Below are positions 1 to 64,000 of a stretch of 64,000 bases of DNA, piece after piece; within the stretch, counting starts at the first letter, position 1, and each line of letters starts with the position of its first letter. Position numbers and translations under genes: made by a program. The notes below the pieces were generated by a model. That model was not told the origin of the DNA, made no database searches, and saw nothing but the letters and a program-made list of their open reading frames with translations. The DNA is taken from assembly GCF_020567425.1 (NCBI RefSeq), contig NZ_JAJCVJ010000004.1, positions 1 to 64,000 on the forward strand. Reading direction: 5' to 3'. Source of the stretch: Salinirubrum litoreum. Lineage in GTDB: Archaea > Halobacteriota > Halobacteria > Halobacteriales > Haloferacaceae.

Positions 1-966
1 ACGAACGAAGGCCCGAAGCTCGACCACAAGCCACAGAACGCCATCGAGTGGTACGTCAAAATCCCGCACCACGACGACTACCACCTCTGGTTGCCCGCAC
101 AACCGAATCCCGAACAGCGGGAGTGGTTGGAAGCGTTGCACGCAGGAGACGCGAAGATGGGCGAATGTCGGTTGTTTCACCGTGACGGTGAGTGGTACTT
201 CCACATCGTCGCCACACGAGACGTGGAGGAACGAGAAACCAGTTCGACGGAGACGCCGATTGGGGTAGACATCGGGGAAGCCTCTTTGTTAACGGTGTGT
301 CACCGTGACGAGCGCGGCTCCCCGACTGCACCCAACCTCTGGAACACAGAAGGCAAGGCGATTCGACAACTCCGTGAAACGTACTTCACGGCGGCTCGAC
401 GCCTTCAGCAACGCGGAAGCGAACGAATCGCTGAGTCCTACGGCGATGAGTTGTGGCGACACATCGACCACATCCTCCACACGGTCACGTCGGAGGTCGT
501 CGCCTACGCCGACCAATTCGAGAACCCCATTCTGGTTCTGGAAGACTTGACGCACATCCGTGAGAACATGGACTACGGCGCGTTCATGAACCGCCGCCTT
601 CACGGATGGGGCTTTGCGAAGATGCACGCACAGATTCGCTACAAGGCGACTGAGAAGGGGATTCGTGTGGAGACGGTGAATCCTGCGTACACCTCGAAGA
701 CGTGTCACTGTTGCGGAGCACAGGGCTACCGTCCGACGCAGGCGACGTTCACGTGTTCTAACTCGAGGTGTTGGGTTTCGGAGTACCACGCAGACGTGAA
801 CGCCGCGCTCAACATCGCAGACCGCTACCTCAGCGGAGAGAGCCATTCAAGAGAACACACGAGTGGCGATGACTCGGCTGAGGACGGGGGGCATTTGACC
901 GCCCCACAAGACAGCCAAGCCGATGCTGACACCCAGCAAGAGACGCTTGGAACGTATGCGTCTTGA
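1..966 (+). CDS. tnpB: RNA-guided nuclease TnpB (IS200/IS605 OrfB), 5' end outside window
   Basis: The frame is open from base 1, so the gene starts upstream. The visible part has the RuvC-like triad: Asp in IGVDIGEA, Glu in LVLEDLTHIREN and Asp in HADVNAALN. A zinc ribbon lies before the last motif (CHCCG, then CSNSRC). TnpB is an accessory nuclease of IS200/IS605-type elements, guided by an RNA made from the element's right end. No TnpA transposase is visible here. The hairpin-rich right end follows directly, and the element abuts a truncated ATPase gene. It is probably mobile only with a TnpA in trans. Confidence 0.93.
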   Translation, partial: TNEGPKLDHKPQNAIEWYVKIPHHDDYHLWLPAQPNPEQREWLEALHAGDAKMGECRLFHRDGEWYFHIVATRDVEERETSSTETPIGVDIGEASLLTVCHRDERGSPTAPNLWNTEGKAIRQLRETYFTAARRLQQRGSERIAESYGDELWRHIDHILHTVTSEVVAYADQFENPILVLEDLTHIRENMDYGAFMNRRLHGWGFAKMHAQIRYKATEKGIRVETVNPAYTSKTCHCCGAQGYRPTQATFTCSNSRCWVSEYHADVNAALNIADRYLSGESHSREHTSGDDSAEDGGHLTAPQDSQADADTQQETLGTYAS

Positions 967-1037
967 AAGCTTAGGGCCGCGCTCGGCCTGAAATCCCATG
1001 GTGGGATTCCCGCGACTTTAGACGCGGGAGGAGGTCA
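967..1037 (+). mobile_element. TnpB element right end / omega-RNA-like scaffold
   Basis: The 70 bases after the tnpB stop hold three consecutive hairpins: a GGCCG/CGGCC stem, an AATCCCA/TGGGATT stem and a CCGCG/CGCGG stem around an ACTTTAGA loop. They end in GGGAGGAGGTCAA. This is the usual layout of the right end of haloarchaeal IS1341-type elements, where the 3' part of the guide RNA is made. The guide would be read from the flank starting near 1038. The exact end is inferred from where ATPase-like sequence begins on the other strand. Confidence 0.7.
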
Positions 1038-1094
1038 ATCGTAGAGTTCCCGGAGACGTGAGAGTTCCTCACTCCGGTTGACGAAGTCCGGCAT
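1035..1094 (-). pseudogene. Archaeal ATPase gene, only the first 19 codons left
   Basis: Reading left from ATG at 1094 gives MPDFVNRSEELSRLRELYD and then a stop that lies inside the TnpB right end. Phe-Val-Asn-Arg plus a Glu-Leu-rich helix is the usual N-terminus of the archaeal MoxR/STAND-like ATPase family (Arch_ATPase), just before the Walker A loop. A purine-rich AAAGGAG sits upstream. The rest of the gene is missing, so the TnpB element inserted in it or a deletion ended there. The family call rests on only 19 residues. Confidence 0.6.
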
Positions 1095-1121
1095 AGCTGC
1101 TCCTTTCGCTCTCGACTAATA

Positions 1122-1165
1122 ATACTTTCCATTATCGTACTTCAGAGTATGATACTTTAAAGTAT
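1122..1165. promoter_or_regulatory. Three tandem 14-bp palindrome-like sites, 15-bp period
   Basis: Sites at 1122-1135 (ATACTTTCCATTAT), 1137-1150 (GTACTTCAGAGTAT) and 1152-1165 (ATACTTTAAAGTAT) follow each other with one base between them. The third is a perfect palindrome. They lie 28 to 71 bases upstream of the truncated ATPase start, in an AT-rich promoter region. They look like a cooperative repressor-binding array. The binding protein is unknown. Confidence 0.5.
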
Positions 1166-1251
1166 TATCTTATACGCGGCCGCCGCTCTTCTGGACGAGC
1201 CAAGAACAGGGAGACAGTCCTGAGCCGAACTGAGCACCTGTTGACCCGCCT

Positions 1252-1395
1252 CTACGTCGCCAAACAGCGGGAACTGTTCGGCCTCCCTGCGTCGTCACAC
1301 CTCTGGACGGTCGTCCCGCTTGAACGTCGCCTGTCACGAATCACGATGCCGCCCAAGTCCGGGATGGTGGTGAGTTCTCCCGAGTCTTCGTTCAC
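1252..1395 (-). CDS. Small ORF after the SWIM gene, possibly decayed
   Basis: A 47-codon frame starts with GTG nine bases after the SWIM-protein stop and begins VNEDSGELTTIPDLGGIVIR, which looks like a genuine protein start. The later part is basic and out of character. Continuing in the +1 frame (FKRDDRPEV, stop, then RREAEQFPLFGDVEAG) looks more haloarchaeal. I suspect a small companion gene carrying a frameshift and a stop. No function is recognised. Confidence 0.35.
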   Translation of the reverse strand: MNEDSGELTTIPDLGGIVIRDRRRSSGTTVQRCDDAGRPNSSRCLAT

Positions 1396-1404
1396 CTACG
1401 AGCC

Positions 1405-1683
1405 CTATTCGTGGCGTGCCCGTTCAAGTCGCACCCGTCGCAGGTGCTTACAGCCGTTCTCAGGGTGGCGTTTCCGCCAGTCCGGACAGGTACACGCCTC
1501 CGCGCCCAGATGTACGAAGTAGGTGTTCCCACTCTCAGAGTACACTTCGTAGGCGAACCGGCCGCAAGACCGGAGCGTCATCTGCTCGGTCAACGCACGG
1601 TCGGTGCGTGGGTCCATCGGGTCGAGTCCGGTAGCCCGGACTGCATCTCTCGGTCGTCGCTGGTGTGGTGTCGTCGTCGACAT
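1405..1683 (-). CDS. SWIM zinc-finger protein
   Basis: A 92-residue protein with a C-terminal SWIM signature: CTC, a spacer PDWRKRHPENG, then CKHL (CxC...CxH). SWIM domains bind zinc and usually mediate contacts with DNA or protein. I chose ATG at 1683 over an upstream ATG because a paired-hairpin element (1689-1722), also found before the TFB gene, ends five bases upstream of it. Small free-standing SWIM proteins are common on haloarchaeal plasmids. A DNA-processing or regulatory role is inferred. Confidence 0.75.
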   Translation of the reverse strand: MSTTTPHQRRPRDAVRATGLDPMDPRTDRALTEQMTLRSCGRFAYEVYSESGNTYFVHLGAEACTCPDWRKRHPENGCKHLRRVRLERARHE

Positions 1684-1688
1684 GATCT

Positions 1689-1722
1689 CGCGGGAGTTCC
1701 CCCGCACCCCGGAGGGGGCGAA
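1689..1722 (-). promoter_or_regulatory. Paired hairpin upstream of the SWIM gene
   Basis: On the minus strand the order is TTCGCCCC, then stem one (CCCC/GGGG around TCC), TGC, then stem two (GCGGG/CCCGC around GGAACT), ending five bases before the ATG. The same arrangement is found at 4321-4351 before the TFB gene. It could be an RNA structure in the 5' leader or a single-strand DNA fold. Function is unknown. Confidence 0.5.
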
Positions 1723-1886
1723 AAACAGCTGGTGTGTTCGGAGCATTGACGAAGTAAATCCGTCTCAATGGTGTTGCTGACGTCCACTGTTGGCGACCCC
1801 GATGGGTAGCTACTGCCCGCCAATCGAGGGAGTCCCCGACCAGAGGACTGATTACGTCTCTTAGCACACAATTACAGTAGATTACA

Positions 1887-2249
1887 ATGCCCGTCGATTT
1901 CGAGAGTTACCATCCCAATGACCTTCCGAACGAAGGGACGAACGGGCGGCAGATCCTGGAATATCTCGCACAGCACCCCGAACTCGGCTTCACACCGAGC
2001 GAGCTTGCCGACGAACTCGGAATCCCTCGAGGAAGTGTTGGAACGACGCTGAGTCGACTCGAAGAGCGAGGACTCGTCCGACATAAAGGAGAGTACTGGG
2101 CGATCAACATCGAGGCGTACAACGCCCAAACAGCCAGCAAAGTTGGCCTTCGGGCAGTTGCTGAGCAGTTCGAGGGCGATCACTACGATATGAATCCCGA
2201 CTGGGACGCTGGGCTCTCAGATGTCGATGCTGAAGCGAGTGACAACTGA
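1887..2249 (+). CDS. Winged-helix DNA-binding protein, probable antitoxin/regulator
   Basis: A 120-residue acidic protein. Residues about 20-75 form a MarR/LrpA-like winged helix: GRQILEYLAQHPELGFTPSELADELG, a recognition helix IPRGSVGTTLSRLEERG, and a wing ending KGEYWAI. Its stop overlaps the next start as TGATG, so the two genes are probably co-translated. The partner resembles a MazF/PemK toxin, so this is best read as the cognate antitoxin and autoregulator. The partner is truncated, so the pair may no longer be a working module. Confidence 0.75.
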   Translation: MPVDFESYHPNDLPNEGTNGRQILEYLAQHPELGFTPSELADELGIPRGSVGTTLSRLEERGLVRHKGEYWAINIEAYNAQTASKVGLRAVAEQFEGDHYDMNPDWDAGLSDVDAEASDN

Positions 2250-2383
2250 TGCTGAAGCGTGGCAGTGTCGTCGTCGCCGCGGACCCATACGGGAATACTT
2301 CTCGACGGCCGTACCTCATAGTGAGTGACGAGTCGCACCCGTTTGCAGGTGAACAGTACATCGCCGCCGGGATCAGTCGTTAG
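2249..2383 (+). pseudogene. MazF/PemK-like toxin, truncated to 44 residues
   Basis: ATG at 2249 overlaps the stop of the upstream winged-helix gene. The product begins MLKRGSVVVAADPYGNTSRR, followed by PYLIVSDESHPF, matching the N-terminal strands of haloarchaeal PemK/MazF-type toxins. Those are normally about 110-140 residues; this one stops after AAGISR. Its last 11 bases overlap the end of the convergent ArdC gene. The toxin was probably cut at a recombination junction. An inactive product is inferred from length only. Confidence 0.6.
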
Positions 2384-3323
2384 CCTTCCTGTCGATCTGT
2401 TCGATCAGTTCCCGCGCAGTCACAGCGATCACCTCACAGCGATCAGTGACCGAGACATTCTCGTCGTGTGTCCACGCAGAGAGATACCATCTTGACCCAA
2501 CCGTATCCAGACCTGAGTGCCGTCCAACGATGGCTGCCGTCGCCTCTGCATCGAGTTCGAAGGCGGCTGCCTGCTGTGCGTCTACGGGAACCTCGGGGTG
2601 GAGTCGGGCGTGTGCGAGTTCGTGTAAGAACGTCCGAGCGAGATCCGCAGTATTCTCACGATTTCGGAGATCAATTCGCTCCTCTGTCGTCCCATAGGCA
2701 CCCCATGCCGAGCCGTGCGGCCACTCCGACTCGTCAATGATCTGAACCGGGATGTCCCAGTCATCGGCGATCTGGTGGAGGGCTTCCACCAGCCAGTCCG
2801 CGTTACCGTGAGCCTCTCGCCGCAGTTCGGGCAGTTGCTCGCCCTCGGTCTGGGAGATATCGAACACCGCAACAGAGCGAAAGCCGACGACTTTCTGTGG
2901 CCACTCTTCAGTCGGGGCCTGCTCATCGCAGTCGCCGTGACCCTGGACTGAGTCATCACAGGTGGGACACACCCGCGCTCGAATGGGTGCACGGATCCAG
3001 ATCGCCTGCTCGCCAGACTGGACCTGTCGATCGAGGTCTTGCCAGGCTCTGTAGCCGGCGACGTGAGTCGCCTCTGGGCACTGTCTTCGGATCAGAATCG
3101 AGTTGCGAAACGAGTAATCGTGAAACTGTGCCTGCACGTCGAGCCATTCGGCGAACTGCTCGCTTGCCGTTGCTTCCTCAACGTCCTGTTCGAGTTCCTC
3201 GATCCATCGGTTGATCGTCTCTCGCAGGAGGTCGTCTCTCCGTTCCCGATCTCGGCAGTGCTCCCGGAACTCGTCCGTGTCACTCGGGACACCGACCTGT
3301 TTCGCCGACTTCTCTGTTGGCAT
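2373..3323 (-). CDS. ArdC-type antirestriction protein (ssDNA-binding domain plus M78 peptidase)
   Basis: 316 residues. The N-terminal half matches the ArdC N-terminal single-strand DNA-binding domain: a helical start, WLDVQAQFHDYSFRNSILI and AGYRAWQDLDRQVQSGEQAI. A small insertion carries CPTC and a further Cys/His pair, a possible extra zinc site. The C-terminal part has HELAHARLH at about residues 236-244, the HExxH motif of ImmA/IrrE (M78) peptidases. ArdC-type proteins protect incoming plasmid DNA from restriction. A strong hairpin lies four bases upstream of the ATG. It is close to the TFB and secretion genes and on the same strand. Confidence 0.85.
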   Translation of the reverse strand: MPTEKSAKQVGVPSDTDEFREHCRDRERRDDLLRETINRWIEELEQDVEEATASEQFAEWLDVQAQFHDYSFRNSILIRRQCPEATHVAGYRAWQDLDRQVQSGEQAIWIRAPIRARVCPTCDDSVQGHGDCDEQAPTEEWPQKVVGFRSVAVFDISQTEGEQLPELRREAHGNADWLVEALHQIADDWDIPVQIIDESEWPHGSAWGAYGTTEERIDLRNRENTADLARTFLHELAHARLHPEVPVDAQQAAAFELDAEATAAIVGRHSGLDTVGSRWYLSAWTHDENVSVTDRCEVIAVTARELIEQIDRKAND

Positions 3324-3327
3324 CTAT

Positions 3328-3351
3328 TGCGCCTCCGCCCGCCGAGGCGCA
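3328..3351 (-). promoter_or_regulatory. 8-bp-stem hairpin just upstream of the ArdC gene
   Basis: TGCGCCTC (3328-3335) and GAGGCGCA (3344-3351) form a perfect inverted repeat with an eight-base GC-rich loop, ending four bases before the ATG. In mRNA it would hide the start region. In single-stranded transferred DNA it would form a stable hairpin. Its role is unknown. Confidence 0.5.
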
Positions 3352-3368
3352 TAGAAAATCTAGGGTGC

Positions 3369-4301
3369 TCACTCAGAGCCGACGAGGTCACGCAAGTCGT
3401 AGTACCGCTTCCGTAACGTCACTACCGTCACACCTGCTGCGGCTGCAATATCCGACTGCGTGGCATTCTGCAGCCGCTCGGTACCCGCAAGGTACAACGC
3501 AGCACCCGCCACACCGGCTGGGTTCTTGCCCGTCGCGATGCCCGAATCCAGTGCGAGTGAGACGAGTTCTGACGCTCTGGACCGCACCACAGGAGAGGCA
3601 TCCATCTCACCCAGCAGTCGCGACAGGTACAGGTGCGGACTCACTGGCTCGACCGCGAGACCGAGTTCGACGTTCAACACGCCGTAGCTGAACCGCACGT
3701 CGTGTTCGGTGACCGATGAACCAGCTGCGATCTCGTCGGTCGTTCGGAGGACGTGCTGGCGGCGACACGCAGCATACACCGCACCGGCGACCATCCCGTC
3801 GATGGTTCGGCCCTGCAGGAGGTTTTCGCGGTAGGCACGGCGGTACAGCACACTCGCCTCTTCGTGGACTGCCCTCGGGAGTTCGAGAGCGGAGACGAGC
3901 CGTGCCATCTCAGAGAGTGCCCGGAGCAGGTTCTGTTCGCGTTTCGAGGTCGTGACTGCTCGCCGGTCGTGCGTCCGCATCCGGGCGATCCGCCGCCGCT
4001 TACGTGAGGAGAGTGGATTACCGTGGGCGTCACCACGCCAGCCGATCTGACTCGACACGCCGCGGTCGAACATCGTCGGTGTCGTCGGTGCACCCACACG
4101 CGAACGAGTCCTCGTCTCTTCAGCGTCGAACGCACGCCACTCTGCACCCCGGTCAAGATAGTCTTCGGCGATGACGAGTCCGCACTGGGTACACGTCGTC
4201 TCGCCACGCAGGGTCGCCGGTGGGCTACCACACTCCGGGCAGTCGTCGCTCAGGTCGTCCGTCTCGCCGCATCGCTCAGGTGTCGGTAGTCTCGTGGTCA
4301 T
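3369..4301 (-). CDS. tfb: Transcription initiation factor B (TFB) encoded on the element
   Basis: 310 residues from ATG 4301. A zinc ribbon near the N-terminus (CPECG, then CTQCG) is followed by a B-reader/linker region (RGAEWRAFD) and two cyclin folds; the first contains RTIDGMVAGAVYAACRR and the second GKNPAGVAGAALYLAG. TFB bridges TBP and RNA polymerase in archaea. Haloarchaea have many TFB paralogues, and one on a mobile element could redirect transcription to the element's own promoters. The in-frame 53-codon upstream extension is rejected because it runs through the paired-hairpin element and is rich in Arg and Pro. Confidence 0.93.
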   Translation of the reverse strand: MTTRLPTPERCGETDDLSDDCPECGSPPATLRGETTCTQCGLVIAEDYLDRGAEWRAFDAEETRTRSRVGAPTTPTMFDRGVSSQIGWRGDAHGNPLSSRKRRRIARMRTHDRRAVTTSKREQNLLRALSEMARLVSALELPRAVHEEASVLYRRAYRENLLQGRTIDGMVAGAVYAACRRQHVLRTTDEIAAGSSVTEHDVRFSYGVLNVELGLAVEPVSPHLYLSRLLGEMDASPVVRSRASELVSLALDSGIATGKNPAGVAGAALYLAGTERLQNATQSDIAAAAGVTVVTLRKRYYDLRDLVGSE

Positions 4302-4320
4302 TGGTCTGCACGGGACCTCA

Positions 4321-4351
4321 CGTGGGGAGCCCCGCACCCGCAGGGGGCGAA
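4321..4351 (-). promoter_or_regulatory. Paired hairpin upstream of the TFB gene
   Basis: Minus-strand order: TTCGCCCCC, TGC loop, GGG, TGC, then GGGG-CT-CCCC and ACG. It matches the element before the SWIM gene at 1689-1722 in sequence and layout. It ends 19 bases upstream of the TFB start. Confidence 0.5.
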
Positions 4352-4486
4352 CAAACAGGCGGACGGTGCGTCTCGCAGAACTCGAGATGAATACTCGTGA
4401 CTGAAGCGCAACCGGGAGCGCTGGAATGACCACAGGGGGTGGACGAGGTGGATTTTTCAATCACCCACACAAGATGCCGAACAACG

Positions 4487-4945
4487 ATGCCAGAGTCGGA
4501 GTCGATTACACCGTATCTCGAAGAGAACGGCCCGACCCCACGCTCGGAGTTACCCGTTCGCTTAGAGAGCTATCATCGAGAACAGGGTGTCTGGTTGTTC
4601 CGTCTCACTAGTGGTGTTGGCGACACTCAACCAGCAGGCGGCCAGAGCGTCAAAATCGCGTATCTTCCAGAGCACAAAAAGGAGGACGTCTGCCGCTGCT
4701 TCTTCGAGGCGAATCCTGAGTTCGTCGACGCACAGACGTACAGGTCCGCCAGCAGACAACTGTCGAATTACGGACGCGAGTGGATCGATGCCTGTCGTCC
4801 CGTCATCGCCGAGTTCTTCGAGTCGCCATCAGCGTCCGACGAGTCGGGGTTCGACACAGGAGAAACGGAAACCTGCTCGTTCTGTGGCGAACCTGTCCCT
4901 AAAGGTGGACTACCCGCACACCTCCAGGAGTGTTCAGAGCGGTAG
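4487..4945 (+). CDS. Hypothetical protein with C-terminal C2HC-type zinc finger
   Basis: 152 residues from ATG 4487, divergent from the TFB gene. The middle (SVKIAYLPEHKKEDVCRCFFEAN) is not recognised. The C-terminus CSFCGEPVPKGGLPAHLQEC has the spacing of a BED/C2HC-like zinc knuckle. Start chosen because the upstream extension falls in the divergent promoter. The 3' end overlaps the VirB4 gene end by 12 bases, convergently. Possibly a DNA-binding accessory protein of the element. Confidence 0.7.
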   Translation: MPESESITPYLEENGPTPRSELPVRLESYHREQGVWLFRLTSGVGDTQPAGGQSVKIAYLPEHKKEDVCRCFFEANPEFVDAQTYRSASRQLSNYGREWIDACRPVIAEFFESPSASDESGFDTGETETCSFCGEPVPKGGLPAHLQECSER

Positions 4946-7900
4946 GTGCTCACTCTGTCCGTCTGGGTGCGTCGCCACATCGCCCACCTGTGGATCGAAC
5001 TCGATCACCTTCCACTCCCCAGCCAGTAACCGCACTTCGATCCCGTACCACTCACCATCGACACCAACCAGCGCCTCACCGTACCCACGCACTGGATCAC
5101 CGGGCAGTGCTTCCTGGACGAATCGCATCTGCGCAGGATTCAGCCCGAACTCCTCTGCCCACTGTGCGTCCATCCCGTCTAGTCGATGGAACTGCTTCAC
5201 CGCACACTGATCTAAGATCGCCTCCGCCTCGGGACGGTCGAAGAACTCATCGACGGTCTGCGTCACCAACCGAATCGACAGATCGTGGTGGCGATGATGC
5301 CGAAACACCGTCTCCAGAAAGGACAACGACGCTGCGTCCTTCAGAACGTATCGCGCTTCGTCGATCACGAACACGACTTCTCGGTCGGTCTCCTTCGCCA
5401 GCTCGTACACCTGCGAGATGAGCAGTTGCATCAGGAGGCCGGTGTCCTCGCCGATGGAGCCCTCCTGCTGGCCCAAGTCGAGATACAGCACCGACTCCTC
5501 ACGCAGATCAAACGCGGTCGGCTCGCCGATGTTCGCGTACCGCTCGCCCTCGTCGAACACTCGCAGTTGGTAGACGAGCGTCTCGGCGTGTGTGACCAGC
5601 TGTTCTGCTTCTGCAGCAACTGCACGGGCGGTGAACGCCTCGGGGTCGTCGATCATGTCCGAGAGGACGTCGAGAAGGTCACGCAGGGTGGGACTCTCCG
5701 CACCGTGCGTCTCGATGTCTTCGGTGATGCCTGCCCGCTTGTACGTCTCGATCAGCGCGAGTTCGAGTGTCACACGACGCTCGCCGAGCGTCACACCCCG
5801 CTGGGCGAAGAAGTTCGTCAAGAAGGACAAGACGTCGTTCAGCTTCTCGGCGAACGGACTGGCGTCTGCACCCATCGTCCGCTGGACGCTCGCTGGGACC
5901 GCCCGAATGTCGAGCGGGTTCACACCGAGTGTCCCACCGACCGTCACGCGCTGGCCGCCCAGTGCCTCGGCGACGCTCGCCCAGTTTCCGAGCGGCTCCA
6001 AGATCACACCGAGGCGATCCTCGTCTGCCAATAGTGTCCGCAAGAAGGCCTGTTTCGCGGCCACAGATTTACCCGACCCGGGATCACCCACCCGGAACGT
6101 GGCATACCCGTTCGCCCGGGCGAACGGATCGACGACAACCGGCGTACCTGTCCGACTCTCCGTCCCGAGTTCGATTCCCTCGGATTCGAGCATCGTCGGC
6201 CGGTGCGGAGACGAGAGCAGTGCACCGACTGCTCCGCCGAGTGCGACGACCGACCGGTCCGCGACGTCCGGACCAACCGGTGCAGCCGACTGGACGGCGC
6301 GATCCTGTGCACAGATGGCCGTCTTCGCCGTCAACCCAGCAGGCTGTTCACGCAGCCGTTGGCGCACCCGTCGCACCGACTCCCTGAGTGTCTCTCTGTC
6401 GTCTGCCCGGACGGTGACGTAGATCGACTGGTGGAACACACGCGTCCCACCCTCGACTGCGGCGTACGTCTGGGCGGCCCGCTGACTCCGTTCTGCGAGA
6501 TACCCACCGCGGACCGTCTCTTCGAGACGGGCGTCTGCTTCGAGGTCGTCCGCTTGCCGCTGGAGTTCTCGCCGAGCGCGTTCGTGATCGATCGGCTCCC
6601 AATTAATGGTGAGTGCGTACGACACGTCCGAGAGTTCGAACAGGCCCGACAGCGAACCGTCTTTCAGCAGATCTGGATAGCCCTCGATAGTGAGCGTCTG
6701 TGTCCACGTCTCGTCGAGCCGTGCTGTGCGCGTGCCCCACTCGATCCCTGCAGGCGCGATGTCGTCAGCGTGTGACTCGCCGAGTTCCGTGAGGTGCTCG
6801 TATTCGGCCTCTGCGGGCGTCCGGTCCTCGTCCGCCTCCACGGCCGCCCCGCCATCCCCCCGTGCGACAGCGCGAGCCGTGCGGCGTTCTATCGTCCCGT
6901 CTGGCGCAGCCGGTGTCTGAGCTGCTCGTGAGGCTCGACCGACCGCCGTGCGGGTTCGGACAGACCGGTCTGCAGGCTCACCACCCCAGAACTCGACACA
7001 CAGTTCGTAGAGTTCGACAGTGGAGAGTCGACGGGCACGCCAGCCGGGGATGTGGCCGAACAGTTCGGTCTGGAGGGTCTCGACTCTCGCATCGAGTTTC
7101 TCTGCCATCCGCTCACGGCGTTCGAGCGGGGAGAGCGGTTCCCGGCCACGGAGGACCGTCCGGGCGAGCACACCGAGGAGTGGCACCCCTGCGAGTCGCT
7201 CTGCTGGTGTGCCCTCCTGTGCGTCTCGCTCGTACACCTCGACTGGTGAGACAGACACCCCGAGGAAGTACTGTGGGTGCGTACTCTGTGCGAGTGCATC
7301 CGATCGTTCCTGGCGATATTCGTCTGTGAGGACTCGTCGTGTTCGGGCTGCGGTGAACGCCCCACTCGACGTCCCCGGATCGGCCGACCCGACCACCGTC
7401 TCGACCGGGAACGGCCGCGTTCGGACGTGCAGTTTCAGTGGGAACTCCGCCTCGGCGTTCACGAACTCGGTGATCGTCGACTCTACACTCGCCCAGTCGG
7501 GGTGCAGCGCAAACCCCATCGGTGTGGGTTCGATCTCGACCATGGCCTCGAGTGTCCCGTCTGTGCGTTCGACCGCTGCGAGACCGGGCCACGCACGGCC
7601 GATGTTCGTCACCTCCTGTGTCGATTCTGCGGGAACGAAGGGGACACGGCCGGTCCCACGCTCGGGCTCGTCTGCGAGCGAGAGCTTCGGTCGGCGCAGG
7701 TAGTACCGACCGAGCGTCCTGACCCACGCACCGGCAGTGAGGTGCGGTGGTGCGGCGAAAACGAGGGCAATCGAGATGAACAGCCCGACGAGTACTGCAG
7801 GGATGACGAGTCCCCGTGCACCGAAGATGCTCACGAGGAACAGGCCGGCCACCGGCCCGACAGCCAGCACCTGTGCGTCACCACTGCGAAGCCCGAAGAT

Positions 7901-7999
7901 GGGGACACGGCGCTCCGGTGTGAGCGTCGCCAGAGTCCGGCGAGTTGCGGCCGTCGCTTCTGGGTCCGAATCCGCCTGTGGTCGAGTCGTCCGAGTCAC
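4934..7999 (-). CDS. virB4: VirB4/TraC-type conjugation ATPase with N-terminal membrane segments
   Basis: 1021 residues, starting with a GTG that overlaps the stop of the upstream membrane-protein gene. Residues about 44-85 hold two hydrophobic segments, as in VirB3-VirB4 or PrgI-like fusions. Walker A (VGDPGSGKSVAAKQ) is near 640 and Walker B (EVVFVIDEARY) near 878, followed by the VirB4 C-terminal motif LVTQTVDEFF. VirB4 ATPases energise type IV secretion pili and DNA export. The gene is translationally coupled to the VirB6-like gene. The C-terminus (about 40 residues after the ATPase core) is acidic and variable. Confidence 0.9.
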   Translation of the reverse strand: MTRTTRPQADSDPEATAATRRTLATLTPERRVPIFGLRSGDAQVLAVGPVAGLFLVSIFGARGLVIPAVLVGLFISIALVFAAPPHLTAGAWVRTLGRYYLRRPKLSLADEPERGTGRVPFVPAESTQEVTNIGRAWPGLAAVERTDGTLEAMVEIEPTPMGFALHPDWASVESTITEFVNAEAEFPLKLHVRTRPFPVETVVGSADPGTSSGAFTAARTRRVLTDEYRQERSDALAQSTHPQYFLGVSVSPVEVYERDAQEGTPAERLAGVPLLGVLARTVLRGREPLSPLERRERMAEKLDARVETLQTELFGHIPGWRARRLSTVELYELCVEFWGGEPADRSVRTRTAVGRASRAAQTPAAPDGTIERRTARAVARGDGGAAVEADEDRTPAEAEYEHLTELGESHADDIAPAGIEWGTRTARLDETWTQTLTIEGYPDLLKDGSLSGLFELSDVSYALTINWEPIDHERARRELQRQADDLEADARLEETVRGGYLAERSQRAAQTYAAVEGGTRVFHQSIYVTVRADDRETLRESVRRVRQRLREQPAGLTAKTAICAQDRAVQSAAPVGPDVADRSVVALGGAVGALLSSPHRPTMLESEGIELGTESRTGTPVVVDPFARANGYATFRVGDPGSGKSVAAKQAFLRTLLADEDRLGVILEPLGNWASVAEALGGQRVTVGGTLGVNPLDIRAVPASVQRTMGADASPFAEKLNDVLSFLTNFFAQRGVTLGERRVTLELALIETYKRAGITEDIETHGAESPTLRDLLDVLSDMIDDPEAFTARAVAAEAEQLVTHAETLVYQLRVFDEGERYANIGEPTAFDLREESVLYLDLGQQEGSIGEDTGLLMQLLISQVYELAKETDREVVFVIDEARYVLKDAASLSFLETVFRHHRHHDLSIRLVTQTVDEFFDRPEAEAILDQCAVKQFHRLDGMDAQWAEEFGLNPAQMRFVQEALPGDPVRGYGEALVGVDGEWYGIEVRLLAGEWKVIEFDPQVGDVATHPDGQSEHLPL

Positions 8000-9087
8000 T
8001 ACTGGACCCCCGGATCGTTCTCTGTTCTGCGGTACGCGGGGATGCCCTGCTGGCCGTGTGCATCCGTCACCGGTGGGTCACCACGGAATCGCTCACCGAG
8101 TCGGTTCCCCGCCGCGTAGCCCACACCTGCACGGGCACCGAACCGTCCTGCTGTCGCCGCCGCACCCGGCCCGGCGACACTGGCGAGGCCGACGACAGCA
8201 CCGACTGTCGCCACACCTGCAGTGGTCGCTCCGATCACCTTCGCGGTGAGTGGCGAGGCGTCTTTGAACAGTCGCCACGTCACGAGCAGGCCGAGGACAG
8301 GCAGTGCGACCGCGACGAGCGTCTGGACGTACGCACTGACGAACAGCAGGTCGCCGAAGGCATCGGCCTGGACGAACAGGTCGAAGGCTTTGAACAGGAG
8401 TGCCAGTGGCAGTGGGAGCACGAGAAGCGGGACGAATCGTCGGGCGAGTCCGCGTGCGAGTGCCGACAGGACGGGCACGTTCGAGAAGCCGACCGCGAGG
8501 AGCAGGGGCATCCCCAGCAGGTAGACGTACAACAGGACGTATCGAATGATGAGCAACGCTTCGAGTGCCCACATGGCGACTCCGCCGATGATCGCCAGTC
8601 CGAGTGCGAGGATCCAGTTCGTGACCGTTACCTGTGCAAAACCGACGAGTGTGTCGCCTATTGTCCCGAGGCTCGGGAGCAGTGCCACAGTCAGTCCGTT
8701 CACGAGATAGCAGGCGAGTGCGGCGAGCCAGTACCACGTGACTACGAGGATACCACCCGTCCAGATCGACCGCTGTGCGGCACGGGCCCGGTAGGCCCCT
8801 GTCACGTCGACGATTCTGACGAGTTGGTGGAGATAGAACGTGATCACTAACAGGAGCAGTGAGTACTGCATGATTTCTCCGCCGATCAGTGTATCGTAGA
8901 GGACATTCCACTGACCGCCAGATGGTGGCGTGAAGATGTCTTCGACAGAGCCACCCGGAACCGGCGTACCGAACAGGAGCCCCCCTAACTCCCGGTAGCC
9001 TTCCTCAAGACCACTTCTGAAAGTGGTCGATACCATGTCGATGATATCGGTGAACCACTTCACCCCTAAATCGATAAGATCGACCAC
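7999..9087 (-). CDS. Polytopic VirB6/TrbL-like membrane protein
   Basis: 362 residues with about eight hydrophobic segments (for example YSLLLLVITFYL, WILALGLAIIGGVAMWAL, LLVLPLPLALLF and GLLVTWRLF), then a Gly/Ala-rich C-terminal tail with GRFGARAGVGYAAGNRLG. Size, topology and position directly before virB4 match VirB6/TrbL channel components. Sequence similarity is not decisive by eye. The GTG start follows immediately after the TGA of the lipoprotein gene, so the four genes from 11711 leftwards look like one operon. Confidence 0.75.
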   Translation of the reverse strand: MVDLIDLGVKWFTDIIDMVSTTFRSGLEEGYRELGGLLFGTPVPGGSVEDIFTPPSGGQWNVLYDTLIGGEIMQYSLLLLVITFYLHQLVRIVDVTGAYRARAAQRSIWTGGILVVTWYWLAALACYLVNGLTVALLPSLGTIGDTLVGFAQVTVTNWILALGLAIIGGVAMWALEALLIIRYVLLYVYLLGMPLLLAVGFSNVPVLSALARGLARRFVPLLVLPLPLALLFKAFDLFVQADAFGDLLFVSAYVQTLVAVALPVLGLLVTWRLFKDASPLTAKVIGATTAGVATVGAVVGLASVAGPGAAATAGRFGARAGVGYAAGNRLGERFRGDPPVTDAHGQQGIPAYRRTENDPGVQ

Positions 9088-9882
9088 TCACCCCACCTCA
9101 ATCGTAACATCACACTCATCCGCGTCCGTCGACGGACGGTAAAGAACAGGGAACTCAGTAGTGAGAGACTCAGCCCCTACGCTCGGAATCAGTGATACGA
9201 TGGCTGTTCCACTGAACTCACTCTCACAGTCAATCGTCCTGCTTGCTGCTAACGAGAATGGAATTGTCGAGCTGAACAGTGTAATCGTTTCTCCAGATGC
9301 GATGAGAACAGGCTCTGTTTCGCCGAATATTCCTGTCGTGCGATCTGAAGCAGATTCGATTCTCGTGGTCGGGTACGGAACATCTCCGTTGAACAGCAAC
9401 CTTCTGACGTATTCAGGCCCAGTCCCACGATTTTCTACGGAAACAAGGGATTCGATGTCTCGAACACTACCAAGTCCCTCTGGCATCCGTTCGGGCTGAT
9501 TCCGGCCGACATCGAATTCCACGATTCGCAGGTCCGGCATGATCTCCAGTCGCGTCTCGGCGACCGTTGCACCGCCACTCGCCCCGACGATACGGAACTC
9601 CCCAGGCGTGTAGCGCTCATCCAGCCCGACATCGACGCGAGTCACACCGGCCGGGACGGGCCGCTCTGTCCAGAGGCGACCCTCCGGGTCGATCACGCTG
9701 ACCGACTCGACAGTGTCTGGGAGGACCTCGATCTGGATGGTCTCCCCCTCCACGGTCGCAGCGATTTCATTCGACCCACTGCCACCACTACTCGATCCAG
9801 CAGGTGAAACACCCTCACCAGTACAGCCGGCAAGCGCGGCCATCCCGATCCCAGCAAGGACCGTCCGTCGTGAGTACGTCAT
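9088..9882 (-). CDS. Tat-exported lipoprotein of the conjugation operon
   Basis: 264 residues from ATG 9882, which overlaps the stop of the upstream gene by four bases. The N-terminus SRRTVLAGIGMAALAGC is a twin-arginine signal with a haloarchaeal lipobox (Cys about residue 21), followed by a Ser/Gly-rich linker. The rest is beta-rich (VEVLPDTVESVSVIDPEG, RIVEFDVGRNQP) like CARDB/Ig-type folds. It probably sits outside the membrane as an anchored part of the pilus or mating apparatus; this is inferred from the operon. Confidence 0.8.
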   Translation of the reverse strand: MTYSRRTVLAGIGMAALAGCTGEGVSPAGSSSGGSGSNEIAATVEGETIQIEVLPDTVESVSVIDPEGRLWTERPVPAGVTRVDVGLDERYTPGEFRIVGASGGATVAETRLEIMPDLRIVEFDVGRNQPERMPEGLGSVRDIESLVSVENRGTGPEYVRRLLFNGDVPYPTTRIESASDRTTGIFGETEPVLIASGETITLFSSTIPFSLAASRTIDCESEFSGTAIVSLIPSVGAESLTTEFPVLYRPSTDADECDVTIEVG

Positions 9883-11711
9883 GGCCACCTCCGGAGTATC
9901 AGGCCGGCTCGCCACGCCAGAAAGCCCACAGCGAGGAACGGCACGGCCTGTCCGAGCGTTACGGCAAAGGCGGTCAGCCACCCGCCGAGTTCGGTCAATG
10001 GGTGTGCCCGCACGGTCGCTGTCGAGGCCGTATACGCTGGGTCGTGTGTCAGCCACGAGCCCGGTTCGTAGCGTGCCTCGTAGACGCCTGCTTCCGGGAC
10101 CTCCACGATCACCACGCCAGTATCGTTCGTCTGGACTGACTGCCCGGCGATCTCGATCGTTCCGTCACGATCCGGCCCCGTAATCCGGTCGTACCGTGGA
10201 TCCTCGACACCCAGATCGAGACCGATCGGCGTGTTATCACTCGCGTCTGTGAGTTCGAGGCGAACACGAAGCGGCTCCTCAGCGTCCTCGAGGACGGTCG
10301 CTGACAGTTCACTCTCGCGGAGTTCACGCACCGCCGCCGTGCTCGTCACGCCACGAGCCTCGACACCCGAGACGATCCCGGTCGCAACCACGGCTTGTGT
10401 CTCCGCAGTCTCGTTCGACGTCCCCACGCCGATCCGTGTGGCCACGCCGTACGAGGCGGTGTACGGCTCCGTGACGACACCGACGTTCACGTTCGGGTCC
10501 ATCGCCGATTCGGGTGAGGGCTGTTCGAGGCCCCACACCTGGACGATCTCCAACGTCGCGGGGTCGGTCACCCGCGGGCCAATCCGCGAGGGATACGCAT
10601 GGACCGCGACAGGTCGCTCCTCAGGGAGAGTCACACGCGAGTCAGCACCATCTACACTCCGAACGGAGAGTTCGTCCCACGTCTGGTCGCGAGCCGTGTA
10701 GAAGCGCCAGACGCCCCGCACTTCGGGGTCGTCACTCCCTTCGACCGAGAGCCCCTGCCACGGGGCCGAGTAGAACGTCGCCACGCCCCGGTCGCCGTCC
10801 GGGTACGTGACCGTCGACGCCGAGACGTTCAACTGGTAGAGTTCAGCGTTGACGTCGTCTTGAACCGTCAGTGTCTCCGTCAGGAGATCACTATCGACCG
10901 TCTCCCACGAACAGACTGTCTCGTTGCCCCACGGCCAGCAGACGCCTCGCTCACGGTACCGCTGCACGGTGACCGTGATGTCCGCTTCGACCGCAAGCGT
11001 GACTGGACCGCCCACTTCGTCAGTCAGGTCATACACTAACGACGGTGTCTGCCCGGTCGTCTCGTCAAGCAGAATCTCCTCACCGTCTCGCACGGCGGTC
11101 AGCCGCACGGACTCGACGCCGTGGTCCCGAACACGGAACACACGACGAGTCGCGTTCAGTCCGGGGTCACCGCTATCTTCGGGTTCGTGAACCCGGTAGT
11201 CGACGAGCGCCCGGACGGTGCCGTTCGGGGCGATGTGCCGCACTGGTTCGCCATCGTCTGCATGAACCCACGTCGTGGGGTGGACGCCAAAGACCGACAC
11301 GTGCGCGTCTTTCAGAAAGCGGTCGTTCGATAGTGTCGCATCTGCAGGTGCCACTGATTCTGTAGCACCGCCAGCCCGGACACGCTCGAACGCACCGGCA
11401 GACCAGTGGTGTGCCGTCTCCGGAGGCGTCGCGAAGGCGAAGTCGGAGAGTCGAGAAAGCGTCTCGGTGGCCGTCTCGTTCGTCACGTTCTCGAAGCTGA
11501 GTTGGTCGACGTCACCCGAGAAGAGCGTCGCCGTCTCGTTGCGAGTGAGTCCGTTCGTCGTGGGGTCGCCGACCTGTGCGGTCGCTCCAGTCTGGACCAC
11601 CGAGTCGACGGGATCCACAGACTTCACCGCGACCGTCCCGAGTGGCAGACTCACGAGTAAGCCGAGACAGACGCCGAGGCTCACCGTTTGCATCGCGAAA
11701 ATCCCCGTCAT
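9879..11711 (-). CDS. Large surface protein with N- and C-terminal membrane anchors
   Basis: 610 residues. A hydrophobic N-terminal signal or anchor (VSLGVCLGLLVSLPLGTVAV) and a C-terminal transmembrane helix (FAVTLGQAVPFLAVGFLAW) followed by Arg-rich residues flank a long acidic, beta-rich ectodomain. Several Asn-X-Thr/Ser sequons (NETAT, NVTNET, NATRR, NVSAS) suggest N-glycosylation. It fits an external structural or adhesion subunit of the conjugation machinery. I do not recognise the family. It lies between a pilin-sized protein and the Tat lipoprotein, three bases from the former. Confidence 0.75.
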   Translation of the reverse strand: MTGIFAMQTVSLGVCLGLLVSLPLGTVAVKSVDPVDSVVQTGATAQVGDPTTNGLTRNETATLFSGDVDQLSFENVTNETATETLSRLSDFAFATPPETAHHWSAGAFERVRAGGATESVAPADATLSNDRFLKDAHVSVFGVHPTTWVHADDGEPVRHIAPNGTVRALVDYRVHEPEDSGDPGLNATRRVFRVRDHGVESVRLTAVRDGEEILLDETTGQTPSLVYDLTDEVGGPVTLAVEADITVTVQRYRERGVCWPWGNETVCSWETVDSDLLTETLTVQDDVNAELYQLNVSASTVTYPDGDRGVATFYSAPWQGLSVEGSDDPEVRGVWRFYTARDQTWDELSVRSVDGADSRVTLPEERPVAVHAYPSRIGPRVTDPATLEIVQVWGLEQPSPESAMDPNVNVGVVTEPYTASYGVATRIGVGTSNETAETQAVVATGIVSGVEARGVTSTAAVRELRESELSATVLEDAEEPLRVRLELTDASDNTPIGLDLGVEDPRYDRITGPDRDGTIEIAGQSVQTNDTGVVIVEVPEAGVYEARYEPGSWLTHDPAYTASTATVRAHPLTELGGWLTAFAVTLGQAVPFLAVGFLAWRAGLILRRWP

Positions 11712-11714
11712 CGC

Positions 11715-12137
11715 TCAGAAGGGGATCAGATCGACGCAGTCTGCAAAGGGCAGACCGAGCGTTGGACCCATCACGGCAAGCAGGGGACCTGCGACGACTA
11801 ACATTGCCGCGCTCCGGTAGACCGTCCGTTTGTGAGCGTCGACGGACTCGCGACGTGGCCCGGTGATGACGAGCATCTGCATCAGGGTATCAGCGAAATA
11901 CATCACCACCGCGGCCATGATGCCGACGCCGACGATCAACAGGATCGCGCCTTCGACCAGCCCGGGAAGCGTGCCCGAGGTATCCTGACAGATAACGCTC
12001 TGTGCTGCTGCAGGCTGCGAGAAGAGCACTGATCCGATCGCGAGGAGACCGACTCCCCGCACCCAGCGGTGACCGGTAGTGCGCTCGTTTTGTTCTGTAG
12101 CGTTGCCACTGTCTGTGGTGGGGTCTTGTGGTTGCAT
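11715..12137 (-). CDS. Small two-to-three-helix membrane protein, VirB2/TrbC-like in layout
   Basis: 140 residues: a hydrophobic segment ending QPAAAQ (possible signal), then LVEGAILLIVGVGIMAAVVMYF and SAAMLVVAGPLLAVMGPTLG separated by a basic loop (GPRRESVDAHKR). Two cysteines outside the helices could pair. Signal plus two helices around a positive loop is the plan of VirB2/TrbC pilins. The family match is inferred from layout and position, not from sequence identity. It is the first gene of the secretion operon, after 262 bases of AT-rich DNA. Confidence 0.65.
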   Translation of the reverse strand: MQPQDPTTDSGNATEQNERTTGHRWVRGVGLLAIGSVLFSQPAAAQSVICQDTSGTLPGLVEGAILLIVGVGIMAAVVMYFADTLMQMLVITGPRRESVDAHKRTVYRSAAMLVVAGPLLAVMGPTLGLPFADCVDLIPF

Positions 12138-12399
12138 ATGGCTCGTCGCACCTTAACGCCCGATATCCAGAGTTCCGGGAGCTAACACGCGATTAAAGGC
12201 CGGAATGAGACATCGCATTAAATAGATTTCTGAAAATAGAATGGAGTAATTCATCCAGTAGATCCGTTCCATCACAGTAACAAACTGTAGGTAGTGTTAT
12301 TCCGGAAAAGTATTCAAATATACTTGAGATTCACTGACCCCGGCACTTACTCGTCCCGGTTCGAACCTCACAGAAACAACAAAATATCCGAGAGTGGTG

Positions 12400-13260
12400 C
12401 TATTCCCAGTAGCGTCCCCGTCCGGGGAAGGTGACACCCGACCAGCCAGTCACCGCGAGCGACACACTTCCTTCGTACCAGTTCTTCGCGGCCGCCCGAA
12501 TCCGCACGCGCTCTCCTTCTCGCACAGTGGGTTGGTTCGACCGTTTCCACGAGGTGACTTTCACCCGTCCCGTCTTGTCTTCTAACAGTCCGACCCACTG
12601 AATCGAGGGGTGTGATGGCGACCACAGCCGTTCGATCACGCCTTCCACACAGACCTCCCCTGCGTCCACCACGTCGAGTTCCCCGACAGGTACCACTCGT
12701 CCGGGCCGCTCGCGAAGCCGCTCTGCAACCGCCACGACCGCGCTCAGAAGACTCTGCCCCTCTGCAACGCGCTCGCCCAGTTCCCGTCCGATGGCTGCCC
12801 GACTCACGTCGTCGTACCGCCTGTGCAACCGCGCCGCCTCTCTGTTCACACCCGCTAACTCCTCGCGCTCCAACGTCTCTCGTGGATCGACGATCTCCGG
12901 ATCTGCCCACGGGTCGACACTCGCTCTCCGCGCTGCAAATGCCTCGCGCCGCTTTTCGTTCGCTACTTCAGTCACGTACCGCGCCGCACCTTCCCGACCC
13001 GGTTCCTGGCTCCGATCCGTCCGTGCCCGCGTCCGCTCGACTTCCGCCTCCCGACCGCACATCCGCTCGAACGCCTCCTGCGTCTGTCCGAACAGCCGTC
13101 CATCGGCCAGCTCCCGCTCGTCCGAATAATCGATCTTCGCCTGGATCTCTTGAGACACGCTCGCCCGGAACTCCACCGAGACACGCTCGAACTCCCACGC
13201 ATCGTCGGTCGTCTTCTCTCTCGTCGATACTGCTTTCTTGCCGCTCTTCGTACTACTCAT
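12400..13260 (-). CDS. OB-fold (RPA-like) nucleic-acid-binding protein
   Basis: 286 residues from ATG 13260. The N-terminal two thirds is helical and charged (many Glu/Arg) and includes DPWADPEIVDP. The C-terminal about 95 residues form an OB fold: VVDAGEVCVEGVIERLW, then IQWVGLLEDKTGRVKVTSW, VREGERVRIRAAAKNWYEG and VSLAVTGWSGV. This resembles haloarchaeal RPA/DNA-binding OB domains. It may coat single-stranded DNA during transfer or replication of the element. A GC-rich hairpin lies about 105 bases upstream of the ATG. Confidence 0.75.
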   Translation of the reverse strand: MSSTKSGKKAVSTREKTTDDAWEFERVSVEFRASVSQEIQAKIDYSDERELADGRLFGQTQEAFERMCGREAEVERTRARTDRSQEPGREGAARYVTEVANEKRREAFAARRASVDPWADPEIVDPRETLEREELAGVNREAARLHRRYDDVSRAAIGRELGERVAEGQSLLSAVVAVAERLRERPGRVVPVGELDVVDAGEVCVEGVIERLWSPSHPSIQWVGLLEDKTGRVKVTSWKRSNQPTVREGERVRIRAAAKNWYEGSVSLAVTGWSGVTFPGRGRYWE

Positions 13261-13363
13261 TGGAGTCCTAACTCCGAAGGCACTCACTCGGTGCCTTTCC
13301 AACACGACGACTCTCCAGCCGTCGCTCTCTCACTCGACCCAACTACATCAACACGGACACCGC

Positions 13364-13408
13364 CGCTCGCGCCTTCGGCGCGCCCCTCTGGGGCGCGAGC
13401 GGCGGGCC
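13364..13408 (-). promoter_or_regulatory. GC-rich nested hairpin upstream of the OB-fold gene
   Basis: CGCTCGCGCC and GGGCGCGAGCGG can pair across a loop that itself holds GCGCCCC/GGGGCGC. It lies about 105 bases upstream of the OB-fold gene start. The rest of 13261-13600 shows no supported gene; GC is high and the frames there are shadows or decayed TnpB-flank sequence. Confidence 0.4.
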
Positions 13409-13589
13409 TTCGTTCGACACACACAGCTACGCGCGGCCGCCCCGGCCAGTGGAGTGGCCAGCGGAGTGTGCCTGTCGCCGGTAGTTCCGTGCCACTGCAC
13501 GGAACTCGACAGGCCAACCCGCTGGCACGCCGGGAGGGCGTGAACGCCACTGGCCGAACAGGGCGGGCGAGCGGAGCGTCCCGAGGCGT

Positions 13590-13640
13590 CACACAGATGC
13601 AAGGAGGAAGCCCACGGCTTTAGCCGTGGGAGGAATCTGA
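13590..13640 (+). mobile_element. Orphan right end of a TnpB element
   Basis: CCCACGGC-TTTA-GCCGTGGG (13611-13630) followed by AGGAATC is the terminal hairpin of a haloarchaeal IS1341-type right end, on the plus strand. No tnpB body precedes it; the preceding 100 bases resemble only the variable C-terminal tail of such genes. It is a remnant of an older element next to the intact tnpB at 13733. Confidence 0.6.
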
Positions 13641-13732
13641 CAAGGCTTGAAACAACCCATGAGCAACAGCACCCCGACTCCCCCACGCCATTCATAGAAT
13701 TATATAACACTACTCCGTACGTGAAGTTGCAG

Positions 13733-14990
<1,258 letters not shown>

Positions 14991-15110
14991 CTGATGGGTG
15001 AAGCGTGAACGATACAGCGGGTGTATGCAGCAAACGCGAGAAGTCCACGAGGATGGGCAGAAGTTCGTAATGTGGGAAAATTATTGTACTTGCCCACCGT
15101 AGATGGGAGT

Positions 15111-15341
15111 ATGTCCGAAGCGACGCTGGACGCTCGCGGACGCCTCACGCTGCCGAAAGAGGTTCGAGAGCGGTACGGCGACCACTACCACATCGTCCAA
15201 CTGCACGATGGTATCAAGCTGATTCCAATCGATGAGAATCCACTCGATGCTCTCCGTTCTGAGTTCGCGGACGTTGAGAAGACAGCGGAAGAGCTCCGCC
15301 AGGACGCACGTACCGCAGCACTGGACGAGGCGGGACGCTGA
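15111..15341 (+). CDS. AbrB-type antitoxin
   Basis: 76 residues: ATLDARGRLTLPKEVRERYG is a SpoVT/AbrB swapped-hairpin DNA-binding domain, followed by an acidic helical C-terminus (DVEKTAEELRQDAR) that would wrap the toxin. Start at ATG 15111; an AAAATTATT box about 30 bases upstream suggests a leaderless transcript. Its stop is directly followed by the ATG of the PIN toxin. It probably neutralises the toxin and represses the operon. Confidence 0.9.
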   Translation: MSEATLDARGRLTLPKEVRERYGDHYHIVQLHDGIKLIPIDENPLDALRSEFADVEKTAEELRQDARTAALDEAGR

Positions 15342-15716
15342 ATGTACGCGGAGACAGACTTCCTGCTGGCACTCATCAAGGACGAAGACTGGCTCGGGGA
15401 CGCCGCAGAGGCCGTCTATCGCGAGCATTCGGACGAGCTGTGGACGTCTCAGTTCACGCTCATCGAACTTCTCATGGTTGCATACCGAGAAGACCGAGAT
15501 ACGGAACGAGTCGTCACAAACGCGGCTGCCCTATTGGACGTTCGTGGTGACGTGGATACCGTCGTCGCAGCTGCAAGCTACGTCGAAGACCACGGATTCA
15601 CTCCCTTCGATGCGCTCCACCTCGTCGAATCTGATGGCGACACGATCGTTTCGAGTGATGAGGCGTACGAATCGGTTGCTCCACGGCTCGACCTGAAGAC
15701 AGTCCAAGACGAGTGA
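15342..15716 (+). CDS. VapC-like PIN-domain toxin
   Basis: 124 residues. PIN-type ribonucleases use a cluster of acidic residues. Visible here are Asp in YAETDFLLAL, Glu in FTLIELLMVAYR, Asp in FTPFDALHL and Asp in IVSSDEAYE. It starts immediately after the antitoxin stop. PIN toxins usually cleave tRNA or rRNA; the target here is unknown. All key acidic residues and normal length suggest a working toxin, probably stabilising the element. Confidence 0.9.
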   Translation: MYAETDFLLALIKDEDWLGDAAEAVYREHSDELWTSQFTLIELLMVAYREDRDTERVVTNAAALLDVRGDVDTVVAAASYVEDHGFTPFDALHLVESDGDTIVSSDEAYESVAPRLDLKTVQDE

Positions 15717-15903
15717 CAGCCTTCCACCGGAGGTATCGTATACGTGCTTCCTCCTTGCAACTGTGTGATCCAGACAGCAGGTGTGCTGAGTAGCACACAA
15801 ACCACTCGCTAGCTTCCTGTCGAACAGTACCGAGACCCTCTCTACACGACCGTCTCTCGTTTCTGGCGATTCCTGTGACAGAGCCCCTGACAGGTGCAGA
15901 TAC

Positions 15904-15914
15904 ACCTATATCAC
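15904..15914 (+). promoter_or_regulatory. TATA-like box for the VirD4 gene
   Basis: ACCTATATCAC centred about 30 bases before GTG 15939. That is the spacing for a haloarchaeal leaderless transcript, and it decides the GTG start. An in-frame ATG at 15894 lies upstream of this box and would not be transcribed from it. Confidence 0.5.
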
Positions 15915-15938
15915 TTTCATCCAGACCCACACGCTATC

Positions 15939-18900
15939 GTGTCAACAACCACCACGCCACGCTACCGGATCCGTCCGAGCACAGATCCGCTCGATCCACA
16001 CACAGCAGCGAGTGGGATCACACGGCTTCACAGCGCTCTCCTGAACGCGGAGACGCCACTGGAGTGCCGATTGACGAGCGGTGCTGGCAAGGATGCAGAG
16101 ATTTCCTATACGGTTTCTGCGGGCACAGATATCCCACTGGATCGACTCTTCGGCCGACTCCTTCCGACGCGATACGAGGTCACACCAGACGAACCGACAG
16201 AGACGGCCCTGCAACCAGCCGTCTCACACCGTCTCGTCGGCGGGTATCTCCAGGGAATGGGTGAGCGGTCACAGGACTGGCAGACAGCACTCACGCCGTA
16301 TGCAGAGTTCACGAGTAACCGTGAGCGACGTGAGACGACACAGAATACAGTCACAGATCTCAGGGTTCCACTCTCTGATGTCTGTGAGGCACTCACGAGT
16401 TCGCCCTATCCTGCGATCGTCCAGCTACTGGTCACGCCGAAACCCGACTGGCGGCGGAGTGCAGAAGAGCGGATTACCCGCCTCATCGAACTGCGTGATA
16501 CGCTTCCCCAGCGGGCGTTCGAGGCGACCATCGGTCCGTTCCTCGGTGACCCCTACGAAGAACTCCCTCAGTCAGATGCTCGTACGCCGTCGTATCGCCG
16601 TACCGAGAACGACGCATCCCAGAAAACACAGACACGGCGTGTCCATCCAGACATTCAAGAACGGATCGACGCCATCGAAGCGCGTGACACGCGGGTCTCC
16701 TTCGACGTCGAGTGCAGAGTCGTGGTGTTCCTCCCAGATGAAGAAGCGACCACAGACCCTGATGCCGATGGTGATGCCGATCCTCGAGCCGATTCCGACG
16801 ACGAGGCGACACCAGAAGCGACACACTCACCAGACACCACAGACCCCGACGACGTAAACACAGACCCGGCCGCGGCGACCACAGCAGGCCTCGCACTCTG
16901 TGAAGAGGTGGTGAAGTCCTTCTCGCCTGTCGAGACGAAGTACACGTGGGTCGAGTGCAAACACGTCGGTGACGGCACAGACACGCCCGGGTCGAAGGCT
17001 GCCGGGACGAAACTCCTCCAGGCGATACACGAGCGGACACCGTACCCGTTCCGGCGATGGTTCCACCGCTTCATCCCTAGACTCGGGGCACGGCCCTACC
17101 GGTCGTTCGTCGTCGACCGGCGTGAACTCGGCTCGTTTCTCTTACTCGATGGTGATGCAGTTTCCCCCGCAGTCCATCGGGCACTGAACATCATCGACAG
17201 CGACCGGACTGCAGTGACCCTTCCGCCGGAACGTGTGTTAGAGCGCTATTGGACGGAGGGCTTCCCCCTCGGAACGTGTGACTCACAGCAGACCAGCAGG
17301 CACACAGAGCCGATCAGCGTGCCACCGGCACTGCAGCGAGAACACATGGCGATTCTGGGATCGACTGGCTCTGGGAAGACGACGTCTGGGGAGACGGGGA
17401 TTCTCGCGAATCACGTCGCGACCGACGGTGCTGACATCGTCATCGCCCCGAAAGGCGATGGCTTCACGCGGCAACTGCTCATGCTCCACTACGCGAAACA
17501 CGGCGACCTCGATAACGTCCTGTACTTCGACTGTGCAGAGGTCGTCCCCGCGATCGGCTTCTTCGACATTCGCTCGGATCTCGAAGCGGGCGTCACACGG
17601 GAGACGGCGATCAACGACCGGATCGCCCACTACCTCGAGATCGTCGACCTGCTGAACACAAAGGAGAACACGGAGCCAGCACAGTGGGCATCGACTATCA
17701 TCCAGGCGCTCATCAAGACTGGCTTCGATCCGGTCCACGGCGCTGAAGCGTTCAGTCACCGCGAGATGCAGGCGCTGTTGCGACAACTCGAGTTAGACGC
17801 GCCACATCCACCGGTCTCGACGATGTGGGCGACAGACACGTATGCAGACCTCTACTCGCTCAAGCCCGAGATCTTCCAGGGTGTCAAAGACGGGGCGAAG
17901 ACGCAGATACGCCAACCAATCGCGGATTCGCGTGTCGCACACATATTCAATCACGTGAGTGAGCCAGATGGGCCACACCTCGATCTGGATGCACTACTGA
18001 ACCAGGACGTCCTCGTGATTCTGGATATGGGCCGGCTGAACGAGCAGTCGAGTCGTGACCTCACGACCGTCCTCCTCTCGATGCTGTGGGCAGCCCTCCA
18101 GCGACGCGTCGAGCGGAGTCGGTATCAAGAAGAGACACAGCCGCTCGTCAACATCTACATCGAAGAGGCGTCGTTTCTCGCAGATTCCAAACTCCTCGAC
18201 CAACTCCTCTCGAAGGGCCGCAGCTTCGACTGTTCGCTCTTGCTGTCGATGCAGTTCGCGAGCCAGGCCAAAGGAAAGAGTTCCAAAACGCTCGATGAGA
18301 TACTGTCGAACGTCAAGACGTTTCTCGTGGGGCCGATCGCGAAATCGGACGATATCGCGACTGTGCTCGAGACCGACGAGATGGAGCAAAAACAGATCGA
18401 GACCCGACTCGCGAGTCTCGAAAACGGTGGGTGGGTGCTCAAACTTCCCTCAGCGTTCGGACAGTCGCGTCCGCGACCGTTCTTCGTCGAGTCGCTCCCG
18501 CTCCCCGTTGGCCACCCGGAGGGAGACGCACCGCCCACCCCGGCGATGCGTGACCGCTTCGAGCAGGCGTTCGCTGCACTCGATGAACGCACACGCCGCA
18601 CGGTTGGTGTCGAGATCGCCGAAGCAGAGCAGGCCACGGGACCGTCTCGATCGGCTCACGAGGCGCAGACGAGCGACTCGACCGAGACTGACGCGACCGA
18701 GACTGACGCCACAGACAGCGACTCCGAGGCAGCATCGCGGGCTGCCCCCATCGACAGCCTCCTGCCGTACACGAAGCGGCTCCCCACGTGTGTCACCTAC
18801 GACAGGGACGCACACGCAGTCGTCTGCACGACGTGTTCGAATCGCTACGATCCGACTGACGAAGGCCTCTCCCGGGCGATCGACTGCTGTCACGCACTGG

Positions 18901-19706
18901 CGGAGGTCGATCCCGACGACGTCCCGATCACGACGGTCCACCTCAAGCGAAGTCCCGAGGAACTCGACGCGAGTGCGTGGTCACGCCAGCAGTTGCTCTT
19001 CTTGCAGGTCGTCTACAGCGCCTCTCAGTTCCGGTATGGGCCGCCAGGGTACGACCTCCTCACAGACTCGATGCTGCGCCTCCAGGAGTACGTCGGCATC
19101 GAACACGACGACGTCGAGGCACTCCTCGAGGCTGATCTCCTCAGACAGGACACCGATCATCCCCACCGCCTCTACACGGTCACCGCTGACGGTCGTCACG
19201 AGATCGGGGAAGGGCACAGACAGGGACTCGATTTCGGCGATGGCAAGGGCGACCTCGGTGAGTCCACCCAGCACATCCTCGGCGTCGAGGTTGCGAGGCG
19301 GTGGCTTGAACAGACGTACGTCGCAGACGCGGAGTCTGCTGTCACCAGTGTCGAGACCTACTATGAGATCGAGCAGGATCGCCTCGATCTCGTCGGACTC
19401 GACGACGAGAGTGTGATCAGGATCACCGTCGAGGTCGAACGGGTGAACAACGACCTCGCTGAAGCAGCTCCCTCGGATTACGACAAGATGGCCGCGTGTG
19501 ACCCAGATGAGGCGATCTGGGTCGTCATGTCCACGCGTGACGCCTACCGGGTCGTCCACGCACTGAACCACCCCGCAGATGGTGAGCCTCGGATTACGAA
19601 GTCCTACGCGAAGACGACTCCGCCACAGAACTACTCTATCGACGCTCCGGGGATGTCTGCGGTGTTCCCACTCGAATCGCTCCGGAGAGAACTCACCGAT
19701 GAATAG
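15939..19706 (+). CDS. VirD4/TraG-type DNA-transfer coupling ATPase
   Basis: 1255 residues from GTG 15939. An N-terminal domain of about 250 residues is followed by a low-complexity Asp/Thr/Pro linker (about residues 266-312). Walker A (ILGSTGSGKTTSGE) is near 474, Walker B-like VLVILDMGRLNEQ near 690, and NIYIEEASFLAD near 740, the TraG/HerA pattern. A Cys-rich spot (CTTCSNRYD) near 960 may bind zinc. The C-terminal about 300 residues look like a separate helical/nuclease-like domain (IEQDRLDLVGLDDESVI). It probably brings DNA to the secretion channel. The last about 43 codons recur, decayed, at 26588-26705. Confidence 0.85.
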   Translation: MSTTTTPRYRIRPSTDPLDPHTAASGITRLHSALLNAETPLECRLTSGAGKDAEISYTVSAGTDIPLDRLFGRLLPTRYEVTPDEPTETALQPAVSHRLVGGYLQGMGERSQDWQTALTPYAEFTSNRERRETTQNTVTDLRVPLSDVCEALTSSPYPAIVQLLVTPKPDWRRSAEERITRLIELRDTLPQRAFEATIGPFLGDPYEELPQSDARTPSYRRTENDASQKTQTRRVHPDIQERIDAIEARDTRVSFDVECRVVVFLPDEEATTDPDADGDADPRADSDDEATPEATHSPDTTDPDDVNTDPAAATTAGLALCEEVVKSFSPVETKYTWVECKHVGDGTDTPGSKAAGTKLLQAIHERTPYPFRRWFHRFIPRLGARPYRSFVVDRRELGSFLLLDGDAVSPAVHRALNIIDSDRTAVTLPPERVLERYWTEGFPLGTCDSQQTSRHTEPISVPPALQREHMAILGSTGSGKTTSGETGILANHVATDGADIVIAPKGDGFTRQLLMLHYAKHGDLDNVLYFDCAEVVPAIGFFDIRSDLEAGVTRETAINDRIAHYLEIVDLLNTKENTEPAQWASTIIQALIKTGFDPVHGAEAFSHREMQALLRQLELDAPHPPVSTMWATDTYADLYSLKPEIFQGVKDGAKTQIRQPIADSRVAHIFNHVSEPDGPHLDLDALLNQDVLVILDMGRLNEQSSRDLTTVLLSMLWAALQRRVERSRYQEETQPLVNIYIEEASFLADSKLLDQLLSKGRSFDCSLLLSMQFASQAKGKSSKTLDEILSNVKTFLVGPIAKSDDIATVLETDEMEQKQIETRLASLENGGWVLKLPSAFGQSRPRPFFVESLPLPVGHPEGDAPPTPAMRDRFEQAFAALDERTRRTVGVEIAEAEQATGPSRSAHEAQTSDSTETDATETDATDSDSEAASRAAPIDSLLPYTKRLPTCVTYDRDAHAVVCTTCSNRYDPTDEGLSRAIDCCHALAEVDPDDVPITTVHLKRSPEELDASAWSRQQLLFLQVVYSASQFRYGPPGYDLLTDSMLRLQEYVGIEHDDVEALLEADLLRQDTDHPHRLYTVTADGRHEIGEGHRQGLDFGDGKGDLGESTQHILGVEVARRWLEQTYVADAESAVTSVETYYEIEQDRLDLVGLDDESVIRITVEVERVNNDLAEAAPSDYDKMAACDPDEAIWVVMSTRDAYRVVHALNHPADGEPRITKSYAKTTPPQNYSIDAPGMSAVFPLESLRRELTDE

Positions 19707-20251
19707 CTTCGATCTGTCGCTCTCAATGGACCGGTGTTGTCCGTGATTTCGATATGTTCCAACATCGTCAGCAAGGATGATCACGGTGTCTACGGGGACG
19801 AGAGCACCGTTGAACGATTCTCCGCTCGGTGAGCATCGTCTGAGCAGTCCGAAAGAAGCGGGGTGTATGCGGGTTCGATGGCGATGATTGGCCGAGGTGA
19901 GGCGGTGTTTGGGGCTCCCAGCGGTGGAGAGTGACTGAACGCGTATTACCCGAATTCGGACATCTGGGGGCGTATACCTCCTGAATGAGCGATCGGACGT
20001 TCGACGAACAGCTGTGACATATATTTCTGCTTTCTGGGAAATCGAGTAGCATGAAATCTTGAGCATCGGTTTCCGTCTATCGATCACATCTAGTGCTCAT
20101 ACAGGTATGAAGACTGGACGATCTGCGCGTGACCGAATATTGAGGACTGCTAGTACCCTGCGGAACGCCTGCTCACAACCGAATTAGATTCCTCACTACC
20201 TGCGGGTTCGGATTCTCTGTCTTCGTTTTCTTGATCAGCAGATTCTCTGTC

Positions 20252-20340
20252 TCACACACCGCTTCTTTCGGACTCCTCGGCCGATGATGGACTGCCGCTG
20301 ATCGTTCAATACGGTCTCTCGAGGAGACTACGACGCGGAT
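20252..20340 (+). other. Highly conserved non-coding block with long inverted repeat
   Basis: About 90 bases nearly identical to 27250-27340, while surrounding repeat sequence has drifted much more. CTCCTCG (20273-20279) and CGAGGAG (20320-20326) can pair around a 40-base loop. It could be a structured RNA, a transfer origin or a recombination site. No reading frame explains the conservation. Confidence 0.4.
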
Positions 20341-20530
20341 GACCGATATTCCGATGATGGGATTCTCCGACTTGGACGACACACCTGTCCGCAAGATGCA
20401 CTCCATCAGGTGATACAGTATCTGGGGTCGCGAGTCAGGGCTCTGGAACGTGAATCACGTCCAGGAGGCGTACGACCCGGCATTTCTCGATCGGTTCGAG
20501 GTGGCAGTCGAGGAGGCGACCTCAGCGTGA
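20339..20530 (+). pseudogene. Small conserved ORF with in-frame TGA (left copy)
   Basis: A 64-codon frame starts MTDIPMMGFSDLDDTPVRKM and ends DRFEVAVEEATSA. Codon 25 is TGA where the right copy has TGG (Trp). Both copies keep the frame on both sides of this point (GLWNVNHV, YDPAFLDR), so a real small protein existed. It is broken here by a nonsense change. The function is unknown. Confidence 0.6.
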
Positions 20531-20594
20531 ATCACAAAGAGACTTCCTGGAAGCCCTCGGGACTGTGTCCCCGGACGCAGCAGCCGACGTATGT

Positions 20595-21016
20595 TCATGA
20601 CGACTCGCACCGTTCCAATGGGACGACGTTCCTGATGCCGTTCTGGTTGGTCAGCCGTAGTTCGAACACCAGCGAAGGACACGCCGCCAGATTCGACCAC
20701 TGCGTGGTCTGCTTCCAAACGGGAGGCCCCTCTCGATCGTCTTCAGTCGCTATCTGATAGGTGTCGTCGGCATACCCTGTGCTGGTGAACATTCGCCCTA
20801 TACCCGGGTCGATATCCTCGCCGGCGAGCGATTCGACGATGTCACCAGCCTGGTTCGTGACAGTTACTGCGACTGTATGCATGATTTCGTCCTCGTTCGT
20901 GACAATCACCGTGAGTTCGCCGGTTCTGCCTTCCGAGCAATGCAGCCAGCCAGCGTCATGAGAGCCCCAGCTGCCGTGGTTCTAGCAACAGCGCCGAGGA
21001 AGCTGCGCCGGTTCAC
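20595..21016 (-). pseudogene. Tat lipoprotein, frameshifted after the lipobox
   Basis: GTG 21016 overlaps the stop of the CPBP gene upstream. The first 25 codons give a Tat lipoprotein signal (NRRSFLGAVARTTAAGALM, then TLAGC). A five-base insertion (ATTGC after the lipobox TGC, near 20952) shifts the frame to a stop after PANSR. Removing it restores AGCSEGRTGELTVIVTNEDE and an unbroken frame to 20595, about 138 residues. The mature part is beta-rich (TVAVTVTNQAGDIVESL) with two Cys. Either a pseudogene or, less likely, a sequencing error. Confidence 0.7.
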
Positions 21017-21855
21017 GGCTTTATCTCGCCCCCATCGGGTTGAGTGGGTGCATCGGCCAGTATCTCACCGTCAACACCCCTGATGTTACGATCAGTCCAG
21101 AGGAGCCACGTCCCGAGAATGGCGACCCCGAGGACGACGGCGATGTTGACGGGGACGAACACCGCCATCGCCTCGGCGGTGAGGAACGCCGGAAAGGAAT
21201 TCTGGAGGAAGTGCCACCCGACCAGCGGCCACAGTGTCCCCAGTCTGAACGCGACCGCAGCGAGCCCAATCCCGGAGACACCGCTCAACACGCTGACAAG
21301 TAACACTTCACTCAGGGGTACCCCAACCACGAGCTGGGAAAGGTGGGAAGCGCCGAAGAGGAAACTCGCCGCGAGCGCCGCGGGAATTCGGCCCCGCGAC
21401 TCGAAACTCCGGAGGACGACACCCCGGTACAGGAGTTCCTCTGAGACGGCCGCCCCGAGGGCGAACCCGACGACGACAAGTACAATCACACCGGCCGTCG
21501 AAAGGGGCTGTCCATCGAGGATGGTAAACTCCGGGACTGCGAATGGCGCCGGGGTGAGCGCGAGGGTCACTCCCACCGGGACGAGCAACAGTGCGGCCAA
21601 CACGAGGAGATACCGGCGGCCGCCCGACGCTATCGGTGCAGTCAGCCGGACCTTCCGCCACCAGCCCAGCCAGGCAACCAGGCCGACGACGAGCGCGACG
21701 AACAGCCAGTTGAGGACGACACGGATACCGATGACCGAGAGGTCGGGGACAAGTGTCTCGACTATTGGTCGAGCGACCACGCCGAACACAAGCATCGCCG
21801 CTAGAATGCCGACGTACAACTGCACCGGGCGCGATTGGAAATATCTCAGTTGCAT
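21013..21855 (-). CDS. CPBP-family intramembrane metalloprotease 1
   Basis: 280 residues with about eight transmembrane helices. It carries the CPBP (Abi/CAAX-protease-like, Rce1-type) motifs: EExxxR in SEELLYRGVVL, a His in FLFGASHLSQ and a late His/Asn in GWHFLQNSF. Such enzymes cleave prenylated or peptide substrates in the membrane, or serve as bacteriocin self-immunity proteins. It lies seven bases after the second CPBP gene and overlaps the lipoprotein gene, so these three are one operon. The substrate is unknown. Confidence 0.88.
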   Translation of the reverse strand: MQLRYFQSRPVQLYVGILAAMLVFGVVARPIVETLVPDLSVIGIRVVLNWLFVALVVGLVAWLGWWRKVRLTAPIASGGRRYLLVLAALLLVPVGVTLALTPAPFAVPEFTILDGQPLSTAGVIVLVVVGFALGAAVSEELLYRGVVLRSFESRGRIPAALAASFLFGASHLSQLVVGVPLSEVLLVSVLSGVSGIGLAAVAFRLGTLWPLVGWHFLQNSFPAFLTAEAMAVFVPVNIAVVLGVAILGTWLLWTDRNIRGVDGEILADAPTQPDGGEIKP

Positions 21856-21862
21856 CCCTCGA

Positions 21863-22636
21863 TCACGCTCCGAGAGCGGCGACCAGTGCCAGGCTGACGC
21901 TGATCGCGTTGATCAGGCTGTGGATCACGATGACCACGACGAGGTTCTGCGTCCGTTCGTAGATCGCACCGAGGATAACCGAGGCGACGGCGATGCTCAC
22001 AAGGGCGAAGAAGACGCCCAGCGAGAGTAGGTCCGATCCGCCGATCCAGTAGCTCGGAACGTGGCCCAGCGCGAAGCCGATGGAGACGATGGCGATGGCC
22101 GGTACTGGCCCCATCTGTTCGCGGAGGCGACCCTGGACGATTCCCCGGAAGAAGTACTCCTCAATGGGGCCGACGATGAACAGTACGCCAAAGAGCGCAA
22201 ATCCGTACACCAGAACGGGACGGTCGGAGGCTGCAGCGGTAAGGAAGTTCGTTGGTGGTACTGCATTAAGCACCTGCATCCCGATCCCGAGCAGGATTGC
22301 GGCGACAAACGAAATGGCGATACCCGCGACGATCCAACCGCTCTCGTGCAACGTCGGGAGCCATCGCGGCACGTGGACGGTAACCGGTCGGACGCGGTAG
22401 TACGTGACGCCAATCAGGCCGATCGTTATCGTTGCGAGGAGACCACCGCCGATGTACGTAACCGCGAGGTCGCCACCGTACCCGAACTGCGCCTGCACGA
22501 GTTTGAAGCCCTCGACGATGGCCAGCGGCGCAATCGCTGCGGCGAGTAGTAGCCCGAGAGCGACGAGAATCGCCCATCGCGGGCTATCGGTAGTTCGGGG
22601 CTGTACGTCCGGCTGATTGTAAGTTGAAGTCGACAT
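21863..22636 (-). CDS. CPBP-family intramembrane metalloprotease 2
   Basis: 257 residues from ATG 22636. Eight hydrophobic segments. Motifs: EExxxR in GPIEEYFFRGIVQG, then a His in SIGFALGHVPSYWIG, and VIVIHSLINAISV near the C-terminus. An upstream 29-codon extension is rejected because it contains the likely promoter (TCTATATACGG on the plus strand). First gene of the three-gene unit with CPBP 1 and the lipoprotein. The paralogues differ clearly in sequence, so this is not a recent tandem duplication. Confidence 0.87.
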   Translation of the reverse strand: MSTSTYNQPDVQPRTTDSPRWAILVALGLLLAAAIAPLAIVEGFKLVQAQFGYGGDLAVTYIGGGLLATITIGLIGVTYYRVRPVTVHVPRWLPTLHESGWIVAGIAISFVAAILLGIGMQVLNAVPPTNFLTAAASDRPVLVYGFALFGVLFIVGPIEEYFFRGIVQGRLREQMGPVPAIAIVSIGFALGHVPSYWIGGSDLLSLGVFFALVSIAVASVILGAIYERTQNLVVVIVIHSLINAISVSLALVAALGA

Positions 22637-22724
22637 GGTGAACACCGCAACGAAGCACGACGCGTCCGCTTTATTCGGGTCTATATACGGAAGGATAATC
22701 CCTGTAGATGCAGGCCGTATCAAT

Positions 22725-22743
22725 CCGGGTTTTAAATACCCGG
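22725..22743. promoter_or_regulatory. Inverted repeat between CPBP genes 3 and 2
   Basis: CCGGGT-TTTAAAT-ACCCGG is a perfect dyad 33 bases after the stop of CPBP 3 and about 90 bases before CPBP 2. With the AT core it could be an operator over a TATA-like box or a terminator hairpin for the upstream gene. The remaining bases of this gap show nothing else. Confidence 0.4.
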
Positions 22744-22775
22744 CTCTCGGTGACGATCGATCATTGACCGGAGGG

Positions 22776-23669
22776 TCACGACCGGATCAACACCCCCCGC
22801 CTGAACAGGACGATGAACACAGCGATCATGACGAGACCGAGAGCCGCCCCGAGAATCCCTTCGCCAGTGAGGAGTAAGACCTCGCCGGCAACGAACCCCT
22901 GTTCGTTCGCGTAGATGCTTCCCAGAACCCACGGATTGAGGATGTTCCAGACGAGGTGGAGAATGACAACGGGCAGGACACTCCCATTGGAGAGGAAGTA
23001 GCAGTACGCGAACGGGAACGAGACGGCGAACACGGCGACGGCTTGGACGACAGCAACGGTGACGGGGTCACCGACACCGGTCACTGCGGCCGCCCGGTAG
23101 AGGAATGCAGAGTGGAACAGTGCCCAGACGACCCCCACGGCTGCTGTCGCACCCACTCGTCCCCATTTTTCAGTCAGTGCAGGGAGCAGATAACCGCGCC
23201 ACCCTAGCTCCTCGCCGTACATTCTGACGAGCTGTTCGAACAGGACTATCGCCAGGACGGCGAACCCGAACTGTTCGATGACCATGACCACGAAGTTCTG
23301 CGGGCCCGGCTGGTAGACGCCGAGGCCACTCGCGAGGGCGATGGCACCGACGATGCCGATAAACAGGACCGGGTAGAGGAACGCGAATCCGAGCGACGGG
23401 ATGGTCGCACCGCGAATCGAGGACACAATCGCTCTGACAATAGACTGACCCTGGATCCGTCGGAGGGCGAGAACGACGACAGCGGGGGTGAGCATCAGCA
23501 CAGTCGTCGTGTAACCTGGAATCGAATCGGTGACGGTCAGTAGTGCTACCGACCAGCTAACGACCAACGTAATCACCACGAATGCGCCGAGGTACACGTC
23601 CGGCGGCACCTCGAATTTGGGGGCGGCCTGTTCAACAGCCATCCGGGCCCCTCCAGCCAGTGCCATCAT
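22776..23669 (-). CDS. CPBP-family intramembrane metalloprotease 3
   Basis: 297 residues from ATG 23669 (GTG and another ATG are adjacent alternatives). Motifs: EExxxR in YGEELGWRGYLLPAL, a His in WALFHSAFLYRAA and VVILHLVWNILNPW. This is the variant with a bulky insertion before the EE motif (RMYGEELG), typical of archaeal CPBP proteases. Gaps of 139 and 260 bases on its sides suggest its own promoter. Role in the island is unknown. Confidence 0.88.
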   Translation of the reverse strand: MMALAGGARMAVEQAAPKFEVPPDVYLGAFVVITLVVSWSVALLTVTDSIPGYTTTVLMLTPAVVVLALRRIQGQSIVRAIVSSIRGATIPSLGFAFLYPVLFIGIVGAIALASGLGVYQPGPQNFVVMVIEQFGFAVLAIVLFEQLVRMYGEELGWRGYLLPALTEKWGRVGATAAVGVVWALFHSAFLYRAAAVTGVGDPVTVAVVQAVAVFAVSFPFAYCYFLSNGSVLPVVILHLVWNILNPWVLGSIYANEQGFVAGEVLLLTGEGILGAALGLVMIAVFIVLFRRGVLIRS

Positions 23670-23932
23670 CACGTGGCGCGAATTCTAGTCCACCGAGCAA
23701 TACAGGTCGTGAATCGAATTGACTCATAAGGGTCTGATACGGGTCAAAGTTCCAAGATTGCGCTCGCCGTACCTATCCGTGTTTTATGTACGTCTCGAGC
23801 TGGCCCTATCCGAGCAGTAAAAACCTGAACCGGGTCTATCAGGACAAGGTGGCTAACGAGTCGGGCATAGAATGGAGTATTCGACGGTGTTTCCAATTAG
23901 CCTGGGGGGACCCCATCACGGCAGATTGGATT

Positions 23933-24982
23933 CTACTTCTCGGGAGCAAGGCTCCCGTCGTGGCTAACGTCGATATTAGATTCGGCGTGTACGTCATCAA
24001 CGCGGCTGTCGCCACGTATCGCAGCGTTTTCTTCGTCACTTCGGCCTCGAAGGGTGGGAACGAGCAGGTCGGGGTGTATCCGGAGACGCCCCTCGACGAC
24101 GTAGACGTACGCAATGACCCCGACGAGTCCGACAACGCCTGCAACCACACCCAAGAATCCGGCCTCGAAACCAAAGGCCCCGCCAGTCCAACTGGTCGGT
24201 CCCGTCACTTCGAGGGCGAGGATCCGGGCTGGGAGATTGATGCCACTCACGGGCTGGCCGAACAGGACCCCCATCGAGATGTTCCAGCTGGCGTGGAACC
24301 CGATCGCGAGCCCGAGTCGACCAGTTAACACGTAGCTCGCCGCGACGGTAATCGCAATAACTGCGATCACGCCCACAGCGACGAGTGAGGCGCCGGCGTT
24401 CGCCAGGTGAACGATACCGAACACGACGCTGGAGATGATGACGGCAGCGACGACAGCCGGGACCGTCCCATAGTTCGCAAACCCTTCGGCAACGTTCTTC
24501 AGAATGACCCCACGAGCCACGAGTTCTTCGTAGAAGCCGACGACTGCAAAGAGGAGCACTGCACCGAGCAGTCCCAGAATGAATCCTTCCGACCCGGCGA
24601 CGATTGTATCGACCACGACAGCCCACCCGGCGGCTAGCGCGACACCGACAGCGACAGTTTGCGCGATGAGGGCTAGCCCGCCACCAACCACGAGATCACG
24701 CCCCCATGCCGTTCGCTCTCGGAACCCGTAGTCAGTGAGCGATCGCTGATCGATATAGCGAGCAACTACGAGGGCTCCAATGACGGCCCCGAAACCGAGT
24801 CCAAGTGTGGTAAGCACAAGGTAGCCGAACGAGAGTGGTTGCACGACTGACACTGATACGAGGTCAGCGACAATCGTTCCGACGACAGCGAATGTCGTGA
24901 TCACGAAGAACCCGATGAGGAGTCGCACCAATGCGCGTGGCCGCCGCTCGATACTGTTCCAAACGAGGCTTCGAATATTCAT
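23933..24982 (-). CDS. CPBP-family intramembrane metalloprotease 4
   Basis: 349 residues, longest of the four. Eight hydrophobic segments; EExxxR in GFYEELVARGVILKN, a His in VFGIVHLANAGAS and GFHASWNISMGVLFGQ near the end. After the last helix a 55-residue hydrophilic tail (LLVPTLRGRSDEENAAIRG...) extends the usual family length. A TATA-like ACTATAAATAG lies about 45 bases upstream. Next upstream is the Bat-type regulator on the same strand. Confidence 0.88.
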   Translation of the reverse strand: MNIRSLVWNSIERRPRALVRLLIGFFVITTFAVVGTIVADLVSVSVVQPLSFGYLVLTTLGLGFGAVIGALVVARYIDQRSLTDYGFRERTAWGRDLVVGGGLALIAQTVAVGVALAAGWAVVVDTIVAGSEGFILGLLGAVLLFAVVGFYEELVARGVILKNVAEGFANYGTVPAVVAAVIISSVVFGIVHLANAGASLVAVGVIAVIAITVAASYVLTGRLGLAIGFHASWNISMGVLFGQPVSGINLPARILALEVTGPTSWTGGAFGFEAGFLGVVAGVVGLVGVIAYVYVVEGRLRIHPDLLVPTLRGRSDEENAAIRGDSRVDDVHAESNIDVSHDGSLAPEK

Positions 24983-25272
24983 ACGTAATGAATGTTTGGC
25001 AGAGAAAGAATGGCTCCGTCTTATCCATCAGGCTCTATTTATAGTCTGATCCACTCGAACTCCGCGCAACGGTGGGTAGAAATGCCAACTCTTCGCTTTC
25101 ACCAAGTCCTTGAGAAGTCACGACCGCGGGCCCTGCCGATCCTTTCGGTCGGATCGTGTTGGAGCCGAATCCAGCGTCCCGATGCCGTGTTCTTCGAAGT
25201 TATTGAGTTAAGGCCCTAGTCACTTCTCTCGGTTGGCCAGTCAGAATAGAAACGCTGAGTGCCACCGCTACC

Positions 25273-25953
25273 TCAATCTTCTGCGGAGTTATCCTGGCTC
25301 GTCGGCAGAGCCACGCGTAGCGCATCGCCGATGAGCGTGTTCTGCGCTCGGCGAAGCCGGTCGGAGAGGGACTGGGGGGTGATATCGAGTTCTTCAGCGA
25401 CGGCCACCATCGACGTCTCCCTCGGAAGATCGAAGAAACCCATCTGCCACGCTGTTACCAGCGCCTCCTGTTGTTTCGGGGTGAGCCCGAACTGGCTGCC
25501 CGTCTGGGCGTAGGACATCTCGTGGAGACGGACCAGGTCGAACGAGAACCCCCGATCGCGGAGATGGGATGTGAACTTGCCGATTAGTGCATGACCATCG
25601 AATCGAATCCGGAGAACCCACCCGTCCGCCGTACCCATAGCTTTCAGAATCGATGTCCCCTCATTCGTGTACTCTTGGACGAGGGCTTCGACCCGATCTC
25701 CCCATACCGCACGATACATCGTCCCCATCTCGGCGTCGAGAATCTGCTGGAGAGCATCGATCGACTCGTCCGAACTGGCGGCGGCCTCGAAGGCAGTGTT
25801 CGACACTCCCGAGACGATGAAGTACGGGGTCAAGGACTCCATTTCCGAAGCGACAACCCGGTCGATCTGGATGGCAGTCTCCGGCTCGGCCTCGAATGTC
25901 TCGGAGAGTGCGAGGGCTTGCGGAGGGACGCGGAACTCTCCAAAGATGCCCAT
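25273..25953 (-). CDS. Bat-type HTH regulator (HTH_10)
   Basis: 226 residues from ATG 25953. The N-terminal about 155 residues are the sensor-like part common to haloarchaeal bacterio-opsin-activator relatives. The C-terminus LTPKQQEALVTAWQMGFF...TMVAVAEELDITPQSLSDRLRRAQNTLI is the HTH_10 DNA-binding domain (the third residue after PRE is Ser). It is the most upstream gene of the leftward CPBP island and probably regulates it. No PAS or GAF domain is obvious, so the signal is unknown. Confidence 0.88.
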   Translation of the reverse strand: MGIFGEFRVPPQALALSETFEAEPETAIQIDRVVASEMESLTPYFIVSGVSNTAFEAAASSDESIDALQQILDAEMGTMYRAVWGDRVEALVQEYTNEGTSILKAMGTADGWVLRIRFDGHALIGKFTSHLRDRGFSFDLVRLHEMSYAQTGSQFGLTPKQQEALVTAWQMGFFDLPRETSMVAVAEELDITPQSLSDRLRRAQNTLIGDALRVALPTSQDNSAED

Positions 25954-26133
25954 CAAGTCACAGTTTTAACGTGAACTGAATAATTGTTTGGGAGCGGGTC
26001 CATAGTGGCGATTCGATTCGCTGATTGAACGGGTACAGAGGTCACGACGCCGTCTCGGGATTCAAAACCGGAAAGTAGCACAACTACCCGCAGTACTCAG
26101 CGAACACGATTCAAGAAGCTGAAACTGAATATC

Positions 26134-26325
26134 TCACACGGTCTCGAGGGCGTCGTAGATGTCCCGGTTCGCGTCTCGGTCACCCGCCACGACCCGTCGG
26201 ACGAGCTCTCGACGGATGTCTTCCATCACGTCATCGAGCGGGGAGTCAGAGTCAGCTCGGTCCTCGGTTGCCGTACATGGATCGTCACTACGAATGCGGT
26301 TAATCCCTCGGATCCGCCGAGCCAC
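26134..26325 (-). CDS. Small hypothetical protein
   Basis: A 63-residue frame with a GTG start: an N-terminal basic stretch, then an acidic middle and a helical end DIRRELVRRVVAGDRDANRD, IYDALETV. Base composition and the well-ordered C-terminus look coding. It sits between the regulator and the right repeat copy. No family recognised; it may be the remaining end of a longer gene. Confidence 0.4.
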   Translation of the reverse strand: MARRIRGINRIRSDDPCTATEDRADSDSPLDDVMEDIRRELVRRVVAGDRDANRDIYDALETV

Positions 26326-26389
26326 CAGTTTGTAGCTCTATTAATATCTGGTGAACGACCCTTCTCGCATACGGAACAATGCGTTCCGT

Positions 26390-26580
26390 CTACGACCGTT
26401 CGTCTTCGTCTGTCTCCGCCTCATCACCCGACGGCGGCCGCTGTGAGAGCCGATCGAACCGACGCTGTGCGGCCTCCGCTCGTTCTTCGGTCAGTTCAGG
26501 ATCGTAGACCCACTCAGTACACGCACCCTCCTCGACGGTTACGTGGAGAATCGCATCCGGCTCTCGGGCCTCCTCCGAAT
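26390..26580 (-). pseudogene. C-terminal gene fragment at the repeat junction
   Basis: Leftwards from about 26580 an open frame without a start reads SEEAREPDAILHVTVEEG, ACTEWVYDPELTEER, AEAAQRRFDRLSQRPPSGDE and stops at 26390. It looks like the C-terminus of a real acidic haloarchaeal protein. Its upstream part is replaced exactly where the right repeat copy begins, so the duplication or a recombination cut it. Confidence 0.5.
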
Positions 26581-26587
26581 GGTGGGG

Positions 26588-26705
26588 CTCGGATCACGAA
26601 ACCATACGCGAAGACGACTCCCCACAGAACGACTCGATCGATGCTCTGGAGGTGTCTGAGAGGTTCTCACGCGAATCGCTCCGAAAACAACCTCGAGAAG
26701 AATAG
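26588..26705 (+). pseudogene. Decayed copy of the VirD4 C-terminus
   Basis: RITKPYAKTTP, then after a one-base deletion PQNDSIDALEVSERFSRESL, RKQPREE, stop. This matches the last about 40 residues of the VirD4 protein (RITKSYAKTTPPQNYSIDAP...SLRRELTDE). No upstream part of the gene is present. It shows that the repeat began within a VirD4 gene. Confidence 0.75.
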
Positions 26706-27350
26706 CTCTGGGCCGTCGGTCGCAGTGGACAGGGTATGCACGTGTTCTCGGATTTTCCATCACCGTCAGCGAGGGCGATCACGCTGTCTACGGAGACGGG
26801 GGCACGTTTGAAGGGTTCTCCGAGCGGTGAGCATCGCCTGGATCATCCGAAAGGGTGGGTGTACTCGGGGCTGACGGCGACGAGTGCCCGAGGTGAGCCG
26901 GTGCGTTTGGCTTCCCCTGGTGGAGAGTGAGTGATAGCGTATCATCCGAATTCTGGTATCTGGAGGCGTCTCGATGCGGATCGAGAGATCGACTGTTCGA
27001 CGAAGGGACGCGATGTATACTGATGACTTCTGACAGATCGAGTAGCACGAAATCTCGAGCATCGGTTTCCGTCTATCGATTGCATCTGATGCTCACACCG
27101 GTCTGAAGACTGGAATCCCGGCGCGTACGGTATTATTGACAACTGCTAGTGCCCCCACGAGGCGCCTGCTCGTGGCCGAAGTAGATTCTTCTCTCCCTGC
27201 GCCCCGGATTCTCTCTTTCTTCTTTGCTCGAGCAGCAGATTCCCTCGTCACACACACCGCTTCTTTCGGACTCCTCGGACGATGATGGACTGCCGCTGAT
27301 CGTTCAATACGGTCTCTCGAGGAGCCTACAACGCGGATGACTGGGATTTC

Positions 27351-27358
27351 GATGATGG
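27351..27358. repeat. Target site duplication, left copy
   Basis: GATGATGG directly before the element; the same eight bases follow it at 28219-28226. The left repeat copy has GATGATGG once, at the matching place, with no insert. Confidence 0.85.
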
Positions 27359-28218
27359 GGCTCTGTTGAAACCCTCAAGTGCTGATAGGACCGGGGTGCG
27401 AGATACAGAGGGTGTATTCAGCACGTCGAATCCGTTTATTTCAGGCACGAATTTCAGAACTATCTGTTAGGAAGTTGGTGCAAGTCGGTCACGAATGAGG
27501 GGTACGTACGAGCCGATCGATACAGTCCGCGGATCGTTCGGATTCAGAGGGAGTACGGTGACACGGGTTTCCGAATCCGTGAATCGGTGTCACCCAGTTC
27601 CTCCTCAAACCAATTTGGATGAAAACTGTCGGAGTACTTGGGTGTACGCAACATTCGTTCAGTATGGGCGATACGCAGAAACAGGGTATGGGCGATACGC
27701 AGAATCGTCCGTTCAACGAGATGCTCGACGCGATCGGCCACATTCAGCGTCGCAAACTGCTTCTCGCGTTACTGACCCACAACCCACAGGACGACGAACC
27801 GGTCGCCATTGTCGAGAACGAATCGGCAGACGAGGAGTTCACACGGCTCGTGGGAATGCAACACGTTCATCTCCCGAAACTGGAGGATTACGGGTTCATC
27901 AGCTGGAATCGTGACGCCAACGAAGTCTCGAAAGGCCCGAACTTCGAGGAGATCCGCCCGCTGCTCGAACTGCTCCGCGGCCACGAGGACGACCTCCCCG
28001 ACGGCTGGCTGTAGCACCCCACCTCGACCGAGACGCCACAGACTACCGGCTGAATCACGGCTCTGGGTGTGAAACCAACCAGCAACTGGTGCTGAATACA
28101 GCTTCTGTATCTATCGCTCTGAGCCACCACCAGATGACGACCGGTCAGTGACCGATACGCGCCCTGTATTCAGCACGGTTCTTGGAATCTATCACCGATT
28201 GAGGATTTCAACAGAGCC
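27359..28218 (+). mobile_element. IS6-like non-autonomous element with passenger gene
   Basis: 860 bases bounded by GGCTCTGTTGAAACCCTCAA at the left and its inverse (one mismatch in 20) at the right, flanked by the 8-bp direct duplication GATGATGG (27351-27358 and 28219-28226). Ends and 8-bp duplication fit IS6-family transposition. No DDE transposase is encoded. The inside holds a 116-codon winged-helix gene. GTATTCAGCACG occurs twice in direct orientation near the ends. The uninterrupted site is visible in the left repeat copy at 20353. Confidence 0.85.
27664..28014 (+). CDS. Winged-helix protein (DUF7344-like) carried by the IS6-like element
   Basis: 116 residues from ATG 27664, or 108 from ATG 27688; the first 24 bases are a tandem duplication (ATGGGCGATACGCAGAA twice), so either start gives MGDTQ. 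FNEMLDAIGHIQRRKLLLALLTHNP and a later helix HLPKLEDYGFISWNRD form the winged helix common in haloarchaeal DUF7344 proteins. The C-terminus ends LRGHEDDLPDGWL. It lies alone between the element's ends and may regulate nearby genes or travel as passenger cargo. Confidence 0.75.
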   Translation: MGDTQKQGMGDTQNRPFNEMLDAIGHIQRRKLLLALLTHNPQDDEPVAIVENESADEEFTRLVGMQHVHLPKLEDYGFISWNRDANEVSKGPNFEEIRPLLELLRGHEDDLPDGWL

Positions 28219-28396
28219 GATGATGGGACTCTCCGACTTGGACGGCACACCTGTCCGCAAGATGCACTCCATCAGGTGGTGCTGTATCCGGGGTCGCGAG
28301 ACAGGGCTGTGGAACGTGAACCACGTCGATGAGACGTACGACCCGGCGTTTCTCGATCGGCTCCAGGCGGCTGCCCACGATGCGACGACGGTCTGA
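28219..28396 (+). pseudogene. Small conserved ORF, right copy, cut off from its start by the IS6-like element
   Basis: From ATG 28220: MMGLSDLDGTPVRKMHSIRW, then GLWNVNHVDETYDPAFLDRL, 58 residues to 28396. The original start (ATG 27337, MTGISMMG) is on the other side of the element. Codons are intact here, including the Trp that is a stop in the left copy, so a 58-residue product could still be made from the inner ATG. The end of the frame marks the end of detectable repeat homology. Confidence 0.55.
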
Positions 28397-28537
28397 GAAG
28401 GCGAGTGAGTGGAGTTCATTCGGTAGTATCCAAGGGGGGAGTACCGCGAACACATCCTGATACCGAGAAACGATACACGAGTCACCGTCAGAGCCACCGT
28501 GGTATCATTTATCTCCCGTGGCGAAGTTGTGGGCCTC

Positions 28538-29839
28538 ATGGCTCGGCTGGTCTTCCTGACCGTTCCGATCGGCAAACGGGACGCCGTCGTCGACGTCCTC
28601 GACGACGAAGAGATCGAGTACACGCTGACCGAAGAGTCGAGTGGCCGGGACTACTCCTGTGCTGTGCACTTTCCCCTGCCGACTGGTGCTGTCGAGCCAG
28701 TGTTGGACCGACTTCGAGACGCCGGAGTGAACGAGCAGGCCGTCACGGTGACAGTCGAGACGGAGTCGATCACCTCTCGTGAGTACGACCGACTCGAAGC
28801 GCGGTTCGCCGAGGACGCCGAGAGTCCCGAGCAGATCGCCAGAGACGAACTCCAGAGTGCTGCTGCGGACCTGGTTCCGGCGTCCATCCCCGTCTACGCC
28901 GGGATGACCATCGTGAGTGCGATCATCGCGACGGCGGGCTTACTACTGGACTCGGCTGCCGTCGTTGTCGGGTCGATGGTGATCGCACCGCTCATCGGGC
29001 CCGCGATGGCGACGAGCGTCGGGACGGTCTTCCGTGATCGCGATCTCTTCCGTGACGGTGTCAAACTGCAACTCATCGGCGCCGCCCTCACGATCGGCGG
29101 GGCAGCCGTCTTTGCGGTTCTCATCAGGGCCGGGAACCTCGTCCCCCCGGGATTGGACCTCCTGTCGATCGCACAGATTCGCGAGCGGTTCCGTCCGGAC
29201 ATCCTGTCACTCGTCGTCGCTCTCGGTTCCGGTGCTGCGGGCGTGATCAGTCTCGCGTCGGGCCTCTCTTCGGCACTGGTCGGCGTCATGATCGCCGTCG
29301 CACTCGTCCCGCCTGCAGCGACGGTCGGGATCGGTCTCGCCTGGGGCAACACCGCACTCGCCGTGGGCTCCGGCGTGTTACTCCTCGTCAACGTCCTGTC
29401 GATCAATCTCGCCGCGCTGGTCGTGCTCTGGTACATGGGCTATCGGCCCGAGAAGTGGTTCCACATCGAGCAGACCCGGAAGATGTTCCTCAAGCGTGTC
29501 GGTGTCCTGCTGGTGAGCATCCTGCTCCTCTCTGCGTTCCTCGGGAGCGTGACGTTCTCTTCGTATCAGACGTCCACCGTCGAACAGTCGATCCAGGACG
29601 ACGTTCGGGAGATTCTCGACGCGCCGGCCTACTCGGAGTTCGTCCTCCTCGAGATCCAGTTCGAGTACGCCGACAATCTGCTCGCGCAGACTCCCTCCCG
29701 GGTCACCATCTTGATCGGGGCGCCGCGAGGGGAGGCACCACCGGCGTTGGGTGACGAGATCGACACCCGTGTCGATCGAATCGCCGGGCGAAACGTCGCC
29801 GTGCAGGTTCGGTATCTGCTCGTCCAGGAACCCGGATAA
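28538..29839 (+). CDS. DUF389 / TIGR00341 family membrane protein
   Basis: 433 residues from ATG 28538; TATCATTTATC about 30 bases upstream suggests a leaderless transcript. An N-terminal soluble domain of about 120 residues precedes six or more helices with the DUF389 core (SAAVVVGSMVIAPLIGPAMA and VGVMIAVALVPPAATVGIGL), then a C-terminal soluble domain. The biochemical function of the family is not established. It is the first clearly chromosomal gene right of the repeat, and a universal stress protein follows 58 bases later. Confidence 0.88.
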   Translation: MARLVFLTVPIGKRDAVVDVLDDEEIEYTLTEESSGRDYSCAVHFPLPTGAVEPVLDRLRDAGVNEQAVTVTVETESITSREYDRLEARFAEDAESPEQIARDELQSAAADLVPASIPVYAGMTIVSAIIATAGLLLDSAAVVVGSMVIAPLIGPAMATSVGTVFRDRDLFRDGVKLQLIGAALTIGGAAVFAVLIRAGNLVPPGLDLLSIAQIRERFRPDILSLVVALGSGAAGVISLASGLSSALVGVMIAVALVPPAATVGIGLAWGNTALAVGSGVLLLVNVLSINLAALVVLWYMGYRPEKWFHIEQTRKMFLKRVGVLLVSILLLSAFLGSVTFSSYQTSTVEQSIQDDVREILDAPAYSEFVLLEIQFEYADNLLAQTPSRVTILIGAPRGEAPPALGDEIDTRVDRIAGRNVAVQVRYLLVQEPG

Positions 29840-29897
29840 CTGCGCTGAGAGTCCAGATTTATCTCGCCAGCGATCGACGGTCAAGGAGAGAGTCGTC

Positions 29898-30755
29898 ATG
29901 TATCGACGTATGCTACTACCGACCGACGGGAGTGAGGTCTCGGCGACCGCTGCTGAAACAGCCGTGACGCTCGCCGCACAGTTCGACGCGGACCTCCACG
30001 TCGTTCACGTCCTCGAGGCCGACCGACCCGCGAGCGACACGGACGGGTCCACCAACCCCGCCCGGAGCGGCGAGCGGGCAGTGCAGGCGGCCGTCGACCT
30101 GGCTACCGCTGCCGGTGTCGAGACGACAGAGCGGATCATCGACCGGAGGGAGCCGATCCACGACGAGATCCTCTCGTATGCCGACAGACACGGTATCGAC
30201 TGTATCGTGATGGGAACTCGGGGACGGAGTGGACTCGACATTCGCCGAGCAGTCCTCGGGAGCGTCACTGAACTGACCCTCCGTGAGTCTCCCGTCCCAG
30301 TCGTGACGGTCCACGAAGAGACCGTCGTCGACTCGGACATCAGTTCGATACTCGTTCCGACCGACGGGAGCGAGTGTGCACACACTGCTGTCGACCATGC
30401 CGGTGATTTGGCGCGAGCGGTCGACGCGACGTTACACATCGTCTACGTCGTCGAGGAGGGACAGGTGCTAGACGGCGACAGGGCTCGCAGACTGCGTGAG
30501 ACCCTCGAAGAGATCGGCGAGACGGCACTGGAGGCCGCCCTCGGGCGAGTCCAGTCTTCGACCTACCTGTCGACCGCAACCGCGATACTGACCGGCCCTC
30601 CGTCTTTCGAGATCGTCAGATACGCAGCGGACCACGACGTCGACTGTATCGTCATGGGCACACACGGCCGGAAGGGAGTACGCCGGATCCTGCTCGGGAG
30701 CGTCACCGAACGTGTGGTTCGCCGTGCCGACGTCCCTGTGATATCCGTGAAGTGA
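29898..30755 (+). CDS. Two-domain universal stress protein
   Basis: 285 residues with two UspA domains. Each begins with a DGS motif (LLPTDGSEVSATA; LVPTDGSECAHTA) and ends with an ATP-loop signature (MGTRGRSGLDIRRAVLGSV; MGTHGRKGVRRILLGSV). Usp proteins bind ATP or AMP and act in stress responses. GGTCAAGGAGAG upstream is a plausible ribosome-binding region. The neighbours on both sides are membrane proteins, a common arrangement for Usp genes in haloarchaea. Confidence 0.93.
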   Translation: MYRRMLLPTDGSEVSATAAETAVTLAAQFDADLHVVHVLEADRPASDTDGSTNPARSGERAVQAAVDLATAAGVETTERIIDRREPIHDEILSYADRHGIDCIVMGTRGRSGLDIRRAVLGSVTELTLRESPVPVVTVHEETVVDSDISSILVPTDGSECAHTAVDHAGDLARAVDATLHIVYVVEEGQVLDGDRARRLRETLEEIGETALEAALGRVQSSTYLSTATAILTGPPSFEIVRYAADHDVDCIVMGTHGRKGVRRILLGSVTERVVRRADVPVISVK

Positions 30756-30797
30756 CCCCGGACGCCGAGAGCCGGTCCGTGCCGAAGCCGACTGCTG

Positions 30798-32846
30798 TCA
30801 CAGTCCCCAGAAGAACGCGATCCCGGCAGTCGTCACGAGCGTCAGAATCAGCTGTAAGGGGGCGCCGACACGGGCGAAGTCGGTGAACTTGTATCCGCCC
30901 GGCCCGTAAACCATGAGGTTCGTCTGGTAGCCGACGGGCGTCAGTAGCGGGGTACTGGCAGCGAAGGTCACGGCCAGCGCGAACGCGAAGGGATTGGCCC
31001 CGAGTTGGCCGGCGACCTCGACCCCGATCGGGAGCAGCAAGACGACGCTGGCCGAGTTACTGATCATCTCCGTGATGATCGCGGTCCCCAAGTAGAACAG
31101 CCCCAGGACCGCGATCACGGGGAAGAGAACGCTGACGGACACGACGAGGTCGGCGATGAGGTCCGCTGTCCCGGAGGCCTCGACCGCGATGCCGAGCGGG
31201 ATGACGCCTGCGACCATGAAGATCACTTCCCAGTCGATAGCCTCGTAGGCGTCTTCGGGCGTGAGGATGCCCGTGAAGAACATCGCCGCGACGCCGGTCA
31301 GCGCACTCACCATGAGCGTGAGGACGTCCAGTGCGGCGAGTCCGAGCGCACCGGCGAGGATGCCCAGCGCGACGGGGATCTTCGATCGGTCGAAGTCCTC
31401 CCACCGGTCCTCGCCGGCGATGGCGACGTTCACGTCTCTCGCGATGCGATCGAGTACCTGATCGGGGGCCTGGACGAGGATGACGTCGCCGGCCTGCAGG
31501 CGGACCTCCCGGAGACGCTGCCGGATCACCTCGTCGCCACGCCGGATCGCCAGCACCGTGACGTCGTAGTCGTTCTCGAAGTCTGTGAGGGCGCTGCGCC
31601 GGGTCGACCAGGCACCGGGCAGCAGGACGACCTCGGTCAGTTCGATCTCCTCGTCTGGGGTCTCCTCGGTCGTCTCTTCTGTCGTCTCGTCTGGAGCTTC
31701 CTCCTCGCCTTCGTCGGGGGTCTCCTCTGTCGTTTCACTGGCCGTCTCGCCGTCTGTGAGCGCACCGTCGTCCCCGGTCTCCGCGGCAGCGACCGCCCCC
31801 GCGCCGTGACGCGCTGGCGAGAACCCCGGCGGGAGGGCCGCGTCGTCGTCTGCGGCCGCCTCGATGACCTCCGGTAACAACTGGAGGTCCTCCTGTTCGA
31901 GAATCTCCTGGAGGGTCTCCTGGTCGGCCCTGACAGAGAGGACGTCGCCGGCCTCGATCCGTTCCGATGCGAGTCCGCGGGCGAGCGTCCGCGTGCCACG
32001 GACGATCTGAAACACGTCCAAGTCGAGGTCCTCCTCGCTCAGTTCCCTGACCCGCGACCCGACGAGCGAGGAGTCTTCCATGACGACGACGTCAGTGAGA
32101 TAGTCGTTCATCCCGAACGCGTCGGTGGGCGAGTCTGCGGGTTCGATCCGTGCGGGCGTGAGGTACCGGCCGACGGTGAGCAGGTACACGATCCCCACGA
32201 GCAGGACGATCGCACCCAGTTGTGTGAACTCGAGCAGGGCGAACGGCTCCGCGTCGGGCCCGCCGACCTGGACCCACACCTCGCTCGCCAGGAGGTTCGT
32301 GATCGTCCCGACGACGGTGAGCATCCCGCCGAGCATCGAGGCGAACGAGAGCGGGATCAGCAGCTTCGAGGGCGACGTCTTCGTCTGGCGGGCGAGGTTC
32401 ATGATCGCCGGGATCAACACGGCGACGACCGAGACGTTGCTGACGACCCCACCCGGCGGCCCGGAGAGCGTGACCGTGGCCAGCAACTGTCGGAACTCGT
32501 TGTCGCCGGCGAACGCGATCAGTTTCCGCGTGAGAATCTGAATGACGCCGGTTCGTCGGACACCTTCGCTCAGGACGAACATCGCTAGGACGGTGAGCGT
32601 GGCGGGGTTAGAGAAACCAGAGACCCCCTGTGCCGGTGACACGCCGGTCCACTCGCCGAGGAGGACGAGCGTGACCACGAGACCGACCGCAGTGGCGTCG
32701 ATCGGAACCGGCTGGGTGACGAAGAGGACGAAGACGACCGCGATGATCGCCAACACGACGATCACGTCGAGTGACACAGGTAGTTGTACTGGCGGGAGCT
32801 GAAGCGGCCACCCGACCCCTGGAGCGAAGACTGAGAACGGACTCAT
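30798..32846 (-). CDS. SLC13/DASS-type transporter with two TrkA-C domains
   Basis: 682 residues. Helices with VIVVLAIIAVVFVLFV and GFSNPATLTVLAMFVLSEG, and VGTITNLLASEVW, form the first half of a citrate/SLC13-type permease. Two RCK C-terminal (TrkA-C) domains follow, one ending DVLSVRADQETLQEIL and one with AGDVILVQAPDQVLDRIA. They are separated by a Glu/Thr-repeat linker. The second half of the permease includes SNSASVVLLLPIGVEVA. Probable sulfate, phosphate or dicarboxylate uptake; the substrate cannot be told. Confidence 0.88.
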   Translation of the reverse strand: MSPFSVFAPGVGWPLQLPPVQLPVSLDVIVVLAIIAVVFVLFVTQPVPIDATAVGLVVTLVLLGEWTGVSPAQGVSGFSNPATLTVLAMFVLSEGVRRTGVIQILTRKLIAFAGDNEFRQLLATVTLSGPPGGVVSNVSVVAVLIPAIMNLARQTKTSPSKLLIPLSFASMLGGMLTVVGTITNLLASEVWVQVGGPDAEPFALLEFTQLGAIVLLVGIVYLLTVGRYLTPARIEPADSPTDAFGMNDYLTDVVVMEDSSLVGSRVRELSEEDLDLDVFQIVRGTRTLARGLASERIEAGDVLSVRADQETLQEILEQEDLQLLPEVIEAAADDDAALPPGFSPARHGAGAVAAAETGDDGALTDGETASETTEETPDEGEEEAPDETTEETTEETPDEEIELTEVVLLPGAWSTRRSALTDFENDYDVTVLAIRRGDEVIRQRLREVRLQAGDVILVQAPDQVLDRIARDVNVAIAGEDRWEDFDRSKIPVALGILAGALGLAALDVLTLMVSALTGVAAMFFTGILTPEDAYEAIDWEVIFMVAGVIPLGIAVEASGTADLIADLVVSVSVLFPVIAVLGLFYLGTAIITEMISNSASVVLLLPIGVEVAGQLGANPFAFALAVTFAASTPLLTPVGYQTNLMVYGPGGYKFTDFARVGAPLQLILTLVTTAGIAFFWGL

Positions 32847-33053
32847 CGATTCTTAGTCGCCCGACATTGTTCAGATGATTACATAGAATTTTGGGCTGTG
32901 CAGAGCCGGTCGACTGCCCGTTCGAGAGTAGAAGAGCCAGCGCACCGCCGAGGGACCCCCGTCGACGGGACGACCGGTGTGGAGACACGGTTCGAGGGCG
33001 AATCGGCGACGGGCCGGCGTCGACGGTTATCCGGTGTGCTTATTGAGTACAAG

Positions 33054-33070
33054 TTACCACTAACTGGTAA
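33054..33070. promoter_or_regulatory. Inverted repeat upstream of the glycosyltransferase gene
   Basis: TTACCA-CTAAC-TGGTAA, a perfect six-base dyad 70 bases before the start codon, in a short AT-rich stretch of an otherwise GC-rich gap. It could be an operator. Nothing else is visible in 32847-33140. Confidence 0.35.
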
Positions 33071-33140
33071 TGTCACTCGTTAGCATACGAGCACGGTCTG
33101 CGACAGCGATCGATCGGCCCTCCGGGAGCCGTGACCCGCG

Positions 33141-35309
33141 ATGAGTAGCCGGGTCGAGTCCTGGCCGGAACACAGCTTCTTCCCGGAGCGTCTCTACACG
33201 GCCGCCTGGGCACTCTCGCTGGTCGTCACGCTCGTCGGGACCGTCGGCGTCGGCCTCGGTCCGGAGACCCGACCGACCGGGTACGCACTCCTCGCGACGG
33301 GTGGCGGTGCCCTCGCGCTCTTCTCGCTGTCGGCGGAGATCCGCCGGACGGTCGGCCGAGAGGCGAGCAGCGGACTTCGCCTCGCTATCGTCGGCGTCGG
33401 TGGGCTCGCGTTCGTCAGTGGCGTCGCGTTCGCCGCGGGCGTGTTACCCGGGACCGCCGCCGCGCCGCTCACGGTCCGGTTGCTGATACTCGCGACCGCG
33501 TTCCAGGCGCTCCTCGTCAGCGTCGACATCCGCCCGGCCAGGCCCACGCTCCGTGCCCGCGTGGCGGTGTTGCTCATGAGCCACGGGGCGATCTTCGCCG
33601 GCTCGGTGCTCACGTTCCCGGGCGGGCCGACCGTCCCGCGAGCGGGACTGCTGCTGTACGCCGGTGGGTTCGGCGTCCTCCTGCTCAACGCGTTCTGGGC
33701 ACGGACGCTCTCCTCGGGGACGGTCCCGCCCGAACCCGAGACGGATCGCCGCCGCTGGGAGGGGGTGCTCCTCGGTGCGATCGTCGTCGGGGTCCTCGGC
33801 GCGACCGCGATGGTCCTCACCACACAGACCGGGACGCTGGGGCTCCGCACGCCTCTCACCCAGTTGTTCGCGACGGTGACCGGTGCGGCGGCGGCCGTCG
33901 CACTCGCGACGCTCGGCGTGCCACAGTCCGCCCCGCTCGCACTCGGGTGGCTCGACAGCCCCGCCGTGACCGTGAGCCAGCACGTCTCGACGCTGTTCGT
34001 CGTCGTAAACGGCTTCGTACTCGGCATCTTCGTCGCGGCTCCGGGACTCCTCGGGCCGGTGTTCCGCGTCTTCCTCGCCGCCCTCCTCGTCGGCGTGGTG
34101 TTGAACTACGCGATGCTCCTGTACGCACGGCGTCGTGATCCGGATGCCGACCCCACAGACCCCACGACCGCACTCGCAGACGCAGGGGTCACGGTGGTCG
34201 TCACGGGCGCGAACGAGGTCGACGCCCTCTCCGCGTCGCTCCGCGAGAACGTGGCCGCACTCGATCCGTTGCCGTTCCTCCTCGTTCCGGCGGCCAGATC
34301 GTCGGACGGCACACAGGAGGTCATGCAGGCAGTCCGTGAGGACCACCCCGACCGGATCAGGGTCGTGGAGGGCACCGGCGGGTCGAAGGCCGGCGACCTG
34401 AACCAGGTGTGGGAGCACGTCGAGACACCGTACGTCCTGCTGCTCGACGCCGACGAGACGGTCGGCGCGTCGTTCGTCACCCGCGCCCTCCGCGTGCTGT
34501 CGGCCCGCCCGGACGTCGGCATCGTCCAGGGCCGGAAGTACGCCACCTACCCGGACGCCTCGCGACTGTCCCGATTCGTCAGCGCGGAGCGCCAGCACAG
34601 TACGTGGCTCGACCACCCCTTCGACGCCGACGTTCTCGCGGCGGCCCACTTCGCCGGGTCGGCCGCGGTCCTCCAGCGCGAGGTGCTTCCGGACGTGGAC
34701 GGCTTCGCGTCCGACCTCCTCACCGAAGACATCGACCTGACGATCCGGCTGTACCTCCAGACCGACTGGGACGTGGTGTACGTCCCCGAGATGGGTGCCC
34801 GCGAACTGCTCCCGGGGTCGTGGACGTCGCTACTGCGACAGCGGGAACGCTGGGCCCGTGGCTGGGCACAGGTCGCCGGTCGCCACCTCGGCGACGTCGT
34901 CCGATCGTGGCGGGCACTCGGGCTCCGCCGCACCGCCGGACTGTCGTGGCTCCTGCTCCTCGCGGTGAGCGCACCGCTGTACGTCATCTTTCCCGCGCTC
35001 GTGGTCCCGACCGTCGCACTCGACGCCTCGCTCCAACTCTCCCTGCCGGTGGCTGCGGCGTTCGCCGTCTTCCTCCTCCCCGAGCGTGCCATCTCCTTCG
35101 CGTACGCGGTCTTCCGCGACCCGGACATCCCGGCGTCGACGTCGCTCCGGCGCATCGTCGAGACGGTCGCGGCGGCCTACCTGTGGATCGCGTTCGGGTG
35201 GCTAGTCCAACTGCACTCGCTGTACCTCCAGTTCGCCGGTGCCCCGCAGACGTGGACGGTGACCCGGAAGTCGCGGCCGCCGGTAGCGTCGCCGCCAGAT
35301 GACGACTGA
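33141..35309 (+). CDS. Membrane family 2 glycosyltransferase (cellulose-synthase-like)
   Basis: 722 residues. About nine N-terminal helices (residues 15-330) precede a cytosolic GT2 domain: nucleotide-binding start VTVVVTGANEVDALS, DxD-type YVLLLDADETVG, acceptor Asp in LLTEDIDLTIRLY and the processive-enzyme motif QRERWARGW. More helices follow. The last motif, Q(Q/R)xRW, suggests chain-forming synthesis of an exported polysaccharide. It stands alone between two transporters, so the product cannot be guessed from context. Confidence 0.88.
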   Translation: MSSRVESWPEHSFFPERLYTAAWALSLVVTLVGTVGVGLGPETRPTGYALLATGGGALALFSLSAEIRRTVGREASSGLRLAIVGVGGLAFVSGVAFAAGVLPGTAAAPLTVRLLILATAFQALLVSVDIRPARPTLRARVAVLLMSHGAIFAGSVLTFPGGPTVPRAGLLLYAGGFGVLLLNAFWARTLSSGTVPPEPETDRRRWEGVLLGAIVVGVLGATAMVLTTQTGTLGLRTPLTQLFATVTGAAAAVALATLGVPQSAPLALGWLDSPAVTVSQHVSTLFVVVNGFVLGIFVAAPGLLGPVFRVFLAALLVGVVLNYAMLLYARRRDPDADPTDPTTALADAGVTVVVTGANEVDALSASLRENVAALDPLPFLLVPAARSSDGTQEVMQAVREDHPDRIRVVEGTGGSKAGDLNQVWEHVETPYVLLLDADETVGASFVTRALRVLSARPDVGIVQGRKYATYPDASRLSRFVSAERQHSTWLDHPFDADVLAAAHFAGSAAVLQREVLPDVDGFASDLLTEDIDLTIRLYLQTDWDVVYVPEMGARELLPGSWTSLLRQRERWARGWAQVAGRHLGDVVRSWRALGLRRTAGLSWLLLLAVSAPLYVIFPALVVPTVALDASLQLSLPVAAAFAVFLLPERAISFAYAVFRDPDIPASTSLRRIVETVAAAYLWIAFGWLVQLHSLYLQFAGAPQTWTVTRKSRPPVASPPDDD

Positions 35310-35359
35310 GTCGACCGCCGCCCTCCCGACGACACGAGGCGGAGACGATGCAGACGGCC

Positions 35360-36724
35360 TCAGTCGGACGACACCGGTTCCTCCTCGCGTCGTCGCGCCA
35401 AGATGACCCCGAGTGCGCCCTCGCGGTCGGTCCGACTGCGACCGTACAGCAGGTACCAGCCGACGCCGCCGACGATGATCCCGGCCGCGCCGAGAATCGG
35501 GAGCGTGCCCATCTGCGTGAGCAGGGCGAACCCACCGATCACGCCGGCGATCTGGAGATACGGGTAGGCCGGTGCCCGGAACGAGGGATCGTAGGAGTCG
35601 ACCCCGCTCCTGCGGAAGACGATCAAGGCGACGTTGACGATGGCGAACACGAGAATCTGGAACGCGCTCGCCAGTTTCGCCAGTTCGACGACCGGGACGA
35701 ACGCGATCAGCGCGGCGAGGAGGCCACCGGTCAGCAGGATGGCGTTCCGAGGCGTCTTGAACCGTCTGCTGACTCGTGCGAGGCGCTGGGGTGCCAACGA
35801 GTCACGGCTCATCGCCAGTGGAAACCGCGAGGACGCGAGCACGCCGGCGTTCGCCATGCTCGTCAGTGCCAACACCGCGACCAGCGAGACGGCGACGACG
35901 CCGAACCCTGCGAACAGTTGGCCCGCGCCGTCGGCCATCGGCGTCAGCGAGGGGCCGCCGTTCGGTCCGGTCGTGGACAGCGGTTCGGGGTCGTTGAGGC
36001 CGACGACCGCCGCGACGACCAGCGCGTACAGCACCAGCATGATCCCCATCGAGACGAGGATCCCGAGCGGCAGGTTGCGGTCGGGGTTCTGCACCTCCTC
36101 GGCGACGCTGGCGATCTTGGTCACCCCGGCGTACGAGACGAAGACGAACGCCGCCGCGGTGACGATGCCGTCCGGTCCCTCGCTGGCGAACGGCTGAAAG
36201 CGCGCAGACTCGACGGCGAAGCCCGCATTGAGGACGTACGCCGCCAGCGCGACGACGACCGCAGTGACGATGACCGCCTGTGCCTTCCCGCTCTGTTTCG
36301 TCCCGACGATGTTGAGCACGACGATGAGTACGGCGAGTCCGAGTGCGACGACCTTCACCAGTCCGCCCGACAGCGGCACGAGCAACAGGAGGTACGCGCC
36401 GAGCCCGACCAGCGCGAAGGAACTCTTGAAGACGAGCGAGAACCACGCACCGATTCCGGCGACGGTGCCGAACAGCGGCCCCATCGCGCGGTCGATGTAG
36501 AGGTACGTGCCGCCGGATTCCGGCATCGCGGTCGCCATCTCGGCTTTCGACAGCGCCGCCGGCAGGACCACGAGGCCGGCGAGGACGTACGCGACGATCA
36601 CCGCCGGCCCGGCCTTCGTGAGACCCAGTGCGGGGAGAACGAAGATGCCGCTCCCGATCATCGCGCCCATGCTGATCGTGATCGTCGCGTACAGGCCCAG
36701 GTCGCGTTCCAGATCCTCGCTCAT
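35360..36724 (-). CDS. APC-superfamily amino acid permease
   Basis: 454 residues, 12 hydrophobic segments, opening SEDLERDLGLYATITISMGAMIG...GSGIFVLP, the substrate-binding unwound helix 1 of APC transporters. MPESGGTYLYIDRAMGPLFG and VSYAGVTKIASVAEEVQNPDR are further family motifs. It probably imports an amino acid with protons or sodium. The stress-protein gene lies directly upstream of its start region's neighbour on the same strand (gap five bases), so the pair is likely one operon. Confidence 0.93.
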   Translation of the reverse strand: MSEDLERDLGLYATITISMGAMIGSGIFVLPALGLTKAGPAVIVAYVLAGLVVLPAALSKAEMATAMPESGGTYLYIDRAMGPLFGTVAGIGAWFSLVFKSSFALVGLGAYLLLLVPLSGGLVKVVALGLAVLIVVLNIVGTKQSGKAQAVIVTAVVVALAAYVLNAGFAVESARFQPFASEGPDGIVTAAAFVFVSYAGVTKIASVAEEVQNPDRNLPLGILVSMGIMLVLYALVVAAVVGLNDPEPLSTTGPNGGPSLTPMADGAGQLFAGFGVVAVSLVAVLALTSMANAGVLASSRFPLAMSRDSLAPQRLARVSRRFKTPRNAILLTGGLLAALIAFVPVVELAKLASAFQILVFAIVNVALIVFRRSGVDSYDPSFRAPAYPYLQIAGVIGGFALLTQMGTLPILGAAGIIVGGVGWYLLYGRSRTDREGALGVILARRREEEPVSSD

Positions 36725-36728
36725 ACGA

Positions 36729-37445
36729 TCACGACTCCTCGACGTTCCGGACGACGAACGCCGGGTCGTCGGAGTCGGCAGTCACCTGCGCGGGGACACT
36801 CCCGAAGATGCGATCCACCAGCGAGGGCTCCGTCTCGCCCAGCACGATGAGGTCGTACGCGTCACCGAGGTCGACGATACTCCGACCAACGTCGCCGCCT
36901 TCGGCCAGTTGCTGGTCGACACGCTCGGGGGCGATGCCGGCGTCCGCGAGGTACTCGGCCGCGTCGGCGAGAATTTGCTCGCCCGGCAGGCGGTCGGAGT
37001 CGTCGCCGGCGTGAAACAGGGTGACGGTCGCGTCGGTCGCGGTCAGCAGTTCCACGACGAACGAGAGGATGCGGTCGAAGTTCGTCTCGCCTCTGAGCGG
37101 GACGAAGACGGTCTCGACGGCGGTCGCCTCGCCCGGCGTCAGAATCACGTCGCAGTCCTCCTCGATGGCGACGCGGTCGATCGTCTTCTCGCGGGCCTTG
37201 CCGAACACGAGCCGTGTCGTCACGGGGATACCGGCGTCCGCGAAGGGGCGGGCCAACGCGTCGACTTCCGCGCTGGCCTCGGCCTCGAACTGGTCGCGTG
37301 CCACCGACGGCGGCGTCTGTTCGGGCAGGCCGTAGTGGCCGAGGACGACGGCCTCTATCTCGGTCAACGTCTCGATCAACACCGACGGAAGCGGGTCGGC
37401 GTCTGGCAACTCGAACGGGACGAGCACTCTGTGGGTCGTGGTCAT
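36729..37445 (-). CDS. Universal stress protein paired with the APC permease
   Basis: 238 residues from ATG 37445. One UspA-like domain at the N-terminus (HRVLVPFELPDADPLPSVL) and a second, weaker one (ATVTLFHAGDDSDRL ... DLIVLGETEPSLVDRIFG). The classical GxxG-9x-G(S/T) loop is altered (LGETEPSLVDRIFGSV). Many haloarchaeal APC permeases carry or neighbour such Usp partners, which may regulate transport by sensing ATP. The stop lies four bases upstream of the permease ATG. Confidence 0.85.
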   Translation of the reverse strand: MTTTHRVLVPFELPDADPLPSVLIETLTEIEAVVLGHYGLPEQTPPSVARDQFEAEASAEVDALARPFADAGIPVTTRLVFGKAREKTIDRVAIEEDCDVILTPGEATAVETVFVPLRGETNFDRILSFVVELLTATDATVTLFHAGDDSDRLPGEQILADAAEYLADAGIAPERVDQQLAEGGDVGRSIVDLGDAYDLIVLGETEPSLVDRIFGSVPAQVTADSDDPAFVVRNVEES

Positions 37446-37892
37446 TGCTGATCGGCTCCTGAACCGTGGTCGGCTTCGCGTCGGACGGCTGACCGAACCG
37501 ACTGCTGTGACAGCGCGATGCCACCGACGGCGGGCGCTGAAGACACCCACAGGTTGGGACTGCCTCACATGAACATTGGGGTGGGACGGGAGACCCCGTC
37601 TCCCCGCACTCGCCGAGATGCTCGAGCGGGCTCTGTGATGACTCGCGTCGTCGTCACGCTCGCTCCCGTCGTGGTCACCCTCGCTCCAGTCGTCGTCACG
37701 CTCGCTCCAGTCGTCGTCACGCTCGCTCCCGTCGCTCCTCTTCGGTGACGGCACCGACCGGGTGGCGGCCGGGTCGGTCCGGGACTGGTCGGCCGACGCC
37801 CACCGACCGACGAGGAGTGGGTCGCACCCGCTGTCGACGCTCGGCGACGCATCGACAGCAGATGTATCCCGTGTCGGGACCACTGTCACGGC
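37446..37892. other. Gene-free stretch with tandem 21-bp repeats
   Basis: No supported gene. Four copies of a 21-base unit (CGTCGTCACGCTCGCTCCCGT and near variants) run from 37649 to 37732. The rest is GC-rich spacer. The promoter of the acetyltransferase gene should be near 37860. Confidence 0.7.
37649..37732 (+). repeat. Four tandem 21-bp repeats
   Basis: Units start at 37649, 37670, 37691 and 37712 and differ at one to three bases. The unit length keeps a frame open that would read VVVTLAP repeatedly, but there is no sign of a real gene. Confidence 0.85.
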
Positions 37893-38732
37893 ATGACACC
37901 CTCCACGCCTCCGGACGACTCGCGCGTGGGAGACGCGAGTGCCTACCTCTCCCGGATCGCGGTCTCGCCCGCCGAGGTCGGCGACGCTGATCTCGACACG
38001 CTCGCGCGTCTCCAGCGTGCACACGTCACGTCGGTCCCCTTCGAGACGTTCTCGATCAACGGCGATCCGGTCTCGGGGCGGGCCGGCGGTGGCGTCTCGT
38101 TGTCGCCCACACGACTCTACGAGAAGGTCGTTGAGCAGGAACGCGGCGGGTTCTGTTTCGAGTTGAACGGCGCGTTCGGCTGGCTGTTGGACGCCCTCGG
38201 CTTCGAGGTGACGCGGCTGGCCGCCCGGATGGTCGGTGCCATCGAACTGCCGGCGAACCACCACCCACTGCTCGTCACGCTCGACAGGCCGTACCTCGTC
38301 GACGTCGGGATGGGACAGCCGATGCTCCGCGCGCCACTCCCGCTCACGCCGACAGAGTCGCCGCCGACCGACGAGGCCGGCGTCCAGTGGCGCGTCGTCG
38401 GGAGCGACCGGCCGGACGCCGAGTACCTCCTCCAGTACCGCACGGACGAGTCGTGGCAGGACCGGTACGTCTTCGACACGACGCCGCGATCGCTGTCGTA
38501 CTTCGCCGCGACCTGTGAGTACCTCCAGTCGGCCCCGGAGTCCGGCTTCGTCGGCACCCCCTCGGTGACGATGGCGACCCCGGACGGGTCGGTGAAGCTC
38601 ACGCCGGAGACGTTCTCCGAGACGCGCGGCGGCGAGACCGAGGAACGAGCGGTCACGGCGGAGGCGTATCACGACCTGCTCGCCGAGACGTTCGGGATCG
38701 TGTTCCCGGCCGACGAGACGGTCGACCTGTGA
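37893..38732 (+). CDS. nat: Arylamine N-acetyltransferase family protein
   Basis: 279 residues with the NAT catalytic triad: Cys88 in RGGFCFELN, His123 or His124 in NHHPLLV and Asp137 in YLVDVGMG. LQRAHVTSVPFETFSI is the conserved N-terminal substrate region. NATs transfer acetyl (or other acyl) groups from coenzyme A to amines, hydrazines or hydroxylamines. Length is typical. No linked pathway genes are seen. Confidence 0.93.
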   Translation: MTPSTPPDDSRVGDASAYLSRIAVSPAEVGDADLDTLARLQRAHVTSVPFETFSINGDPVSGRAGGGVSLSPTRLYEKVVEQERGGFCFELNGAFGWLLDALGFEVTRLAARMVGAIELPANHHPLLVTLDRPYLVDVGMGQPMLRAPLPLTPTESPPTDEAGVQWRVVGSDRPDAEYLLQYRTDESWQDRYVFDTTPRSLSYFAATCEYLQSAPESGFVGTPSVTMATPDGSVKLTPETFSETRGGETEERAVTAEAYHDLLAETFGIVFPADETVDL

Positions 38733-38766
38733 GCCGTCGCCAGATCGACCGGCCGGGAGACGTGGG

Positions 38767-38967
38767 GTGTACTCGTCGCTCGATTACGACATCGAGGTCC
38801 GCCCGAACGACTCCGAGGACGCCGTCCTGAGTCGCCCCGGCATCGACTTCGACGGCGCGACCGCCCACACAGTCCTCGCAACCGGGGCGCTGGCCGACGA
38901 GAGTCTGGACGCGATGATCGTGTCCGACTACGTCTGGGCCGACGACCGGATGCCCGCCGCGAGGTAA
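38767..38967 (+). pseudogene. C-terminal fragment of a DUF4397-like surface protein
   Basis: YDIEVRPNDSEDAVLSRPGI, then DFDGATAHTVLATGALADES and LDAMIVSD match the last strands of the Ig-like DUF4397 domain of haloarchaeal exported proteins. Signal peptide and earlier strands are missing. It starts 35 bases after the NAT stop with only a weak GTG. Probably a remnant. Confidence 0.5.
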
Positions 38968-39152
38968 GCGGCGAGCGTCCGACCGATCGACGTATCGACG
39001 CCGACATTCGCGCTCACAGCGCGCCGTTCTGGGAGGCTGCAACGCCGATTTTCTGGCTGTATAAATAAAGGGCCGAACACCTACGGGCCGTTCTCAGCGG
39101 GATAGAATCGTCCCGACCCCCTACTTGACGGGGATTCTTACGACGGAGTGTG

Positions 39153-40298
39153 ATGAGTGATCCCATCGGAGCACCTGGGACGGGCGTGTCGCGCCGTGAA
39201 TTTCTCGCAGCCACCGGCACTGCCGGCGCTGGCGTCCTCGCTGGCTGTCAGGCACCGACGGATCAGGGGAGCGTGCAAGAGCAGTCCACCACCTCGGCCG
39301 CACGCCAGCAGAACCTCCCGACGACCAGTCCCCCGGAGGTCGTCAACGTCGACGAACAGGGCGGGTCGGTCACGCTGAAGACCCAACCGGCGTTCCACGA
39401 GGTACACCCGCTGGAGACGATGGGTGGCCCGGTCGAACTCCCGCGCGTGTGGGCCTTCCAGGCCGACGACCGGGATCCGAGCGTCCCCGGGCCGATCATC
39501 CGGACCACCGAGGGCGAGGACATGGAGGTCACGCTGGACAACACCGAGGGGATGCGCGCACACACCGTCCACTTCCACGGCGTCCAGAAGGCGTGGAAAG
39601 ACGACGGCGTCCCCACGACGACCGGGATCACGGTCGACCCTGGCGAGAAGCACACCTACTCCATCCCCGCGAACGTACCGGGGACGCACGTCTACCACTG
39701 TCACTTCCAGACGCACCGCCACATCGACATGGGGATGTACGGCATCTTCCGCGTCGATCCGAAGGGGTACGAACCGGCCGACAAGGAGTACTTCATGACG
39801 ATGAAGGACTGGGACTCCCGGCTCAACCGCATGATGGCCGGCGAGGACGCCTCCTACAGTCCCCGGACCCGGAAGCCGGACGTGTTCACCATCAACGGGA
39901 AGTCCGCGCCTCGGACGCTCCACCCCGAGAAAGGGTCGCCGCTGATCGTCGAGCAGGGCGACACGGTGCGGGTCCACTGGGTCAACGGCGGCTACATGAA
40001 CCACCCACTGCACATCCACAACCACCGCTTCCAGCGTGTCGAGAAGGACGGCGGCGTGATCCCCGAGTCCGCCCGGTACGACATGGACATCTGTGACCTC
40101 GCGCCCGCAGAACGCCACACGATCGAGTTCACCGCCGATTCACAACCTGGCATCTACCTGATGCACTGTCACAAGGTGAACCACGTGATGAACGGGAGCT
40201 TCTACCCCGGCGGGATGCTCTCGGGCATCGTCTACAAGCAGGTGATGGACACCGACATCTTCGCACAGTTGATGGAGTACGCGGGGTACGAGGTCTGA
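39153..40298 (+). CDS. Two-domain multicopper oxidase, Tat-exported
   Basis: 381 residues from ATG 39153. TATAAATAAAGG near 39059 is the probable promoter. Signal: SRREFLAATGTAGAGVLAGC (Tat, lipobox). Two cupredoxin domains hold HTVHFHG and HCHFQTHRHIDM in the first, and HPLHIHNH and HCHKVNH in the second. These are copper ligands of two-domain laccase/nitrite-reductase-like oxidases, which are trimers. The halocyanin gene 21 bases downstream is the likely electron partner. The substrate is unknown. Confidence 0.88.
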   Translation: MSDPIGAPGTGVSRREFLAATGTAGAGVLAGCQAPTDQGSVQEQSTTSAARQQNLPTTSPPEVVNVDEQGGSVTLKTQPAFHEVHPLETMGGPVELPRVWAFQADDRDPSVPGPIIRTTEGEDMEVTLDNTEGMRAHTVHFHGVQKAWKDDGVPTTTGITVDPGEKHTYSIPANVPGTHVYHCHFQTHRHIDMGMYGIFRVDPKGYEPADKEYFMTMKDWDSRLNRMMAGEDASYSPRTRKPDVFTINGKSAPRTLHPEKGSPLIVEQGDTVRVHWVNGGYMNHPLHIHNHRFQRVEKDGGVIPESARYDMDICDLAPAERHTIEFTADSQPGIYLMHCHKVNHVMNGSFYPGGMLSGIVYKQVMDTDIFAQLMEYAGYEV

Positions 40299-40319
40299 CG
40301 ACGCACACGAGCCACAACT

Positions 40320-41339
40320 ATGTCATCACCACACACCGACCCGACACTCACGCGGCGGACGCTACTGCGCGGTGCCACCGGTGCGACGGCCGCGAGTCTC
40401 GCCGCGACCGCCGCGACGCCAGTCGCCGGACAGGAGGACAGTGAACCGAACTACGGCGGCTGGTTCGACACCGTGTCGAACTACGACGGCACCGTCGACA
40501 AGCGCGGCCAGTCCGAGGTCACGATCACGGTCGGCGCGGAGGGGAACAACGGGAACTACGCCTTCGGGCCGGCCGCAGTCAGGGTCGACCCCGGTACCAC
40601 GGTCGTCTGGGAGTGGTCCGGGAAGGGCAACGCGCACAACGTCGTCGCCGAGGACGGCTCCTTCGAGAGCGAACTGAGCACCGAGGCCGGCCACACCTAC
40701 GAGCAGACGTTCGAGGAGACGGGCCTCGTCAAGTACGCCTGCCTCCCGCACAAGGCGATGGGGATGAAGGGCGCAGTCGTCGTCGGTGACCCCGGCCAGA
40801 TCGGTGGGAGCGGCGGCGGTCAGTCCGAGCAGTCGACCGGACCGGAGTACGGCGGCTGGTTCGAGAACGTCGGCAACTTCGACGGGACGGCCGACAGGAC
40901 CGGCGAGTCGGAGATCACGATCACGGTCGGCGCGGAGGGGAACAACGGCACCTACGCGTTCGACCCGCCGGCGGTCCGCGTCGATCCGGGGACGACGGTC
41001 GTCTGGGAGTGGTCCGGGAAGGGCAACGCGCACAACGTCGTCGCCGAGGACGGCTCCTTCGAGAGCGAGTTGACCACCGACGCGGGCCACACCTTCGAGC
41101 AGACGTTCGAGGCGACGGGTGTCTACAAGTACGCCTGCGTCCCTCACGAGATGATGGGGATGAAGGGCGTAGTCGTGGTCGGTGGACGCGGCTCCGGGGG
41201 CGGCGCCGGCGAGTCGTCCGGCTACGACTTCGAGGACCTGTTCGCGCTCGGCAGTGGCCTCGGACTCGTCGGTGCGCTGTTCGCCACGTTCGCGCTCGGC
41301 TCTCGAAACAGTGTCGGCGGTCCCGAGGACCACTCGTAG
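40320..41339 (+). CDS. Double-domain halocyanin with C-terminal anchor
   Basis: 339 residues. Tat signal (TRRTLLRGATGATAASLAATA), then two halocyanin (blue copper) domains, each with His in GNAHNVV and the Cys/His/Met set YACLPHKAMGM or YACVPHEMMGM. Then a Gly/Ser linker and one transmembrane helix (LGLVGALFATFALG). Halocyanins carry electrons at the outer membrane face. It follows the copper oxidase by 21 bases and probably feeds it. The two domains share long identical DNA stretches, offset 396 bases. Confidence 0.93.
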   Translation: MSSPHTDPTLTRRTLLRGATGATAASLAATAATPVAGQEDSEPNYGGWFDTVSNYDGTVDKRGQSEVTITVGAEGNNGNYAFGPAAVRVDPGTTVVWEWSGKGNAHNVVAEDGSFESELSTEAGHTYEQTFEETGLVKYACLPHKAMGMKGAVVVGDPGQIGGSGGGQSEQSTGPEYGGWFENVGNFDGTADRTGESEITITVGAEGNNGTYAFDPPAVRVDPGTTVVWEWSGKGNAHNVVAEDGSFESELTTDAGHTFEQTFEATGVYKYACVPHEMMGMKGVVVVGGRGSGGGAGESSGYDFEDLFALGSGLGLVGALFATFALGSRNSVGGPEDHS

Positions 41340-42156
41340 CCCGATCCGACCGGGTCGTTCACGTCGACGACCCCCCAGCCCCGACGATGCAACGACGGTT
41401 CGTCACTCGGCCCGTTCACCTCGTTACTCGGCCCGTTCGCCGGGAGTCGCACGCTCGGGCGGGCAGAAATTCTATCGTTTCGTCGAGTACGCGAACGGAC
41501 GGGTGGTGTCGAGCAGATTCCTCCGATCGTCTGTGGAGAGACCAGTTTCTCGACGGGAGCGGTTCACCTGCCGGGTGCAGACACGGTAGTTCGGCACGAA
41601 CGGAACGCGAAGACGGATCCCCTCGGCAGTCGAGCATAAACGTACCAGCTATCAAAGTAGTATGTATTTCTTGGATTACTCTCGGGCAGAGCGACTCGCT
41701 GAACTGACCGTCCAGAATTGATCTGGATCGCCAAACCTATTTTGTTCGCAGACAGAGGCCTTCTCTGTCGTCTACGCCGACCGACCGTCGTCTCGATGTC
41801 ACGCCGTTCGAGTAATTTCGATAGAATAGAAGCAAACCAGATTTCGACTCGTAACTCGTACTATATTGACCGAGATACGCATTGTATCGTCTGGAAATAG
41901 TGGCATAGCCGTCACTCTATCGAGAAATTGTGTTCGACTATTGGGCCGTCTCCGGAAAACTAATTTTTTTGGTATATATTGAGTAGTATCAGATATCAGT
42001 TATATAAGACAGTCTCATATCGGGCGAGTGCGCTCGGGAGGGAGACGACATCGTCGGAGGGTGTCCTCGGCCGGGAATAACAAATGTACCCTTGTTATTC
42101 TACTGTGACGTGCCGCACTGGGAAGATTTATTAAATACTCGGGGCAGGATCCACGT
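41340..42156. other. 817-bp gene-free, partly AT-rich stretch
   Basis: No supported gene. 41340-41640 is GC-rich spacer with a short direct repeat (ACTCGGCCCGTTC, twice from 41405). From 41640 GC drops sharply, with TATATAAG near 42000, a 26-base dyad at 42075 and a TATA box before 42157. It may contain a longer regulatory region or a small RNA that I cannot identify. Confidence 0.6.
42075..42100. promoter_or_regulatory. 26-bp dyad upstream of the SMC-like/rdfA operon
   Basis: GAATAACAA-ATGTACCC-TTGTTATTC: perfect nine-base arms with an eight-base spacer, 27 bases upstream of the TATA box TTTATTAAATA (42127-42137), which lies 20-30 bases before ATG 42157. Position upstream of TATA fits an activator or a repressor site. 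The binding protein is unknown. Confidence 0.55.
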
Positions 42157-44112
42157 ATGTCGACGCCAGACCACGTGAACGACTCCGTAGAGTTCGCCGT
42201 CGAGAACATCGGGGGCATCGACGAGACCGAACTCACACTGCAACCGGGGGTCACGGTTCTCTCGGGCGAGAACGCGACGAACAGGACGTCGTTCCTCCAG
42301 TCGGTCATGGCCGCGATGGGAAGCCAGAACGCGACGCTGAAAGGCGACGCCGAGGAGGGATCCGTTCGGTTGCACACGGACGGTGAGACGTACGAGCGAA
42401 CCCTCTCCCGTACCGGTGGGGACGTCCGGTTCTCCGGTGAGAGCTATCTGGAAGACCCCGACGTGGCTGATCTCTTCGCGTTCTTGCTCGAGTACAACGA
42501 GGCCAGGCGGTCGGTGGCCCGGGGCGACGACCTCCGTGACGTCATCATGCGGCCCGTCGACACAGACGCCATCGAGGCGGAGATCAACCGCCTCGAAGCC
42601 GAGAAGGCGGAGATCACCGACGAACTGGAACGGATCGAGTCCCGGAAGCGGGACCTCCCGGACCTCGAGCGACGACGGAACTCGCTCCGCGAGAAGATCG
42701 AAGCCGAGCGAGCGGCCCTCGCCGAGAAGGAAGCCGAGATCGACGAGAGTGGTCACGACGTTCGAGAGAGTCGTCGTGAACAGGAGAAACTCGAGTCGCA
42801 CCTCGACGACTTACGGGAGACGCGCTCGGATCTCGAGTCGCTTCGACGTCAGATCGACGCCCGCGAGAAGAGTCTACGCTCGTTGAAACAGGAACGAAGC
42901 GACCTCACGGAGGAACTCGAAGACCTTCCCGAGACGGAGCCGGGAGCAGTAGAGCACCTCGAAGACGAGATCGCGCGCCTGCGAACCCGCAGACAGACTC
43001 TGAACAACGACATCTCCGACCTGCAGCGCCTCGTGCAGTACAACGAGGAACGGTTGGAGTCCGGCGACTACAACGTGTTGGACGAGACGGACGCGGAGGG
43101 GCCCGATGCCGACGGATCGGTCACCGACCAGTTGCTCGACGACGAGCAGTCCGTCGTCTGCTGGACCTGTGGCTCGACGGTCGAGCGCGACCAGATCACC
43201 GATACCGTCGACCGACTCACGTCGCTCCGCGAAGAGAAACTGGCCGAACTCTCGGAGGTGAAAACAGACCTTGAGTCACTCAAGAGCGACAAGCGGGAGG
43301 CGGAGGACCGACGGCGACGGCGACGAGAGATCGAGAACAGACTCGACGAGGTGGCCGAGGAACTCGACCAGCGGACGGAGCAACTCGAGCATCTCAGAGA
43401 GCGTCGTGCGGAGCGCACCCAGGACGTCGAGCGCCTCGAATCTGCCGTCGAGGAACTCGAGTCGGACGACTTCGAGGAGATTCTCGACCTCCACCGCGAG
43501 GCCAACCAACTCGAGTTCGAGGTCGACCGACTCGAGTCGACCCTCGACGACGTGACCGACGAGATCAGCGAGATAGAGGCCTCGATCGAACGCGCCGAGG
43601 AACTCCGGGCAGACCGGGAGGCGGTTGTCGAGACGCTCGAGGACAAGCGGACCAAGGTCGCCCAGATAGAGAACGAGGCCGTCGAGGCCTTCAACGAGCA
43701 CATGGCGGCCGTTCTGGACATCCTTGGCTACGACAACCTCGATCGCGTGTGGATCGAGCGCGTCGAGCAGCAGGTTCGTGAGGGCCGTCGGACGGTCGAG
43801 AAGGCGGGCTTCGAACTCCACATCGTCCGATCCACGGAGAACGGCGCAGCCTACCGGGACACCGTCGATCACCTCTCGGAGAGCGAACGGGAGGTGGTCG
43901 GCCTCGTCTTCGCGCTGGCGGGCTATCTCGTCCACGACCTCCACGAGACGGTCCCGTTCATGCTCCTCGACTCCCTGGAGGCCATCGACTCCGACCGCAT
44001 CGCGGCACTGGTCGACTACTTCGCCGACACCACAGAGTTCCTCGTCATCGCGCTGCTGGACGAAGACGCACAGGCGCTCGACGAGGAGTACGACCACGTG
44101 ACGGCCATCTGA
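42157..44112 (+). CDS. Archaea-specific SMC-related protein (ASRP)
   Basis: 651 residues: N-terminal ATPase half with a degenerate Walker A (SGENATNRTSFL), two long coiled coils (about 140-280 and 330-510) joined at a zinc-hook-like CWTCGS near residue 340, and C-terminal ABC half with LSESEREVVGLVFALAG and PFMLLDSLEAID (signature and Walker B). The TNRTS loop instead of GKT/S is usual in this family as far as I recall. Adjacent rdfA supports the identification. A role in chromosome or cell-shape organisation is inferred from that link. Confidence 0.9.
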   Translation: MSTPDHVNDSVEFAVENIGGIDETELTLQPGVTVLSGENATNRTSFLQSVMAAMGSQNATLKGDAEEGSVRLHTDGETYERTLSRTGGDVRFSGESYLEDPDVADLFAFLLEYNEARRSVARGDDLRDVIMRPVDTDAIEAEINRLEAEKAEITDELERIESRKRDLPDLERRRNSLREKIEAERAALAEKEAEIDESGHDVRESRREQEKLESHLDDLRETRSDLESLRRQIDAREKSLRSLKQERSDLTEELEDLPETEPGAVEHLEDEIARLRTRRQTLNNDISDLQRLVQYNEERLESGDYNVLDETDAEGPDADGSVTDQLLDDEQSVVCWTCGSTVERDQITDTVDRLTSLREEKLAELSEVKTDLESLKSDKREAEDRRRRRREIENRLDEVAEELDQRTEQLEHLRERRAERTQDVERLESAVEELESDDFEEILDLHREANQLEFEVDRLESTLDDVTDEISEIEASIERAEELRADREAVVETLEDKRTKVAQIENEAVEAFNEHMAAVLDILGYDNLDRVWIERVEQQVREGRRTVEKAGFELHIVRSTENGAAYRDTVDHLSESEREVVGLVFALAGYLVHDLHETVPFMLLDSLEAIDSDRIAALVDYFADTTEFLVIALLDEDAQALDEEYDHVTAI

Positions 44113-44157
44113 GCCCGGTAGGCTTTTTTCCCCGAGATCCGAACCTTCGGGTGACCG

Positions 44158-44790
44158 ATGACCACGCCGACAGACGACCGACCTCGGAGCAAGGTGGCCA
44201 GACTCATCGAGGAGTACGGTCTCGACGGACTCGGAGCGGAACTGGAGGCACGGTGGACGGACGACGGCGACGACCGCCTGAGTCTCCGGGACCTCGCAGA
44301 CTACTTCAACCGGCGACTCCTCGATGCCGCGCTCCGTGACACGGGACGGGCCACCCTCGACACCGACGTAGCCTCCGCGTATCGGACGCTCACCGACGAC
44401 GACGTCGGCCGGGGGGTCCGGACGGACACGCGGACCGCACTCGCCGAGGAGGGAGTCGACGTCGACGCCCTCGAACGGGACTTCGTCACCTATCAGGCGA
44501 TTCGAACCTACCTGACGGAGTGGCGCGACGCGGCGTACGAACACCCCTCCGACGAGACGAAGCGAGCCAACGACCGGGAGAGCATCCAGCGCCTGCTCAC
44601 GCGCACGCTGTCGGTGACGGAAGACCGTCTGGCGAAGTTGCGTGACACCGATCGAATCGCCGCCGAGGAGTTCGAGGTGTTCGTCGACGCGCAGGTACTC
44701 TGTCAGCAGTGTGGGACCCAGTACGCCGTCGCCGAGTTCATCGACAACCGTGGGTGTGACTGCCTGCAGACCGAGCACCCGTCGGACTGA
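44158..44790 (+). CDS. rdfA: Rod-determining factor RdfA
   Basis: 210 residues: KVARLIEEYGLDGLGAELEARW, LSLRDLADYFNRRLLDAAL and a C-terminal zinc-ribbon-like end (CQQCGTQY ... CDCLQ) match RdfA, the factor needed for rod-shaped cells in Haloferax. It follows the SMC-like gene by 45 bases on the same strand, as in other haloarchaea, so the two are probably co-transcribed from the promoter before 42157. Confidence 0.88.
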   Translation: MTTPTDDRPRSKVARLIEEYGLDGLGAELEARWTDDGDDRLSLRDLADYFNRRLLDAALRDTGRATLDTDVASAYRTLTDDDVGRGVRTDTRTALAEEGVDVDALERDFVTYQAIRTYLTEWRDAAYEHPSDETKRANDRESIQRLLTRTLSVTEDRLAKLRDTDRIAAEEFEVFVDAQVLCQQCGTQYAVAEFIDNRGCDCLQTEHPSD

Positions 44791-45153
44791 CCGAATCTGG
44801 TGGATCGGCGTGGACGGTGTGGTCGGCGTGGTCGGCGTGATCGGCGTGGTCGGCGTCTGGATCGCGGCTCGGTAGTCACCTCCCACCACGGCTCCGTGGT
44901 CACCTGTCGTCACGACTCGGTGGTCATCTGCCGTCACGACTCGGTGGTCACCTGCCGTCACGACTCCGTCGGTCCGGTGTCGTCAGTGGTCCCCCTCACG
45001 ACACAGTACCCAGGAGTATGTTCCGTTTTATGTGAAACTCGGCCGGAACTGTTCCGTCAGACGGGATAGAGGCGTGCTCTCTCGACGACGCGAACGCGGT
45101 CGCCCGACGCGGGGGTCACAAGAGTAATACGAGCCACAGCCAATGTTCAGCCA
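44791..45153. repeat. Tandem repeat region after rdfA, no gene
   Basis: Two kinds of tandem repeat: a 9-base unit (GTGGTCGGC and variants) at about 44805-44860, then a 24-base unit (GGTCACCTGCCGTCACGACT plus CGGT, with variants), about three full copies and one degenerate, at 44873-44970. 44980-45153 holds the promoter of the dehydrogenase gene. No gene is seen. Confidence 0.8.
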
Positions 45154-46230
45154 ATGACACGCTCCTTCGTTTCGGCTCCTCGGTACGTCCAGGGCGTCGG
45201 AGTCCTGAGCGAACTCGGCTCTCACGTGGAAGGGGTGGGTACCACCGCGCTGGTGATCACCGACGACGTCGTCCACGACGTCGTCGTCGACGGGATCGAC
45301 GGGCCGTTCTCGGGGGGCGCGGCGACGTATCACGCCGTACGGTTCGGCGGTGAGTGTACCGACGCCGAGATAACTCGGCTCTCGGCGATCGCTCGAGACC
45401 GGGACGCAGACGTGATCGTGGGGGCGGGCGGGGGGAAGGCGATCGACGTCGCGAAGGCCGTCCGCGGACGGGTCGGCGGTGCGCTCGTCTCTCTGCCCAC
45501 GATCGCCTCGACGGACGCGCCGACGAGCGGTATCTCGGTCGTGTACTCGGAGGACGGTCGACTCGACGGCGGGATCGTCCACGACCGCCGCCCGGATCTG
45601 GTCCTCGTCGACACGGGAGTCGTGGCGCGAGCACCGACTCGATGGTTCGTCTCCGGTGTCGGTGACGCACTCGCCACGCGGTTCGAGGCAACCGCGACGG
45701 TGGAGAGTGGCGGGGAGACGGTCGCGGGGGGACAGCCGACACGGGCGGGGGTCGCACTCGCGAGACAGTGTTACGAGGTCCTCCGCTCGTCCGCGCCCGC
45801 GGCGGTGACGGCGGTGAACGACGGAACCGTCACGGACGCCGTCGAGGAGACGACGGAGGCCATCGTCCTCCTCTCCGGGCTGGGCTTCGAGAACGGTGGA
45901 CTCGCCGCCGCACACGCGGTTCACGACGGGATCGTGTCCGCGGTCGAGACCGACGCGACACACGGGGAGAAGGTCTGCTTCGGCTTGCTCACGCAACTCG
46001 TCCTCGAGGGTCGAGAGACGTCGACTGTTCGTGAGGTCGCCCGGTTCGCCAGCGACCTCGGGCTCCCGGTGACGCTCGACGCGATCGGCGTCCCCACCGA
46101 CCGCGTCGACGCCGTCGCCGAGGCCGCGTGCAGTAGTCGCACGTCGATGGGCAACCAACCGGGGAACCCGACGCCAGCGGACGTCGAATCGGCGTTGCTG
46201 GGTGCAGACGACGTCGGCCACTCGCTGTAG
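45154..46230 (+). CDS. Glycerol-dehydrogenase-like (iron/zinc alcohol dehydrogenase) enzyme
   Basis: 358 residues. NAD-binding GAGGGKAIDVAKAV, STDAPTSG (nicotinamide loop), metal ligands Asp in GVGDALATRFEA and His in NGGLAAAHAVHDG and THGEKVCFG, as in GldA. Family members oxidise glycerol or related polyols to the ketone; glycerol-1-phosphate dehydrogenase is a relative but lacks this pattern. It stands before the IclR regulator of the sugar locus and may use glycerol or a sugar alcohol. Confidence 0.85.
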   Translation: MTRSFVSAPRYVQGVGVLSELGSHVEGVGTTALVITDDVVHDVVVDGIDGPFSGGAATYHAVRFGGECTDAEITRLSAIARDRDADVIVGAGGGKAIDVAKAVRGRVGGALVSLPTIASTDAPTSGISVVYSEDGRLDGGIVHDRRPDLVLVDTGVVARAPTRWFVSGVGDALATRFEATATVESGGETVAGGQPTRAGVALARQCYEVLRSSAPAAVTAVNDGTVTDAVEETTEAIVLLSGLGFENGGLAAAHAVHDGIVSAVETDATHGEKVCFGLLTQLVLEGRETSTVREVARFASDLGLPVTLDAIGVPTDRVDAVAEAACSSRTSMGNQPGNPTPADVESALLGADDVGHSL

Positions 46231-46313
46231 GCGAGTCCCGACTCGTCGGCGTTCGACACTGCTTTTCGTGACAGTCGTTCCAGCGACGAGAATATACGAG
46301 AGACTGTTCTAGA

Positions 46314-46332
46314 AGACAGAACGAATCTGTCT
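46314..46332. promoter_or_regulatory. Inverted repeat in the IclR gene promoter
   Basis: AGACAGA-ACGAA-TCTGTCT is a perfect seven-base dyad 50 bases before the IclR start. A second, overlapping dyad GTTCT...AGAAC lies at its left edge. Likely an operator, perhaps for the IclR protein itself. Confidence 0.45.
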
Positions 46333-46381
46333 GTGTTTCTCTCGCCAGAACGTTTATGTACCACTGTTCTGTTTCGAGCGT

Positions 46382-47347
46382 ATGGCCGAGGATCACGACG
46401 ACGACGACGACCGGCACACCGTGCAGACGGCACAGACGACCTTCCGCGTCCTCGACGCGGTACGGGCGCGCGAACAGGCCGGTGTCACGGAACTCGCGGC
46501 GGCACTGGACATGTCGAAGAGTGCCGTCCACCGACATCTCGCGACGCTCGTCGCGGAGGACCGCGTCGAGAAGCACGACGGCGAGTACCGGCGCGCGCTC
46601 CGCGAGACGGCGGGTGCAGACGTCGTCTTCGAGATCGTCGAAGTGCTGAAGGAACTCGGACGGGCGACGCCTGCAGAGGTCGCCACGGCCGTCGACAGGT
46701 CGGAGCGCACCGTCTCGCACTACCTCTCGTGGCTCGAAACGAAGCAGTACGTCACCCGACAGGGCGAGACGTACCAGAACGGACTGCGATTCCTCGACAT
46801 CGGCGAGCGTGTGAAACACGGCACGGGGATCTTCGACATCGCGGTCGAACAGGTCGACGCCCTCGCCGAGGAGAGCGGCGAACTCGCGCTGTTGAGCGTT
46901 CTGGAACACGGACAGAACGTCCTCCTGTACAAGTCGAGCGGGGCCGACGCCATTCAGACCTCCCACGAGATCGGGCTCCGAGAGCCACTCCACTGTAGCG
47001 GCCTGGGGAAGTCGATCCTCTCGGCACTCCCTCGCGAGCGAGTCGAACAGATCGTCGACGAACACGGCCTGCCGGCGTTCACCGAGAACACGATCACCGA
47101 CCGCGAGGAACTGTTCGCGGAACTGGATCGGACCCGTGATCGAGGGTTCGCGATCGACGACGAGGAGGCGAAGCCGGGCATCCGGTGTATCGCAGCACCC
47201 GTCGTCATCGGCGACGGGAAACTCTACGGGGCCGTCAGCATCACGGCACCGGAGAGTCGGATCCACGGAGAGCGGCTAGAAGAGACGCTTCCCGAGGCCG
47301 TCACGGGGGCGGCGAACGTCATCGAAGTGAACTCGATATACGTCTGA
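46382..47347 (+). CDS. IclR-family regulator with two winged-helix domains
   Basis: 321 residues, longer than the usual 250. A first winged helix (about 15-75) has VTELAAALDMSKSAVHRHLATLV. A second (about 80-140) has ATPAEVATAVDRSERTVSHYLSWL. Then comes the IclR effector domain (ALLSVLEHGQNVLLY ... REPLHCSGLGKSILSALP ... GIRCIAAPVV). IclR proteins sense small carbon compounds. It is convergent with the ABC ATPase gene and most likely controls the sugar locus. The doubled DNA-binding domain is unusual. Confidence 0.88.
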   Translation: MAEDHDDDDDRHTVQTAQTTFRVLDAVRAREQAGVTELAAALDMSKSAVHRHLATLVAEDRVEKHDGEYRRALRETAGADVVFEIVEVLKELGRATPAEVATAVDRSERTVSHYLSWLETKQYVTRQGETYQNGLRFLDIGERVKHGTGIFDIAVEQVDALAEESGELALLSVLEHGQNVLLYKSSGADAIQTSHEIGLREPLHCSGLGKSILSALPRERVEQIVDEHGLPAFTENTITDREELFAELDRTRDRGFAIDDEEAKPGIRCIAAPVVIGDGKLYGAVSITAPESRIHGERLEETLPEAVTGAANVIEVNSIYV

Positions 47348-47373
47348 TCGGGGGAGTCGTCTGCGGTCGATAC

Positions 47374-48489
<1,116 letters not shown>

Positions 48490-48673
48490 GATCTGGCGGT
48501 GGGGTATGTCGTGAGGAAACATATATAATTTTTCATCGCAGACTGATTCTTCGGGTCGAAAGCCGCTTCAACGGGGCGTAGAACGCCTCTAACGCACGAT
48601 CGCGCCTCGAAGCCTCCCGAGGCATACTGTGGACAACAACAATTATATACCTTCATTTTAAATCGTCGTTTCG

Positions 48674-49978
48674 ATGGTTCGCAAGCAGAGCGACTCCTCG
48701 GCGAGTAGGCGCAGGTTTATCAAAGTAGCCGGTGCGACCGGAATCGCCGGCCTCGCGGGATGTCTCGGTGGCGGTGGTGGGGGCGGCGGAACTGCCGGTA
48801 GTTCCGGTTCCGGGACGACGACCCTGCAGTTCTGGACGCTGTTCGCCGGCGGTGACGGCGAAGCGATGAAGTCGATGGTCGACCAGTTCAACGAAGAACA
48901 CGACTCGATCCAGGTCGAACGGCAACGCCAGCCGTTCGCCGAGTACTACGACAAACTGTTCACGGCGATGACGGGCGGCAACGCGCCGGACCTCGCGGTG
49001 TTCCACACCACGGAACTCCAGCGATTCGTCCAGGCGATGCAACCGCTCGGAGACTTGCTCTCGTCCGGCGCGAGTGACGCGTACGTCTCGTCCATCTGGG
49101 ACCAGACCCAGTTCGACGGCTCACGTGTCGCACTGCCGCTCGACACGCACCCGAACGGGCTCTACTACAACAAGGACATCTTCGAGGAGGCCGGTCTCGA
49201 CCCGGAGAGTCCGCCGACCTCCTTCTCGGAACTCACGGAGGCCGCGAACACGATCGAGTCCGAGACGGACAAACTCGCGTTCAGCCCGGACCCGTACAAC
49301 CTCTATCAGGTCCGCCAGTACATCGCGTGGCTCCGTGGCCGTGGCGGCACGTTCCTGAACGAAGACAAGACCAGCGCCGAGTTCGGTGACGCCGAGGGGA
49401 CGGCCCTCGGCGAGTTCTACGGGAACATCACCAACGAGTGGGGCTGGGACCGGCCCGACGCGACGGAGAATCGCGGAACCAAGGCCTTCCGCTCGGGCGA
49501 CATGGCGATGACGATCAACGGCACCTGGTACTACGGCGTCCTCCAGTCGCAGGACTTCGAGTGGGGCATGACCCAGCCGTTCGTCGGTCCCGAGCAGTCG
49601 ACCGACCTCACGTGGGCCAACAGCCACACCCTCGGCGTCCCGGCCGGGACGGACAAGGCGCAGGCGGCCACGGAAGTCGCGGAGTGGCTCACGCAGAACA
49701 GCCTCACGTGGGGGACGGACGCGGGTCACCTGCCGGCGGCGTCCGGCGTCCTCGAGTCCGACGACCTGCGCTCGGCGACCGTCTGGGAGAAGACGCTCTC
49801 GACGTACAACGAGATGGCACAGAACGGGGCGCTCGCCTACATGCCGAGTACCGAGAACAACCAGGACTACCAGCGGCCGGTCAACAAGGCGATCCAGCAG
49901 ATCTACTCCGGTCAGGCGGAGGCCGCCGACGTGATCCCGAGCGCCGCCGAGCAAGTCACGAGTAACCTCCAGGGATGA
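48674..49978 (+). CDS. Sugar ABC transporter substrate-binding lipoprotein
   Basis: 434 residues. Tat-type signal and lipobox (RRRFIKVAGATGIAGLAGC), a Gly/Ser linker, then a family-1 solute-binding fold: TLQFWTLFAGGDGEAMKSMV, GGNAPDLAVFHTTELQRF and GDMAMTINGTWYYG. It captures an oligosaccharide outside the cell for the two permeases directly downstream. A TATATA-like box (ATTATATACC) lies 25-30 bases upstream. Confidence 0.93.
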   Translation: MVRKQSDSSASRRRFIKVAGATGIAGLAGCLGGGGGGGGTAGSSGSGTTTLQFWTLFAGGDGEAMKSMVDQFNEEHDSIQVERQRQPFAEYYDKLFTAMTGGNAPDLAVFHTTELQRFVQAMQPLGDLLSSGASDAYVSSIWDQTQFDGSRVALPLDTHPNGLYYNKDIFEEAGLDPESPPTSFSELTEAANTIESETDKLAFSPDPYNLYQVRQYIAWLRGRGGTFLNEDKTSAEFGDAEGTALGEFYGNITNEWGWDRPDATENRGTKAFRSGDMAMTINGTWYYGVLQSQDFEWGMTQPFVGPEQSTDLTWANSHTLGVPAGTDKAQAATEVAEWLTQNSLTWGTDAGHLPAASGVLESDDLRSATVWEKTLSTYNEMAQNGALAYMPSTENNQDYQRPVNKAIQQIYSGQAEAADVIPSAAEQVTSNLQG

Positions 49979-49984
49979 CCGCAG

Positions 49985-50908
49985 ATGGCAACTGAAGATC
50001 GGCTGTCGGTGAGACGAAAGCTCCGGTCGATAGACCTCAGTGACGGCGAGACGCGCGACGGGATCCTGTTCGCACTCCCGTACTTCGCGCTGTTCTCGGT
50101 GTTCCTGCTGTACCCCCTGGTGAAGGGGTTCTACATGAGCCTCTTCGACTGGAACGCGTTCGCCCCGGCACAGTCGGAGTTCATCCTCTTCGAGAACTAC
50201 GCGCGGATGCTGGGCGATCCGGCGTTCTGGAAGTCGGTCAGGGCCACGGTCGTCTTCGTCGTCCTGACCGTCCCGACGCTCGTCGTCCTGGGGCTGGCAC
50301 TGGCACTGGGCGTCAATCGTGACATCAAGGGGAAGCGCGTGCTCCGGACGGTGTTCTTCAGCCCGTACGTGCTGACCGTCTCTGTCGTCTCGCTGATCTG
50401 GGCGGAGCTGTACGCCCCCCAGTACGGGGCGATCAACTACTACGTCGGATACCTCGTCCAGAACCCCCCGTCGTGGCTGAACTCGTTCACCTGGGCGATG
50501 CCGGCGATCGCCATCGCGACGATCTGGTGGACCGTCGGGTTCAACTTCGTCATCCTCCTCGCCGCCCGGCAGAGCGTGCCGGAGCGACTCTACGAGGCGG
50601 CGAAGATCGACGGCGCGAGTTCCTGGCGTGCGTTCAAAGACATCACCGTCCCACAGATGCGGTCGGCGATCGTCTTCGTCACGACGGTGCAGTTCATCTG
50701 GTCGTTCCAGGTGTTCGGACAGGCGTACATCATGACCAACGGTGGGCCGGGCGAGTCGACCCAGACGCTCGTGATGTATCTCTTCCGGATGGCGTTCAAC
50801 GAGGGACAGTTCGGCTACGCGGCCGCCGTGGGCTACTTCCTGTTCTTCGTCCTGGTGGCCGTGTCGCTGGGGAACTACTACTTCGTCAGCGGAGGTGAGA
50901 GCGCGTGA
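49985..50908 (+). CDS. Sugar ABC transporter permease 1
   Basis: 307 residues, six helices. EAA loop: LYEAAKIDGASSWRAFKDITVPQM, which contacts the ATPase. N-terminal MFS-free tail of about 30 residues is charged. It starts six bases after the binding-protein stop and ends overlapping the second permease start (GTGA), so the genes are translationally coupled. Confidence 0.93.
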   Translation: MATEDRLSVRRKLRSIDLSDGETRDGILFALPYFALFSVFLLYPLVKGFYMSLFDWNAFAPAQSEFILFENYARMLGDPAFWKSVRATVVFVVLTVPTLVVLGLALALGVNRDIKGKRVLRTVFFSPYVLTVSVVSLIWAELYAPQYGAINYYVGYLVQNPPSWLNSFTWAMPAIAIATIWWTVGFNFVILLAARQSVPERLYEAAKIDGASSWRAFKDITVPQMRSAIVFVTTVQFIWSFQVFGQAYIMTNGGPGESTQTLVMYLFRMAFNEGQFGYAAAVGYFLFFVLVAVSLGNYYFVSGGESA

Positions 50909-51750
50909 GCACCGCCAGTTCGCGACTCCTGTCGGAACGGGTCCGCTCGATCGGCGTCTACGCCGCGCTGTACGGCACGGCGGCGCTATTCCTCGTGCCG
51001 TACGCCTACATGGTGTCGACCTCGCTGAAGCCGGAGCAGTTCACGTTCTCGAGCAGTCCGTACTGGATCCCGCCGGAGGTCACGTTCCGCTGGTACGAGG
51101 CCGTTCTCGCCGGCGCACCGATCGTCCAGTGGGGACTCAACACGTTCGTCATCGCGGCGACGACGACCGTGCTCGTGGTCATCCTCGACTCGATGATCGC
51201 GTTCTCGCTGACCAAACTCGACTGGCCGGGCAAGCGCATCGTGTTCACGATCATCGTCGCCTCGTTCATGGTGCCGGTGTTCGCCAACATGGTGCCGCTG
51301 TACACGATCATCACCGACTTCGGGCTGATCAACAGTCCGCTGGCGGTGATCCTGCCGTTCAGTGCGATGCCCATCGGGGTGTTCCTGTTCACGCAGTTCT
51401 TCCACGACCTGCCGGATTCGGTCATCGAGGCCGCGAAGCTCGACGGCTTCTCCACGTTCCAGATCTACTACAAGATCGTGTTACCGCTGATGAAGCCGGC
51501 GATCGCCGCGCTGTCGCTGTACACGTTCGTCTACACGTGGAACCAGTTCCTCTGGCCGCTCATCGTGTTGCAGGGACAGCAGCAGTTCACGCTCCCGGTC
51601 GGAATCGTCACGATGCAACCGACGCAGGTGTTCCAACCGGGTGCGGAGATGGCGGGGACCTTCCTCGCGGTCCTGCCGCTGTTCGTCGTCTTCCTCCTCC
51701 TGCAAGAACACCTCGTGAACGCCGTGCAGATGCAGGGGACGACCGGATAA
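50905..51750 (+). CDS. Sugar ABC transporter permease 2
   Basis: 281 residues, GTG start overlapping the first permease stop. Six helices, EAA loop VIEAAKLDGFSTFQIYYKIV. MalG/LacG type. Its stop overlaps the next start (TAATG), so the YesL-like gene is part of the same operon. Confidence 0.93.
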   Translation: MSTASSRLLSERVRSIGVYAALYGTAALFLVPYAYMVSTSLKPEQFTFSSSPYWIPPEVTFRWYEAVLAGAPIVQWGLNTFVIAATTTVLVVILDSMIAFSLTKLDWPGKRIVFTIIVASFMVPVFANMVPLYTIITDFGLINSPLAVILPFSAMPIGVFLFTQFFHDLPDSVIEAAKLDGFSTFQIYYKIVLPLMKPAIAALSLYTFVYTWNQFLWPLIVLQGQQQFTLPVGIVTMQPTQVFQPGAEMAGTFLAVLPLFVVFLLLQEHLVNAVQMQGTTG

Positions 51751-52511
51751 TGTCCCGGAACACGCCGTCTGCGGGGACGTTCCGCACGACGGACGCAGAC
51801 GACGGTCGGGGCGGACTCACCGACCCGGAGCAGTCCGTGTTCCGTCGGCGCGGTGACGCGACGGCGTTCGACGACGAAGAGCACGACGACGGGAGTCGTT
51901 CGAACGCCTTCGTCACGACGCTCAAGTTCGTCTACCGGCACAGCACCGCGCTCGTTCCGGCGAGCGTCGTCTGGGTGCTCTGTTCGCTCCCACTGGTCAC
52001 CGTCGGGCCGGTGAGTCTCGGCCTGTACTCGGTGGTGCTGTCGCTCCGCGAGACCGGTCGTGTCGACCGAACTCGCGTCCTCACCACGGTCCGAGAGAAC
52101 CTCGTCCCGGCGACGCTCCTCGGGTTCCTCCCGGTGACGCTCGTCGGCATCGCAGGACTGTACGTCGTCACGGGGTTGTCGAGCGGCATCGTCGGGACCG
52201 CGCTCACCGTCGGTGCGGTGTACGCGGCCCTGTACGTCGGGGTGTTGCTGATCCCGACGTTCGTCTCGGTGGCGGCCGGCGTCGACCCGAAGGTCGCGCT
52301 TCGCGAGTCGTACGTGTGGCTCGCCGGATCACCGGTGACCGGCTTGCTCCTCTTGCTCGTGACGGCCGTGCTCCTCGTCGCGACGCTGGGGCTCACCATC
52401 GGGTTCCTGCTCCTGTTCGCCGGGATCACGGCGACCTATCACGTCGAAGTGCTCGTCCGCACGGCCGCAGACGAAGAAGCGCTCCCGAGTTTCGCTGCGG
52501 GGCTCCGGTGA
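51750..52511 (+). CDS. YesL/DUF624-like membrane protein
   Basis: 253 residues from ATG 51750. A hydrophilic, acidic N-terminus of about 55 residues is followed by four or five hydrophobic segments (TALVPASVVWVLCSLPLVTV, LVGIAGLYVVTGL, GVLLIPTFVSVAAG, LLVTAVLLVATLGLTIGFLL). PLVTVGPVSLGLYSVVLSL resembles the YesL start motif. Such proteins often follow CUT1 transporter genes; their role is unknown. The same operon supports a role in sugar uptake. Confidence 0.7.
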   Translation: MSRNTPSAGTFRTTDADDGRGGLTDPEQSVFRRRGDATAFDDEEHDDGSRSNAFVTTLKFVYRHSTALVPASVVWVLCSLPLVTVGPVSLGLYSVVLSLRETGRVDRTRVLTTVRENLVPATLLGFLPVTLVGIAGLYVVTGLSSGIVGTALTVGAVYAALYVGVLLIPTFVSVAAGVDPKVALRESYVWLAGSPVTGLLLLLVTAVLLVATLGLTIGFLLLFAGITATYHVEVLVRTAADEEALPSFAAGLR

Positions 52512-52640
52512 CCCGGTCTCCACCGCGAATCACGTGACAGCGACCGCGCGGGGACGACCGGTCGTCCACCGGGCACCTCCCGAACGCATGAAAAGATACA
52601 TAACACGAATACGAAAATATGGCGAGCAACCAGTGATACG

Positions 52641-55457
52641 ATGAGCATCGAACAACAGCAGTCGGTAGCGACGCATCGGCGGTCACAGTCGCTCTCCGGG
52701 ACGTGGACGCTCCGCTTCGACCCCGAAGACGTCGGTGTCGAGGAGCGGTGGACCGCAGTCGACGCCCACTGGAGCGACGAGGACTGTCTCTCCGTCGACG
52801 TGCCGCACGTCTGGCAGGAGTACGACTCCTACCGCGACTACACCGGCGTCGGCTGGTACCGTCGGACGGTGACGCTCGAGACGGTACCCGAGGACAGCGT
52901 GACGATCATCAGGTTCGGTGCCGTCGACTACGAGACGACCGTGTGGGTCAACGGCGTCGAGTGTGGCTCGAACCGGGGCGGCTACCTCCCGTTCGAGGTG
53001 GACGTCACCGAGGCGATCGAACCGGGCGAGAACGTCGTGACACTCCGCGTCGAAGACCCTGAAGACATCGACGAGATTCCCCACGGCAAACAGGGCGATC
53101 CGTGGTACACGCGGGTCAGCGGCGTCTGGCAGGACGTCGAACTTCAGACGCGGCCACGGACGCACGTCGCCGACGTCCGGGTCTCCCCGGACATCGACTC
53201 CGACAGTGCCGCCGTCGACGTCGACGTCGACGGGTTCGACGCGGACGCGCCAGACGACCTCTCCGTCCGCGTCCGAGTGGACCGTGACGGTGACACCGTC
53301 GCCGAGGCGGACCCGGTCGCCGTCGTGGCCGACGAGGATGATCCCGACAGTGGGCACGCGACGACGACGGTCGTGCTCGACAACCCCGACTACTGGCACC
53401 CCGACGACCCGGTCCTGTACGACGTGGTCGTCGACCTCGTCGGCGGTGACGCCGACGGGAGCCTCGACACCTACGAGGACTACTTCGGGATGCGCTCGGT
53501 CTCCTTCGAGGGGCGTCGGCTCTACCTGAACGGTGAACCGCTGTTCATCCGGGGCGCACTCGATCAGGGCTACTACCCGAAGACGCTGTATCGCCCGTTC
53601 GAGGAGGGGCTCTTCGAGCGTGAGATCCTGACGGCGAAGGAACTCGGCTTCAACCTCCTCCGGAAACACATCAAGCCGGCTCACCCCGACTGGGTGGAGG
53701 CCGCAGACCGTCTCGGCATCCTCGTCTGGGAGGAGGTGGCGAACCCGGGGCGGTACACGGAGCGCTCGAAGCGGGAGGTTCGCGAGCAGGCACGCGGTCT
53801 CGTCGAACGGGACTACAACCGCCCGTCCGTCATCGCGTGGAGTCTCTACAACGAGGAGTGGGGCATCGGCCACCACCAGGACGAGTCGTACGTCTGGGAC
53901 GACGTCGAGAAACAGGAGGTGCTCGGCGACCTGTACAGAGACGCCAAGTCGTGGGATCCGACGCGCCTCGTCTGTGACAACTCCGGGTGGGCACACGTCG
54001 CGACCGACATCAACGACTACCACCAGTACTTCGCCAGTCCGGACCGCACCGCCGAGTGGGCAGAGATGCTGGACCACGTGCTCACACACCCACACGAGAA
54101 CTACGCCGCCGAGTGGACCGATCCACACGAGACGCCACTCGTCATCTCGGAGTTCGGGGCGTGGGGGCTCTGTGACACCGACAGACTGCGCGAGCACTAC
54201 GACGGGAACCCGCCGTGGTTCTACCACTCGTTCCTCGTCCCCGAGGAACATCGCGGTGGCGACCTCGACAGCCACCACCTCCACCTCGAGTCCGGTGTGC
54301 GACGCTCCCCGGCCGGCTTCGGTCAACGGTACGCGCAGACCACCCTCCCTCAGATACTCGGCGAGGTGGACGAGGCCAGCGAGACGTGGCAGTGGCGTGA
54401 GTTCGTCTCGCTGAAAGACCAGATCGAGGAACTCCGGCGGCACGACGACATCGCCGGGTACGTGATCACCGAGTGGACCGACGTCGAGTGGGAGTTCAAC
54501 GGTGTCCTCGATTACCTGCGCGAGAGAAAGGAGTTCCACGACCGCTTCACCGAGATAAACGACGCGCTCTGTGTGACCGCCGAACCGGAGTCACACGTCG
54601 GGTGGGCGGGCGAACCGTTCTCCTTCGACCTCAGCGTCGTGAACGACACGGGCACCGGCGGTGCCGCGACGGTCGAGTGGACCGTCGTCGACGGCGACGA
54701 GGTCGTCGAGCAGGGCGTCGAAGAGACCACGCTCGCGTCCTTCGGGACGACGGCGGTCGGGACCGTCTCGTTCGTCCCCACGACACCGGACGGGCCGAGA
54801 CGATTCACCGTCGAACTGCGCGTCGACGGCGACGTCGGGACGGCGACCAACCGCGAGGAGGTGGTCGTCGCACCGCGGACGGCGCCCGTCGAACAGAACG
54901 TTCGGCTGTTCGTCGACGACCACGCACTCGCAGAGCGACTCCGTGGCGCGCGCTACACCGTCGTCGACGACGTCGACGAGGCGGACGTGGCGGTCGTCAC
55001 GCACGTCGGCGACCACGTCGGCGAGTTCGTCGAACACGGCGCGTCGGCACTGTTGCTCCCCGGCCCCGACCAGTTCCGCCCGCAGACGAACCTCTTCAGT
55101 TACCACGAACTCCCGCCGGGGGAGAACTGGAACCTCGCGTCCGCGATGTACGCACAGGACAGTCCGTTCCTCGCCGACCTCGCCGACGGCAAGCGACTCG
55201 GCTGGGGGTTCGAGGGCATCTTCCCGAACGCGGTCGCCACGGGACTCGACCGCGACTCCGACGAGATCCACGTCGGGTACATCGAAGGCTGGATGGCCAA
55301 CTGGGGGTCGCCGCTCGCGTTCCGACAGATCGACGACGGGACGGTCTGCTCGTGTACCTTCCCGCTCGGGGACCAGTACGGCGAACACGCGGTCGGAACG
55401 GTGCTGTTCGACCGACTCGTCGCCGACCTCGCCTCACGGACGCCGGGGGCCGAGTGA
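52641..55457 (+). CDS. Glycoside hydrolase family 2 (beta-galactosidase/glucuronidase type)
   Basis: 938 residues. N-terminal sugar-binding domain (SLSGTWTLRFDPE ... VDVPHVWQEYDSY), Ig-like domain, TIM barrel with acid/base Glu405 in WSLYNEEWGI and nucleophile Glu504 in VISEFGAWG, then beta domains and about 200 residues of unassigned C-terminal part. No signal peptide, so it acts inside the cell on imported oligosaccharides. Substrate (galactoside, glucuronide or mannoside) cannot be settled; the galactonate-dehydratase-like neighbour favours galactosides. Confidence 0.9.
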   Translation: MSIEQQQSVATHRRSQSLSGTWTLRFDPEDVGVEERWTAVDAHWSDEDCLSVDVPHVWQEYDSYRDYTGVGWYRRTVTLETVPEDSVTIIRFGAVDYETTVWVNGVECGSNRGGYLPFEVDVTEAIEPGENVVTLRVEDPEDIDEIPHGKQGDPWYTRVSGVWQDVELQTRPRTHVADVRVSPDIDSDSAAVDVDVDGFDADAPDDLSVRVRVDRDGDTVAEADPVAVVADEDDPDSGHATTTVVLDNPDYWHPDDPVLYDVVVDLVGGDADGSLDTYEDYFGMRSVSFEGRRLYLNGEPLFIRGALDQGYYPKTLYRPFEEGLFEREILTAKELGFNLLRKHIKPAHPDWVEAADRLGILVWEEVANPGRYTERSKREVREQARGLVERDYNRPSVIAWSLYNEEWGIGHHQDESYVWDDVEKQEVLGDLYRDAKSWDPTRLVCDNSGWAHVATDINDYHQYFASPDRTAEWAEMLDHVLTHPHENYAAEWTDPHETPLVISEFGAWGLCDTDRLREHYDGNPPWFYHSFLVPEEHRGGDLDSHHLHLESGVRRSPAGFGQRYAQTTLPQILGEVDEASETWQWREFVSLKDQIEELRRHDDIAGYVITEWTDVEWEFNGVLDYLRERKEFHDRFTEINDALCVTAEPESHVGWAGEPFSFDLSVVNDTGTGGAATVEWTVVDGDEVVEQGVEETTLASFGTTAVGTVSFVPTTPDGPRRFTVELRVDGDVGTATNREEVVVAPRTAPVEQNVRLFVDDHALAERLRGARYTVVDDVDEADVAVVTHVGDHVGEFVEHGASALLLPGPDQFRPQTNLFSYHELPPGENWNLASAMYAQDSPFLADLADGKRLGWGFEGIFPNAVATGLDRDSDEIHVGYIEGWMANWGSPLAFRQIDDGTVCSCTFPLGDQYGEHAVGTVLFDRLVADLASRTPGAE

Positions 55458-55461
55458 GAGC

Positions 55462-56613
55462 ATGCCACGGATAACCGACTACGACCTGTACGAGGTCCCG
55501 CCGCGGTGGCTGTTCCTCCGCATCGAGACGAGCGACGGCCGTGTCGGCTGGGGCGAACCCGTCGTCGAAGGGCGTGCCCACAGCGTGCGGGCCGCCGTCG
55601 AGGAGTTGATGGAGAGTTCCCTCCTCGGTGAAGACCCCCACCCCGTCGCGGACCACTGGCAGGTGATGTACCGCGGTGGCTTCTACCGGGGCGGCCCGAT
55701 ACTCATGTCGGCTATCGCGGGTATCGATCAAGCGCTCTGGGACCTCCGCGGGAAAGCGTTCGGCGCGCCCGTCTCCGAACTGCTCGGCGGCCCGGTCCGC
55801 GAGAAGATGCGAGTCTACCAGTGGGTCGGCGGTGACCGCCCGGCGGACGTGGGCGACGCGGCGGCGGCGAAGGTCGAACAGGGGTTCTCCGCGCTGAAGA
55901 TGAACGCGACGCCGGAGTTCGGACGGATCGAACACCCTGCCGCCGTCGAGGCGGCGGTCGACCGCATCCGAACGGTCCGCGAGCGAGTCGGTCCAGAGGT
56001 CGACATCGGCGTCGACTTCCACGGCCGGGTCGCGAAGTCGATGGCGAAGCGACTCGCCGAGCGACTCGACCCCTACGACCCGATGTTCGTCGAGGAACCG
56101 GTCCTCCCCGAACACAACGAAGCGTTGCCCGACATCGCCGCACACACGTCGACACCGATCGCGACGGGCGAACGGATGTACTCGCGGTGGGACTTCAAAC
56201 CCCTCCTCGAACAGGGTGTCGTGGACGTCATCCAGCCGGATCTCTCGCACGCGGGCGGCATCACCGAGGTGAAGAAGATCGCCGACATGGCCGAGGCGTA
56301 CGACGTGGCGCTCGCACCGCACTGTCCACTCGGCCCCATCGCCCTGGCCGCGTGTCTCCAGGTCGACGGCGTCTGTCACAACGCGCTCATCCAGGAACAG
56401 AGCCTCGGCATCCACTACAACGAGGGAAGCGACGTCCTCGACTACCTGGCGGATCCGGCGGTCTTCGACTACCACGAGGGCTTCGTCGACCTGCCGGACG
56501 GCCCCGGCCTCGGCATCGAGATCGACGAGGCGGTCGTCGAGGCTCGTGCCGGTGACGTCGACTGGCACAATCCAGTCTGGCGGCACGACGACGGCAGTGT
56601 CGCGGAGTGGTGA
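55462..56613 (+). CDS. dgoD: Galactonate-dehydratase-like enolase-superfamily enzyme
   Basis: 383 residues, the same length as known DgoD proteins. RGGFYRGGPILMSAIAGIDQ, then ALWDLRGKAFG is the conserved N-terminal stretch. Metal ligands: Asp in GVDFHGR, Glu in FVEEPVLPE and Glu in ATGERMYSRWDF; the later His is in APHCPLGPI and the first active-site His in the FHG motif. The reaction would give 2-keto-3-deoxygalactonate from D-galactonate. It starts four bases after the GH2 stop. Related aldonates (gluconate, xylonate) remain possible. Confidence 0.85.
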   Translation: MPRITDYDLYEVPPRWLFLRIETSDGRVGWGEPVVEGRAHSVRAAVEELMESSLLGEDPHPVADHWQVMYRGGFYRGGPILMSAIAGIDQALWDLRGKAFGAPVSELLGGPVREKMRVYQWVGGDRPADVGDAAAAKVEQGFSALKMNATPEFGRIEHPAAVEAAVDRIRTVRERVGPEVDIGVDFHGRVAKSMAKRLAERLDPYDPMFVEEPVLPEHNEALPDIAAHTSTPIATGERMYSRWDFKPLLEQGVVDVIQPDLSHAGGITEVKKIADMAEAYDVALAPHCPLGPIALAACLQVDGVCHNALIQEQSLGIHYNEGSDVLDYLADPAVFDYHEGFVDLPDGPGLGIEIDEAVVEARAGDVDWHNPVWRHDDGSVAEW

Positions 56614-56673
56614 CCGCCAGACGAAGCTGAATCGCACGACGACCTCACGACGAACACACGGAGCATACGAATC

Positions 56674-57825
56674 ATGACCGGACGCGACAGATGGACCGAC
56701 GAACAGGCGTGGAACTGGTACCAGGAACAGGAGTGGCCCGTCGGGTGTAACTACCTCCCGTCGACCGCGGTCAACCCGACGGAGATGTGGCAGGCGGCGA
56801 CCTTCGATCCCGAGACGATCGACAGGGAACTCGGCTGGGCCGCAGACTGGGGGATGAACTCCGTCCGCGTCTTCCTGCAGTATCTCGTCTGGAAGGACGA
56901 CCCCGAGGCGCTCGCAGAGCGCATGGACCGGTTCCTGGAGATCGCCGACGACCACGGCCTCTCGACGATGTTCGTGCTCTTCGACGACGTCGGCTTCTCC
57001 GGAGACGAACCCTACCTCGGCCCCCAGAAGGATCCGATCCCGGACACCCACAACAGTCAGTGGACGCCGAGTCCCGGACACGAACGCGTCGTCGACCGGT
57101 CGACGTGGCCGGACCTCGCCGACTACGTCCGGGACGTCGTCCGGCGGTTCCGTGGCGACGAACGGATCTTCTGCTGGGACACGTACAACGAACCGGGTAA
57201 CAGCAAGATGGACGAGCGGTCCAACCCGCTCTTGCGGGAGTCGTTCACCTGGGCGCGCGAGGCGGACCCGATCCACCCGATCACGGCGGGCGTGAACTGG
57301 GACCCGAACCGGTCCGAACAGAACCGCATCGGGAGCGAGGAGGCTGACGTCGTGTCGTTCCACGACTACAGCGATTTCGCGTTCACCAGACACCGGGTCG
57401 AAGGACTCAAAGAGGAGTGGGGTCGGCCGCTCCTCTGTACCGAGTGGCTCGCCCGGACGCGCGATAATCTGGCCGAGTCGCACCTCCCGTACTTCAAACG
57501 CGAAGGGATCGGCTGTTACACGTGGGGCTTCGTCAACGGGAAACTCCAGACACATCTCCCGTGGAGCACGGCACAGACGTCCATCGCCGAGGCGATCGAG
57601 GAGGAAGACACCGACACGTGGTTCCACGACCTGGTCCACGACGACGGGACCCCGTATCGACCGGCCGAGTACGAGACGTTCAGGCGGTACGTCGTCGACG
57701 ACGAGGACCCACCCTCGCTCGAGGCGATCGCAGCGCTCGCACCGGGAGCCGACCCCGAGACGATCCGCACCGCCACCGACGTCGACGTGTCTGCCGAGGA
57801 CCAGGCGGGGCCTTACCACGAGTGA
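56674..57825 (+). CDS. GH5-like cellulase-fold glycosidase
   Basis: 383 residues, no signal peptide. TIM-barrel cues: GMNSVRVFLQYLVW, catalytic acid Glu173 in CWDTYNEPGN and nucleophile Glu257 in LLCTEWLART. It belongs to the GH5/clan A group, with endo- or exo-activity on beta-linked glycans. Cytosolic location suggests short oligosaccharides. It starts 60 bases after the dehydratase and is followed by the SDR gene after three bases. Confidence 0.83.
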   Translation: MTGRDRWTDEQAWNWYQEQEWPVGCNYLPSTAVNPTEMWQAATFDPETIDRELGWAADWGMNSVRVFLQYLVWKDDPEALAERMDRFLEIADDHGLSTMFVLFDDVGFSGDEPYLGPQKDPIPDTHNSQWTPSPGHERVVDRSTWPDLADYVRDVVRRFRGDERIFCWDTYNEPGNSKMDERSNPLLRESFTWAREADPIHPITAGVNWDPNRSEQNRIGSEEADVVSFHDYSDFAFTRHRVEGLKEEWGRPLLCTEWLARTRDNLAESHLPYFKREGIGCYTWGFVNGKLQTHLPWSTAQTSIAEAIEEEDTDTWFHDLVHDDGTPYRPAEYETFRRYVVDDEDPPSLEAIAALAPGADPETIRTATDVDVSAEDQAGPYHE

Positions 57826-57831
57826 TCCGTG

Positions 57832-58680
57832 ATGGCAGACGCCGAGGCACGCGGACGGTTCGCGGGGCAGACGGTGCTCGTCACCGGGTCGACCCGTGGG
57901 ATCGGGGCGGGAGTCGCTCGCCGGTTCGTCGAGGAGGGCGCAGACGTCGTGGTCACCGGCCGGTCGGTCGCCGAAGGTGAGGCGGTCGCCAGCGAGTTGG
58001 CAGGTCGCACGGACCGCGGCGACGCCCACTTCGTTCGGGCGGACATGCGCGACCCCGACGATATCGAGGCGCTCCTCCGCGCGACTACGGAGGTGTACGG
58101 CACCCTCGACGTGTTGGTGAACAACGCGGGCGTCCAGACCGAGACGACGGCGGCGGCCGCGACGATGGACGACTGGGAGTTCGTCGTCGAGACGGACTTC
58201 CGGTCGTTCTGGCTCTGCGCGAAGCACGCAGTCGACCACATGACCGCGGGTGGTTCGATCGTCAACATGTCGTCGAACCACGCGTTCTCCACGATGCCGG
58301 GGCTCTTCCCGTACAACGCGGTGAAGGCCGGCATCGACGGGATGACCCGCGCGCTGGCGCTGGAACTGGGTCCGCACGGCGTCCGCGTCAACACCGTCAA
58401 CCCCGGCTGGATCGAGGTCGAACGGACGAGCGACGAACTCCCGCCCGACGAACGCCAGCAGGTCGAAGCCATCCACCCGCTCGGTCGGATCGGGACGCCG
58501 GCAGACGTGGCCGGAACGGTGGCGTTTCTCGCGAGCGACGACGCCGCCTTCGTCACCGGTGCCAGCCTCCTCGTCGACGGCGGCCGGTCGGCGGTGATGC
58601 AGGATCACACGTTCGTCGAGTACGCCGACGAGGTTCGCTCCGACGACGCGTCGAGAGAGACGGACGAGTCGTCCGACTGA
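57832..58680 (+). CDS. SDR-family dehydrogenase
   Basis: 282 residues from ATG 57832 (GTG 57829 is an alternative). Cofactor loop TGSTRGIGAG, NNAG motif in VLVNNAGVQT, catalytic Tyr-Lys in YNAVKAG with the Ser/Asn before it, and NPGWIEVERTSD. Within this operon a sugar (for example galactose) to lactone oxidation would supply the dehydratase; that is inferred. VTGRSV after strand 2 suggests NADP preference, but this is weak. Confidence 0.85.
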   Translation: MADAEARGRFAGQTVLVTGSTRGIGAGVARRFVEEGADVVVTGRSVAEGEAVASELAGRTDRGDAHFVRADMRDPDDIEALLRATTEVYGTLDVLVNNAGVQTETTAAAATMDDWEFVVETDFRSFWLCAKHAVDHMTAGGSIVNMSSNHAFSTMPGLFPYNAVKAGIDGMTRALALELGPHGVRVNTVNPGWIEVERTSDELPPDERQQVEAIHPLGRIGTPADVAGTVAFLASDDAAFVTGASLLVDGGRSAVMQDHTFVEYADEVRSDDASRETDESSD

Positions 58681-58899
58681 GCGACGGTCGCCGGCCGGGT
58701 CGACGACCGTCGACGTGCGATCGAACGCAGCGAAGTCGCCCGGAGTGACCCACACTCGAGACCGATCTGTGTCCGTCCTCGCTCTCGACTCCACGTTTCG
58801 AACACGGCGAGCCGAATACGATCTCGGATAAGCGAATTTTGCGACTCGATATAGTCACACTCGGAACATCCTTTGCAGTTCGACAGACAGCTATCGCGT

Positions 58900-59373
58900 A
58901 TGAACGACGGAGACGGAGAAACTGGGGGCGACGTGACCGTTTCGATGGAGATAACTGGCGAATACGGTGACGTCGTGGCCAAGTTACGGATGGACGAGTC
59001 GACCCCGGCTCTTGTCGAGCCACTGCGACACGATATCGACGTCCTCCTCGAGACGGTCGAGCGCATCGGCGGTGGGACCCGGCGTGTGATCGCGGCCGAA
59101 CTGCCGTCCGACACCTCGGTCCCGTACGACCCGCAGGCGGTCGTCGAAACCCTGCAGGTGCTCGAACGCTACGATCTGGTGGTACTGGATGGTAACACCT
59201 GGAAACCGGGACCGGACTCCGGTGACACGCCGGGATCGGCGACCGACCCACGCCACCCGACCGACCCCGCGTCCGATGGGCCACGACGCTCACCGCCGAC
59301 TCGTACGGTCCCCCGACGCCCGGCATCCGCTGATTGCTCGCGACCTCGCCGGTCCAGTCGCATAAAAGTGTAG
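58900..59373 (+). CDS. Hypothetical protein, winged-helix-like with basic tail
   Basis: 157 residues from ATG 58900. The start resembles a small beta-sheet (VTVSMEITGEYGDVVAKLRM), then helices and LQVLERYDLVVLDGNTW, which looks like the end of a winged helix and its wing. The last 55 residues are Pro/Arg/Ser rich and low in order. Probably transcription-related; no family is recognised. Confidence 0.6.
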   Translation: MNDGDGETGGDVTVSMEITGEYGDVVAKLRMDESTPALVEPLRHDIDVLLETVERIGGGTRRVIAAELPSDTSVPYDPQAVVETLQVLERYDLVVLDGNTWKPGPDSGDTPGSATDPRHPTDPASDGPRRSPPTRTVPRRPASADCSRPRRSSRIKV

Positions 59374-59383
59374 AAACGAACGA

Positions 59384-59429
59384 TTTAGGCGAGCCAAACA
59401 AACGCACGTTTGTTTTAGGTGCGCCAAAC
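59384..59429 (+). promoter_or_regulatory. Two DtxR-type operators before the NifU-like gene
   Basis: TTTAGGCGAGCCAAAC (59384-59399) and TTTAGGTGCGCCAAAC (59414-59429), 30 bases apart, fit the TTAGG-N4-CC dyad seen perfectly at 60288 before the DtxR-type regulator gene. AAACAAACG-CA-CGTTTGTTT joins them as a further inverted repeat. Probably metal-dependent repression. Confidence 0.6.
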
Positions 59430-59469
59430 AGCGAACTCTTATTACGAATGTGGGCATACGTCTACGTGT

Positions 59470-59796
59470 ATGAGCGCAGAAGGCCTCGAACGACGAACGC
59501 GGAACTACCTCAGTGACAACGTGCCCCAGATTCAGGACCACGGCGGCCACTTCCAGATCGAAGACGTCGACGAGGCGACCGGCGAGGTGACGGTCTCCAT
59601 CGGCGGCGCCTGCTCAGGGTGTGGCATCGCGCCGATGACGATGCGAGCCATCGAACAGCGCCTCCCCGACGAGGTCGACGAGGTGACCTCGGTCAAGGTC
59701 CGGCGTGCCAGTGGCCCGCGAGCGGCCGTGATGCCGAACAAGACCGACGAGATGGAGGACATGGAAGAGTACAGCGACTACTCCCCGCCGTTCTGA
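59470..59796 (+). CDS. NifU-like iron-sulfur scaffold protein (C-terminal domain type)
   Basis: 108 residues from ATG 59470. VTVSIGGACSGCGIAPMTMR carries the CxxC of the NifU C-terminal domain, which binds a Fe-S cluster. An alternative upstream start would cross the second operator. The two operators upstream suggest control by the DtxR-type regulator; this agrees with iron-dependent need. The 3' end overlaps the regulator's end by 19 bases, convergently. Confidence 0.88.
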   Translation: MSAEGLERRTRNYLSDNVPQIQDHGGHFQIEDVDEATGEVTVSIGGACSGCGIAPMTMRAIEQRLPDEVDEVTSVKVRRASGPRAAVMPNKTDEMEDMEEYSDYSPPF

Positions 59797-60233
59797 ATCT
59801 CTCCGTTCTCTTCGCCCGCCGACGGTGGTTCGTCGAGTCGCTCGGTGACCACCGGTGACACGTCGGCACTCTCGTCGACCGCGACCGGGAGCGTCGCCGC
59901 GAACCGTTTTGCGACGTCCGGACTCACGACACCCGCGAGTTCCATCGCCTCCCGTTCGTACTCCTCCAGTCCGAGGACGCTCCGGAAGAACCACGAGAGG
60001 GTCACGTACGTCTCGTGGAGTTCCTCGCCCCGGCGTCTGCCGGCCTCGGTCAACGTCGCCCCCTCGTACGGTTCGTAGGTGAGCCATCCCTCGGACTCGA
60101 ACTCGCGGAACGCCTCGATCACCGTCGCGGGCGACCGGTCGAGCGCCGACGCGACGACGCCGGGCGCGACGGGCGGCGACTCCCGGTGTTCGGCGACGTA
60201 CAGGCCGAGGAGGTACTGCGGTCGCCGACTCAT
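59778..60233 (-). CDS. DtxR/SirR-family metal-dependent regulator
   Basis: 151 residues. Winged helix at the N-terminus (YLLGLYVAEHRESPPVAPGVVASALDRSP...VIEAFREFESEGWL) and a metal-binding/dimer helix region with ETYVTLSWFFRSVLGLEEYEREAMELAGVV, as in SirR/Idr proteins. The SH3-like domain is missing. A perfect dyad at 60288-60303 in its promoter implies autoregulation. An overlapping 17-codon Arg-rich leader frame (ATG 60283) ends at its start as ATGA; whether it is used is unknown. Confidence 0.88.
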   Translation of the reverse strand: MSRRPQYLLGLYVAEHRESPPVAPGVVASALDRSPATVIEAFREFESEGWLTYEPYEGATLTEAGRRRGEELHETYVTLSWFFRSVLGLEEYEREAMELAGVVSPDVAKRFAATLPVAVDESADVSPVVTERLDEPPSAGEENGEIQNGGE

Positions 60234-60287
60234 CGACGCGTCGCTCGCGAGGTGGGTCGCACACGGCTTCGCTCTCTGCCCATGCGA

Positions 60288-60303
60288 TTTAGGCCAACCT
60301 AAA
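60288..60303. promoter_or_regulatory. Perfect DtxR-type operator
   Basis: TTTAGG-CCAA-CCTAAA, a perfect 16-base dyad 55 to 70 bases upstream of the regulator's start codon. Related half-perfect copies lie before the NifU-like gene at 59384 and 59414. Confidence 0.65.
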
Positions 60304-60362
60304 ACAATGTAGTTCTTTCGGAGGAGAGAGACACCGCGTCTGAGGGTCGGTCGTCGTCGGTC

Positions 60363-60830
60363 TCACTCGCGGTCGGTCGTCTCCGCGACGCCGCTGAGGT
60401 TCGTCACGTCGAGGCGGACGAGTGCGAACAGCGACTCCTCGGGCGCGTCGAAGACGTGGTAGAAGGGGATGTCCTGTTCCCGGTCGGCGGCGCTCGTGGA
60501 CTCACCGGGCAGGCGGTGCTGTGCGAGGTCCTCGACCGTGTTCACGTGTTCGAGGTAGCCCTCGGCGACGACGCTGTGCCACCCCTCGTCGGTGTCGTCG
60601 GCGACGACGAACGTCGCCGAGTTGGTCGCCTCGACGAACTCGCGTTTCCGACTCCCGGGCGCGTAGCCGAGTCGGAAGTAGAACTCCCGGCTCTCGGGGT
60701 CGAAGGTGTACCCGACGGGAATCGCGTAGGAGTCGCCGTCCTTGGCGAGCGAGAGCGTCCCGACCGAGTGTGCCCCGAGAAACGTCTCGATCTGTGCGTC
60801 GCCGAGGGTGGTCGCGGTCGCGTCGGCCAT
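60363..60830 (-). CDS. Pyridoxamine-phosphate-oxidase-like FMN-binding protein
   Basis: 155 residues. GAHSVGTLSLAKDGDSYAIPVG, then YTFDPESREFYFRLGYAPGSRK is the split-barrel flavin-binding fold, and FVEATNSATFVVAD follows. Members act as FMN-dependent oxidoreductases (NimA type) or F420-related proteins; the reaction is not predictable. The last part FDAPEESLFALVRLDVTNLSG is typical for the haloarchaeal group. Stands alone. Confidence 0.85.
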   Translation of the reverse strand: MADATATTLGDAQIETFLGAHSVGTLSLAKDGDSYAIPVGYTFDPESREFYFRLGYAPGSRKREFVEATNSATFVVADDTDEGWHSVVAEGYLEHVNTVEDLAQHRLPGESTSAADREQDIPFYHVFDAPEESLFALVRLDVTNLSGVAETTDRE

Positions 60831-60961
60831 ACCCGGCGTACGTGCTGTGCTATCGAATATCTATCGCCGAGGTCGCGCTCACAGGCCCGCGCCGGAGTGA
60901 CGAGTCACCGACTCTCCCCCATCACAGCAGGATCACGCACCAACTCGCCGCCACAGCAGGA

Positions 60962-61402
60962 TCACGCACTCGCCCGCCGCCACAGCAGGATCGAGTAGCC
61001 CGCGCCGAGGAACACGACGCCGATCAACACGAGCAGGATCAGGAAGGCGACGTAGCCCCACAGCGGGTCGGCGTACGGCAGAATCACGTCGCTCGGTGGC
61101 TCGACGGCCCACGGACTCAGGTGGAAGAAGACCAGCATGCCACCGCCGAGTGTCATCACGACACTCCAGTAGCGTGACCCGGCCCGCCCGGTCAGCGAGA
61201 GGACGAACCCCGTGACGACGAGGGGGTAGATGGCGAGGCTGTACGTGAAGGGGTTGACTTCGGGCGTGATCGGCCAGCCGACGTGGTTCCCTCGGATCAC
61301 GTGGTCCACGTGGTGGGCAAGTCCGAACAGGGTCGCGAGGCCGAACAGCAGGTACGCTCGTGCGGTCAGTCCGCCGGGTCGGTCGTCCGTGTCGGTGTTC
61401 AC
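60962..61402 (-). CDS. Four-helix membrane protein
   Basis: 146 residues from GTG 61402, chosen because GGGGAGG lies 11 bases upstream and the longer frame is low-complexity Arg/Ser. Helices: AYLLFGLATLFGLAHHVDHVI (with His-rich part), LAIYPLVVTGFVLSL, VVMTLGGGMLVFF and VAFLILLVLIGVVFLGAGYSILLW. The HHVDHV cluster could bind metal or haem. The 3' end is duplicated in the following bases (ILLWRR...A twice). The function is unknown. Confidence 0.7.
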   Translation of the reverse strand: MNTDTDDRPGGLTARAYLLFGLATLFGLAHHVDHVIRGNHVGWPITPEVNPFTYSLAIYPLVVTGFVLSLTGRAGSRYWSVVMTLGGGMLVFFHLSPWAVEPPSDVILPYADPLWGYVAFLILLVLIGVVFLGAGYSILLWRRASA

Positions 61403-61472
61403 GTTCGGTGGTTCCTCCCCAACAGAGTGAGTCTGTCCCCAACTGGTTGGTGTGACCGCTCGCACCGCCGGT

Positions 61473-62678
61473 CTACTCGTCGACGATGCCGCCGTCGAGG
61501 TAGTGAGCGATGCGGTCGGTCGACGCCGCCGAGCGTTTCCGGAACCGGACCACACGTTCGCCGTCTTCGCGGTCGTCGGCCCGCACCTCGACGGTTATCG
61601 ACTGCTCGCGGAGGTGGTCGAGCAGCGCCGTGACGGTCGCGGGCGTCCCCCGGACGGTGTGGTCCGTGCCGACCGCCCCGCCCCCGGCGACAGTCTCGAC
61701 CGCGTCGGCCGCCGGGAGGAGAATCGACTCGCCGAGGGCGTGGGCCCGTGCCCGCCTGCGCTCGGCGTCCTCGTCGAACTCGACGGTCTGGAACACCTCC
61801 CGGATCACCCGCGAGAAGAGGAAGTCCTGCCCGTAGTCGAACGGGAGGCCGAAGGCGTGTGCCAGGTCCGCGTGGTGCTGAGCCTCCGTGGTGTACTTGA
61901 CCATCTCTGACCCGTCTACGGACTTCACGACGACGCCCTCCCGCCGCTCGTCGTCGAGCGTCTCGATCACCTCCCGGACGGTCGCGGCCGCCCGCTCCGC
62001 CTCGACGCGCCCGAACGACGCGACCTGCGGGAGGTCGTAGCTCACACAGCGCTCGCGTCGCTCCGAGACCGGGAGCGGGCGACCGGTCTCACGGTCCCTG
62101 ACGCCGAACACCCTGATCGCGTCCCCACCGACGTCGGCGTAGTCGTGTGTCGTGTAGGGCGTCTCCGGGCCGATCAGTTCCGCACAGAGCATCGCCTCGG
62201 GATGGTCGGCGAAGAACGGGTCGAGGTCGAGTGCGTCTCGGACGCGCTCGGTCGTGTACGGACAGACGTGGCCGCTCCGCGTGAGCGCCACCGGTCCCTC
62301 GGCGGCGAGTCCGCCGGCATCCGTGCCGGTCGCGGATCGCTCGCCGTGGTCGGTCACATCTCTCTCGGCCACGGCGCGCAGGTCCACGACCCGGACGTTC
62401 GCGCCGTTCAGTTTCTCCTCGATCACGACGGACTCGTCGGCGTCGAAGACGGTCGTCAGCCCCGGATCGAGGACGAGGACACGCGGGACGCTCGGGTACC
62501 CCCGGACCACGGCGTCGGCGGTCGGGTCGATCACGGTCCCGCCCTCGACGCCGTGGGAGGGTGAGGGCAGGACGTGGTAGACCCGCCCGTCGACGGACCG
62601 ACGCTCGAAGTGCTCGAACAGGTCGGGCGGGTCGGCCGCCGTCGAGTCGATCCGGTCGTAGTAGGCTCGCTCGTCCAT
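61473..62678 (-). CDS. ATP-dependent RNA ligase (Pab1020 type)
   Basis: 401 residues from ATG 62678. Nucleotidyltransferase motif I KLNG with the AMP-accepting Lys89 (IEEKLNGANVRVV), motif III-like PYTTHDYADVGGDAIRVFGVRD, motif IV REGVVVKS and motif V MVKYTT. Family members join RNA ends with ATP in archaea. C-terminal domain of about 130 residues fits the dimerising Pab1020 group. No operon partner is seen. Confidence 0.85.
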   Translation of the reverse strand: MDERAYYDRIDSTAADPPDLFEHFERRSVDGRVYHVLPSPSHGVEGGTVIDPTADAVVRGYPSVPRVLVLDPGLTTVFDADESVVIEEKLNGANVRVVDLRAVAERDVTDHGERSATGTDAGGLAAEGPVALTRSGHVCPYTTERVRDALDLDPFFADHPEAMLCAELIGPETPYTTHDYADVGGDAIRVFGVRDRETGRPLPVSERRERCVSYDLPQVASFGRVEAERAAATVREVIETLDDERREGVVVKSVDGSEMVKYTTEAQHHADLAHAFGLPFDYGQDFLFSRVIREVFQTVEFDEDAERRRARAHALGESILLPAADAVETVAGGGAVGTDHTVRGTPATVTALLDHLREQSITVEVRADDREDGERVVRFRKRSAASTDRIAHYLDGGIVDE

Positions 62679-62850
62679 GCGTGGACCGACGACGCTTCGC
62701 GGCAAAAATCTCCGGTCACCGTCGCTCGGCTCTCGCTCTCGGCGGGGGTTCGATACTCAACCCCCAGAGTCATCACCACGCCTCCCCCACTCGGAGCGTA
62801 CGGACCGCTCACCCGCCACGAGAGGTGACGCGGGTCCGAGACCCCCCGTG

Positions 62851-64000
62851 ATGACGAGATCAGATTCTGTGGTGGACGACTCCCGAGTCCTGCTGGTCGG
62901 ACGGAGCGACTGTCTGGACGCAGTGGCGACGGTCCTGCGGGACAGAGCGACGACGCACACCGTCGAGACGGCCGAGGCGGCACTCGAACAGGTCCGGACG
63001 CGAGCGTTCGACTGTGTCCTCACCGAGTACGAACTCGACGCCCGGACCGGCGTCGAGTTGCTCACCGACCTCAGACACGTCACGTCGACGCTCCCCGTGA
63101 TCCTCTGTACGAACGCCGGCGACGAGGCGGTCGCGAGCGAGGCGATCCGGGCCGGCGTCTCCGACTACCTCTCGCCGACCCTCCCGGTCGAAGACGGGGC
63201 CGCTCTACTCGACCGGATCGAACGAGTCGTTCGCCATGCGCGACGGACCGAGACGAACCGACGGCGCGCACGCCAGTTCGACGCCGTGTTCAACGACGCG
63301 CAGACGGCGACGTGGGTGCTCGACCCGGACGGGTCGCTGGCGCGGGTGAACCGCACCGCGCGGGAGTTGATCGACGAGAGCGTCGAGTCGGTCGTGAGCG
63401 AGTCGTTCTGGACGCTCCCCTGGTGGACGGGCGACACCACGACGCGCCACGACGTGGAACGACTCGTCGAGCGAGCTAGAGACGGCCGCTTCGGCCACGC
63501 GGTGATCACCCGGCCGTCGGACGCGGACACCCCGCAGGTCGTCGACCTCTCCGTCCGACCGGTCGAAGACGAACGCGGTAGACTGGTCTCGATCGTCGTC
63601 GAGGGCGTCGACATCACGGAGCGGGTGGGTCTCGAACGCGACCTCCGGGCCTCCGAGGAACTCCACCGCGTCACGTTGAACAACATGACGGACACCGTCC
63701 TCATCACCGACGAGGACGGTGCGTACACCTACGTCTGTCCGAACGTCCACTTCATCTTCGGCTACACCGCCGAGGAGATCCACGAGATGGGCGGGATCGC
63801 CGAACTCCTTGGCGCGGATCTCTTCGACCGCGCGGACCTCGCCCGCGAGGGCGTCCTCAAGAACATCGAGTGTACCGCGACCGACAAGGCCGGCCGTGAA
63901 CACACACTCCTCGTCAACGTCCGGGAGGTCTCGATCCAGGACGGGACGATCCTCTACAGTTGTCGGGACATCACCAAGCGCAAACAGCGCGAGGACGCAC
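62851..64000 (+). CDS. Receiver-PAS-PAS sensor protein, 3' end outside window
   Basis: 383 codons visible from ATG 62851 with no stop. A receiver-like domain (about 8-125: DDSRVLLVGRSD ... LPVILCTNAG ... AGVSDYLSPT) is followed by a PAS domain (QFDAVFNDAQTATWVLDPDG) and a second PAS (VTLNNMTDTVLITDEDGAYTYV ... YSCRDITKRK). Haloarchaeal proteins of this type end in a histidine kinase or a Bat HTH domain, which would lie beyond 64,000. The residue at the receiver's phospho-Asp place is Glu (CVLTEYELD). Confidence 0.85.
   Translation, partial: MTRSDSVVDDSRVLLVGRSDCLDAVATVLRDRATTHTVETAEAALEQVRTRAFDCVLTEYELDARTGVELLTDLRHVTSTLPVILCTNAGDEAVASEAIRAGVSDYLSPTLPVEDGAALLDRIERVVRHARRTETNRRRARQFDAVFNDAQTATWVLDPDGSLARVNRTARELIDESVESVVSESFWTLPWWTGDTTTRHDVERLVERARDGRFGHAVITRPSDADTPQVVDLSVRPVEDERGRLVSIVVEGVDITERVGLERDLRASEELHRVTLNNMTDTVLITDEDGAYTYVCPNVHFIFGYTAEEIHEMGGIAELLGADLFDRADLAREGVLKNIECTATDKAGREHTLLVNVREVSIQDGTILYSCRDITKRKQREDA

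What the first reader, a model, noticed from the sequence alone, without database searches (positions are those of the whole stretch)
1405..13408. Hairpins before ArdC, TFB, SWIM and OB-fold genes: an archaeal leading-region analogue?
In bacterial conjugation, leading-region genes (anti-restriction, ssDNA-binding) are expressed in the recipient from hairpins that act as promoters on single-stranded DNA (Frpo-type sequences). Here ArdC, an OB-fold protein, a private TFB and a SWIM protein lie on one strand, each with a strong hairpin four to about 105 bases before the start. A dedicated TFB would help early expression. This is a hypothesis; no such system is established in archaea as far as I know.
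Basis: inference. Interest (0 to 1): 0.68.

Follow-up and report, generated by a model that had tools for sequence, protein, structure and literature searches.

The report
Shared hairpin promoter-leader on archaeal plasmids

Summary
The window starts a 179-kb haloarchaeal contig that carries a T4SS (TrbL_3, E 8e-109). The hairpins before SWIM, TFB and ArdC are members of one conserved element; the hairpin before the OB-fold gene is something else. The element: a T-rich tract (TTTT[AT]TC) with a BRE-like 5' flank; an inverted repeat (strand A, loop, GGG[TC]G, strand C); a second stem-loop (C:D); and an ATG mostly 36-60 nt from the tract. A covariance model finds it in 218 of 391 haloarchaeal genomes and none outside that order. 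It precedes TFB, ArdC, SWIM, DUF6166, DUF6610 and a few other families, up to 5 copies per element, on the strand of the T4SS in 45 of 50 elements. TrbL_3 occurs in 45/50 motif-bearing but only 5/32 motif-free genomes. Stems C:D and A:C both covary (0/10,000 permutations each). No Rfam match; no description in the literature held. Against a Frpo-type single-strand promoter: the TATA-like tract is unpaired in ssDNA, wobble asymmetry puts C:D on the sense strand, and BRE/TATA geometry matches ordinary haloarchaeal promoters. Most likely it is a dedicated promoter plus 5'-leader defining a putative establishment regulon. Start site, timing of expression and regulator are untested.

The parts
4302..4356 (-). 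TFB promoter-leader element: T-tract 4355-4350, strand A 4348-4343, GGGTGC 4339-4334, strand C 4333-4330, strand D about 4319-4311, ATG at 4301
   Evidence: R1 match 54.5 bits; exact pattern match; sibling copy at C2:1465618 before another TFB
1684..1727 (-). SWIM promoter-leader element: T-tract 1725-1721, strand A 1719-1714, GGGTGC 1709-1704, strand C 1703-1699, strand D 1696-1690, ATG at 1683
   Evidence: R1 match 40.8 bits; sibling leader 88% identical while the 80 nt upstream are 59%
3324..3359 (-). ArdC element, divergent short form: T-tract 3358-3351, stem 3351-3344 / 3335-3328, loop with GGGCG, ATG at 3323; no second stem-loop
   Evidence: fold z -3.1; descriptor scan; same layout in ArdC leaders of other haloarchaea and in the sibling element L225
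1405..1683 (-). SWIM zinc-finger protein, 92 aa
   Evidence: CTCPDWRKRHPENGCKHL motif in the translation; relatives match PF04434
2373..3323 (-). ArdC-like anti-restriction protein, 316 aa
   Evidence: PF08401 5.6e-8
3369..4301 (-). element-borne TFB, 310 aa
   Evidence: PF00382 1.2e-33, PF08271 1e-11
4934..7999 (-). VirB4/TraC-like ATPase of the T4SS (weak profile match)
   Evidence: AAA_10 1.4e-4, below cut-off; position next to TrbL_3
7999..9087 (-). TrbL/VirB6-like T4SS protein
   Evidence: PF19590 8e-109
12400..13260 (-). OB-fold, replication-factor-A-like protein; not preceded by the element
   Evidence: NCBIfam NF005553 7e-12; no R1 match upstream in homologues
13365..13408 (-). separate three-armed cruciform upstream of the OB gene, not part of the family
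   Evidence: fold, conserved in sibling element

Best explanation
The hairpins before SWIM, TFB and ArdC are copies of a dedicated promoter-plus-leader module carried by haloarchaeal conjugative elements. SHOWN: the shared anatomy, its spread, its association with T4SS elements and a recurrent gene set, its strand bias, and covarying stems. INFERRED: the T-tract with its C-RRRR flank is a BRE/TATA pair (possibly read by the element's own TFB); transcription starts at or a few nt after strand C; the inverted repeat between TATA and start, with its constant GGG[TC]G core, is the site through which expression is controlled; and the mRNA begins with or soon reaches a stem-loop about 10 nt before AUG that affects translation or stability. 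Each gene has its own copy, so ArdC, TFB, SWIM and the others can be switched on together. By analogy with pLS20/p576 and F/ColIb, the most likely purpose is fast, transient expression on arrival in a recipient (an establishment regulon), with loss of a donor-side repressor as the simplest trigger.
For: Common element. Spread: R1 in 218/391 Halobacteria genomes, 62/86 genera; hits among 295 phylum genomes only in the same order; other TFB loci of the genome have none. Gene set: 144 instances dominated by TFB (31), DUF6166 (32), a 126-aa family (23), SWIM, ArdC, DUF6610; 18 of 30 ArdC loci chosen without regard to the motif have an R1 match (E<1, about half of them weak) just upstream on the sense strand. 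T4SS: TrbL_3 in 45/50 motif-bearing against 5/32 motif-free genomes; same strand in 45/50 elements, p 4e-9. Covariation: C:D structure 129 two-sided cells vs 60 +/- 7 shuffled; alignment-free permutation A:C z -5.7, C:D z -9.6, A:D control +0.3. Promoter: T-tract nearly invariant, C at -8 and purines at -7..-4, same spacing as the BRE/TATA profile of 270 ordinary genes (C -37, A -36..-33, T -29..-26 from ATG); no other AT-rich box at -60..-12 in 18/18 tightly packed cases; tract to strand C is 22-25 nt in 133/138. In the window ArdC the tract starts 35 nt before ATG, fitting a nearly leaderless transcript.
Against: No transcription start is known for any copy. If the start lies after strand C, the covariation of A:C and of outer C:D pairs cannot be explained by RNA and needs a DNA or ssDNA role. 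The inverted repeat differs between genes of one element (CCCC/GGGG before TFB, GCGCCTC/GAGGCGC before ArdC), which is odd for one repressor; only GGG[TC]G is common. Five elements have the motif opposite to the T4SS strand. R1 was seeded by a regular expression and its E-values are rough. Establishment function rests on ArdC and on analogy.
Confidence: 0.58

Rival explanations
1. RNA leader switch: transcription starts upstream of the T-tract (or reads through from the preceding gene), the whole element is 5'-UTR or intercistronic RNA, and strand C pairs either with A or with D, giving two exclusive folds that control translation.
For: Both A:C and C:D covary while A:D does not; in L128:6557 strand C (GGGUGC) is complementary to both A (GCACCC) and D (GCACCC); 174 G.U against 12 A.C; 125/144 copies follow a same-strand gene, median gap 52 nt.
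Against: No promoter-like box upstream in most cases, including divergent gene pairs; BRE/TATA-like signal at the tract itself; window ArdC hairpin fills exactly the TATA-to-ATG gap; the C:D fold is usually more stable by computation.
Confidence: 0.22
2. Single-strand (Frpo/ssi-like) promoter: the hairpins form on the transferred strand and recruit TBP/TFB/RNA polymerase before the second strand is made.
For: Multi-copy hairpin element on one strand ahead of ArdC and other candidate establishment genes on T4SS elements; own TFB in the regulon; A:C covariation extends into a region that may not be transcribed.
Against: TATA-like tract unpaired in ssDNA: mean pairing 0.39 on the template strand, paired in 3/36; stems lack TATA/BRE; wobble asymmetry favours the sense strand; ordinary BRE/TATA geometry. 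oriT and transfer direction unknown.
Confidence: 0.08
3. Plain double-stranded promoters with an operator: the inverted repeats are binding sites of an element-coded repressor or zinc-finger protein, and folding is incidental.
For: Inverted repeat sits between TATA-like tract and predicted start; constant GGG[TC]G core; p576 precedent with Reg operators (PMC8708921).
Against: Half-site spacing (loop 3-8 nt) and half-site sequence vary between copies of one element; variable inner arms of C:D track the gene, keep pairing and show G.U bias.
Confidence: 0.1
4. Chance GC-rich hairpins with no common function.
For: Three of four hairpins do not beat shuffles by energy.
Against: Everything comparative: pattern 68 vs about 18 for the reversed pattern in 170 genomes, R1 spread, covariation, sibling leaders 79-88% identical against 51-59% just upstream.
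Confidence: 0.02

Closest known systems
Frpo / ssi single-strand promoters of F and ColIb-P9 leading regions (PMC11541004; Masai & Arai 1997 cited there)
   Same: Several hairpin-forming copies on one strand of a conjugative element, each ahead of establishment-type genes including anti-restriction genes
   Different: Frpo stems contain -35/-10 and work as duplex promoters on ssDNA; here the TATA-like tract is outside the stems and unpaired, and pairing bias is on the sense strand; the element is about 60 nt, archaeal, with BRE/TATA spacing
EGeRS1 of pLS20-family Bacillus plasmids (PMC8708921)
   Same: Conserved inverted-repeat sequence in several copies, upstream of ardC and of other establishment operons, defining a regulon; mechanism open
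   Different: 400-600 bp, precedes operons, no sigma-A promoter found and blocks read-through; here about 60 nt, one copy per gene, with an apparent promoter
EGeRS2 / Reg-operator promoters of p576 (PMC8708921)
   Same: Ordinary promoters with repeated sites upstream of ardC and other establishment genes; a model for zygotic induction
   Different: Site is a defined RHH-repressor operator; here no repressor is known and the repeat sequence varies between genes
Haloarchaeal BRE/TATA promoters (PMC4983044)
   Same: TTWT-type tract with C and purines 4-8 nt upstream
   Different: BRE is G-rich rather than CGAAA, and the TATA-to-start region is a fixed GC-rich inverted repeat

Membership tests
Frpo/ssi single-strand promoter | core promoter elements lie in the duplex of the folded single strand | tested here: not met
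   T-tract paired in 3/36 template-strand and 5/36 sense-strand DNA folds, less than flanks
Frpo/ssi single-strand promoter | fold conserved on the transferred template strand | tested here: not met
   G.U 174 vs A.C 12 on the sense strand, i.e. mismatches on the template strand; strand of transfer itself unknown
Frpo/ssi single-strand promoter | located in the leading region, expressed before second-strand synthesis | not testable with these tools
   oriT and relaxase not identified; no expression data
Frpo/ssi single-strand promoter | copies upstream of anti-restriction/SSB-type genes on one strand | tested here: met
   ArdC, TFB, SWIM etc., same strand within elements and as T4SS in 45/50; the OB/RPA-like gene lacks it
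Establishment-gene regulatory sequence (EGeRS-like) | conserved sequence in several copies per element upstream of ardC and other genes | tested here: met
   up to 5 copies per element, ArdC among targets
Establishment-gene regulatory sequence (EGeRS-like) | transient expression after entry into the recipient | not testable with these tools
   needs a mating time course
Haloarchaeal BRE/TATA promoter | T-rich box with BRE 8 nt upstream of its start | tested here: met
   C at -8 (p 1e-4), purines -7..-4
Haloarchaeal BRE/TATA promoter | transcription start 27-29 nt after the start of the T-box | not testable with these tools
   no start-site data; predicted near strand C
Known Rfam RNA family | match to any of 4227 families | tested here: not met
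   no match at these leaders up to E 1
Riboswitch-like RNA with exclusive folds | covarying exclusive stems in the transcript | tested here: inconclusive
   A:C and C:D both covary, but whether A and C are transcribed is unknown

The most novel reading that the evidence does not exclude
An archaeal establishment regulon in which hairpins extruded at the promoter (in incoming single-stranded or supercoiled DNA) and an element-coded TFB together drive immediate expression of ArdC and companion genes in the recipient: to my knowledge the first single-strand- or hairpin-dependent promoter system in archaea.
Probability: 0.1. Interest if true: 0.92.

Novelty: new variant of a known kind. Interest (0 to 1): 0.7.

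Why it matters
How archaeal conjugative elements protect themselves on arrival, and which genes do it, is almost unexplored. The element gives a sequence tag, present in over half of the haloarchaeal genomes sampled, that picks out a set of mostly unknown genes (DUF6166, DUF6610, DUF7389, a 126-aa family, SWIM proteins) as candidate establishment or anti-defence functions, in the way that the ardC upstream sequence did in pLS20. It also puts element-borne TFBs, which are numerous in haloarchaea, into a concrete circuit: TFB genes are among the main targets of the element. All of this can be tested in genetically tractable Haloferax hosts.

Tried and rejected
Folding energy as evidence: rejected, three of four hairpins are no better than shuffles. 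OB hairpin as a member: rejected. Simple dimer operator: disfavoured by variable spacing and by half-sites that differ within an element. Archaeal U-tract terminator: not tested directly; disfavoured because many tracts are TTTATC or TTGTTC with short T runs. Frpo: see tests. Alternative pairing register AC2: no support. The viral-contig scan gave one match, so viruses are not the main carriers. A 79-record genome scan included Streptomyces, WOR-3, Anaerolinea and others, taken as chance or unrelated repeats. Literature searches found no description of the element; the library holds only open-licence papers.

Full report
WHAT IS THERE. The window is the first 64 kb of a 179-kb contig (C4) of a haloarchaeal genome of 4.06 Mb. 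On the minus strand lie a SWIM-type protein (1405-1683), ArdC (2373-3323), TFB (3369-4301), a VirB4-like ATPase (4934-7999; weak profile match), a TrbL/VirB6-like protein (7999-9087; PF19590 8e-109), further membrane/secreted proteins and an OB-fold, RPA-like protein (12400-13260). The region is flanked by two IS605-type tnpB genes. So this is the transfer module of a conjugative element.

THE SHARED ELEMENT. The SWIM and TFB leaders share TTTNTTC-GCCCCCT-N-GGG(G)TGCGGGG. In the same genome the only third exact match stands before another TFB on C2. In 170 genomes of the family the pattern occurs 68 times against about 18 for the reversed pattern, and real matches almost always lie 16-40 nt before an ATG. 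A covariance model R1 built from 29 copies finds the element in 218 of 391 Halobacteria genomes (62 of 86 genera) and, among 295 genomes of the phylum, only in the same order. In the home genome the copies sit on C2, C4 and C5, in clusters near a TFB; TFB loci elsewhere on C1 and C2 have none.

TARGET GENES. 144 instances give a narrow gene set: TFB, DUF6166 proteins, a 126-aa family (MATLQAATTSTGAL...), several SWIM families, ArdC, DUF6610, DUF7389-like and a few others. Some elements have four or five copies, all on one strand, each before its own gene (L077, L044, L043, L125). Taking ArdC loci without regard to the motif, 18 of 30 have an R1 match directly upstream on the sense strand, many weak.

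LINK TO CONJUGATION. TrbL_3 occurs in 45 of 50 motif-bearing genomes and in 5 of 32 motif-free ones (the 50 were picked as rich in the motif). On shared contigs the motif is on the strand of the nearest TrbL_3 in 45 of 50 elements (p 4e-9), often 17-44 kb downstream. In G042:C6 and G172:C2 two T4SS on opposite strands each have a motif cluster on the matching strand.

ANATOMY AND COVARIATION. From 5' to 3': T-tract; strand A; loop; GGG[TC]G[C/A/GA]; strand C; variable loop; strand D; about 10 nt; ATG. In a 117-sequence alignment stem C:D has 6 of 9 pairs with two-sided changes, and the structure has 129 such cells against 60 +/- 7 in shuffles; sliding the partner by one to three columns destroys it. 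Alignment-free, matched A:C and C:D strands pair better than permuted ones (z -5.7 and -9.6, none of 10,000 permutations), while A:D does not. ArdC leaders of other genera show A:C in full exchange: GACC/GGUC, GCGCC/GGCGC, GGUUCC/GGAACC; the window's ArdC has TGCGCCTC/GAGGCGCA with GGGCG in the loop and belongs here. Between the window and its sibling element on C2 the three leaders are 79-88% identical while the DNA just upstream is 51-59%. The OB hairpin is a different structure.

MECHANISM. G.U outnumbers A.C 174 to 12 in stem C:D (also in the freely variable inner pairs), so this stem acts on the sense strand, i.e. most simply in RNA. The T-tract is nearly invariant; upstream of it only C at -8 and purines at -7..-4 are conserved, which is the spacing of BRE and TATA in 270 ordinary genes from the same loci and fits the published haloarchaeal TTWT/CGAAA promoter (PMC4983044). 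No other AT-rich box lies at -60..-12 in 18 of 18 tightly packed copies and in most others. Distance from tract to strand C is 22-25 nt in 133 of 138. I therefore read the tract as a TATA box and expect transcription to start near strand C, giving an mRNA that begins with or near the C:D stem-loop. What A:C does is not settled: if it is not transcribed, it must matter as DNA. This tension is the main weakness of the best explanation, and the reason for keeping the RNA-switch rival at 0.22.

THE SINGLE-STRAND PROMOTER IDEA. Frpo works because its promoter elements lie in a fold that mimics duplex DNA (PMC11541004). Here the tract is outside the stems and less paired than its surroundings on either ssDNA strand, the stems are nearly all GC, and the wobble bias is on the wrong strand for a template-strand hairpin. 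The layout is Frpo-like; the mechanism, on present evidence, is not. The nearest published parallel in logic is EGeRS1/EGeRS2 of the pLS20 family, where the sequence upstream of ardC marked the whole establishment regulon (PMC8708921).

STATUS OF CLAIMS. Shown: family, spread, gene set, T4SS and strand association, covariation. Inferred: promoter identity of the T-tract, start site, control through the inverted repeat, establishment role. Not testable here: start sites, timing, oriT, bound proteins. Rfam has no match and the open literature held here does not describe it.

Noticed in passing
window 13365-13408(-): Three-armed GC-rich cruciform (outer stem CCGCCGCTCGC/GCGAGCGGCGG with two inner hairpins) 105 nt before the OB gene, kept in the sibling element on C2; possibly a replication or transfer site.
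   Followed up: partly
window 91-1050 and 13597-14986: Two IS605-type tnpB genes flank the region; their ends give weak Rfam hits (HgcC 972-1050; Acido-Lenti-1 at 13597 and 14955).
   Followed up: no
window 15072-15716: Small gene pair that looks like a VapBC-type toxin-antitoxin (AbrB-like plus PIN-like) next to the HerA/DUF87-like ORF 15894-19706.
   Followed up: no
window 20940-25000: Several adjacent ORFs on the minus strand that look like CAAX/CPBP-type membrane proteins.
   Followed up: no
G000:C2:1445000-1474004 (L126, L042, L280): Sibling element in the same genome: OB protein 94% identical, own TFB, ArdC and SWIM each with the element.
   Followed up: partly
G165:C4, G030:C1, G026:C11, G036:C34, G257:C2: Five elements where the motif cluster is on the strand opposite to TrbL_3; perhaps a subtype with a rearranged transfer module.
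   Followed up: no
L128:6557-6611, L070:4971, L079:9226: Leaders in which strand C is complementary to both A and D; best candidates for a test of exclusive folds.
   Followed up: partly
L066:7425: The element precedes an HNH-like endonuclease gene (161 aa).
   Followed up: no
L173, L174, L200, L213, L217, L219, L222: An Anaerolinea MAG has the pattern near the ends of seven contigs, looking like an unrelated repeat.
   Followed up: no

Follow-up and report, generated by a model that had tools for sequence, protein, structure and literature searches.

The window, a 64,000-nucleotide stretch of a 179-kb contig (C4) in a 4.06-Mb haloarchaeal genome, harbors at 27359–28218 an 860-bp unit bounded by terminal inverted repeats. 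These repeats are 20 bp each (27359–27378 on the forward strand, GGCTCTGTTGAAACCCTCAA; 28199–28218 on the reverse strand, GGCTCTGTTGAAATCCTCAA), with a single mismatch at position 14, and the 30-bp arms of the unit are 87% complementary. An exact 8-bp direct repeat, GATGATGG, lies on either side (27351–27358 and 28219–28226). The span of 27351–28226 given in the initial annotation marks the right locus, with both target duplications included in addition to the unit proper.

Following each tip is a subterminal motif, GTGCTGAATACA, with a spacer to the tip that differs between the two end types, termed L and R. At the left (L) end the spacer is 18 bp and the motif forms part of a palindrome, GTGCGAGATACAG-AGG-GTGTATTCAGCACG (27396–27425, forward strand), with 3 of 12 positions mismatched, its palindromic second half intact and the same arrangement present in decayed copies. 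The right (R) end has a 23-bp spacer, with the motif reading GTGCTGAATACA from the right tip (28165–28177, reverse strand). An additional internal copy of the motif (GTGCTGAATACAG), evident from the internal repeat pairs I2 and I3, is located at 28089–28101 on the forward strand.

The flanks of the unit have counterparts in a paralogous block ca. 7 kb upstream, the left flank (27247–27364) being 92% identical to 20249–20366 and the right flank (28217–28386) 88% identical to 20351–20520. This block contains a single GATGATGG at 20353–20360 without the 860 bp, an empty site which indicates that the unit inserted as a whole. Ends, duplication and empty site thereby confirm the earlier reading of the locus as a transposed unit. 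The two blocks form a degenerate direct repeat, 74–92% identical and 7 kb apart (19579–20520 and 26579–27364/28217–28386), which starts inside the C-terminal part of an ATPase-like ORF of 1270 aa (15894–19706), with the cassette inserted in one of the two copies. Elsewhere the window contains a 300-nt tandem duplication (40445–40744 and 40841–41140, 85% identical) and a 21-bp tandem repeat array of about six units (37621–37746).

The DUF7344 cargo gene

No transposase ORF is found within 27359–28218. The only gene of the unit, on the forward strand, extends from ATG 27664 (116 aa), or ATG 27619 (131 aa), to 28014 and lies barely at the Pfam cut-off for DUF7344 (PF24035; 27.8 of 27.8 bits). The initial description of a DUF7344-like gene alone inside a unit devoid of transposase is thus supported. 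The DUF7344 profile matches all 22 aligned relatives at E ≤ 0.01, and has 22 matches in the host genome. Where the gene starts (27662–27704), 19 bp are duplicated in tandem (GTATGGGCGATACGCAGAA, spacing 24), giving rise to a repeated MGDTQ. The protein submitted to family and structure tools (115 aa, 27667–28011) starts one codon past ATG 27664. Single-sequence AF2 returned a mean pLDDT of 42.9, too low for a usable model, and the best PDB profile match, to the ArsR-type HlyU, was weak (E 0.035); the protein may at most tentatively be called “winged-helix”, as it was previously.

The closest homologue of the cargo protein, encoded in genome G285, is 72% identical, with a dN of 0.157 against a dS of 1.11. 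The DUF7344 gene has therefore been under purifying selection, as an average over the entire branch between the two genes and not as a measure of selection since the insertion. No cassette is detectable around the G285 gene. Among the 30 nearest DUF7344 loci, only the element’s own copy and one in G149 are situated between detectable ends (0 of 30 in the reversed-sequence control), from which it follows that most DUF7344 genes are ordinary genes and usually not cargo.

The gene does recur in other cassettes, which speaks against its being target DNA absent from further copies of the element. A decayed cassette on host contig C5 (837 bp, protein 38% identical, duplication 6/8) and another in G149 (749 bp, protein 61% identical) share the end order and gene orientation of the window element, and in G233 a BAT/HTH_10 gene and a distant DUF7344 gene share an intact cassette of 1519 bp. 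In G082, an 875-bp tip pair (L130 2139–3013, C3) surrounds a DUF7344 gene and adjoins an IS6 transposase, with no target duplication found for this pair. One full-length copy of exactly this DUF7344 cassette is known, the others of this layout being decayed.

Family of the ends

The element had been described as IS6-like. Of the 117 haloarchaeal genomes searched, 72 have IS6 genes (PF13610), and none of 30 haloarchaeal IS6 loci examined has GGCTCTGTTGAAA tips around its transposase. Ends identified de novo at these loci, with a duplication at ≤1 mismatch in 7 of 30, are GGCACTGTCTAGTT or GGTACTGTCTAGTC. The host genome has no PF13610 transposase, and there is none within the element. The 8-bp target duplication does agree with IS6 but is common to several families and hence not diagnostic. 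With 30 IS6 loci showing different ends or none, IS6 was rejected as the source of the ends, and the IS6 transposase with matching ends, for which a search had been suggested, did not appear among them.

The matching transposase is instead of the IS5 family. A 2011-bp unit of Halovenus aranensis (L120) has exact tips at both ends and is flanked by an exact duplication; its transposase reaches 215 bits with the IS5-family model NF033579 (cut-off 140). Homologues are present in 196 of 243 order genomes, some of them plasmid-borne and annotated as IS5-like ISHla2 and ISHxa2. Among 30 IS5 transposase loci fetched, the tips accompany an exact 8-bp duplication in 14 and a one-mismatch duplication in 1; in the remaining 15 a second end or duplication was not found. 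Further IS5 units with matching tips are L246, L250, L253, L254, L258, L262 and L267. Exact tips with an 8-bp duplication on IS5 units, and their absence from the 30 IS6 loci examined, therefore establish the ends as IS5-type, not IS6. The duplication length characteristic of ISHla2/ISHxa2-like IS5 elements is shared by the window element and the IS5 units. ISH1 is an IS5-family element. For ISH1 of Halobacterium, a table within PMC10264941 likewise gives an 8-bp duplication.

An IS5 element contains its transposase; as the window unit contains only a DUF7344 gene, it represents an IS5 derivative and not an IS. Neither does it resemble a MITE, these being non-coding and about 50–500 bp according to a section of PMC10969869, since the unit measures 860 bp and harbors a selected gene. 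In Halopiger xanaduensis, a 2490-bp unit (L246, NC_015658.1:3111–8938, at 2458–4947) contains an ISHxa2 transposase with DUF6498-like and RDD genes. It spans internal tips and is flanked by the exact duplication CACCGTCT, an instance of stacked units moving together.

Cassettes with exchangeable cargo

Pairing of tips within 80–6000 bp across all loci collected gave 278 distinct end pairs, of which 64 show an 8-bp duplication with ≤1 mismatch and 52 an exact one, compared with 0.72 and 0.46, respectively, expected from permuted right flanks (273-pair set). Most cassette loci were chosen by one end, through likeness to the window element or the end pattern, with the second end free, and end-type frequencies are for this reason not population estimates. 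The 64 units comprise 36 without an IS5 transposase and 28 with one, counting nested or overlapping units (two in L106, two in L116, three in L220) and an SBF cassette twice (L081, L218). All-against-all comparison demonstrated, among the matches listed, about 50–75 bp in common at each end and mostly unrelated interiors, the exceptions being the nested units and the repeated units L081/L218 and L222/L223.

Cargo ORFs over the Pfam cut-off number 14 of the 30 scanned from transposase-less units, the scan covering 30 of 36 chosen ORFs with six small or duplicate-type ones left out. They include SBF, DUF2061, HNH, GYD, glyoxalase, Usp, DUF6498 and DUF7534, as well as the combinations acyl-CoA dehydrogenase with HTH_10, formate/nitrite transporter with TrkA_C, and BAT/HTH_10 with DUF7344. 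The element could conceivably spread transcription control, as initially suggested; apart from DUF7344, most cassette cargo is not regulatory. On transposase-bearing units, 7 of 18 cargo ORFs exceed the cut-off, RDD twice, with a maltose-type acetyltransferase, PHO4, polyketide cyclase, a periplasmic binding protein and DUF389 represented in addition. At L116 1654–1778, a unit of only 125 bp, non-coding and flanked by an exact duplication (GACCAAGA), is nested in a 2.4-kb pair that holds acyl-CoA dehydrogenase and HTH_10 genes.

Searches for the tip-spacer-motif pattern permitted spacers of 10–39 bp. Of 392 order genomes, 61 contain the exact pattern, against none for the reversed pattern, and the spacers cluster at 23 bp (66), 18 bp (21) and 22 bp (3) among the 90 matches listed from these genomes, and at 23 bp (25), 18 bp (10) and 22 bp (3) among 38 genome_contigs matches. 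A scan of 84,980 species for the pattern returned 37 hits, all haloarchaeal by title. With regards to viral carriage, neither the end pattern nor relatives of the DUF7344 gene were found in viral_contigs, and no end match was found in phages.

End types were assigned with a tolerance of 4 mismatches in 12. The 36 transposase-less units pair an L (18-bp) with an R (23-bp) end in 21 cases and do so off by one base in 2; the other 13 have an unresolved end and no bearing on the rule. All 23 cassettes with both ends readable thus pair L with R, with no L/L or R/R, a statistic which does not separate shared descent of the end pair from constraint. The pairing may accordingly reflect a requirement of the enzyme or descent from one end pair. 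Orientation of the cargo relative to L→R, read by eye, is mixed. The 28 transposase-bearing units have an R end on one side in 8 cases and an L end in none; in a ca. 68%-identical branch of the transposase, the R end is the one farther from the transposase gene. Their layout is a transposase-side end (P), the transposase, cargo and a far end (R or another type), that of the cassettes being L, cargo and R.

Such units appear to have moved between genomes. An SBF-transporter cassette in G325 and G043, which belong to different archaeal families (f1 and f4), is 98.4% identical over 1249 bp (L081, L218); the identity breaks off no more than about twelve bases from the tips, and the duplications, GTTCATGT and GTACATCC, differ. 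A unit with PHO4 and a transposase is inserted at separate sites in two congeneric genomes (L222 3982–6528 and L223 1975–4107), the L223 copy missing 414 bp inside the transposase, which plausibly represents a step from a transposase-bearing toward a transposase-less unit.

In the host genome there are 11 tip matches (reversed pattern, 0) and intact units on three contigs: the DUF7344 unit on C4, a 483-bp unit on C2 with duplication GCTCAGTC and a 522-bp unit on C5 with duplication GATAGATT. The last (L271 998–1519, C5:33968–34489) contains a 104-aa ORF, and one of its ends, with a tip ending in TAT, belongs to the other type of IS5 far end. No NF033579 or IS5_2 transposase was found in this genome, which is 99.9% complete, and the mobiliser has therefore either disappeared or both arrived and left with another replicon. 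Parts of PMC3119063 describe a comparable situation in Haloquadratum, where some mobile MITEs exist without a functional transposase in the genome.

Proposed mobilisation and biological meaning

Taken together, the 860-bp unit is very probably a non-autonomous mobile insertion cassette, in which one cargo gene lies between the L and R ends of a haloarchaeal IS5-family element (NF033579; ISHla2/ISHxa2-like) and is moved by an IS5 transposase in trans. The supplied transposase would bind the GGCTCTGTTGAAAYCCTCA tips, and perhaps also the subterminal GTGCTGAATACA, excise the unit and insert it elsewhere, generating the 8-bp duplication. We infer the movement of cassettes by this enzyme, its reading of the L and R motifs and the manner of cargo acquisition; recognition of L ends would follow because tips and duplication length are shared. 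Weighing against this explanation are the lack of L ends on the 28 transposase-bearing units and of both IS5_2 and IS6 transposases in the host genome, as well as the single full-length copy known of this cassette.

That same lack of L ends, together with the L/R pairing of all 23 readable cassettes (21 with exact spacing), would also suit a third autonomous element, perhaps of another IS5 branch, which possesses true L and R ends and serves the cassettes, ISHla2-like units merely sharing the tips and the R end. This is unlikely, as no such autonomous element was found among the loci examined, R ends are common to the ca. 68% branch of the same IS5 transposase, and the single units L120, L222 and L223, each flanked by an exact duplication, have both an R end and a transposase-side end. 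Decayed copies and the apparent transposase-deletion intermediate lend some substance to an ordinary decayed IS, an IS5 copy minus its transposase with a host gene enclosed by chance and functionless; the diversity and intactness of the cargo families, with nearly half of the scanned ORFs over the Pfam cut-off, the purifying selection on the DUF7344 cargo, the cassette common to two archaeal families and the presence of cargo on transposase-bearing units make this improbable. An IS6-family MITE-like element with a passenger regulator, although its 8-bp duplication and length fall within the IS6 range in sections of a review (PMC7986276), is barely credible in view of the IS6 survey, the exact tips on IS5 units and the missing PF13610 gene.

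The IS5 cassette reading places the element close to several known systems. Mobile insertion cassettes (MICs) carry passenger genes, and the window element likewise combines IS ends and a passenger gene without a transposase. MIC231 of Bacillus cereus belongs to IS231/IS4, whereas the cassettes described here belong to the IS5 family in haloarchaea, carry unrelated cargos that number in the dozens, follow an L/R spacer rule and include nested units. Pack-TYPE elements of plants hold captured host genes between terminal repeats and are moved in trans; unlike in these, the haloarchaeal cargo is whole and apparently selected, and the host is archaeal. ISHla2 and ISHxa2 share the tips and 8-bp duplication of the window element and are the likely transposase source, but they are autonomous and their transposase-side end differs.

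MICs and transporter IS (tIS) are both named in portions of PMC3129680, tIS being IS copies whose passenger genes have no part in transposition (also in sections of PMC7986276). The latter term fits the transposase-bearing relatives (L160, L170, L222, L246, L250) but not the transposase-free window element. Passages in PMC3119063 and PMC10264941 describe ISH2 as an element of haloarchaea that lacks a transposase, can hold an ORF and is moved in trans by ISH8. ISH2-type MITEs of Halobacterium and Haloquadratum resemble the window element in these respects of host, missing transposase and coding capacity; as portrayed in those passages, however, the one short ORF of ISH2 is specific to that family, its termini are related to ISH8 and its duplications mostly measure 10 bp, in contrast to the 8-bp duplications, IS5 ends and exchangeable cargo found here. 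Sections of the IS6 review list one passenger-carrying member, ISDsp3 (PMC7986276), and a passage on Halorubrum lacusprofundi mentions a transposon passenger gene (PMC10544981).

A description of the IS5 cassette family was not found in the open literature, and an earlier one may exist in subscription journals or ISfinder; the sections consulted of the genome papers on Haloferax volcanii and Natrialba magadii contain no mention of it. What appears to be new, compared with the mobile insertion cassettes already known, is the range of cargo, the L/R rule and the occurrence in archaea.

Integrons are mainly a bacterial system. It is conceivable, and put forward only tentatively, that haloarchaea possess a general gene-capture and exchange system in which any gene between one L (18-bp) and one R (23-bp) end is moved between replicons and archaeal families by cargo-carrying transposases. 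If true, IS5 cassettes would play in archaea the part that integron cassettes or Pack-TYPE elements play elsewhere, and the L/R pairing rule would recall the 12/23 rule of V(D)J signals. The spacer rule offers a direct handle on end recognition by the transposase. Annotators could recognise cassette cargo by its ends, and mobile cargo may account for many of the small genes annotated as “hypothetical” on haloarchaeal replicons. Widespread IS5 ends shuttling whole single genes, among them transporters, stress proteins and regulators, provide a testable route for the heavy gene exchange of haloarchaea.
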